A stretch of 37,557 nt of DNA from a virus, in the IMG/VR virus record IMGVR_UViG_3300012931_000049, positions 1-37,557 of that record; one strand, given 5' to 3'. Numbering within the stretch: the stretch's first letter is position 1; each line of letters begins with the position of its first letter. Shown piece by piece: positions 1 through 37,557 of the stretch. The notes beneath the pieces were generated by a model. That model ran no database searches and was not told the DNA's origin. It saw nothing but the letters and a program-made list of their open reading frames with translations. The position numbers were made by a program, and so were the translations under genes.

Positions 1-1
1 A

Positions 2-3000
2 TCTGGTGCTATTTCTGGCGGAAAGAATATTTTTGGTCGCGGAGTAAATTTTGCTAAGGGGCTTATGCCAGATCAGTTGACGCGAAATGCTTTTAAAGAT
101 ATTTTTGGCGGACTAAAATCTGGAATTGCGAAGTCTACAAGAGGTTTAATAAATTATATAATTCCGCCTAATACTGCTCGTGCAGCTATACGAGATATTT
201 TAATGGATATGATTAAGCGTCCTAATAAAAAATCTAAATTTGCTACTGGTGGAACAATATCTGGTCCTGGTGGTCCGCGCGAAGATAGAGTGCCTATAAT
301 GGCAAGTCCTGGAGAGTATATAGTAAATGCTAACGCTGCCAAGAGTATAGGCTATAATGCGTTGGATCATATGAATACTACTGGCACTGTACCATCCTTT
401 GCTGATGGTGGCACCATTTCTGAAAGAGATAAGATTATTGCACGTATGCAGGCTACTGTGGATAAGTACAAGGCAGAATACGGAGATATTAAAACTGAGG
501 AAACAAAACCTATAGAAGAAAAGCAAAGTATATTTGATGCATTTAAGGGTGCTGTTTCTGCAGGTGTAGAAAAAATAAGAGGCCAGTCGTCTACAGAAGG
601 TGAAACTTTTTCTGCCGAGGAAGTGGCAAGGAGAATAGATGAACGTAAAAAACAACAAGAGGAGTCACTTAAATACGCAGATGGTGGTATAATTTCTGAT
701 CGCGATAAAAAAATAGCTGGTATACAAGCGTTTGTTGATAAGTATAAATCTGAAATTCCAGAAGAAAAAATAGAGGAAAAGAAAAATCTTTTAGATAAGT
801 TTAAAGAAAAAGTTGTTTCTGGATTGAGTGCGACATCCTCTGGAGTGGCTACTACTATAAATAAATTGAGAGGCCAGTCGTCTACAGAAGGTGAAACTTT
901 TTCTGCCGAGGAAGTGGCAAGGAGAATAGATGAACGTAAAAAATTACAGGAATCTATTGGATATGCTGGTGGTGGCAAGATAGATAAATATATTCAACAA
1001 CTTTCATCTACAAAAGACTTATTATTAAATAAGACTTCTAAAGATTTAAAATTAGATAAGTATGCTGATAAGTGGCTTACATATAAAGGAAAGGAAGAAA
1101 TTCCTATAATAGCTAACCCATTGATAGACCCAACTACGATGATAGCCGCTGGTGGTGGTGCTGCAATGACTGGATTAAAATTAGGTACTACTGGTGCTAT
1201 AGAATTGATAACTAAGTTACTTGGGTCTTCTATGGCTCAAGCTACTCCAAAAATGGCTAATTCTTTATCTAACTCTATAGAAAAATTTAATTACGACCGG
1301 TCTATATTTGGTAAAGGATCTTCTGGTGGTGCTGGTGTTTCAAGTAGTTTTGAAGGTAACTATACTAAATATTCATCTAAAACTAAAGGTGGATTAAGCG
1401 ATGCTTCTAAAGAAGCCATTGGTCAAATTTTAGGTCAGGCAGGTTTACCAGATGGGATGGATGCTGTAATTTCTGAAGTTATTTCTGGTAAAGATGCTTT
1501 TACGCAAGGTATGGGATATGATTCTGGTGGAGAAGTAGTAGATAAGAAATTACCAGAGATGCAAGCTTCTATAAATAGTATGTTAGATCCTTTTAGATCT
1601 AAATCTACTGAAGAAATTTTAGCCTCAAATAAAAATTATCGGGGCGAAATTACGGCGTCTCCTAAATTAGAAGGTCTCCATGATGCTATAGGAGATTTAA
1701 TTCCTTTTGCTGAATTTAATAGAAAAAAATTAAATGCTGGTCCAGAAGGAACCCCGGCACTAACAGAGTTTATGAATGCGCTAAGTTATGTCATTCCATC
1801 GGGAGAGGTTGGTAAAGGCACTGGATTAATTTCAGCTGTATCTACTAAAATAGGTAATTTTGCTAAAGGATTATTTGGCAAAGAAAGTGCCCCAATGTTT
1901 AAATCTGCCGAAGAAATCATTGCTCATTTTACTCAAGGTATTACAGAAGGAAAGGGTATAACTGATATAGCTTATGCATTAGGTGAGTCTATGAAAAAAG
2001 TCGGGAGTAAAGAATCTAATATGAGGATACTTGGCGAGACTAGCCAATCACTTGCATCTCAGATAAAGAATATAAAAGGGACCGAAATAGTTGATCTTGA
2101 GAAGAAGATGCAATTAACCCAACTGAGACAGGGGCCTCATGAGGCCATGGAAGCTTTAGTTAGAACCGGTACTGGGATAGAAGAAAAAACTGCAGCTAAG
2201 AATGTAGTAACTAAGTATTTAAGTAATATGGATGATTTTGCTAATTCTGAAATTAGTGGTCTTTCTAATAAGTCTACGCAGGGAAAATTCGGTAATTTAT
2301 TGGATTCTGTAGTTAGTAAGTTTGTGCCTAAACATCTGTCTAATGCGAGTAAATTATCCAATACTATTTCTAAACAAGCCGCTGATAAATTTAAAAAAGC
2401 TGGTTTAGATATAAAAGTAGATTCTACTAGTTTATTTGATGCTTTATTGAGTACTCCTGCAGACAAATTAGACGCTGTTATTCCTAATTATACTAAAACA
2501 TTAGATAGTATGGCTGCTGTAATAGAAAAAGTAGGTGCGCATAGGTTTAATTTTAAATCTATGACGTTTGGAGACCCAATAGTTAAAGGAGTTCCAGAGA
2601 GTGGTTCTTCTATAATAGGTCAATTTAATTCAGCTAAAGGTAATATAAATTTATCTAAGGAATGGTTTACTAAGCCGCTGTCTGAAATTGATAATGTGAT
2701 AACAAATACTATGTCAGGGCCGGCTGGTGCACCTAATAGATTATCTCATAATATAAATATAATGGACAAATCGGAGTTTTTTCCACATATAGGTACACAT
2801 GAATTGGGGCATTCTTTATTATCTGATTCTCCAAAAGATGCTTTTATTAAAGGTATATTCGATGAAGAGGCGCGCGTTTTAAAAGAAGGAGAGTGGTTAT
2901 CGCTTATTGGAGATTCTAAAATTAATCATCCAGAAGTTATGGAATATAATGCGCCTAGTGCGTATGCCCTTACTTCTCCTGGAGAATATTTTTCAGAGAC

Positions 3001-4042
3001 CTTTGCTTCAGCTTTTCATACGCGTAGGGATGCATCTGTTGAGGCAGCTAAATTATTAAAAGATACTTATGGTATAAAATACGCCGAAGGTGGAATGATT
3101 TCTACGATACAGACCAAGGTTCAGGAAAAATTTCAAGGGCTGCTAAATAAAGTAATGGATATAGCTCCTAAAGTTGGAAAGTCTTTATTTGGATCTTCTA
3201 CTCCTAAAGGTGAGACATTGTCAACTTTTGAAATTGCTAGAAGATTAGGTGATGAAAAAACTAAGAAAGAAAAAATGTTGGAAGATATACTTGGCAATCA
3301 AGATAATAAAATACCTACTTTTCATAAAGGTGGGGTAGTACCTGGTGTAGGAGAACAATTGGTATATGCTCAGGGGGGAGAAATAGTAGCTCAGCCTATA
3401 TCGGCTAATAGTGGTGTTTCTTCTGCTAGTGCTGTGGATGCTGAATCTATAGGAGCTAAAATAGGAGATATTATAGCTGATAAGCTAAGCTCAATAGAAT
3501 TGAAACCGGTAAAACTTGAAAAAGATACTGTTGAAATATCCAATATATCTGATTTAGAGTCGGCATTATCTAATTTCAATAGTAATAGGACGGGTGTAGG
3601 CGCAGAGAAATCCAATACCAAGATAGACGAGTTTATAGATGCTGCTAATTCTAGATTTGATGATTTTTCTGGCAGGTTTGATGGATATGATGCTAAGTTT
3701 GAAGATTTAGAAATTAAACTAACTGCTATTAATAAGGAAGGGAAAATATCTACAAATTCAGTGGACGTAGATGATATAAACTCTAGATTGTCTGAATTGG
3801 ATAGCAAAGTTTCTAATTTAATAAGTAAGGATGACTTAATGATTAAATCTAATATGGATAATTCTAGTTTGGAATTAAAACTACATGAATCTATAGCATA
3901 CATAGAGACTAACTATATATCCTCTATAATTAGTAAAGTAGGGAATCTAGAGAGGCAAATCAATACGTTAAAGTCTGATATTAATGAGGCAAGAGATGTG
4001 GCGGATTCTAATTTTGGTAGATTAGGTTTAATGAGAGGATAA
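2..4042 (+). CDS. Tail tape-measure protein, 3' part (5' truncated)
   Basis: At least 1346 residues. The frame is open to the left edge: 21 sense codons precede the first ATG at 65, so that ATG is probably internal even though AAGGGG lies just before it. The N-terminal stretch at 239-390 has the Gly-Gly/Pro-Gly pattern common in tape measures (FATGGTISGPGG, then ASPGEYIVNANAA). Variants of this Gly-Gly linker recur about eight times (FADGGTIS at 398, YADGGIIS near 673, YAGGGKID near 961, YDSGGEVV near 1519, YAEGGMIS near 3078, FHKGGVVP near 3320, YAQGGEIV near 3364) and separate blocks of helical sequence. A zincin motif HELGH lies at 2798-2812. The last ~300 residues are a heptad-like coiled coil ending in GRLGLMRG. 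Tape measures span the tail tube, set its length and are ejected with the DNA. The hub-like gene follows after 6 nt. Identity as a tape measure is strong; the role of the embedded modules is inferred. Confidence 0.88.
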   Translation, partial: SGAISGGKNIFGRGVNFAKGLMPDQLTRNAFKDIFGGLKSGIAKSTRGLINYIIPPNTARAAIRDILMDMIKRPNKKSKFATGGTISGPGGPREDRVPIMASPGEYIVNANAAKSIGYNALDHMNTTGTVPSFADGGTISERDKIIARMQATVDKYKAEYGDIKTEETKPIEEKQSIFDAFKGAVSAGVEKIRGQSSTEGETFSAEEVARRIDERKKQQEESLKYADGGIISDRDKKIAGIQAFVDKYKSEIPEEKIEEKKNLLDKFKEKVVSGLSATSSGVATTINKLRGQSSTEGETFSAEEVARRIDERKKLQESIGYAGGGKIDKYIQQLSSTKDLLLNKTSKDLKLDKYADKWLTYKGKEEIPIIANPLIDPTTMIAAGGGAAMTGLKLGTTGAIELITKLLGSSMAQATPKMANSLSNSIEKFNYDRSIFGKGSSGGAGVSSSFEGNYTKYSSKTKGGLSDASKEAIGQILGQAGLPDGMDAVISEVISGKDAFTQGMGYDSGGEVVDKKLPEMQASINSMLDPFRSKSTEEILASNKNYRGEITASPKLEGLHDAIGDLIPFAEFNRKKLNAGPEGTPALTEFMNALSYVIPSGEVGKGTGLISAVSTKIGNFAKGLFGKESAPMFKSAEEIIAHFTQGITEGKGITDIAYALGESMKKVGSKESNMRILGETSQSLASQIKNIKGTEIVDLEKKMQLTQLRQGPHEAMEALVRTGTGIEEKTAAKNVVTKYLSNMDDFANSEISGLSNKSTQGKFGNLLDSVVSKFVPKHLSNASKLSNTISKQAADKFKKAGLDIKVDSTSLFDALLSTPADKLDAVIPNYTKTLDSMAAVIEKVGAHRFNFKSMTFGDPIVKGVPESGSSIIGQFNSAKGNINLSKEWFTKPLSEIDNVITNTMSGPAGAPNRLSHNINIMDKSEFFPHIGTHELGHSLLSDSPKDAFIKGIFDEEARVLKEGEWLSLIGDSKINHPEVMEYNAPSAYALTSPGEYFSETFASAFHTRRDASVEAAKLLKDTYGIKYAEGGMISTIQTKVQEKFQGLLNKVMDIAPKVGKSLFGSSTPKGETLSTFEIARRLGDEKTKKEKMLEDILGNQDNKIPTFHKGGVVPGVGEQLVYAQGGEIVAQPISANSGVSSASAVDAESIGAKIGDIIADKLSSIELKPVKLEKDTVEISNISDLESALSNFNSNRTGVGAEKSNTKIDEFIDAANSRFDDFSGRFDGYDAKFEDLEIKLTAINKEGKISTNSVDVDDINSRLSELDSKVSNLISKDDLMIKSNMDNSSLELKLHESIAYIETNYISSIISKVGNLERQINTLKSDINEARDVADSNFGRLGLMRG
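578..652 (+). repeat. 75-bp perfect direct repeat, copy 1 (in tape measure)
   Basis: Identical to 869-943 over 75 bp, offset 291 bp (97 codons, in frame). It encodes RGQSSTEGETFSAEEVARRI followed by DERKK and forms the end of a duplicated helical module (KFKEKVVSG.. / AFKGAVSAG..). Identity at third codon positions implies a recent duplication or gene conversion. Confidence 0.95.
869..943 (+). repeat. 75-bp perfect direct repeat, copy 2 (in tape measure)
   Basis: Second identical copy of 578-652. A third, strongly diverged copy at about 3190-3263 encodes GETLSTFEIARRLGDEKTKK. The module therefore occurs three times in the protein, only two copies being alike at DNA level. Confidence 0.95.
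2530..3090 (+). other. Embedded zinc-metallopeptidase (lethal-factor-like) domain
   Basis: Inside the tape measure, the codons at 2798-2812 read His-Glu-Leu-Gly-His, a perfect HEXXH zinc site preceded by FPHIGT. About 58-62 residues downstream, GEYFSETFASAFH (Glu codons at 2984-2986 and 2996-2998) supplies the third-ligand glutamate expected of gluzincins. It resembles the EFFAEAF segment of the anthrax lethal-factor (ATLF) peptidase family. The preceding segment ending in NRLSHNINIMDKSEFFPHIG fits the strand and helix before the active site in such enzymes. It could cut host envelope or virion proteins during entry. The two motifs are seen directly; family assignment is from memory of the pattern; the substrate is unknown. 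Confidence 0.72.
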
Positions 4043-4048
4043 TAAATA

Positions 4049-6115
4049 ATGCCAATAATTCAAGATGATGGTATATACGATTGGGATGTATTGAATAAGA
4101 TGCTAGTTGGAAAAGGAACTGGCGAAGGAGATACATTTTCTAATATACCGGCCGGTAATGGTGGGATAAATGATATAGCTTCATATATATTATCTAATGC
4201 AGGCATACCTTTTAATAATATAAAAGGGGCTGACCTAGCAGGGTTTGATATATTAAATAAAGATGCCTATTCCGTGATGCATTTATCTTTAATGGCTAAT
4301 GGTGAGTTTGGTGAGGTTTACGATGATGGAACAGGAGTTGCCTCATTACATACAATAGGAGGCAACCATGGTAGTTTTGATGTATTATGGTCTATTTCAA
4401 GTGATTCATATGCATTGCCGTGTAATAATGTACTTGTGATAGGTGCGGATCCACCTCCTACTAGATCAATTGGTAGCACAATTAATTTGTATGAATTTGC
4501 TAGCAAAGTTAAACCAACTACTGGTGAGGTAGATACTACAAAAAAAGAATTTCCTAAAATAACAGTTTTTGGTGAAATATTAGGTGCAGAGGCCTGCAGA
4601 TATGCATTTGATGGGTGTATAGAATATGGGTATGATCCATATTATCTTAAAGACGCTGATCCAACAGCGCTGTCTGATTTGAAGTTGTATGATCCAACAA
4701 AATTTGAATCTATACTTTTGTATGTATTTCAGATGAATGTACCATTTTATGATTATAAGAATACTACTATACATTTTTCTAATACTTCTCCTAGATATTA
4801 TGAGTTAGAAGGTTTTGGTACCCTTCATACAAGAGCATGGATATCTGATGAAAGATATACGGCTCCATACTGTGTAGATGGCAAATTCACTATTCCAAAT
4901 TCTGGAGATGGCATAGATCTTCCTGACAGTAATTTACTTGGATTTCAAAAAGTATCAGCTGTTTATATTTATGGTTATAAACTGAATACTATTAGGATTT
5001 GTGAACAATATAGTGGTTATGGGGTGTCAGAGGGGGACGCTGATTTTTTAGTTACACTGGACACCATGTACAATGAGCCTATAGCATTATCAGAAGGAGA
5101 TGATTATGTTATAGTTCAAGGTGATGGTGATAAGCCATCTAAGATAGTTTTTTCTTGTAATGTTAGAGAAGAATATTTATCTAAATATGGAGGAATGCTT
5201 TCAGATAATGGCGTATCTTTTAAAATAGATCCATCTTGTTTATATTCTTCTTCTTCTAAAGATAGTGCTGTAAAATCAACCACGGATGATGATGGTAATA
5301 CGGTGGGGTTTTTAAACGATACTTCATATACTACGCAAATATCTAGTGGATATGTATTTAATGGCATTAAAATATTTCCAGTAGGTCAAGGAGACGCTGG
5401 ATATGTTGTTAATAAAATAGTGGTTGTATACGATTGGGATAGTCCATGTATATTAATACATGATAATAGGAACATCATTACTTCAGATGTATTATCAGAA
5501 GTATCTATATATTTTACACCTATAATATTAATAGATAAGCCTTCACCTGTTTCTCTGAATGGTTCTACTATAGATAGGGGCGATGAGGTTCAAGATAATG
5601 ATATTGGTACAGCACAATCAAAAGAAACTAAATTTCAGGTTGCTCAAGATTCTATAAAAGGCGGCGATTTACAAGTAACGTTGCCTTTTGCAGATCAAGA
5701 CTTATGTAATTCTATTGCGAATAGAATGTCTACTCTTATGAGTACATATGATTCTACTAGTAATATAACATATATGTGCGGCCCTTATTCAAATCCAAGG
5801 TTGTGCGGTGCATATGACGGAGGAATAATTAATGAAATAGATTTTTCTTATCAAGATAGTAGTCAATATACGGTGTCTTTTTCAATAGGATCAGCTCATG
5901 CATCTTTCAATACCTGCGATGTGGCACTTCATGAGCCTACTACTCAGGATGTTCAAACACTTGGTACTGTAATAAGTGTATCTGAAGATAATTCATGGGC
6001 TAATGTAAGACTTAATAAACTTGGTATTATGAGTTGTATAAATTGTACACGTGATTTTATATTTCCAGGGGATAGGGTTAATGTATATATTTATAATAAC
6101 CCATCGTGGTTATAA
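4049..6115 (+). CDS. Tail hub / baseplate hub-like protein
   Basis: 688 residues, starting 6 nt after the tape measure with a GAGAGGA ribosome binding site. Residues ~70-120 (DILNKDAYSVMHLSLMANGE, then FGEVYDDGTG) resemble the segment of hub proteins in which a pre-defined sub-problem of sampled dG/hub domains ends in a 'GE.y.d..G' turn. Residues ~538-620 contain an LPFADQDLCNSIANRM helix, then EIDFSYQDSSQYTVSFSIGS, typical of the hub beta-layer that repeats 'sy.DsS.y.v.isiG'. The last ~50 residues (638-688, GTVISV...WANVRL...FIFPGDRVNVYI) look like a small OB-fold or SH3-like barrel. The place directly after the tape measure is where distal-tail, hub or tail-associated genes sit in many tailed phages. 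No lytic domain is recognised. The hub role is inferred from position and fold pattern, not from a clear family match. Confidence 0.55.
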   Translation: MPIIQDDGIYDWDVLNKMLVGKGTGEGDTFSNIPAGNGGINDIASYILSNAGIPFNNIKGADLAGFDILNKDAYSVMHLSLMANGEFGEVYDDGTGVASLHTIGGNHGSFDVLWSISSDSYALPCNNVLVIGADPPPTRSIGSTINLYEFASKVKPTTGEVDTTKKEFPKITVFGEILGAEACRYAFDGCIEYGYDPYYLKDADPTALSDLKLYDPTKFESILLYVFQMNVPFYDYKNTTIHFSNTSPRYYELEGFGTLHTRAWISDERYTAPYCVDGKFTIPNSGDGIDLPDSNLLGFQKVSAVYIYGYKLNTIRICEQYSGYGVSEGDADFLVTLDTMYNEPIALSEGDDYVIVQGDGDKPSKIVFSCNVREEYLSKYGGMLSDNGVSFKIDPSCLYSSSSKDSAVKSTTDDDGNTVGFLNDTSYTTQISSGYVFNGIKIFPVGQGDAGYVVNKIVVVYDWDSPCILIHDNRNIITSDVLSEVSIYFTPIILIDKPSPVSLNGSTIDRGDEVQDNDIGTAQSKETKFQVAQDSIKGGDLQVTLPFADQDLCNSIANRMSTLMSTYDSTSNITYMCGPYSNPRLCGAYDGGIINEIDFSYQDSSQYTVSFSIGSAHASFNTCDVALHEPTTQDVQTLGTVISVSEDNSWANVRLNKLGIMSCINCTRDFIFPGDRVNVYIYNNPSWL

Positions 6116-6142
6116 TATTAGATAGTTTTAAGGGGATATATT

Positions 6143-6715
6143 ATGGCATCAATAACATATCAATCTATTAGAGCAACTGTTACAATAGGAGGAACATCTT
6201 ATAGTACTCCAGATGTAATATCGTTTAATGTAAAGAGAACAAGAGGACAGATGTGTGCTACAGCCAGTGCCACTGTTAAAGCTAGTAGTTCAACTATTAG
6301 CGGTGGTTCATCTGGAGGTGCGTTACAAATTAAATGTAATAATATCACAATATTTACAGGTATAATTACTAGTTGTTCTGCCAATCCGCTCAGAACTGAT
6401 TGTAATAAGTTTTCATTAAGTGTTTCTGGTAAAGATATGATGTTCGCTTTGGAGGGTCAGACTTTTAATAGACGTCTTACAGGTGGAACTGCAGGTACAA
6501 GTAGGTTTGGATCTATAACATCTATTGTGGAAGATAATTCTGCTATACGACCTACATTTAAAGCTAAACAAGTATCTGCTATTACAACCGGTATGTTTGC
6601 AATACCTAAGACCGATATAACATATACTCCTGATGCGTATGGCAGTAGCGCCGATAGGTCTATAGGAAAACCTTCAGGAGGTTTAGTAGTAAATGATCTA
6701 GGATATGTAGAATAA
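6143..6715 (+). CDS. Hub N-terminal-domain-like virion protein
   Basis: 190 residues, with RBS AAGGGGAT 8 nt before ATG. Residues ~8-110 follow the pattern of the first beta-domain of tail-hub proteins (phage late-control D or gp27-like): a G-T-S-Y start strand, then VISFNVKRTRGQMCATASATV, then LQIKCNNITIFTGIITS, then FSLSVSGKDMMFALEGQTFN. That pattern is 'interface defined, unit I with value, integrated, and local operator'. Hub proteins normally carry this domain at the N-terminus of the same chain as the rest of the hub. Here it is a separate small protein encoded after the 688-aa hub-like protein. The remainder (112-190) is Gly/Ser/Thr-rich and not recognised. It probably assembles with the 4049-6115 product at the tail tip. 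Confidence 0.5.
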   Translation: MASITYQSIRATVTIGGTSYSTPDVISFNVKRTRGQMCATASATVKASSSTISGGSSGGALQIKCNNITIFTGIITSCSANPLRTDCNKFSLSVSGKDMMFALEGQTFNRRLTGGTAGTSRFGSITSIVEDNSAIRPTFKAKQVSAITTGMFAIPKTDITYTPDAYGSSADRSIGKPSGGLVVNDLGYVE

Positions 6716-6746
6716 ACAAATTAATTATATTATGGAGTAAATATAA

Positions 6747-7121
6747 ATGGCTTCAGACTCAACTTTAATAAATTATGATAAGTTTCAAACTGTTACTTCT
6801 TGTGCAGTAGGTCATACTTTAAGAATAACTAGACCGCTTGGGTATCCACCAGTAAAGGATGCTGAAAATGGAGGCTTTAGGATATTATATCCAAAACTGG
6901 GTAGTTTTATTAATATTGATTCTACAGGATACGTTGATTACTTACATGAAAATAGTGGAACTCAGGTTATAGAATATATATCAAATAGTTTAGGTCATTA
7001 CATTTTTTCATTAGTAATTCAAGGCGTACTTGTGCATGATCATGCTAGTATGTCTATGGGTGGTCCGGCTTTTGCTACTTATTTTAGTGATATAGGCTCT
7101 ATTACTACTTCTGAGGAGTAA
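6747..7121 (+). CDS. Hypothetical virion-type protein, 124 aa
   Basis: Not recognised. It starts at ATG 6747 after a TATGGAGT ribosome binding site. The sequence is beta-rich with no signal peptide or membrane segment. A His-containing turn (VLVHDHASMSMGG, residues ~92-104) stands out and could bind a metal, but this is not a known motif. It lies in an uninterrupted run of small genes between the hub-like genes and the fibre block, only 7 nt before the next gene, so a structural tail-tip role is likely by context alone. Confidence 0.6.
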   Translation: MASDSTLINYDKFQTVTSCAVGHTLRITRPLGYPPVKDAENGGFRILYPKLGSFINIDSTGYVDYLHENSGTQVIEYISNSLGHYIFSLVIQGVLVHDHASMSMGGPAFATYFSDIGSITTSEE

Positions 7122-7128
7122 ATTAAAT

Positions 7129-7788
7129 ATGTCATGTGAATGTAATTTAGTAGGTAATTTTGGTAAAGATTTGGAGGGATATGGTATAATATCAGCTGTT
7201 TTAAGAGCCAATACTAATTTTGAGATAGCTGATAATGGAACATTATTGATGGGCCCTTGTATGGGGGATTTTGCTATTACTGCATATGCCCCAATGACTA
7301 CATCTGAAAAAGCTAGATATACGTGTTCAGGTAGGGCTGGAATTAGCGTAGGATGGACTCAAAAATTATCTTGTACTCTTGGATTAAATGTATATTTTTT
7401 GCCAAATGGTGTATCTAAATCTTATATTGAAGGTAGTGTACCAATAGGCACTACGTTTAAATGGTATGGTGGGTATGAGGTTAAAACTTATGATACATAT
7501 GAGGCTAATGCGTCTAGTGGTCCTACTACTCCAGTGTTGGTATTTGAGCATACTGATGGATATAATTTGATATATAATGGAAATCCTATTGTTGTCGATG
7601 CTACCTGTAGAAGTCACGCCATGTCATATTCTAGCGTAAAGATTTTTAGTGACATAATGCCTAAAGGGGCTTCTTTGTATTTAACTAGTTTTTCATGGTC
7701 ACATGATCCTCCTAATATACCTGTTGTGAATTATTCATTTATTTTTGTATATCATGGAAGATTAGATAGTGAAAGTACGTTTGGTTAA
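7129..7788 (+). CDS. Hypothetical virion-type protein, 219 aa
   Basis: Not recognised. RBS GAGGAG lies upstream, partly inside the end of the preceding gene. The N-terminus MSCECNLVGNFGKDLEGYG carries a CxC pair, and there are further single Cys residues at about positions 44, 66, 82 and 160. The rest alternates short strands with Gly/Ser/Tyr-rich turns, as in beta-sandwich virion proteins (for example SSVKIFSDIMPKGASLYLTS). There is no signal peptide or membrane segment. It is co-directional with and tightly spaced to its neighbours, so a late structural protein is likely; its function is unknown. Confidence 0.6.
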   Translation: MSCECNLVGNFGKDLEGYGIISAVLRANTNFEIADNGTLLMGPCMGDFAITAYAPMTTSEKARYTCSGRAGISVGWTQKLSCTLGLNVYFLPNGVSKSYIEGSVPIGTTFKWYGGYEVKTYDTYEANASSGPTTPVLVFEHTDGYNLIYNGNPIVVDATCRSHAMSYSSVKIFSDIMPKGASLYLTSFSWSHDPPNIPVVNYSFIFVYHGRLDSESTFG

Positions 7789-7813
7789 TTTATTAATTAA
7801 AGGAGATTAATCT

Positions 7814-8071
7814 ATGTCTGTTTCTTATAAACTGAGAAGTGCGGGTCCTGCATCTATTGGCGGAGGGCAGTTCGTTATACAAACATTTGGAGCGGAAAGT
7901 AGAAGGATAGAGGTTATATCAGCTACTAATAGTATAAACACCTCTGGTGATATGGCGGGACTATGTGGGGCCTATGAATCGGCCAGTTGGCAAAGGTTGC
8001 CTTATGCTGGAGGATATTTTAGTGGTACTATTGTATATAAACCTGAATTTTTAGATGTAGATAGTATATAA
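7814..8071 (+). CDS. Hypothetical small protein, 85 aa
   Basis: Not recognised. A strong RBS (AAAGGAGAT) 9 nt before ATG supports it as a real gene despite its size. The product is a compact, probably all-beta protein (GGGQFVIQTFG, then RRIEVISATN) with a Gly/Ala/Ser-rich centre and no transmembrane segment. It stops with TAA followed directly by TAG. The gene sits in the tail-tip cluster between similarly sized genes. Confidence 0.55.
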   Translation: MSVSYKLRSAGPASIGGGQFVIQTFGAESRRIEVISATNSINTSGDMAGLCGAYESASWQRLPYAGGYFSGTIVYKPEFLDVDSI

Positions 8072-8092
8072 TAGATACGGAGGTAATATAAA

Positions 8093-8329
8093 ATGGCAGA
8101 ATTTATAGAATGTGGATCTGTTTCTATAAGTTACGACGCTCAAGGCATAGCCACAGTTTCATTTGTTGTTGTTAATACTAGTTCTAGTGATTTATTTGGG
8201 GATTATAATAGTTTTAGTTTTGGAGGGGTTTCATTTACTGGAGCTGTTATGTCGATGCAATCATCACCTATAGCCGGAAGTAATGGATGGAATCAATGGC
8301 AAATACAATGGCAAGGGGTAGGTAATTAA
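8093..8329 (+). CDS. Hypothetical small beta-rich protein, 78 aa
   Basis: Not recognised. RBS ACGGAGGT lies 10 nt before ATG. The arrangement of strands (GSVSISYDAQGIATVSFVVV, then FSFGGVSFTGAVMSMQSSPI, then a W-rich end NGWNQWQIQWQG) recalls a single small beta-barrel like the first half of tail-hub domain I, with a G-x-x-F-T-G turn that also occurs as IFTG in the 6143-6715 product. That similarity is suggestive only. The next gene starts after 2 nt, implying translational coupling. Confidence 0.55.
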   Translation: MAEFIECGSVSISYDAQGIATVSFVVVNTSSSDLFGDYNSFSFGGVSFTGAVMSMQSSPIAGSNGWNQWQIQWQGVGN

Positions 8330-8331
8330 TT

Positions 8332-8562
8332 ATGGGATGTGGATGTAATAAAAATAAAAATAGTAGATCAATTAGTCAGCCTAGTAGTGGTAGTGTTGTT
8401 GCAAAATCTTTTTCTGTTATGGGGAATTATAAATATTTAACATCATCTCAGATATCGGCTAGGTTAGAAGTGTTTAAAAGAATGTATTGTAAATCGTGCG
8501 AGTCTAGGTATAATTGTACTTTCGAAACATATAATTTATGTACAATTAGGCCTCAGCACTAA
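8332..8562 (+). CDS. Small cysteine-motif protein, 76 aa
   Basis: It starts 2 nt after the previous stop, with GGGGTAGG as RBS inside that gene. The N-terminus MGCGCNKNKN has a Cys-Gly-Cys pair followed by Lys/Asn, as in various small phage proteins. A separate C-terminal cluster CKSC...CTFETYNLC (residues ~53-69) could bind a zinc ion. Between them lies a Ser-rich linker and a helix (LTSSQISARLEVFKRM). No family is recognised; metal binding and a structural or accessory virion role are inferred. Confidence 0.6.
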   Translation: MGCGCNKNKNSRSISQPSSGSVVAKSFSVMGNYKYLTSSQISARLEVFKRMYCKSCESRYNCTFETYNLCTIRPQH

Positions 8563-8572
8563 GGAGGAAATT

Positions 8573-9253
8573 ATGGCAATAATTTTAGGAAGTGCTACCC
8601 AGGTATCTGTTAATGGTAATTCTAATGGGATTGTCTCTGCCAATTGGGGGATAAGTCCACAAATCAACAGACTTTGGCAGATAGGTAGCTGGTCTCCATA
8701 TAAAACTATGGTTACTAATGTAGTAAATGTTAGTATAACTATGTATGCGGGTGCAGGTCCGGATAGTATAACAGTTACCCCCACTCAAAGTTGTACTAAT
8801 AGCTTGGCGTATATAACTGTTTCTATTGTACCGACTGGATGCGGTACCTCGATAGAAGGTGTGGATGATACCTTTTTTCTAAGTAGTTACTCATATGATA
8901 AATCAGATGCCGGTGGGTTTGGTCAGCAAAGTTACTCTGCACAAAAATGGGATGATGGTGACGAGGATTGCGAGGCAGATATTGTTTATGTAAGTGCTCC
9001 TACCTATGTAATGGCTGGTATATCTGAAGCAACTATTACAGCTGATACAGGTTTAGATACTGGTATAACATTAGACGGTGGATTGAATGTTACTGGCGAA
9101 CAGGGTAGTGTGAGTGCTGGTTCTCCAAGTATTGGTACAGCTAATACTACTATTTATGGAATAGCTACAGTGGTTGGTAATGGTGATATGTGTAGTAGAG
9201 GAAAAACAGGTCAGGGATCTGTAAGCATACCTCTTACACCTATATATCTTTAA
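8573..9253 (+). CDS. Virion-type beta protein, 226 aa (possibly tail-tube fold)
   Basis: RBS AAGGAGG lies 7 nt before ATG. Residues ~1-125 run as alternating strands (VNVSITMYAGAGPDSITVTP, then LAYITVSIVPTGCGTS). They end in FFLSSYSYDKSDAGGFGQQS and then WDDGD, which is reminiscent of the long hairpin and helix of tail-tube or tube-like initiator folds. From ~residue 145 it is a Gly/Thr-rich beta stretch with Cys at the end region (DMCSRGKTGQGS). The tube-like reading is weak, but a structural role is likely from context. No paralogue is seen in the window. Confidence 0.5.
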   Translation: MAIILGSATQVSVNGNSNGIVSANWGISPQINRLWQIGSWSPYKTMVTNVVNVSITMYAGAGPDSITVTPTQSCTNSLAYITVSIVPTGCGTSIEGVDDTFFLSSYSYDKSDAGGFGQQSYSAQKWDDGDEDCEADIVYVSAPTYVMAGISEATITADTGLDTGITLDGGLNVTGEQGSVSAGSPSIGTANTTIYGIATVVGNGDMCSRGKTGQGSVSIPLTPIYL

Positions 9254-9273
9254 TAGGAAGGGAGGGAATTGAT

Positions 9274-9702
9274 ATGGCATTTAAGGTGGCGGATAGGTAT
9301 AGGCTTGAATTACATTGGACTAATGTTAGTTACGATCAGGATCAGATAGCGATATTAACAGGCTGTTACTTTTCAGGACCGGTTGTAAAGGATGTGGCAC
9401 AATTAAATCAAATTGATTCAATGGATTTAGATTTCTCAAATCAGTATTTAATATTTACTAATTTATATTATATAGCGAAATTGTCTTGGGTTGGTGTTAG
9501 ACATACACCGGATAAGATATTTCTTGGTGAATCTACTTTGAAAAATAAAAACTTAAATGTAGTACCTAAATTAAATACTAATGATTATATTATTATTGAT
9601 ACACAGAATCACGAAAATGAAAAACATAATTTTATGTTGGTTTATCCATCTTTCTTAGTAAGGCGCGATGGGCAATTTTATAATTTTGGGAGTACGAACT
9701 AA
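9274..9702 (+). CDS. Hypothetical virion-type protein, 142 aa
   Basis: Not recognised. The RBS is exceptionally strong (AAGGGAGGG, about 8 nt before ATG). The protein is mixed alpha/beta with aromatic and Asp-rich stretches (SMDLDFSNQYLIFTNLYYIA) and no signal peptide or membrane helix. Its stop TAA overlaps the next start by one base (TAATG at 9700-9704), so the two genes are translationally coupled and their products probably act together. Confidence 0.6.
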   Translation: MAFKVADRYRLELHWTNVSYDQDQIAILTGCYFSGPVVKDVAQLNQIDSMDLDFSNQYLIFTNLYYIAKLSWVGVRHTPDKIFLGESTLKNKNLNVVPKLNTNDYIIIDTQNHENEKHNFMLVYPSFLVRRDGQFYNFGSTN

Positions 9703-10136
9703 TGACAAGTAGTGAATTTATAGCACATCAAAAAGGGGCGTGTGCACATCTAAAAGAAATAGGGTGGGAAAGATATTATGGCACCACTGAGAGCGGAAGA
9801 TTATCACAATATAAAGTGCATTCCAATCCTTGTGGTGTAGATGTAGATGCTTTAAATCCGCAGCTAGTAGAAGATTTAAATATCAATGATGGATCTTTTA
9901 GATATTATAACATGAGCTGTATTTATGCCACTGAAAGTGACTATCACCAATATACTGATTTAAATCCAATTAGTCCAACTTTTGGACAAACAATAACTGT
10001 ATCTGGGCTGGCGTCTCATACAGTTACAAGTGGAACTATGATAAGATATAATAGAGGTTCAAAATATGGATGGCTTTGTGTGGACGATAATTGTCCATAT
10101 TATATTAATACAGGAAGAAGATATTTCTATTTTTAA
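9702..10136 (+). CDS. Hypothetical protein, 144 aa, coupled to upstream gene
   Basis: Not recognised. It starts in the TAATG overlap with the previous gene; GGGAG lies 11 nt upstream. The N-terminus is helical (SSEFIAHQKGACAHLKEIGW). The second half is beta-rich and ends in an aromatic Cys-containing tail (GWLCVDDNCPYYINTG, residues ~123-138). Cys occurs at about positions 15, 44, 69, 125 and 130. There is no membrane segment. Placement right before the fibre block suggests a connector or accessory role, which is inference only. Confidence 0.6.
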   Translation: MTSSEFIAHQKGACAHLKEIGWERYYGTTESGRLSQYKVHSNPCGVDVDALNPQLVEDLNINDGSFRYYNMSCIYATESDYHQYTDLNPISPTFGQTITVSGLASHTVTSGTMIRYNRGSKYGWLCVDDNCPYYINTGRRYFYF

Positions 10137-10151
10137 AAGGAGGTCATAAAA

Positions 10152-11111
10152 ATGGCTACTAATGTTACTGTTTATGATTTAGATAATTATCCCGACAATT
10201 CTAAGACGGTTACCACTGATCTAAAAGTGTTAACTCCTGTAGGTTATGAAGGGGATGAGCAATGGGTTTTGTCTTTTATTACAAGTGGGTATAGCAATAA
10301 TACAGACAGAACCGCTATACAAGATATTTATATTAGGGAAACTAAGGCTGGTTGGTATAAAAGCTCTGGATTTACTGGTACTAATGGAAAATTTACACTT
10401 GTATCTGGTACCTCTAATCAATTATACGTTAAAATGGACGCTAGTACATATTCATATAAGATAGAGCTGGACGCTGGAATAAATATTACTGGTGAAACTA
10501 TTGCTACAGATATGCAAGCTAAAATAAGAGCAATTCCTGATAGTACTTCTTGGAATACTGTAGATGATGGTTATGCACTATCTTACGTAAATGCTTTGGT
10601 TCAATATACTGGTGGTAAGTTTTGGATAGTTTCAGGAAGTATAGGTAAATATTATACTGGAACTAGCAGAACTTCTGTAGATGTTTCTAAGTACAGTAGT
10701 AATACTTGTTTTGAAACACTAGGATTTGATTTAGGTGTAAGTAGTGAAGATGTGGGTAGTACTTCAATAACTGAAGTATTATTGGCGTCTAATTACACAG
10801 CTGGTGCGGGTACTCTTTCTATAAACTCTGGTTTGGATGCTGCAAGCGGAGATTGCTTAGTAATCACAGATGGCATCAATACTGACTATTTTCAGGCTAT
10901 AACTATATCTGGAACCACTATTACTGTGCCAGTGAGTGGTACTAATGGGTTTGACAGTATCGTAAATAGTTACATTGCTGGAGTTTCTAAAGTGCAGGTA
11001 TTGCGTATCCAAGATCCGGATCAAGAACCAAAAGCTTTTCATAGCACAATAGATAGTGTTGCTCGTTTTGGTATTTCAAGTATATCTAACCAATTAGATT
11101 TTAGTTCATAA
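10152..11111 (+). CDS. Tail/fibre protein with hook-'IN'-like domain, 319 aa
   Basis: RBS AAAGGAGGT lies 8 nt before ATG. Residues ~85-200 show a characteristic order: LYVKMDASTYSYKIELDAG, then an amphipathic helix ETIATDMQAKIRAIPD, then a strand ALVQYTGGKFWIVSGSIG, and finally FETLGFDLG. The same order (value strand, helix starting I-A-x-x-I, strand with I-x-SG, then LGF/LGW) occurs in the 20550 and 29256 products and recalls the flagellar hook-associated 'IN' motif and its phage counterparts. Residues ~210-300 form a separate beta module with SGT motifs (TISGTTITVPVSGTNG). The protein probably belongs to the tail-tip or fibre complex. Confidence 0.6.
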   Translation: MATNVTVYDLDNYPDNSKTVTTDLKVLTPVGYEGDEQWVLSFITSGYSNNTDRTAIQDIYIRETKAGWYKSSGFTGTNGKFTLVSGTSNQLYVKMDASTYSYKIELDAGINITGETIATDMQAKIRAIPDSTSWNTVDDGYALSYVNALVQYTGGKFWIVSGSIGKYYTGTSRTSVDVSKYSSNTCFETLGFDLGVSSEDVGSTSITEVLLASNYTAGAGTLSINSGLDAASGDCLVITDGINTDYFQAITISGTTITVPVSGTNGFDSIVNSYIAGVSKVQVLRIQDPDQEPKAFHSTIDSVARFGISSISNQLDFSS

Positions 11112-11134
11112 TAATATATTCTATTAATAGGTAG

Positions 11135-11656
11135 GTGATTGCTATTACAGAGTTCTATGTACATAATTCTTTAAATGTTTCTACTTCGGTAAAGTTCAAT
11201 CTAACTTTGCGGTATTTCGTAATAAAAAGTGAACAGGGGGAACATTGCTGGACTTTAGAGATAGGCACTACTCATTCAGGTATAAATGGAGAAGACTACT
11301 TATCAAAAAAAGTTCATGCAATTAATGCTCAGGATCTAGATGAAGTTATAGAGGGGGTTATATCAGAACTATGCTCTAAAATAGACTGGTCTCCATATGT
11401 AGTTGATAATGATCCTCCATATATCACGGATATTTCACCCGCCGAATCTATAGATGTGCCTATTGGAAGTACAATTTCATTTAATATAAATGAGAATTTA
11501 CCTGCTGCAGGTATAGATTTATCTGAAATGGTTATTACATTGAATAATAGTACATCGGATTTTGATATTACCGACGAAGTTGCTATTATAGGAGATCCAT
11601 ATAAATATAGTGTTAGTTGGGCTCCTATTTTAAGGGTTTATGACACCTATGATTAA
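11135..11656 (+). CDS. Ig-like domain protein, 173 aa, Ig domain apparently cut short
   Basis: The best start is GTG at 11135, preceded by AATAGG; no ATG lies near the beginning of the frame. Residues 1-95 are unrecognised and include EQGEHCWTLEIGTTHSG and an acidic helix. From ~residue 98 a bacterial Ig-like domain begins with the typical lead DNDPPYITDISPAE, then VPIGSTISFNINENLPAAGI and DLSEMVITLNN. It ends abruptly at APILRVYDTYD, about one strand or two short of a full domain; compare the complete one encoded at 18660-18970. The other two frames hit stops soon after, so no simple frameshift restores it. Confidence 0.65.
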   Translation: MIAITEFYVHNSLNVSTSVKFNLTLRYFVIKSEQGEHCWTLEIGTTHSGINGEDYLSKKVHAINAQDLDEVIEGVISELCSKIDWSPYVVDNDPPYITDISPAESIDVPIGSTISFNINENLPAAGIDLSEMVITLNNSTSDFDITDEVAIIGDPYKYSVSWAPILRVYDTYD

Positions 11657-11704
11657 TTATGATATTTATTATATAATAACGCAGTCTTTGGAAGGAGGAA
11701 AAGG

Positions 11705-12967
11705 ATGGCCACTGAAAATATAAAACTTAGAAAGAGAAATTTCACTGCAGATCAGGGATACTTTTATGTAATTGAAGAGGACAGAGACAACTTATTGCAA
11801 AAGACTGCAGACGGTAATACGTCTTTTTCATATCCACTAGATACTTTGTTAAGTACCGCTGTACTTTCTCTCGAATTTGATGGTGTAAATTTTTGGTCGT
11901 TGGAACAAAGCAGTTCTTACATAGTAGTTTTGCGTAGATGGAAGGTTGATAATTATATATGTAAATTACAGCAAACCATAACACTAACGTCAGGTACTTC
12001 GCATTATTATAATGCCGAAGCATTTTCTGTTGAGCATTATCATGATACATTGGCTTCTGGAGTTAGTGTTAGTGGAACTACTATTTATTTAACAACTTAT
12101 GGCGATAATGATGATTTAATGAATTATAGGTCTACTACTAGTGGTACATTAAAACTACATCTAGGACCTAATAGTAGTGATGAAGAGGAAGATGTTTATG
12201 TTAATACTATGGTTAGTGGCGGTGGAGTAACACTGATTTCTGGAACCCAATATGCTTATGATCAGTATGATCCTGTCAATTTTTATACTAACCTATGGCT
12301 ATTTAATAATTATAATGGTACTAGTAGTTCTACAGGCGCTTTATATAAAATAGACCCTTATAATGGTACTTATGTTAAAAAATATCCTGGAGGTGCTTAT
12401 TCCAGTATAAAATCTTCCACATTTTATAAAGTAGATTCTTTTACTGATTATGGTGATGTGGATACGTTAGCTTTTGTAAAGAGTACTAATTTGCTTTTTA
12501 TAGACGTTAGTCAGGAGGTTAACGAAGAATTAAGATACTATGGGTCTATGGTTATGGGAAATATACAATCGGATGAAGCTACTGTTTTAAGTGTATATGA
12601 TTTAGCAATGGATGGTCAGAATGTATATAGACTACAAAAAGGCCCAGATGCAGGTACTGGTGAAACATGGACATATTATAGTTATGAATTGTCATCATTA
12701 GATCATTTTGTTACTTCAATATCCCTTAATGCTAATCCGGCTATTATAGCGGCTAATGGTGTTACTACATCTACTATTACAGCTATAGTTAGAGATCAAT
12801 TTTTACAACCAATATCTGGTAGACTAGTATACTTTACGGATGATAATGCTACAGGTTCTATAGTTACTTCGCCAGTTAATACCTCTGATGGCGTAGCTCA
12901 AACTTCATATAAATCAGGTACAGATTATGCTGAAGTAAAAATTACTGCTACGGTTTCTCAATCATAA
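11705..12967 (+). CDS. Fibre paralogue 1: propeller-like body plus C-terminal Ig-like domain
   Basis: 420 residues with a very strong RBS (GGAAGGAGG). It is the shortest, uninterrupted member of three tandem paralogues. Residues 1-335 form repeated strand units that look propeller-like: GYFYVIEEDRDNLLQKTADG, LEFDGVNFWSL, IVVLRRWKVDNYICKLQQ, AEAFSVEHY, LWLFNNYNGTSSSTGALYKI, DTLAFVKSTNLLF and DLAMDGQNVYRLQ. Residues ~338-420 form an invasin-like (Big_1 type) Ig domain: NPAIIAANG, then ITAIVRDQFLQPISGRLVYF, then TSDGVAQTSYKSG. Such proteins are typical of fibres or decoration. SGT tripeptides are frequent (at least five). No enzymatic residues are seen. Confidence 0.65.
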   Translation: MATENIKLRKRNFTADQGYFYVIEEDRDNLLQKTADGNTSFSYPLDTLLSTAVLSLEFDGVNFWSLEQSSSYIVVLRRWKVDNYICKLQQTITLTSGTSHYYNAEAFSVEHYHDTLASGVSVSGTTIYLTTYGDNDDLMNYRSTTSGTLKLHLGPNSSDEEEDVYVNTMVSGGGVTLISGTQYAYDQYDPVNFYTNLWLFNNYNGTSSSTGALYKIDPYNGTYVKKYPGGAYSSIKSSTFYKVDSFTDYGDVDTLAFVKSTNLLFIDVSQEVNEELRYYGSMVMGNIQSDEATVLSVYDLAMDGQNVYRLQKGPDAGTGETWTYYSYELSSLDHFVTSISLNANPAIIAANGVTTSTITAIVRDQFLQPISGRLVYFTDDNATGSIVTSPVNTSDGVAQTSYKSGTDYAEVKITATVSQS

Positions 12968-12982
12968 GGGGGCTTAGTAAGT

Positions 12983-15900
12983 ATGTCTTATGAGAACATA
13001 AATTTTTCTAAGCCGAATATGGTTATGTCCGACGGTTATTTTTTTATGTTTGATGAAACTAGTAATATAGCGGTTCAAAAAACTGCTTCAGGAAGTATAG
13101 TTTTTATTTATCCGTTGAGTATAAAACTAACTTACTTAGAATCAAGTAATGTTCTTAGTGCGGTCAAGAGTTTACAATATGATGGTAGGTATTTTTGGAC
13201 ATTGCAGTCTATAACCTCTACCAGTGAGCCTGTAATAAGGCAATGGTTATTCAATAATTACGAATGTAAGTTACAACAGGAATTTATTTTATATAATACT
13301 TCTACACAAACATATAATGCCAATTCATTTGCTATAGAACATTATAAAACAAAGCTTCTTTACCCAATTTCTGAAGGCACTTTAATACTCAATACCGAGG
13401 AGTACTATGATAGCACAATTACTTCTGGCACTATACTTTCGATAGGTCCTAATGGTTATGATTATTGTGAGGATGTTGTAGTTAATGAAGTGGTTGGTTC
13501 GGACATAATTCTAACTAGTGGGACACAATATTCCTATGATGTGGATGCCCAAGTAATTCTAAGTAAAAGCATATTATTATTTAATGAATATTATGGTACT
13601 ACTAGTACAAGTGGGTCTTTAATAAGATTTGATAGTCATAGTGGTGATTTTTTATCTTCAGATCCAAACACGGATTATAAGTCTGTTATCGCGGCAACTT
13701 TTGCGCGGGTACAAGGAATGCTTCGTGATAATGAACAAGATGTCTATGACACAATTGATGACGCTTATACTTTGATTTATGTCAAAAGTACTAATGCTAA
13801 GTTTAGAAATTTATCTGATTTATTATCCACTCAGCCAGCTAATAGTGTGAATTATAGTTTTACTGGGGTTAGCGGATCTTTACCCAATACTACTATGTGG
13901 AATATAACTAGTGGCGATCCTATGCTTTACGATGATGCTTTACTTATGAGCACTTCTATAAATGGACACGACGAAATAAAATCAAACTATGTACTCATGA
14001 ATGATTTTGATGTTCAGATTAGTGGTTCTTTATCTAATGGATTTGCGATAATAGATCAAGCTAATTCTACTTTCAGACATTTTATGAACTCTACGATTAA
14101 CAATACTTCTTACGAAATAGGAGTTATGTATAATCATGCCGACGCAAGTACGATAAGTGGATGCTCTGTAGAATATACTATGGACTCTGTTAGTGGAACT
14201 ATATTATATGATACAAGTGGTTATGGGCACAGTGCTACTACTTCAGAGGTAACCTACACATACGGTAAAATAGGTAATGCTCTGGTAATAACCGATAAAA
14301 CTGATTATATAAAATTAAACACATCGGTTAGTGGATCAATAGTAAGTGTGTCCATGTGGTATTATTTTGATGGAACTGGCAATAATTATAATACTTTAAT
14401 AGGAAGAGATGGTCCTACATATCAGCATTTACTAGTTAGCGGCACTTCTAATTTAATTGGTTTTTGGAATAATGGGTGGTATTCTTCTGGGGCTACATTG
14501 ACATCTGGGTCTTGGCATCATTTAGCACTTATAAAAAATGGTACTAATTCAAAACTATATTTAAACAATACTTTAGTACAGAATTCAAACAGCTCTTTTA
14601 ATAATGCTACTTATCCAATGTCTACTTTGGGTAATTATATTTCTATTAGTGGCACTCAAGGGAGCTTGGGTAAATTAGATTGTGTTAGAATTTATGATGG
14701 TATAGGGCTTACTGATTCAGATATAAACACTTTATATATGGAAGGATACTATGGGACTAACATAGACCATCCTTTAGTATATACCACTGTTAGTGGGGCA
14801 GTATCTACTATAGATGCTTTTACTACAAATATAAATGACACAAAAATATTATATACCATGGATTCAGTTAGTGGTACTATAATCTACGATGATATTGGAT
14901 CCAACTATGCTACCAACTCTGGTATAACATACGCGAGTGGTGTTATTAATAATGCCGCAGTAATAACTTCTAAAAGTGATTACATTGAGCTTAGTCAGCC
15001 TATAAATAGTTCTAACGCAAGTATTTCTATGTGGTATTATTTTGATGGATTTGGCGGGACTACAAACACATTGTTAGGTAATGATGAATTAGGTATAATG
15101 CCTTTATATGTTAGTAGTTCTACAAACTATTTATCAGTGTACAATCATATAGGATACGAATCTAGTGGTCCGGCACTTATATCTGGTACATGGTATCATA
15201 TCGTGTTGGTAAAAAACGGGACTAATTCTAAAATATATCTGGATAAAGATTTGATTCATGATATAGATACGGCTTCAGATAATGCAATGTATCCTATTCA
15301 AACAATAGGTAATAAAAAGCAGCGCTATTTTTCTGGTACTAGTGTAGATCAGGTGCCTACTATGACTTCTAATACTGCGCCATCTGGTATAGCGGCAGCT
15401 AGTTCTGTATATTCTGCTTATTACGCCTATAAAGCTATGGATAATTCTACATCCACTGCTAATAGATGGCAATCAGCCGTAGGTACCACTGGTTGGCTGT
15501 CTTACACATTCATTACGCCTACAATAGTAAATAGATACACTATGTCTGGATATACTACTTCTACCTATTCTCCAAATACTTGGATTTTTGAAGGATGGAA
15601 TGGGAGTTATTGGGAATTGTTGGATTCAAAATCAGGAATTACTTGGACTGCTTCCGAAAAAAAGACTTACGACATAAATAATTCTACGGCGTTCATAACA
15701 TATCGTATTACTATAACAGCCAATAATGGTGGAGCTTATGTTATTATTCAAGAATGGGAATTAATAAATACTGGCGTATCTACAGATAATTTAACCAGAG
15801 GTTCTATAGGTAAGTTTGATCAAATAAGAATATTTGATAGAGAGATAACTGTGGATGAGATAGAAGAATTATATGACGAGAGATATTATGGTATAGCGAT

Positions 15901-16591
15901 TCCATCAGATGATTATATGCTTAGATTGGTAAGAGATTCAGGTGTGCTATATTATTATTATAAAAATATTATTTCTGAAGTAGATACTGGCTGGACTTTA
16001 ATAGGATCAAATCCTACAGGTATCTATGATGGTAATATTTCGTTAGGATTATATTCAGATGGAATAACAGTTTCCGGTGCTATATTTGATGATTTAACTT
16101 ATAACAGTGGGTATGTTAAATATCCTATATCTGAAATACCTTATTATGGTATAATGACTATGGATAATCTAAAAGTAGATAACACCACAGTTATTCCAAT
16201 ATATGCTTTATCATATTATGATGGTACATTATATCGTTTACAGATTTCGGCTAATTACTATGGTACTAATTATACGTGGTCGACTTATAATTATGTAGTG
16301 TCCACAGCCAAATCTTTTATGGATTCAATGACTGTGACGGCTTATCCTACTATATTACCTGCTGATGGTAGGAATGTTTCTGAAATTACATGTATTGTGT
16401 TGGATCAATATGGGAATGGGAAAATAAATTCACCAGTAACTTTTACTGATGATGATGATTATGGATATATTACTATAAACCCACAGAATACAGATTATTA
16501 TTATGGTAATGGCGAGTCGGTTACATATTACAAAGCTGGAGTAGATATACATTCAGTTACTATAACAGTTACCGCTACTCAATATGATTAA
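12983..16591 (+). CDS. Fibre paralogue 2 with nested LamG, discoidin-like and ConA-like insertion
   Basis: 1202 residues; RBS AAGGGGG lies 10 nt before ATG. The first ~285 residues and the last ~155 align with the 420-aa paralogue (GYFFMFDETSNIAVQKTASG, WLFNNYECKLQQ, LIYVKSTNAKF; then LSYYDGTLYRLQ and a Big_1-like Ig domain from ~1115). Between them lies an extra ~760 residues. First is half of a ConA-like fold (~289-390). LamG 1 follows (~397-594: YTMDSVSGTILYD, VSMWYYFDG, SWHHLALIKNGTNSKLYLNN). LamG 2 runs ~624-970 and is itself split by a discoidin-like domain (~788-937). The second half of the ConA-like fold (~972-1042: YMLRLVRDSGVLYYYY, NISLGLYSDG) closes the insertion. LamG and discoidin domains usually bind glycans, so this is probably a receptor-binding fibre. 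Confidence 0.72.
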   Translation: MSYENINFSKPNMVMSDGYFFMFDETSNIAVQKTASGSIVFIYPLSIKLTYLESSNVLSAVKSLQYDGRYFWTLQSITSTSEPVIRQWLFNNYECKLQQEFILYNTSTQTYNANSFAIEHYKTKLLYPISEGTLILNTEEYYDSTITSGTILSIGPNGYDYCEDVVVNEVVGSDIILTSGTQYSYDVDAQVILSKSILLFNEYYGTTSTSGSLIRFDSHSGDFLSSDPNTDYKSVIAATFARVQGMLRDNEQDVYDTIDDAYTLIYVKSTNAKFRNLSDLLSTQPANSVNYSFTGVSGSLPNTTMWNITSGDPMLYDDALLMSTSINGHDEIKSNYVLMNDFDVQISGSLSNGFAIIDQANSTFRHFMNSTINNTSYEIGVMYNHADASTISGCSVEYTMDSVSGTILYDTSGYGHSATTSEVTYTYGKIGNALVITDKTDYIKLNTSVSGSIVSVSMWYYFDGTGNNYNTLIGRDGPTYQHLLVSGTSNLIGFWNNGWYSSGATLTSGSWHHLALIKNGTNSKLYLNNTLVQNSNSSFNNATYPMSTLGNYISISGTQGSLGKLDCVRIYDGIGLTDSDINTLYMEGYYGTNIDHPLVYTTVSGAVSTIDAFTTNINDTKILYTMDSVSGTIIYDDIGSNYATNSGITYASGVINNAAVITSKSDYIELSQPINSSNASISMWYYFDGFGGTTNTLLGNDELGIMPLYVSSSTNYLSVYNHIGYESSGPALISGTWYHIVLVKNGTNSKIYLDKDLIHDIDTASDNAMYPIQTIGNKKQRYFSGTSVDQVPTMTSNTAPSGIAAASSVYSAYYAYKAMDNSTSTANRWQSAVGTTGWLSYTFITPTIVNRYTMSGYTTSTYSPNTWIFEGWNGSYWELLDSKSGITWTASEKKTYDINNSTAFITYRITITANNGGAYVIIQEWELINTGVSTDNLTRGSIGKFDQIRIFDREITVDEIEELYDERYYGIAIPSDDYMLRLVRDSGVLYYYYKNIISEVDTGWTLIGSNPTGIYDGNISLGLYSDGITVSGAIFDDLTYNSGYVKYPISEIPYYGIMTMDNLKVDNTTVIPIYALSYYDGTLYRLQISANYYGTNYTWSTYNYVVSTAKSFMDSMTVTAYPTILPADGRNVSEITCIVLDQYGNGKINSPVTFTDDDDYGYITINPQNTDYYYGNGESVTYYKAGVDIHSVTITVTATQYD
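13845..16125 (+). other. ~2.3-kb nested domain insertion relative to tandem paralogues
   Basis: This segment of 12983-16591 has no counterpart in the neighbours at 11705 and 16604, whose flanking sequences (FVKSTNLLF / YVKSTNAKF before, YYG...SVYDLAMDGQNVYRL / YYG...ALSYYDGTLYRL after) match across it. Inside, the order is ConA half 1 (13848-14150), LamG 1 (14171-14770), LamG 2 first part (14846-15343), discoidin-like domain (15344-15796), LamG 2 last part (15797-15900), ConA half 2 (15901-16110). Boundaries are by eye and uncertain by about 10 codons. Confidence 0.65.
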
Positions 16592-16603
16592 AGGGGGAAA
16601 TTT

Positions 16604-19168
16604 ATGGCCGAGGAAAATGTCAGATGCGCTTATAGAAATTTTTGTTTTGGATCATTAAACGGATCATTTCATACTATAGACGCTACCAATAGTATCGCTA
16701 GACTTTTGTTTAAAAGCTCTGATGGAGCTTTAATTGGTAATTCATATACCTTATCCCCCTCTTTTGCGCAGGGAACTCAAATAGACACCTTGATATATGC
16801 CGGTCCTAGATATTTAAATGCTACACAAATTCAAGATGGGCTTCCTTTTTATACTCTATATAATGGTATTATATCGGAATGGCATTTAAGTAGGACTACT
16901 GGTGATTTATTACTATATAATAGTAGTGATGATTTTAGTGATAATAACTATACTTCTATGTCGGTTGAATACTATTTTAATTCATTTGCTTATAATACAA
17001 CTTCAGGAACTGGTTATATACAAGTAACTACTTCAGGTATAATTGATGTAGATGATATTTTATTATTGGGTCCTAGCACAGATAATGATAGTTTAAATCA
17101 TTATGAATATGTGTTTGTAGTGGCTGCCTCTGGAACAAATATTTATGTTCAAACATTAGGTGGTGGAACTGCCACAGTCAATGAATATTTATCTGGAGAT
17201 AAAATAACCTTACTTAGATCTTTATATTTATTTAGCAGTGATGGTTATTTAGATAAAAGATCTATCAGAGATTTTTCATTAATAGATAGTAAATATAATG
17301 TGTTATATTCAGATGTAACCGCGTCCTCATGGCATTCAGCTTATAGAGCTATAGCTCTTATTAAATCAGAAGGCAGTAATATGTTTTATGTGGACCCTTA
17401 TGATGACTACACATTAATAAAATCTCACACACTTACAACTTCTAAAACAGATAAAGTATCAAAATGGTCTGTATTGGCTTTAGACTTTGATGACTTATCA
17501 ATATATAGGTTACAGGATGGAAAAACATTATCTGATGATACAGGAGCTTTTATAGATTACACTTGGAGTACTTATAATTATCATCAAGACACAATATCTG
17601 TTTATACTAAAAGCATAACTACTAAGACTAATTTTACTGCAGTGCTGACAAATGATTATGATGTAGTTACTCTTAAAGCTATAGTTAGGGATCAATACGG
17701 GATTGGATTGAATAGTAAATTAGTCTATTTTGCGAAAGTATCTGGCGATACTGGTGGATATTTTACTCCATTAAATGGTCAGTCGTATACTAATGCTAGT
17801 GGTATTGCTGAGATTACATATACTACTGGGTATTATGCCCCTACTAGTACTGATGAGGATTCTGAGGAAATTATTATAAGTGTAAAAACTGATGGGGCTT
17901 CTAATTTAACAGGCAGTCAATATGTATGGGATAAATTATACCTTAAGATATGTAAAAGATTTGATGGGTCGTTATATATAGATACAATACCTAGTGGAAT
18001 ATCAAATATAGTTTATTTGGATCAGCCGGCTAGTAGTATTGATAGTAGTTTATACATAGACTGTTTAAGTAAATTTAGTAATCCTGGTGGACATTGGACT
18101 TCTACATCAGTGCCATCATCTACTTTTGCTATAATGGACCAGCTTACTTCTTTTGATGATTCTTTTTATTTAGCCCAAATTCAATCTACATATTCTGGTA
18201 TAATTCCAGTTAATCAATTGTCCACAATATCCGATGAAGTAACATGTAGCCAAACTTATGTGAGTAGGCATGTGACTACAGGCCATATAGCCACTACTAC
18301 CATAGACCAATTTCAATTCGTTGAGGACGCTATTCCGGTTTTTTGGTCGGAGAAAAATAGCATTGGCACTGATATATGGATAAGATTACGCCCATATGCT
18401 TTTAGTTTAAATCAAACATCAGTAGTATTTAAAGTAAAAGAAATTTCTTACGAAGGTGATACTGGATGGATAGATGTATCTAACCAATGCGTAATAACTA
18501 CTTTTGATGCTGGTGGAGGCTTACTAGGACTGGATATTTTATATAATCCTGTTGATGATTTTCATTATGGAAGTATAGTTTACGTAAGTATATCTGTTTA
18601 TGACAATGCTCCTATACCTAACATTATTTTGACTGATTATTGGTTTAGAGTCGTACCAGATTTTAAGGCGCCTTATATAACAAATGAATCGCCTAATAGA
18701 GAAGAGGAATCTGTTGATGTCAACTCTAATATTTCTTTTGATATTATAGATGTTGGTGCTGGTGTAGATATTGATACTATGGAGTTATATATTAATAATA
18801 AGCGCATATATGACATTACTAGTAGCGGTATTTCTGGAGGATACCATATAGAATATTTAAACATTGATGGGTTCTATTATGGACAAACCATTGAACTTGC
18901 TATAAAGGCATACGATATTTCAGATTATACTAATGTATTATATGACACATGGCGATTCTATACTTCAGGTAGCACAGGGCCATGGATTGATATAGACAGT
19001 TTTCGTCCTAGGAACTGTTCATATGGAATTCCTAGAAAATGGGCAGGAATTTCAGTTAATATTTATGGTGTAGATGATACAGGTGTAGCCCCTAATAGTA
19101 TTATTGTTCATATAGGTGGCAGCGAAAGAACCGTGTCTATTATACCAATTATATTACGAATACAATAA
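16604..19168 (+). CDS. Fibre paralogue 3 with extra Ig-like domains
   Basis: 854 residues; RBS AAAGGGGG lies 7 nt before ATG. It is the third tandem paralogue: the N-terminal ~335 residues have the same propeller-like units (GSFHTIDATNSIARLLFKSS, SVEYYFNSFAYN, ALDFDDLSIYRLQ, DYTWSTYNYH). An invasin-like Ig domain follows (~345-440: LKAIVRDQYGIGLNSKLVYF, then TNASGIAEITYTTG). Residues ~450-570 hold four short repeats around small Leu/Ser sites (DGSLYIDTI, DSSLYIDCL, DDSFYLAQI). From ~590 come two or three Ig-like domains, the clearest at ~685-788 (APYITNESPN, then ISFDIIDVGAGVDIDTMELY). The last domain stops early at IIPIILRIQ. It is probably a surface fibre or adhesin. Confidence 0.65.
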   Translation: MAEENVRCAYRNFCFGSLNGSFHTIDATNSIARLLFKSSDGALIGNSYTLSPSFAQGTQIDTLIYAGPRYLNATQIQDGLPFYTLYNGIISEWHLSRTTGDLLLYNSSDDFSDNNYTSMSVEYYFNSFAYNTTSGTGYIQVTTSGIIDVDDILLLGPSTDNDSLNHYEYVFVVAASGTNIYVQTLGGGTATVNEYLSGDKITLLRSLYLFSSDGYLDKRSIRDFSLIDSKYNVLYSDVTASSWHSAYRAIALIKSEGSNMFYVDPYDDYTLIKSHTLTTSKTDKVSKWSVLALDFDDLSIYRLQDGKTLSDDTGAFIDYTWSTYNYHQDTISVYTKSITTKTNFTAVLTNDYDVVTLKAIVRDQYGIGLNSKLVYFAKVSGDTGGYFTPLNGQSYTNASGIAEITYTTGYYAPTSTDEDSEEIIISVKTDGASNLTGSQYVWDKLYLKICKRFDGSLYIDTIPSGISNIVYLDQPASSIDSSLYIDCLSKFSNPGGHWTSTSVPSSTFAIMDQLTSFDDSFYLAQIQSTYSGIIPVNQLSTISDEVTCSQTYVSRHVTTGHIATTTIDQFQFVEDAIPVFWSEKNSIGTDIWIRLRPYAFSLNQTSVVFKVKEISYEGDTGWIDVSNQCVITTFDAGGGLLGLDILYNPVDDFHYGSIVYVSISVYDNAPIPNIILTDYWFRVVPDFKAPYITNESPNREEESVDVNSNISFDIIDVGAGVDIDTMELYINNKRIYDITSSGISGGYHIEYLNIDGFYYGQTIELAIKAYDISDYTNVLYDTWRFYTSGSTGPWIDIDSFRPRNCSYGIPRKWAGISVNIYGVDDTGVAPNSIIVHIGGSERTVSIIPIILRIQ

Positions 19169-19205
19169 TCTAACCATATATAAAATAGAAGGATTGTAGA
19201 TTATA

Positions 19206-19823
19206 ATGACTATACTTATAGATAATTTTTCCTTAGAAATATCTGAATATTCGGCTATAGAAGATTTGGATTATTTTGCTGTGGATGTAATAGATTATGA
19301 AAATACTATAAGTACTTCTGGAACTTATTTTTTATTGAATGATGAAGTTGTTGATACTAGTTTGTCTGGAATAATTGGCGGATATAGAGCATATTATTAC
19401 ACAAACTATTTAACTTCTAGTGGTACTATTACACTTACTATTCATGCCGAAAATAATATTGGCGATATTGAAGATGTTGATTTTACATTTTTGTCGGGAT
19501 ATAGAGTAGAATTCAATGATTACATAGATTGGGGTCCAAGAAATACCGTAATTACTACGGTAAAGGCCTCTAATCTGGCTTTTTGCCCTAATACTGAAGG
19601 GGCATCTACTTATTTTGAAACTGCGGAGTTGCAATCTATAGATTTAAATGCGTCTATTATGTGTGCTGAAAGTGTAAATTTGGGAGCGCAGATATATCCG
19701 CAAAATACTTTTTACTTTTATGGGAGAACTTATATGGTGACTATTAGTGGAGTCAAAGATTTCTCTGGAAATATAATGGAACCTGTAACTTTTAGTTTTA
19801 CAATAGAAAATCCGAATGATTAA
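19206..19823 (+). CDS. Ig-like fibre protein, 205 aa
   Basis: ATG at 19206, with a weaker, distant RBS (AGAAGGA, about 13 nt away). Two Ig-like units are visible: residues ~1-95 (FAVDVIDYENTISTSGTYFL, then GYRAYYYTNYLTSSGTITLT) and ~96-205 (ending in YGRTYMVTISGVKDFSGNIM and FSFTIENPND, the usual last strand of bacterial Ig repeats). Content and position suggest it continues the Ig series of the preceding gene. However, the frames differ and an in-frame TAG lies at 19197-19199, so it is annotated as a separate gene. The HNH gene begins 15 nt downstream. Confidence 0.6.
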   Translation: MTILIDNFSLEISEYSAIEDLDYFAVDVIDYENTISTSGTYFLLNDEVVDTSLSGIIGGYRAYYYTNYLTSSGTITLTIHAENNIGDIEDVDFTFLSGYRVEFNDYIDWGPRNTVITTVKASNLAFCPNTEGASTYFETAELQSIDLNASIMCAESVNLGAQIYPQNTFYFYGRTYMVTISGVKDFSGNIMEPVTFSFTIENPND

Positions 19824-19838
19824 ATAAGGACTGAATGA

Positions 19839-20546
19839 ATGAAAAAGTTGATGTACACATTTGTTAAAAACGAATTTGAAAAAGAGGGTTACGAATTATT
19901 AGATGATCATTATATAAATTCCAGACATAAGTTGAATTACAAATGTAATAGAGGGCATTATCATAGTATTACTTTTAGGGATTGGAAATCTAAAAGAAGA
20001 TGCCCTATATGTAGTATAGATAAAAGGGCATCTAAACGAAGATTAGATTTTGATGTAATTAAGAAATCTTTTGAATCTGAAGGATATATACTTACTGATG
20101 ATTTAAATTACAAAAACAATGATCAGCTTTTAGAGTTCATTTGTCCTAATGGGCATAAACATAAAATGAGTTATCATAACTGGAAAAATGGATGGCGGTG
20201 TGTGTATTGTCGTTATGAGAGGCAATCAAGGGTTTATGTTGGTCCAAACAGTTCTCAATGGAAAAGTGGTATTGCGCATGAACCATATGCACCAATTTGG
20301 GGTGATAAAAAATTCAAGGAATCAATAAAAGTACGTGATAATTATGAATGTCAAAATCCACACTGTTGGCATAAAGACAAAGTATTACATATCCATCACA
20401 TTGACTACAATAAAAAGAATTGCGATGACTCTAATTTAATAACGCTGTGTAGAAGCTGTAATGCTAGAGCCAATAATAGAAGAGGCGGTTGGCAGCAACT
20501 TTATGAAAATATTATACAGTTAAAATATAATTTTAAGGAGGACTAA
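19839..20546 (+). CDS. Free-standing HNH homing endonuclease with two Zn-ribbon-like repeats
   Basis: 235 residues. The HNH domain lies at ~165-215: VRDNYECQNPHCWHKDK, then LHIHHIDYNKKN with His184, His186 and His187, then DDSNLITLCRSCNARANN with Asn199. The paired CxxC-type cysteines are typical of HNH endonucleases. The N-terminus holds two copies of a ~50-residue unit, EGYELLDDHYI...CNRGHYHSITFRDWK...CPIC and EGYILTDDLNY...CPNGHKHKMSYHNWK...CVYC, which resembles zinc-ribbon DNA-binding repeats found in phage HNH proteins. The enzyme probably nicks or cuts a related phage's allele to spread itself. Its last codons, AAG GAG GAC TAA, contain the RBS of the next gene, so it sits exactly in front of that gene's native signals. 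Confidence 0.88.
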   Translation: MKKLMYTFVKNEFEKEGYELLDDHYINSRHKLNYKCNRGHYHSITFRDWKSKRRCPICSIDKRASKRRLDFDVIKKSFESEGYILTDDLNYKNNDQLLEFICPNGHKHKMSYHNWKNGWRCVYCRYERQSRVYVGPNSSQWKSGIAHEPYAPIWGDKKFKESIKVRDNYECQNPHCWHKDKVLHIHHIDYNKKNCDDSNLITLCRSCNARANNRRGGWQQLYENIIQLKYNFKED

Positions 20547-20549
20547 AAT

Positions 20550-22103
20550 ATGTGCGCTGCGTCAACACGATGGGTACAGATGAATCCGGCCAGTGTAGGA
20601 TCAGCTGGTGTAGGAGATAATGATGGTAGAGGTACAAGGGGATATTCCAAAGCTACGGCTTCTGTTGGGGATACTTTTACAATAGGTTCTACCACTAGTA
20701 GACTATATATAACAATAGGTAGTACTTCAGCTCCCTATATTACTATTTATTCTGGGTCTGATTTGGATCCTAGATTTTTGGCTAAGGATATTACGGAGAA
20801 GTTACATGCCATTGATACTTCTGAAGAATACTCAAAGGCCATATGTGTATGGGAAAATGATGGTACTAATAATCATTTTAGTATTTATTCAGGCGAACTT
20901 GGGTCTGGATCTCAGGTGGTTGTAGGTAGTGGTACGTATTCTGCTCATTCTGTATTAGGATGGGATACTAAAACTGAAAATGGTGGTGTAGCTGGTTCTG
21001 ATGCTTTTGGAGGAACTGTTTCAGTTTCTGGAACTTACTATGGGCTATTTTCAGATATATATAAAATAGTTGTGCGTAGTACTACGGATGAATTAGCTGC
21101 TGTGCGTGGTATTGGTACACCTTCTAAAGGTGGTAGTAATACATATGCCGGAACGATAACAACTGGGGGTATATTTCAATATACCTCTGATGACACATAT
21201 ACAATTTCCATTGATACTACTAATGGGACTACAATGGGTGCGGGTACAGGCAACGTTCCTACTATGACCTGGACATCAACTGGTAGTGATAATTCTTCAG
21301 CTAATATAGAACTTCTTTTTTCAAATTACTGGTATAATGTGGGTACTAAAGGACTTAAGGTTAAATTCACTGACGCAGTATTTAACACAGTGGCCACTGC
21401 TTGGACTGTTGCTTGCGTAAAGGCTGATTACGCCCAGGGTACTAATGCTACAGCTCCTGTGGGCACTGCTGAATATGTGTGGAGTTCTGACCGTGGAGAT
21501 GATAGCAGCTCCGCCATGACCACAGTTTCAGGATCATATACTAGATTAGGATCTAAAGGATTATATGTTAAGTTTACTGGTACTGGTGATATGGGTGCTG
21601 GCGATACATTCTATGTGCTTTGCGCAGGCCCACAACCTTATGCTTATAATATAAGCTCGGTCAATTATGGTAATGTAACCGTTTCTACTGAGAGCCCTGT
21701 CAAATGCGTTATGTTTGAAGTTGAATCGGGCGCTGTGGAGGTAAGTACTGTAAAGTTTGGATTACAGAGTCATGGAACTTTTTCGCATCACAATACCAGT
21801 GGAGCTGATACTTATTTTAGATTTGGTACTGTAGGTCCGGCTAATATGGCTGGATCTTCACCGATAAATGGTATTGAGTGGTATCCTGATGTGGCTGCTA
21901 CTGATATTGATAGTGATACCCCGCCTACTTATTTATATGCAACCGAGGATAATTTGGCAGTAGTTGCGACGGCGGACGATAGTGAGTCTGTTGGTAGTTT
22001 GGGACTTTGTGCTGACCCAGTGTGGTTCAATATTAGATTGGGGGCAAGCGAGACTGGTGCAAATAGCACAATTAATTATCGTTGCTATTTTGATTATTGT
22101 TAG
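20550..22103 (+). CDS. Virion structural protein with hook-'IN'-like domain, 517 aa
   Basis: RBS AAGGAGG at 20535-20541, 8 nt before ATG. Residues ~45-150 repeat the domain seen in the 10152 product: LYITIGSTSAPYITIYSG, then the helix AKDITEKLHAIDT, then NHFSIYSGELGSG and HSVLGWD. Residues ~235-370 contain an internal duplication (NVGTKGLKVKFT...AWTVACV and RLGSKGLYVKFT...TFYVLCA). The C-terminal third (~385-517) is a well-formed beta domain (SHGTFSHHNTSGADTYFRFG, DPVWFNIRLGASETGANS), ending in Cys. It stops with TAG followed at once by TAA. It is flanked by two endonuclease genes of different families, as expected when mobile endonucleases target a conserved gene. The exact virion role is unknown. 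Confidence 0.65.
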   Translation: MCAASTRWVQMNPASVGSAGVGDNDGRGTRGYSKATASVGDTFTIGSTTSRLYITIGSTSAPYITIYSGSDLDPRFLAKDITEKLHAIDTSEEYSKAICVWENDGTNNHFSIYSGELGSGSQVVVGSGTYSAHSVLGWDTKTENGGVAGSDAFGGTVSVSGTYYGLFSDIYKIVVRSTTDELAAVRGIGTPSKGGSNTYAGTITTGGIFQYTSDDTYTISIDTTNGTTMGAGTGNVPTMTWTSTGSDNSSANIELLFSNYWYNVGTKGLKVKFTDAVFNTVATAWTVACVKADYAQGTNATAPVGTAEYVWSSDRGDDSSSAMTTVSGSYTRLGSKGLYVKFTGTGDMGAGDTFYVLCAGPQPYAYNISSVNYGNVTVSTESPVKCVMFEVESGAVEVSTVKFGLQSHGTFSHHNTSGADTYFRFGTVGPANMAGSSPINGIEWYPDVAATDIDSDTPPTYLYATEDNLAVVATADDSESVGSLGLCADPVWFNIRLGASETGANSTINYRCYFDYC

Positions 22104-22220
22104 TAAGTGTTAGATTTTAAGGATAGAGTATTTAATGCCCATAACAATGGGGGACGGGATGGTCTGAACAGAAATGTGGATTAAAATTAATGTTTTATAG
22201 GTGACGGAGGAAACTATTAT

Positions 22221-22250
22221 ATGAAAACTATAAGAGCTATTCAAATATAA
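22221..22250 (+). CDS. Nine-codon ORF (possible leader peptide)
   Basis: ATG at 22221 is 10 nt after GGAGG and encodes MKTIRAIQI, then TAA. The RBS is better than that of the endonuclease gene downstream. Codons 5-8 (AGA GCT ATT CAA) are exactly the left arm of the terminator hairpin, so ribosomes on this ORF would interfere with hairpin formation. It could be a regulatory leader or the remnant of a gene start interrupted by insertion of the endonuclease. No evidence of translation is available. Confidence 0.4.
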   Translation: MKTIRAIQI

Positions 22251-22280
22251 ATATATTTTATGTTGGATAGCTCTTTTTGT
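22232..22280 (+). terminator. Intrinsic terminator upstream of endonuclease gene
   Basis: The left arm AAGAGCTATTCAA (22232-22244) pairs with TTGGATAGCTCTT (22263-22275): 13 bp with one G-T wobble and an 18-nt AT-rich loop. A T-run interrupted by one G follows (TTTGTTTATT, from 22276). It would end the transcript of the upstream structural genes and insulate the endonuclease gene. It is the only clear terminator in the window. Confidence 0.75.
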
Positions 22281-22297
22281 TTATTATAGATAAAATC

Positions 22298-23194
22298 ATG
22301 CGTGGTGGAATAAAAAAGAAATTAGATGAAAGTAAAGATTATATTATTTACTTATATAAAACTGGATACACTCAGAAAGAGATAGCTTCTATCTTTGATG
22401 TGAGTCAGGGTACTATAGGCAGAAGATTAAATAAATGGGGAATTATTACAGCTGTACCCATAGACAATGCTGTATTAAAAAATATGTATATAAATGATTG
22501 CCTTACTTGTAGAGAAATAGCTGCATTTTTTAATGTTAGCACTTCTTGTATAAATTATAAATTACACACATTAGGCATATATAGCAAAAGTACTTGGCGT
22601 CCATTTGTTAAAACATTGTTGCGAAAAGATATTTCTAAGGGCATTATCTATAATTTGTATTATAATAAGAAACTAAGTATGTCTGAAATAGCTAATGGAT
22701 ACGGATGTAGTAGATCTTCTATTGGAAGAAGATTTATGGAGTATGGTTTAAAGCCAAGGGATAGAGTAGAAGCACATTTAAAGGGTAAAAAACATCCCAA
22801 TTACGGAAAGCCAATGTCTATTGCCGCAAAAATAAAACAATTAAATACCATAAAAGGCAAGACCATTGTAATAAAATCCTATGGTAAAGGTAATGGTGCC
22901 TATTATGATACACCACACCAAGGTAGAATGTGGATGAGGTCTGGCTGGGAATTAAAGGTTGCAGATTATCTAACTTCACAAAGTAAAGATTGGTATTATG
23001 AATATAAATGGTTGGACATTGGTGATACGCATTACTTACCAGATTTTTATCTACCAGTTGAAAATAAGTACATTGAAGTTAAGGGATGGAAAACCGATAA
23101 GACCATGAAAAAATATAATATAGCTAAAGAGATTTATGAAATAGAGTTGTGGGACAAAACAAAATTAGAGTCAATGGGAATATCAATAAGATAA
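22298..23194 (+). CDS. Free-standing PD-(D/E)XK homing endonuclease
   Basis: 298 residues from ATG 22298; a TTG at 22277 in the same frame lies in the terminator tail and is rejected. No good RBS precedes it. Three helix-turn-helix units fill the first half: TQKEIASIFDVSQGTIGRRL, CREIAAFFNVSTSCINYKL and MSEIANGYGCSRSSIGRRF. A short NUMOD-type motif follows (HLKGKKHPNYGKPMS). The C-terminal nuclease core reads RSGWELKVADYL (Glu218), then YEYKW, then YLPDFYLP (Asp249) and YIEVKGW (Glu260, Lys262), the D...ExK catalytic pattern of Vsr-like and PD-(D/E)XK homing enzymes. Transfer from another phage is likely. It probably targets the neighbouring structural genes; the cleavage site is unknown. Confidence 0.86.
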   Translation: MRGGIKKKLDESKDYIIYLYKTGYTQKEIASIFDVSQGTIGRRLNKWGIITAVPIDNAVLKNMYINDCLTCREIAAFFNVSTSCINYKLHTLGIYSKSTWRPFVKTLLRKDISKGIIYNLYYNKKLSMSEIANGYGCSRSSIGRRFMEYGLKPRDRVEAHLKGKKHPNYGKPMSIAAKIKQLNTIKGKTIVIKSYGKGNGAYYDTPHQGRMWMRSGWELKVADYLTSQSKDWYYEYKWLDIGDTHYLPDFYLPVENKYIEVKGWKTDKTMKKYNIAKEIYEIELWDKTKLESMGISIR

Positions 23195-23213
23195 TTATAA
23201 GGAGTGCTGTAAT

Positions 23214-23531
23214 ATGGAAGAATTCATAGGATGGGAAGTGGAATTAAAAGATGGTACGATCATGCGGGAATACCAAACTGAATGGCGGTTGGTTCCTAAA
23301 AAAGATATTGTTAGATTGTCACTTTACCATTATAATGGGCGTAGATGGGATTTAACTGGGAAGGCATCTTATGGGGTCAAGACCAGAGGATCCATGGTAC
23401 CAGGAATAAAAGAAAGTTTTAGAATAGAAAGACGTACAATTTTTTATTATGAAGGTGCCACTAAAGTATGTTACCATGTAGACGAGATGACTGGTAAATT
23501 TAATATAGAGGTAATAGATACTAATGGCTAA
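23214..23531 (+). CDS. Hypothetical protein, 105 aa, overlapping the next gene
   Basis: Not recognised. RBS ATAAGGAGT lies about 10 nt before ATG. The product is a compact alpha/beta protein with strands rich in Arg/Lys/Trp (WRLVPKKDIVRLSLYHYNGR, then ERRTIFYYEGATKVCYHVDE) and no signal peptide. Its end overlaps the following giant gene by 8 nt, pointing to coupled translation. A chaperone or accessory role for the large virion protein is possible but unsupported by any motif. Confidence 0.65.
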   Translation: MEEFIGWEVELKDGTIMREYQTEWRLVPKKDIVRLSLYHYNGRRWDLTGKASYGVKTRGSMVPGIKESFRIERRTIFYYEGATKVCYHVDEMTGKFNIEVIDTNG

Positions 23532-26500
23532 TAAAACGCCAAATGTTTGTCAATATTGGGTAGAAGAACCCAACCAATGTTTCTTTTGGGTGCAAGATGT
23601 ATCAAAAGGTGAATGTAAATATCCCCCTGATAAAGATGGCAGCGTTCCTCTCAGATACCCAGATTGTAATTGTATTGGTACCTATACACAATGTAATAAG
23701 TATAAAGCCGCCATTGAAGGAAAGACATGGCGTTGTATTTTACCAGATGCAGAAAGGACATCAGGTAAGAGAACCCCTGAAGGTGGCAAATATTGGAAGA
23801 TTGAATGGATAACTAGCTATAATAAGGGGGAATGCGATGGGGATGGTACATCCGTTACATGCTCTGGATATTCTCCGTATCATATGGCTTTTTCTACTAT
23901 TGCACCAGACGTTTCTGTATCTGGAACGTCTGATATTGATGGTATATATTCTGTAGCTCCGTCTGGATTAGATTTTAGACTCCCGCTATCATATGATGTG
24001 GCGTATGCTAGAGCTCAGCTGAGTAGATGTTATTGGTGGAATTCTTCTGCAGAATCTTTTTCTATTAATTCTACTACAGGTAAAATAGGCAATGTATCCA
24101 AAGGATGCACATATTCTAAGGATGAATCAATAGAAAAGTATTGGACTAAGCACTACTATGATGAAGATTTGGATATGTGGGTGCCTCCTTGTAATGGAGC
24201 TAAACCAGAGTGTCCTTATTATACAGGTGTATGTTGGGAATATTGTGTAGATTCAAAAATGCGCCAAGGAGATAAAGTATCAGCAGAACAGATACTTGAA
24301 TTGCGTTATTATATATATAAGGACCATTGGACTGATGAATTATTAAATAATTGTTTTTCAGACCCTCAAATAAAAGCGTGGTCTGGTACGCCTATACATA
24401 CGCAGGTTTCTTCTACTACACAGTCCGTTAACTATATAATAGACACTTGGGTGGTCTATTTAAAAAACTTTTCTTCTTTTAATGTTGATGCAGTTTGGAC
24501 ACCTCTTACTGCTGGTACTCAGGCTAATAATTTTGACGGAGATTACCCAGACTTGGTAAAGTCTATAAAAAGACTACCATTGAAGCCTATTATATGTAAT
24601 GTGTTTGATGTGGTATCATCCGAAAGTACTACAATTAGTGGCAATATTTTTGAAACAGGAGACATGAATCATAATACGGTATTGATATATGGAGATACTT
24701 TTTGGAGAGGTACTGATACATATGCTATCAATTTAAATGATCCTGATTTGTTTTTTTTACCTAAACAACAACTATTAAAGTATAATAGTTTGTTTGAAAT
24801 GAAAAATGCATTGGCTACTACTTCAGGGACTTCCAATGCGTATGAAACATTTTATAATACGTTGTCTTCGTATTTAGATTATACTATGCATGCTCTTTCT
24901 TCTAGTATGCCAATTAATTCAATTCCTAATACAGATGCTTTTTTTATAAATGTTAAAACATTTTTTGGTGATAATAATATATTGGTATTTGATAAAAATA
25001 GTGGTGTTTGGGAATATGATAAAATTAGTTTTACTAAAGTTTTTGTAGGAGGTATAATACAACAAACTGAGTTCTCTTTAACTGGAGCAGGTACTGTAGA
25101 TTATTTGCCATCTTATCAAGATGATTTTATGGCTTATGCTAATGAAAATGGAGTCATAACATTTGGTATACATCCACTGATATCATATAAAACATCTTTT
25201 TCTCCAATTGCGTATATTTATAACGATGCTGTACGGACTAGATTACCGGCTCTTAGTACTGTAGATCCTGAATTTGATACTTATATTGTTAATTATAAGC
25301 TTTATAAAATAACCTTTGGTACTAATATCATATTATCTGTTGGTAATGGCTTACAAATAATAGGTAATGCTGGTTATATGGTGTGCACTTTAAACGACCT
25401 TGAGTTTAAATTATCTAATATAATAAAGCCATGGGAAATAGAAGGTAAAATATACCTTGGTTATCCCGGTGGTTCTGAAGATGCATCTGATACTTTAATA
25501 GAAATGGAAATTGTAAAAAAATGCTCTGAGGATATGCCAGTTAATCAATTTATTATTAAACCCAAAGATATTAATGAATTTAAATCTGTTTGTAGTGGGG
25601 CTTATATAACAATAGACAATGTATACACTTATGAGAAAAGAAGTTTTGGCGATAGTTCTGATGGAGAATATATCAATGATGAATATGTGGGAGAGAACGA
25701 TGTAGTAGTAGATAGATCTGGACTAGCCATTTTATCTAGAGAAAATAATTTATTTACATTAACGAGATTTGGAGCTGATCCATTGATGATATCAGTGGCT
25801 TTGTGTGGGCCTTCTGGTAGAATAGTGGGTCATATTAAAACTAAGCTTATTACTTGGATTAGACAGCCGTATTGCAGAGATGTAGAAATTTATTATAATT
25901 GGGAAGCTTCTTATACTGAATATATGCTAGAACCACATATATATAATTATGGTAAACTTGGAGTAACTTATACGGTTGATCCTGATACTGGTCAGAACGC
26001 AGTGATAAATGTTCAATATGTTCCTCCTTGTGGTGACCACGACTTGAGTTATTTTTCAAGTAAAGGCGCAATGTGGTATCCTTATAGTGCGTGTGCAGAT
26101 GTGGCTAGGTATAATATAATAACTCAACTTACTGAAAATGATACTAGTATAATGGAAGTATTTACAGATGAAGATACATATGGATCACATGGGTCTTGGG
26201 ATATGCGTATGTTGGGACCATCAAATTATTATGGATATACTTGTGATACGCATGCCTCTATATGGTTGTGTAGATTCGAATGGTCTTATTGTAATAGAGA
26301 AAAAATAGGCGACGATAAAGGAAGTAGTAATATATTTGCAGGATATTGTAGATATAGAGGCGGTATAGATTCTATTGCTAAGCAGGATATTTTGAGTGAG
26401 GGTGGGTTGTTGCCTAAATTTGGAAATGTATATAGGGATTTTTTACGTAGTTATAGATCAATAGATAACATAGATTATTTTATGTTTTATGATAGTGATT

Positions 26501-28851
26501 CCATTTATCATCGTCATAGTAAATGGGTTCCTGCAAATGAGTGCTACACTGATTTAGATTTAGGTACATATACCTATGATTATCCATATAAGACTTATTC
26601 AAGTAGCGACTATTATGAAGATAATTCTTATTTTATGCATCCATTTGGTTTATTATTAGCTAATAGAACTATAGAGGGCATATATATAGGTGAGCAATTA
26701 AGTATAGATGATGAGACTGGCGATGTTTTACGATATAGTTTTGATGAGTTATTTTATACACATAGTTCTATCGCAGGTATTCAATATCCTTATCCTAAAA
26801 ATATATATTATAGCATGGTTAATGATGAATTAACACCTATAATTACTTGGTATACATATAAGGATTGCCCAGGTAAAGATACCAATTATTCTATTCAATG
26901 GGTATGGCGTGAGAAATGGAAGAATATAGTCAGGGAATCGCCATTAGTAAGTTCGGCTATAGACACTTCAACATATCAATATAAACATGGCCATAAAATA
27001 GCTACTGATACTAAAGATATTGATAGGATACCATCTCCTTACTATGAGTTATATGGTAAAGTATTAAAAGGTAGGCTTTTATTTCTTGATATAAATTATC
27101 CAGAATATAAGTATGATTATAAAATTGGAGAGCACGTATTGACGATAGAGGAAGGTGTGCATTATTTGTATTTTACAATCGATAATGGTAATATGTCATT
27201 GCAAATAGATAGTGGCCCAAAAAGATATTTTAATATGGATGGTACTTGGGTGTATAGTAGTCTTTATGATACTTGTACTACGTTTCCATGGGTAGAAGAT
27301 GTAACTTTGTTTGGTACTGGCTATAATTCTACCGACCCATCTTCAGATCGTGAAATAGAATTATATGATGATAACGGAGACCCATATTCAATGTATCATC
27401 AAAGAGGACTTAATGTAGTAATACAGCCAGATAACTTTAAATATTTGCCTTATATATCGGAGCTTGTCAGTGATCTTTATAAGTATGATATAAATGTATT
27501 AATAAATAGGGCTCCTGATTGTACGGAAGTTGACAATCATAGTCCATGGGCTAGTGTAATTGTAAATGAACTCTATCCAGTAAAATCGCACTATTACGAT
27601 TTGGAATATTGTTGTGAAGATATTGGAAACAACAATAAACTAATGATGACATATTATATGGGCGATTCTTTTGACCAATACTTATCGGCAATTACTATTA
27701 CTTTTAAGCATGGTAAACTTAGTAGTAATGAAAAAATATCAGGAGTGCCTTTTATAGGCACATTATATCATTTGCCTGGAATTGAATTTGAATATTCTAA
27801 TGACGGTGTTGTATGGACTACTGCTTACACTAATGATAATATGTATTTGTCAACTAAAGACAGTGATGATGCCTATAGTTTACTAGCGCACTATGACCTT
27901 GAGGTAGATCCTACAAAATTTTTGTCTGAACCTACTAAATATTTAAGAATATCTTTTAGAATATCACCTATAAGCGATGAGATTGAGTCTTATAATAATT
28001 TGAATAGTTATTGGGATTTCTGTGCTAATATAGTGCGTATAATATCTATAAAATTTTATTCAGGCGTCTTAGTAAATACTACGGAGACTCTTCAATCATA
28101 TGAGAGGAAGTATAATTATTCTTATGGTAATCACGGTGATATAGCTCCTCATGGAAATCTAACTAATGGAAGTTTGTTATATGTATCCGACTATGATAGG
28201 TCTACTGTTTATCAACAAGATACTTTGGAAGGCATGATAGGTACGTCTACACCAAGTTTTGGCGATATGACTAGTATGAATAAAGTAAGGGGAAGAATTA
28301 TGAAAGCGTGCCACAATGATGGAGAGCGCGTAGATGCCTCTACGGTGGAGCAGTTTGAACAAGAGCAGGTAAATATACATGATGCTATATCAATTGATTC
28401 TGGAAATACGTCATTTTCACTTCAATCTTTTACACCTCCTACTCTAGCGTCTGGTTTAAATCAAATGGGTCTATCTTATCCATCATGGTCATGTGCATTT
28501 AGTAATAATGTAGTAAGACCGCTTTCACCTATGATTAAACGTGATATATATTCATCTTGTGGGCATAAATGGGCTTTTGATCCTAGCACTGTAAAAAGAA
28601 CTCATTGTGGACCTAAAAGTACTCAGGATACTTTTGATTATATGTGGATAAATGTATGCACTAGCGCTAAATTAGGTAATTCTATTGATGCTGTAGTGGC
28701 CTATTATACTGGAACAGGTACTATTTTAGTTAATCCAGCGTATTTTCTTCAGGGATCTGATGCTGTTAGGTCTGTAATGCTTAATATATATTCTACTATA
28801 AATTCTACGAAATCAATGTCTGTTCCATCAGTAGTATTACCTATAAATTAA
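23524..28851 (+). CDS. Giant Cys-rich virion/adhesin protein, 1775 aa
   Basis: It starts within the previous gene, with AGAGGT at 23507-23512 as RBS. The first ~265 residues contain about 15 cysteines in short motifs (VCQYWVEEPNQCFFWV, DCNCIGTYTQCNKY, KPECPYYTGVCWEYC), unusual for a cytoplasmically assembled protein and suggestive of metal or disulphide knots. The middle (~300-1300) is a long, mostly beta, Tyr/Asp-rich region without recognised domains. At ~1370-1530 a discoidin-like unit is visible (YLSAITITFKHGK, then LPGIEFEYSNDGVVWTTAY, then YLRISFR). The C-terminal ~200 residues, including SPMIKRDIYSSCGHKWAF, are unrecognised. It is a probable large tail or fibre component; no enzyme motif was found. 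Confidence 0.7.
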   Translation: MANKTPNVCQYWVEEPNQCFFWVQDVSKGECKYPPDKDGSVPLRYPDCNCIGTYTQCNKYKAAIEGKTWRCILPDAERTSGKRTPEGGKYWKIEWITSYNKGECDGDGTSVTCSGYSPYHMAFSTIAPDVSVSGTSDIDGIYSVAPSGLDFRLPLSYDVAYARAQLSRCYWWNSSAESFSINSTTGKIGNVSKGCTYSKDESIEKYWTKHYYDEDLDMWVPPCNGAKPECPYYTGVCWEYCVDSKMRQGDKVSAEQILELRYYIYKDHWTDELLNNCFSDPQIKAWSGTPIHTQVSSTTQSVNYIIDTWVVYLKNFSSFNVDAVWTPLTAGTQANNFDGDYPDLVKSIKRLPLKPIICNVFDVVSSESTTISGNIFETGDMNHNTVLIYGDTFWRGTDTYAINLNDPDLFFLPKQQLLKYNSLFEMKNALATTSGTSNAYETFYNTLSSYLDYTMHALSSSMPINSIPNTDAFFINVKTFFGDNNILVFDKNSGVWEYDKISFTKVFVGGIIQQTEFSLTGAGTVDYLPSYQDDFMAYANENGVITFGIHPLISYKTSFSPIAYIYNDAVRTRLPALSTVDPEFDTYIVNYKLYKITFGTNIILSVGNGLQIIGNAGYMVCTLNDLEFKLSNIIKPWEIEGKIYLGYPGGSEDASDTLIEMEIVKKCSEDMPVNQFIIKPKDINEFKSVCSGAYITIDNVYTYEKRSFGDSSDGEYINDEYVGENDVVVDRSGLAILSRENNLFTLTRFGADPLMISVALCGPSGRIVGHIKTKLITWIRQPYCRDVEIYYNWEASYTEYMLEPHIYNYGKLGVTYTVDPDTGQNAVINVQYVPPCGDHDLSYFSSKGAMWYPYSACADVARYNIITQLTENDTSIMEVFTDEDTYGSHGSWDMRMLGPSNYYGYTCDTHASIWLCRFEWSYCNREKIGDDKGSSNIFAGYCRYRGGIDSIAKQDILSEGGLLPKFGNVYRDFLRSYRSIDNIDYFMFYDSDSIYHRHSKWVPANECYTDLDLGTYTYDYPYKTYSSSDYYEDNSYFMHPFGLLLANRTIEGIYIGEQLSIDDETGDVLRYSFDELFYTHSSIAGIQYPYPKNIYYSMVNDELTPIITWYTYKDCPGKDTNYSIQWVWREKWKNIVRESPLVSSAIDTSTYQYKHGHKIATDTKDIDRIPSPYYELYGKVLKGRLLFLDINYPEYKYDYKIGEHVLTIEEGVHYLYFTIDNGNMSLQIDSGPKRYFNMDGTWVYSSLYDTCTTFPWVEDVTLFGTGYNSTDPSSDREIELYDDNGDPYSMYHQRGLNVVIQPDNFKYLPYISELVSDLYKYDINVLINRAPDCTEVDNHSPWASVIVNELYPVKSHYYDLEYCCEDIGNNNKLMMTYYMGDSFDQYLSAITITFKHGKLSSNEKISGVPFIGTLYHLPGIEFEYSNDGVVWTTAYTNDNMYLSTKDSDDAYSLLAHYDLEVDPTKFLSEPTKYLRISFRISPISDEIESYNNLNSYWDFCANIVRIISIKFYSGVLVNTTETLQSYERKYNYSYGNHGDIAPHGNLTNGSLLYVSDYDRSTVYQQDTLEGMIGTSTPSFGDMTSMNKVRGRIMKACHNDGERVDASTVEQFEQEQVNIHDAISIDSGNTSFSLQSFTPPTLASGLNQMGLSYPSWSCAFSNNVVRPLSPMIKRDIYSSCGHKWAFDPSTVKRTHCGPKSTQDTFDYMWINVCTSAKLGNSIDAVVAYYTGTGTILVNPAYFLQGSDAVRSVMLNIYSTINSTKSMSVPSVVLPIN

Positions 28852-28867
28852 TTGGGAGAAGTTTTTA

Positions 28868-29254
28868 ATGTTTTCTATAAAATGCGATGATTGTGGATAT
28901 GACTTATATATAAATTATGATGATACTACGCGTCTTTATATGAAAAATAGTGAGTCGTATAGATTATTTAACGATGGCATTTTGGATGAAAGTGTCATTC
29001 CAAATTATATTGTATTTGAATGCTCTAAATGCCATAATAAATTTAATTTTAATTATAGGGATTGGGAGTCCAGATACCGTAGAGATTTAGCTATGCGTAT
29101 TATGGAAATAAAAAAAAGAGAAGCATTTAAACATTTAAATCCAGATACTGTTAAAGAGAGCTCTGGAATAGAATTTTGTGGGCAATGTATAGGATCAGAA
29201 AGCAATGGTAATTGCTTAGTAGATATTATAAAGCAATGTAGCGTAAGGAAATAG
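28868..29254 (+). CDS. Small protein with three CxxC pairs, 128 aa
   Basis: RBS GGGAG precedes ATG 28868. Three Cys pairs, CDDC (residues 6-9), CSKC (~53-56) and CGQC (~101-104), plus later cysteines, match zinc-ribbon-type sites. The pairs are separated by an aromatic/acidic segment (YDLYINYDDTTRLYM) and a basic helix (RYRRDLAMRIMEIKKREAF). It ends in TAG, one base before the start of the next giant gene. Its place between two giant fibre genes suggests an assembly factor or linker, but no family is recognised. Confidence 0.65.
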   Translation: MFSIKCDDCGYDLYINYDDTTRLYMKNSESYRLFNDGILDESVIPNYIVFECSKCHNKFNFNYRDWESRYRRDLAMRIMEIKKREAFKHLNPDTVKESSGIEFCGQCIGSESNGNCLVDIIKQCSVRK

Positions 29255-29255
29255 C

Positions 29256-32200
29256 ATGTCATATAATTTTCTAAGAGAAGCCAGGTCAATAAAAAATTCA
29301 TTTCTATGTAGATATGATACACTAGACGCCTATTCTTCTAATTTTGTTACAAATGGCGATGTTGATAGTTGGACAATTTATAACAATATATGTATGTATG
29401 GCTGTTGGAATGGTATATTATTTGGCACGGCTTACGATAGGGAATGCTATATAGGTAGGAGCACTTCATTGTTGCCTATTCCTGCCGAAACTTATTATAT
29501 TGTGCGTATATTAATGAAACTGACTAATAATAATACTCAGAAAACTGTAAGTGGGTTAACTACTGGGAGATTGCGGTGGACTTATGTTGGGGATACGTTG
29601 TGGGGCTCTGATAAGCAAATAGATTTTGATTTAGTTGATGATGATGCGTGGCATCTATATGAAATTAATGTTGGACCAAGCCAGTATTGGCAGGGCGATA
29701 TCAATAACCTGCGTGTGTACCCTTTTGTTGATGGATGGTCAGGAGATCAATTTGCTATAAAATATATAAAAATAACATCTATAGATGCATATGCATGCCA
29801 AAATACTCAATGCGAAAAATATTTATATTATTCTCACCCATGCCCATGGACTGGCGATCGTGGTAGTTGTGAAGCTGGTATTGGTAAGACTACTTATACC
29901 ACTATTTCAGGAGTAAGTGATAAATTAATATTAAATATTGATGGATACGGCGAAGAAAAATTTGATTTGGGGACTAATTTAAATTTTACTGCGGTAGAAA
30001 TGTCAAAATTAATTGCCAATAAAATAGCATCTATAAATATTGGGGGCTATAACTATTCTGAAGTAGAGTATTCTGAAAATGAGAAGTTAAAAATATATTC
30101 AGGCAATGTAGGTAATGATAGTACTGTATCTATATCTGACAATACCTGTGCGCGTGAACTTGGATTTTTTGATGCTGCGGGTAATAATATTTCTACTACT
30201 ACAACAGGTGTAGAGTCTGCTGATGGATTTGATTACGCCGCATCTCGTATGTTAACTTCTTTGGAAATAAATAGGATAACTGATGGAGATACAATATCAA
30301 TTTCTTATACACACGACCCAGACAAATATAGCGTAGAAGCCGGAAGACGCGATTTTAATGCTATTGGTACGCCAACACTAATATCTAGTCTAACCGATAA
30401 TACATCTTCTGATTATGCTTCTTTTGATAATACTGATAAAACTATTATAGATTTATCGCATCCAGTAAATAATAACGGACGACTAAATAGTATTTATGTT
30501 TATGGCAAGATATCTACTTTATCTAAAGTAAAAATACTTAGACCTTATCGCGACGGGACATTAAAAGTTATTTATAGCTTGGACTTACCTTTACAATCAT
30601 CCAGTTATATCTATACTTCTGTGCCTCTAAATTATAGATTAGATTGTGATGTATTAGTAAGCAAAGGTGATTTGATTGGTGTGTATAATGTTGATTTATA
30701 TGTAGGTACTTCTGCCAAAGGTTTACCTGATGCCATCTTTCATCAAGTAGTAGGAGATCCTTCGGTAGGAGATATTATTGATAGCGGTAAGATTCATTCT
30801 TTTGGTATTACAGGATTTGCTATTTATGCCAAAGGTAATAGACTACAAAATAATGTTATTCTTGATATAGACTTTGGTGATAGGATTAATATAGAAGAAT
30901 TAAATATCTATGGCAAAGAAGAGTCTAGTTCTTTTGAATATAATGTGGCGGCTTGCTTAGATACAAGTTGGTCTGTTAATTTATATGGTGGCACTCATCG
31001 ACATACTGGTACAAATATTTTGACAGCCCTGGGATGGACTAAATATCATACTAATGTGGCTTATGGTATTAGCTGTTTAGACGATTGTATTACTACGGCA
31101 GATAATGGCCAAGTGGGTGAGTCATATTCAGTTAATAGCTCTACTGGATTAGTTACGGCAGGGGATAACCACTCTTATTTTTATGTTAATGGTGATGCTG
31201 AATGGCTATATTCATATACATGCGATGGTAGACATGAATACTGTTATCCTAATTATTGTGATACTACTGATTTATTTATTACAGATCCAATATCTTTTAC
31301 TATGTATTTTCCATATAATTATACTATACCGATACATAGAAGTATAATCTATTTTAAAGAGATGGATAATTTTAGAAAAATTGAACTAGCGTATTATAGA
31401 GGAACTTCTTATGAATTAGGGAACGCTACGTATGATTCTACTATGCAGCGTGTGCCTAGTTATACCAGTATAAAATTAAATGGACTAATTCATTTACCTG
31501 ATGAAAGTGAGTTGAGTCCATATCTATTTAATAATCCAACCAACGATGACGCCATCTATGCTAGCGCAGATGGATTATCCGACTTAAGTAACCCCGAAGA
31601 ATTTGAAGCAGCCATGTATTCCGATTGGACTATCTTGGAGCATAATTTTGAGGCTATTGATTGCCAAGGATTTAGAATATTTACTAACAAACACCATAGC
31701 ACCAAGATAATAGAAATGGAATTATATAGTACAATTGATACGTTGGCTTCACTATCCGATAATGTTAATTTAATATTTTCTGATTATGGTGATGTGTGGA
31801 GCACTGCTCAATTTGTAGAAAGATCTTCCTCAGAATTAAGTGCATTTATTGGAGGAGCTCCTAGGTATATGAGGCTATCATTTGAATCATCCACATCATT
31901 CATTTTAAATGAGGTGGAATGTTTGGTTGGGGATCAAGTAAAATTATCGGATTGTGGGGACACTGTTTTATTAAACGACGCCAAATCTAATGCTATAGGG
32001 GCATCTACTGGTGTTTCTTTACAGAATGTTTATGGGGCTCCCTTTGATTTAATCGTGACCATTCCTGTAGAAGTTTCTAATAGCGAAGATTTGGTTTTTT
32101 GGAACAAATTAAATTCTGCGGAGGATGTAGATGACCCTCAAATTGGGCCTGGATGCAGACTATATAAAAGCGATGATTATTATATCGGTAATGATAATTT

Positions 32201-35200
32201 TCTTTGTTCTATAAATGCGCCTGCGTATGGATTAAAGAATTTAGTTAATGATAAAAAAGCTTATGTAAATAAATATATATATGATGAATGGTATGATGAA
32301 TATGGTACTTTATATAGTGGAGTCTCTATAGATTTTAATAACAGTGATAGAAAAAATATTAAATATTCAATGATAGATTTTTCGACATTTAATACTTATA
32401 GATATTATAAAATAGGCTTTGATAACATATCAAGTAATTTTAGTTTAAAAGATATAATACCTTATAAAAATGATGACCAATTATATATAGATAAAGTATC
32501 TCTAAGTGGTACATCTGATAGTGGTCTGGTAGAATACTTTATAGATTCTAATGGATTTAATCTTCCTACTTCATCTGGTACTACAACAGATATTACCACG
32601 GATGATGCGGTAGGGATTCATCTTACACCAACCGACGATGTGGTAAATAAAATAAAACTATTTCATACTGCTGCCAATTTAAATCAAGTTTCATTATACG
32701 GCAGTAATGATAATACTACTTATGACCTAATATCTTCATCTGGAACCATTACTACTAGTAATTCTAGTTGGTATGAATATTTTTCCATAGACCTAGAAAA
32801 AAGACATGACTTATCTATTATTCGTAATTATGGCAACGCTACTAATAAATTATCGTTGGGTATTACGGAAAATATAGATTTCTCTAATAGCGATACAGAC
32901 GACGTCTATGCTGTTAGTTGGGCAAATAGTACTTATAATGACGCACGCTGGGTAAGAATAAAATTATTATGCGGTGATGGGTCTGATAGGTATTTGAGAA
33001 AACTGGGAATATATCCAAACATTTCTACAGCATATTGTGTGGGTAGTAGCCCAGGGTATAATTGTGAATGGGAATCTTTGGGAACTATACTTTCAGAATA
33101 TAGTAATCCAGTAAATATTGCTTATGGCGCCACAATTTCTGGTAGTAGTTATATTCTAGACTATTACCCATCCAACGCTATAGATGGTTTTAATACTAAA
33201 TATGATTTTAGTTCTTGTTGGGGTGTTTCTGGAACTAATAATTATATTGAACTAGATTTTGGTGATACTTATAAGATAGATAAAGTTATTGCCTACAATG
33301 GATATGATACAGGAGATGCTGATTTTATAAACACGGCTTATAATTTTTCTGTATCTACTTTAGCTAGCGGATCGTCTTTTACTACAGTATTTTCAGTTAC
33401 TGGAAATGACACTCATAATAGAACTCATATATTTGATCCTGTATATGCTAGAAGAGCTAGATTCACTATTACAGCATATACTGCTAATAGAATTTTTTAT
33501 ACAAATTCAGATGGGGATAAAGAGTCATTTGTCCCAGCATTTTTAAGAGAGCTAGAAGTATTTACTTATATAGACGAAGGCTATGTAGATAGCGAAACGT
33601 GGCCTGTAGTGGCGATAGACCTTTTAGAATCTTTTAATATAACCGGTCATGATATAGTCAATCTGTCTACTCAAACCACAGAATCTGGAACAGATTGGGA
33701 TAATATAGATGATTATTTTAGATATTCCGATAGTATTTATTCGGACCCCCAAAAAGTAATTTTTAATAGGTCGGGAAGTGTTGTGTATGCTTATACCACT
33801 GCCTCTGCTACTGGAGATTTGGCTGATATTGCTACGGAATATACTTTTGATGACGCTGTGTATTTTGATGTTGGTGGATATAGCGTTAGTTGGAAAGCTT
33901 ACGACCCAACCACGGAAAATGAGATTAGTTTATATTTTATTGGACCTGATACTGTTTCAGTTAATGCCACAAATCTTGGGGATAGTGCTTATATAGATCA
34001 ACTTAGTACTGTATATATAAAAACGGCAGGAAAATATTCCATTAAAGCAGTACAGAATGAATCTATAGAAAATTCATGGGGGGCTAGTAATATTTCTATC
34101 TATAGAAGTGCTGGATTGGGCAGATGGATATCTATAACTAGAGATACTGCTACTAATTATTCTTTTAATGGTGATTCTGATGATTATGGATTAGATTACC
34201 TAAGCCAATTGAAGGTCTATGGTGATGAAAGATATGCTCCAACAGAACATTCTTTATGGTGGCAATCTATTTTAAGTACTTTGAGCAATGATGGTTATAT
34301 GGTGATGGCTGGCGCTAAATCCTTGAAAATAGAGTATCCAGCTTCTTCAGGCATAGATACACTACAAGTTATGGAGGCGGATGATTTTGGAGAAGATTTA
34401 TATTTTAGTCCGAAAGATTTTTTACATTTTTATTTATATGTAGACGATGCGACATATTTAGATACAACTTATGGCGATATAACATTTGGTTCTTTAAATG
34501 AAACGCCTACTTTTTATTATTTATGGACATTATCAGGAATAAATTTAGTGTCTGGATGGAATGATATAAAGTTGAAATTTGAAGATGCTAATGAGACCTA
34601 CCCTTATACTGATGTGGAAGAAATGTATAGTAGGATTAATACGTTATTGAATTTTAGAACTAATAATAGAAATATAAGATCTTTTAGGATGCGCTACAAA
34701 GGTATTGGCAATGCTTTTACTATGTATATTGATGATTTGAAAATACAGCGCAATCGATTTGAGGACACAACTAAATTTGGAAATGGTCTATGTTTAACTA
34801 ATACTGATTATTTAGAGGTACCATTGTCTAGTTTAAATTTAGAATATGGAAGCATGGAGTTTTATATCAAACTTTATACTAGTACTAATGGTACTGATAT
34901 TTTTGGAGATATGCTTTCTAGAGTTCTGTTTACATTTATAAATAATAATAATGATATGATATCGTTGGGTATAAAATCTGGCTTTTGGTTTTCGCTTCAT
35001 AGTGGAAATGCTAGGACTTCTTTGAATACGTTCGAAGTTACCTTGAATGATATACCATCTAGATATATGTACGATAGAGGTGAGGTGGTTCATATAGGTG
35101 TTTCGTGGAGTAATGATGGCACTCATATGGATAATGACGATACTATTAGATTATACTTAAATGGTGAAGCTGTATGTAGTGGTAAGACTACTTGGGAAGT

Positions 35201-35564
35201 TGGTGATACTAAATTTGCTATGCTTAGATTTGGCGGTCCTAATACTCAAATAACTTATAATAGTGATATTAGTGGTTCAGCAATTTTTTCTAATATCAAG
35301 GTATATAATTACTGTAAGAATGCTTTCAATATCAATGACGAAGGCATAAGTAATGATATTGTTTATACACCAAATAACTTTCTGGAAATATCTTCTGATG
35401 ATATTAGTTTTTATAGTGTTGGTTCAGAAAATTTACCAATAACTTTCTCAGGAGTGCCTAATGGAGATAGTCGAACTATTTATATTAGATCTAATAAAGA
35501 TAAAAATTTTTCTGGTAGTGATAGTACAGCAAATTTATTGATAAGTTGGCTTACTACTGTGTAA
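29256..35564 (+). CDS. Giant multidomain adhesin/fibre protein, 2102 aa
   Basis: RBS TAAGGAAA lies upstream, one base after the previous stop. Domains in order: a galactose-binding-like N-terminal unit (~50-180, ending VDGWSGDQFAIKYIKI); a short Cys cluster (CQNTQCEKYLYYSHPC, ~185-205); a hook-'IN'-like domain (~210-320: LILNIDGYGEEKFDLG, then EMSKLIANKIASI, then LKIYSGNVG, then ELGFFD); several discoidin-like stretches. The clearest discoidin domain is at ~1286-1412 (YYPSNAIDGF, NNYIELDFGDTYKIDKVIAY, ARRARFTITAY). Next come a galactose-binding-like domain (~1710-1835) and a LamG-type lectin domain (~1840-2025: FGNGLCLTNTDYLEVPLSSL, VHIGVSWSNDG, IRLYLNGEAV). All point to glycan binding; a host-recognition tail protein is likely. 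Confidence 0.72.
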   Translation: MSYNFLREARSIKNSFLCRYDTLDAYSSNFVTNGDVDSWTIYNNICMYGCWNGILFGTAYDRECYIGRSTSLLPIPAETYYIVRILMKLTNNNTQKTVSGLTTGRLRWTYVGDTLWGSDKQIDFDLVDDDAWHLYEINVGPSQYWQGDINNLRVYPFVDGWSGDQFAIKYIKITSIDAYACQNTQCEKYLYYSHPCPWTGDRGSCEAGIGKTTYTTISGVSDKLILNIDGYGEEKFDLGTNLNFTAVEMSKLIANKIASINIGGYNYSEVEYSENEKLKIYSGNVGNDSTVSISDNTCARELGFFDAAGNNISTTTTGVESADGFDYAASRMLTSLEINRITDGDTISISYTHDPDKYSVEAGRRDFNAIGTPTLISSLTDNTSSDYASFDNTDKTIIDLSHPVNNNGRLNSIYVYGKISTLSKVKILRPYRDGTLKVIYSLDLPLQSSSYIYTSVPLNYRLDCDVLVSKGDLIGVYNVDLYVGTSAKGLPDAIFHQVVGDPSVGDIIDSGKIHSFGITGFAIYAKGNRLQNNVILDIDFGDRINIEELNIYGKEESSSFEYNVAACLDTSWSVNLYGGTHRHTGTNILTALGWTKYHTNVAYGISCLDDCITTADNGQVGESYSVNSSTGLVTAGDNHSYFYVNGDAEWLYSYTCDGRHEYCYPNYCDTTDLFITDPISFTMYFPYNYTIPIHRSIIYFKEMDNFRKIELAYYRGTSYELGNATYDSTMQRVPSYTSIKLNGLIHLPDESELSPYLFNNPTNDDAIYASADGLSDLSNPEEFEAAMYSDWTILEHNFEAIDCQGFRIFTNKHHSTKIIEMELYSTIDTLASLSDNVNLIFSDYGDVWSTAQFVERSSSELSAFIGGAPRYMRLSFESSTSFILNEVECLVGDQVKLSDCGDTVLLNDAKSNAIGASTGVSLQNVYGAPFDLIVTIPVEVSNSEDLVFWNKLNSAEDVDDPQIGPGCRLYKSDDYYIGNDNFLCSINAPAYGLKNLVNDKKAYVNKYIYDEWYDEYGTLYSGVSIDFNNSDRKNIKYSMIDFSTFNTYRYYKIGFDNISSNFSLKDIIPYKNDDQLYIDKVSLSGTSDSGLVEYFIDSNGFNLPTSSGTTTDITTDDAVGIHLTPTDDVVNKIKLFHTAANLNQVSLYGSNDNTTYDLISSSGTITTSNSSWYEYFSIDLEKRHDLSIIRNYGNATNKLSLGITENIDFSNSDTDDVYAVSWANSTYNDARWVRIKLLCGDGSDRYLRKLGIYPNISTAYCVGSSPGYNCEWESLGTILSEYSNPVNIAYGATISGSSYILDYYPSNAIDGFNTKYDFSSCWGVSGTNNYIELDFGDTYKIDKVIAYNGYDTGDADFINTAYNFSVSTLASGSSFTTVFSVTGNDTHNRTHIFDPVYARRARFTITAYTANRIFYTNSDGDKESFVPAFLRELEVFTYIDEGYVDSETWPVVAIDLLESFNITGHDIVNLSTQTTESGTDWDNIDDYFRYSDSIYSDPQKVIFNRSGSVVYAYTTASATGDLADIATEYTFDDAVYFDVGGYSVSWKAYDPTTENEISLYFIGPDTVSVNATNLGDSAYIDQLSTVYIKTAGKYSIKAVQNESIENSWGASNISIYRSAGLGRWISITRDTATNYSFNGDSDDYGLDYLSQLKVYGDERYAPTEHSLWWQSILSTLSNDGYMVMAGAKSLKIEYPASSGIDTLQVMEADDFGEDLYFSPKDFLHFYLYVDDATYLDTTYGDITFGSLNETPTFYYLWTLSGINLVSGWNDIKLKFEDANETYPYTDVEEMYSRINTLLNFRTNNRNIRSFRMRYKGIGNAFTMYIDDLKIQRNRFEDTTKFGNGLCLTNTDYLEVPLSSLNLEYGSMEFYIKLYTSTNGTDIFGDMLSRVLFTFINNNNDMISLGIKSGFWFSLHSGNARTSLNTFEVTLNDIPSRYMYDRGEVVHIGVSWSNDGTHMDNDDTIRLYLNGEAVCSGKTTWEVGDTKFAMLRFGGPNTQITYNSDISGSAIFSNIKVYNYCKNAFNINDEGISNDIVYTPNNFLEISSDDISFYSVGSENLPITFSGVPNGDSRTIYIRSNKDKNFSGSDSTANLLISWLTTV

Positions 35565-35580
35565 ATAAGGAGATATAACA

Positions 35581-37557
35581 ATGCAATATAACATAATAAG
35601 GAACTCGTATTTTACAGTTTCAGGGACTACTACATTATCATATGCAGACCTTTGGAAGCTTCAAGATGAGGATACTACCATTAGTGGCGTGACTATATCT
35701 GGAGTTACAAGTTTATTGGTTGATCTATCTCAGCGGATAAAAGTTGATGGCATCCATCTATATGCATCTGACTTATCTCAGGCGGCGAATATTTATTTTT
35801 ACTATAAAAATTATGCTGCGGATGAATATACACAACTTACTACTTATTCTGGAGCATCTTATTATTATACTACAATTGCTAGCCCTAGTGCGCCTCAATT
35901 TATTAAAGCAACGACTAGTGGTATCACAATTACTCTTTACGAGTTTGAAGTATTAAATGATGACTATACAGTGGCTTATGGAGAAGATGGAAGTTTATCT
36001 ACGGCTTATTTGTCTAATACTTTAATAGGTAGCGAGAGTGAGGCTCAAACTATTCCTATTTATAATAATGCCTCTTCAGGACCTCCTGTTAATGCTTATA
36101 CTTGTTTGGAATACACTGGTGATGATGCTGATAATTACGTAGAATTATCTAGCACAGAAAATGGTGATTATTATAGTTTAGAAGATGGCGTTATTTTACA
36201 AGATAGTTTATCGACCTCCACTTATGTGTGGGATATGGGTAGATATAATAGAACATCTCTATCTAGTAATAAAATTTATGCCAGTAATAATTCGTTGAAT
36301 AGTTCTTTTTATGAACAATGTTATATGGGGGATATCCCATTACCATCTAATGATACTTACTCCTGGTATGTGGGAAATAATGCGTGGGATTATGACTCTG
36401 TTAATAAAATTATTTATGCTATAGGTAATGAGTCCAATAGTTCTTTACGTCTTTATAAATATCCATTAAGCACACTTACATGGTCTTATTTGGGAGATAT
36501 ATATCCTGGTTATGTAGGCACTGATATATGGAGGTCGGTCATGTGCTATTTAAATGGATATGCTTATGTGATGTATACTCCTAGTGGTAATTTTGGAAAA
36601 TATAATTTAGCTGGAGCGTCAGGTAATTGGACTACTCTTTCTGGCGCAGGGTTGGATAGTACTTATGTTATTAGGATCGGAATGTGTAGTGATAAGCAAC
36701 GTTATATTTACATGGTAACCCATAATTATTTAGATGATTCTCATAAAATATTTAAACGATATGATAGTTTTACAGACACATGGTCTACTTTAAGTAGTGG
36801 ATATGTTAATGGTTATGGGGCCATTTTGAATGTTGCTCATAGATCTACATTATCATATGACTCCGACAGAAATTATATTTATGCTGATATAGGGGATCAA
36901 TCTACAAATGCCTATATTCAAAGATATATAGTAAGTTCTGATACATGGGATACTACATGGCTATCGCAAGTATCCATAGGCAATACATCTTCTATGACAT
37001 CTTCTAATATGAGCTATTATAAAGGATTTTTATTTTGTTCTAATGGATATAATAGTCAAACATGGATTGCTTATTATAATACTTTCACAGGACAATATGG
37101 TACTTTAAGTAATGTTTTTGGGGCATTTAATTATACCACCTCTGATAGGTATCTTAACTCATATTCATTGGCCGTAGATAGCGTTGATGGTGATGATGCT
37201 ATAGGAATATTTGGCGCTAATATGACTATCAACATTGATGGATTTTATTATTGGAAATATAAGCATATAAATGATTCTTATACTTATACAACTCCAGTAT
37301 TTGAATTAGAAGATGCTAATAAATCTAGTTATTTTGTGGTGGAAGGTAATACTAGTTCTGGAACTGGTAGTAGTATAAGCTATGATGCTTCGGTTTATAA
37401 TGGAACTATACGAGTTAGAAGTTCTAATACTAAACCATTACCCAGATATGAATCATATGTTCTTTATCCTAGTGGTGATTATACTTACGCTTATAAATGG
37501 ATTCCTTATACTAATTATGTCCTTTCGCAAAATAGATTTGGAGATAATTATACTTCC
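35581..37557 (+). CDS. Large Kelch-like propeller fibre protein, 3' truncated by window
   Basis: RBS AAGGAGAT lies 7 nt before ATG; 659 codons are open to the right edge with no stop. Residues ~1-115 look like a discoidin/galactose-binding unit (SLLVDLSQRIKVDGIHLYAS, then ITLYEFEVLND). Residues ~150-200 form a beta unit (IPIYNNASSGPPVNAYTCLE, then YYSLEDGVIL). From ~258 to ~560 about six blade-like repeats follow, each with a hydrophobic Y/I strand and a Thr-Trp end: NKIIYAIGN...LTWSYLG, NGYAYVMYT...GNWTTLSG, QRYIYMVTH...DTWSTLSS, RNYIYADIG...DTWDTTWL, and so on. This is typical of Kelch or galactose-oxidase-type propellers. It is probably another host-recognition protein. Confidence 0.75.
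   Translation, partial: MQYNIIRNSYFTVSGTTTLSYADLWKLQDEDTTISGVTISGVTSLLVDLSQRIKVDGIHLYASDLSQAANIYFYYKNYAADEYTQLTTYSGASYYYTTIASPSAPQFIKATTSGITITLYEFEVLNDDYTVAYGEDGSLSTAYLSNTLIGSESEAQTIPIYNNASSGPPVNAYTCLEYTGDDADNYVELSSTENGDYYSLEDGVILQDSLSTSTYVWDMGRYNRTSLSSNKIYASNNSLNSSFYEQCYMGDIPLPSNDTYSWYVGNNAWDYDSVNKIIYAIGNESNSSLRLYKYPLSTLTWSYLGDIYPGYVGTDIWRSVMCYLNGYAYVMYTPSGNFGKYNLAGASGNWTTLSGAGLDSTYVIRIGMCSDKQRYIYMVTHNYLDDSHKIFKRYDSFTDTWSTLSSGYVNGYGAILNVAHRSTLSYDSDRNYIYADIGDQSTNAYIQRYIVSSDTWDTTWLSQVSIGNTSSMTSSNMSYYKGFLFCSNGYNSQTWIAYYNTFTGQYGTLSNVFGAFNYTTSDRYLNSYSLAVDSVDGDDAIGIFGANMTINIDGFYYWKYKHINDSYTYTTPVFELEDANKSSYFVVEGNTSSGTGSSISYDASVYNGTIRVRSSNTKPLPRYESYVLYPSGDYTYAYKWIPYTNYVLSQNRFGDNYTS

Follow-up and report, generated by a model that had tools for sequence, protein, structure and literature searches.

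Lectin-type domains nested at three levels in a putative tail-region protein of an uncultured virus, and relatives at intermediate stages

Nested domain insertion has been catalogued in ECOD, where recursive insertions follow the logic A1-B1-C1-D-C2-B2-A2, the inserts fold independently and are usually smaller than their hosts, and up to six levels are reached in the cyanobacterial RNA polymerase rpoC2 (PMC13114784). Regarding phages, domain shuffling in receptor-binding proteins is documented (PMC10684548). Furthermore, in the 'evolved' Dit and Tal proteins of siphophages a CBM is inserted in the galectin domain or the 'arm' of a conserved tail protein (PMC9437275, PMC8540738), and in dairy phages such insertions bind host polysaccharide (PMC9437275).

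Here we analyse a window of 37,557 bases, that is, the whole stretch of DNA studied, which is the record of an uncultured virus in IMG/VR. A first-pass annotation of this DNA had proposed three levels of insertion in a single protein, and the sequence evidence supports each of them: a ConA-type domain within a scaffold, two LamG domains within the ConA-type domain and a discoidin within the second LamG. This protein (P0001) is the product of gene B, the second of three tandem paralogues A, B and C. Gene B follows the same recursive logic as the insertions in ECOD, but its inserts are lectin-type and lie in a phage tail-region gene, their total size exceeds that of the scaffold, and the same gene has empty, one-level and two-level relatives. 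The nesting had been called unusual, although recursive insertion itself is known. Evolved Dit and Tal, as presented in the passages cited, share with gene B the empty and filled forms, the insertion in a loop rather than at an end and the modules that vary by phage; nevertheless, theirs is one level deep, whereas the insert of gene B is itself a host, twice over. In the open-access literature, which was the scope of our search, we found no report of a phage protein with lectins nested this deep together with its intermediates. Nested insertions and lectin insertions of the evolved Dit kind are already known; gene B is a variant of these that goes deeper and whose intermediate forms survive.

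The scaffold and its empty site

The A-B-C tandem cluster is conserved in about 30 viral contigs, as found with scaffold and gene C profile searches, and in the window a tape-measure-like gene (65-4042; phrog_25241, 1.7e-10) lies upstream of it. This gene order suggests that the scaffold of gene B is a tail-region component. Its place in the virion is deduced from gene order because no relative of the scaffold was found by sequence in the PDB or among isolated phages. Relatives of genes A and C were not found among isolated phages either, a close DNA match of the window to phages was not found, and the whole inserted block used as a query returned nothing in the genome search. The coordinates of the features are given in Table 1. 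Two possible free-standing endonuclease genes, which might favour exchange at this locus, are found near the cluster, one with a weak HNH signal (19839-20546; 0.003, below the cut-off) and the other with a repeated HTH and weak NUMOD3/Phage_endo_I signals (22277-23194).

Table 1. Features of the A-B-C cluster and of the gene B protein
Feature	Residues	Position	Strand	Evidence or remark
Gene A, uninterrupted scaffold paralogue	420 aa	11705..12967	+	body profile, blastp; Big_1 1.2e-9
Gene B (P0001), nested protein	1202 aa	12983..16591	+	single uninterrupted ORF; second of A-B-C
Scaffold N-terminal part, all-beta	1-282	12983..13828	+	blastp gene A; AF2 pLDDT about 90 mostly
Inserted block	about 283-1052 (770 aa)	13829..16138	+	missing from gene A and 13 of 21 gene B copies
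Outer ConA-type domain, piece 1	286-388	13838..14146	+	uninterrupted-ConA profile 2-64, 4e-10
LamG1, uninterrupted	391-592	14153..14758	+	Pfam Laminin_G_3 3-150/151, E 1.1e-14
Probable outer ConA strand pair	593-614	14759..14824	+	resemblance to ConA segment; suggestive
LamG2, piece 1	616-787	14828..15343	+	Pfam Laminin_G_3 3-133/151, E 4.6e-10; 49% identical to LamG1
Discoidin / CBM32-like domain	about 788-930	15344..15772	+	phrog_17517; Foldseek CBM32
LamG2, piece 2	938-971	15794..15895	+	Laminin_G_3 132-150/151; 50% identical to LamG1 558-591
Outer ConA-type domain, piece 2	972-1046	15896..16120	+	uninterrupted-ConA profile 126-203, 3e-7
Scaffold C-terminal part and Big_1 Ig-like domain	1053-1202	16139..16588	+	blastp gene A
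Gene C, third paralogue: scaffold and ~440-aa extension	854 aa	16604..19168	+	body profile 1-396 on residues 1-412, 1.8e-31

Gene B is a scaffold of ~430 aa split by an insert of ~770 aa. The flanks had been said to match the uninterrupted paralogues, and this was the case: in blastp, residues 1-278 aligned with gene A 1-269 (E 6e-44) and residues 1051-1200 with gene A 275-419 (E 3e-22), while nothing of gene A aligned between both halves. A body profile made from 14 empty genes gave two complementary matches on P0001, 1-280 and 1049-1202, and the syntenic gene B of another contig (L002, 405 aa) aligned to 1-278 and 1058-1202 with few residues between. At the residue level, the empty site in the gene B of L044 reads '..YVKTTNLKFVNINTL-ANYGIMTMDNL..' and the filled site in the window '..YVKSTNAKFRNLSDLL[insert]..PYYGIMTMDNL..'. 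The limits of the insert in Table 1 derive from this alignment, and the block claimed originally (13845-16125) was close to them.

The scaffold had also been described as a fibre body, a term for which we found no support; it is all-beta, ends in a Big_1 Ig-like domain (Pfam, residues 1116-1197, 4.8e-5, under the curated cut-off) and lies downstream of the tape-measure-like gene. Nor is a propeller fold established for it by the matches of the full model to galactose oxidase, at an rmsd of about 24 A. Neither can gene B be taken as a Dit, given that no family match to a Dit belt or galectin domain was found for the scaffold in Pfam or PHROGs and that the scaffold has no sequence relative in the PDB; its evolved-Dit-like trait is the loop insertion together with the empty relatives, and its presumed status as a tail protein comes from gene order.

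Because this DNA comes from an uncultured virus catalogued in IMG/VR, one might think of a metagenome assembly chimera or misjoin. However, the gene is one open frame of 1202 codons, GC is even over all its modules (0.30-0.37), related filled architectures occur in independent metagenomes and two contigs from two data sets (L042 and L043) have identical A and B proteins, so that we find this explanation hardly credible. The even GC also means that no module looks recently imported.

The three nested levels

i) The outer ConA-type domain. We built a profile of 203 positions from three uninterrupted copies, the genes A of L017, L020 and L042. Its positions 2-64 matched P0001 286-352 (4e-10) and its positions 126-203 matched 966-1043 (3e-7), which are ordered and complementary pieces, and the genes B of L037 and L042 were matched in the same split manner. 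Furthermore, a strand-turn-strand at about residues 595-614 (LVYTTVSGAVSTIDAF), between LamG1 and LamG2, is similar to the segment of the ConA located after the insert in relatives. When these segments were aligned by hand, this stretch ranked first among 1185 windows against four relatives, and third against the two LamG carriers alone. The outer ConA therefore probably re-enters the chain between the two LamG domains, although this resemblance is suggestive only. If so, the ConA is interrupted at two adjacent loops and LamG1 and LamG2 are not simply back to back. Thus, the proposed split of the ConA by the LamG domains agrees with both profile pieces, but in place of a single interruption there are probably two, in adjacent loops.

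ii) The two LamG domains. Both lie inside the ConA, as had been claimed, and they are 49-50% identical to each other. LamG1 is intact and scored 55.2 bits with Laminin_G_3 (PF13385), and the two pieces of LamG2 stitched together scored 56.1 bits. Both values exceed the cut-off of 27.6 bits, as does the first piece of LamG2 alone (40.3); the second piece alone is short (~34 aa) and reached only E 0.18. A pattern search for further LamG relatives retrieved two distant loci and then none in genomes or viral contigs.

iii) The discoidin. The claim that it splits the second LamG is borne out by the Laminin_G_3 profile, whose positions 3-133 match ahead of the discoidin and whose positions 132-150 match behind it, so that LamG2 is interrupted near profile position 132. 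The discoidin matches phrog_17517 'tail protein' (2.4e-33), and its homologues in several phages and viral contigs are 36-45% identical, whereas the Pfam F5_F8_type_C model gave no match to it. Solved CBM32/F5-8C structures were the top Foldseek folds of its model (TM 0.73-0.77), and the nearest include galactose- and chitosan-binding CBM32. Among phage domains of phrog_17517, it resembles those of Lysinibacillus phage LC76P1, Brevibacillus phage Sundance and Erwinia phage RisingSun. In Sundance and LC76P1 the domain follows another beta domain and the sequences give no sign of a split LamG, whereas that of the window splits a LamG. The F5/8C and Laminin_G_3 lectin kinds are found in a second large protein of the window as well (29256-35564, 2102 aa), in which residues 1297-1410 match F5/8C (6e-10) and residues 1848-2021 match Laminin_G_3 weakly.

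Structure prediction, which the first-pass annotation had put forward as a check, could model only part of the protein with confidence. An AlphaFold2 run on residues 1-1199 with an alignment of 16 sequences gave confident models for the scaffold (pLDDT mostly 80-95), ConA piece 1 (mostly 65-89, residues 291-386), ConA piece 2 (mostly 70-90) and the discoidin (mostly 65-92). However, the pLDDT of LamG1 and LamG2, where the alignment has no real depth, was about 25, and residues 387-792 and 932-965 were below 50. A second run, on LamG2 with its discoidin (residues 612-975), gave a mean pLDDT of 48.5 and a pTM of 0.47, and its confidence was highest in the core strands of the LamG and in the strand and the helix that come after the discoidin; this model is compatible with the closure of LamG2, but does not prove it. 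In a fold search with the LamG2 model, the first places went to big lectin-type chains of two domains, for the most part the binding domains of clostridial neurotoxins. We rejected them as meaningless (rmsd >18 A, TM <0.22) and claim no relationship, and the only sensible matches were of ~100 columns to LamG, pentraxin and CBM66 at 3.7-5.3 A. Since the LamG domains have no confident model, it is from the sequence that LamG2 is expected to close physically around the discoidin.

That AlphaFold2 did not demonstrate the closure of LamG2, and the small size of the piece after the discoidin, would fit a string of complete small domains in tandem, with no re-entry of the chain. Against this, an uninterrupted host exists for every level: the scaffold in 13 empty gene B copies and most gene A copies, the ConA in the three genes A mentioned above, and the LamG in LamG1 and in the genes B of L017 and L020. 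Moreover, the pieces are ordered and complementary in profile coordinates at the three levels and no piece equals a whole profile. Therefore, we consider a string of tandem domains very unlikely; the sequence comparisons show nested order, empty sites and intermediates.

Relatives and order of assembly

We compiled 21 gene B copies, after reducing each set of near-identical contigs to one and excluding a few that were divergent or partial. Thirteen of them are empty, five are filled at the same body site (window, L017, L020, L037 and L042) and three elsewhere in the scaffold, namely L012 and L035 in a loop near position 100 and L038 in one near 200. At the shared site the near-complete series runs from empty to ConA alone, uninterrupted, in the genes A of L017, L020 and L042 (most gene A copies being empty), and then to a ConA holding one LamG in the genes B of L017 and L020 (Pfam Laminin_G_3, 1.6e-11 and 3.8e-10), an F5/8C discoidin in L037, two ~190-aa domains X in L042 (3745-6813; no Pfam match, 40% mutual identity) or LamG1 and the discoidin-bearing LamG2 in the window. 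In this way relatives are preserved at each stage from empty to ConA-filled, in agreement with the initial suggestion that modules are added without breaking the scaffold. In-place duplication of the inserted modules recurs, namely LamG1/LamG2 in the window, X/X in L042 and Z/Z in L038, the latter being two tandem ~110-aa repeats, 47% identical, at a third scaffold loop (gene B, 4933-6795).

Regarding the discoidins, that of L037 matches Pfam F5/8C and is closer to that of L035, whereas that of the window is of the phrog_17517 type. Given these differing types, a single inherited module in the window and L037 is unlikely. In L035 (5194-6831) the discoidin lies directly in the scaffold loop near position 100 and is 53% identical to the one within the ConA of L037, which means that a related module occurs at two different sites.

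Clusters with two copies only (A and C) were found in L015, L055, L057, L059, L061, L062, L064-L066 and L068, and all two-copy clusters are empty. Gene B may be an extra copy, freer to take inserts.

An alignment of all fragments with MAFFT was unusable, as it aligned fragments of the N terminus with the C terminus and discoidins with the Ig region, and a smaller, prechecked set took its place. The scaffold tree was rooted by midpoint only. In this tree all five B genes that bear a ConA group in a single clade with support 100, amid empty genes, and within it the window and L037 are sisters. Another clade with support 100 gathers the three A genes that bear a ConA, and the other tips are mostly empty. 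The simplest reading is that both paralogues gained the ConA at one and the same site, either independently or through exchange between them, and that its loop fillings varied afterwards. The opposite history, with an ancestral nested form and empty genes produced by precise loss of the insert, could draw on the fact that in one lineage genes A and B both have a ConA, and have it at an identical position, since an older ConA followed by losses would give that pattern. Nevertheless, the position of the ConA-bearing B clade inside mostly empty relatives, the separate clade of ConA-bearing A genes, the emptiness of all the A and C two-gene clusters and the different modules filling the same ConA loop make such a history unlikely, and gain is simpler, although the root is by midpoint only.

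Possible use of the nested modules and significance

Following the reading by gain, the three paralogous scaffolds would have loops that accept whole lectin-type modules. Gene B would first have taken up a ConA-type beta-sandwich at one tight turn of the scaffold, and a loop of this ConA would then have become a second socket, occupied by LamG, by a discoidin or by X domains in tandem depending on the relative. In the window, the LamG would have been doubled and the CBM32-like discoidin placed in the second copy, near its last strand, so that every new module may supply loops for the next insertion. Given that the chain goes into and out of every insert at a single loop, the host folds can still close and the place of the scaffold in the tail need not change.

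We consider it likely that the protein as a whole is a tail-region scaffold with a ConA socket whose nested lectin-type modules are displayed for host-surface glycans. If several modules that bind glycans were carried by a tail component already in place, they would serve to hold or scan the host surface; sugar binding by the modules is suggested by their folds, and the virion position and the benefit are likewise presumed.

Folds of the ConA-like, LamG and discoidin kinds are also used for contacts between proteins, and tails commonly bear Ig-like and beta-sandwich decorations. The nesting could accordingly be real and the modules be structural spacers or bind phage or host proteins rather than glycans. 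We regard such a role as rather improbable, because exposed loops in a tail-region protein have repeatedly received three unrelated lectin-type folds, the solved folds nearest to the discoidin include the sugar-binding ones named above, and the CBM insertions in Dit and Tal of dairy phages bind host polysaccharide (PMC9437275).

Returning to glycan display, we can tentatively propose that the outer ConA is a standing socket, retained chiefly for the ability of its adjacent loops to take in interchangeable lectins (LamG, discoidin and X pairs), although this is doubtful. If it were true, a phage could swap or stack receptor modules in a fixed frame, and in-place duplicates would become hosts in their turn.

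Nested insertions are usually known only as finished products. Here one family keeps the empty site, the first layer, alternative second layers and the third layer, and therefore one can read in what order the layers were assembled and can express each step and test it for folding and binding. The series shows how nested proteins are built without breaking the underlying protein. It points to a hot spot in a scaffold loop and to a second one in the inserted domain for the exchange of receptor-binding modules, and these could help when the variation of adhesins in uncultured phages has to be annotated and predicted.
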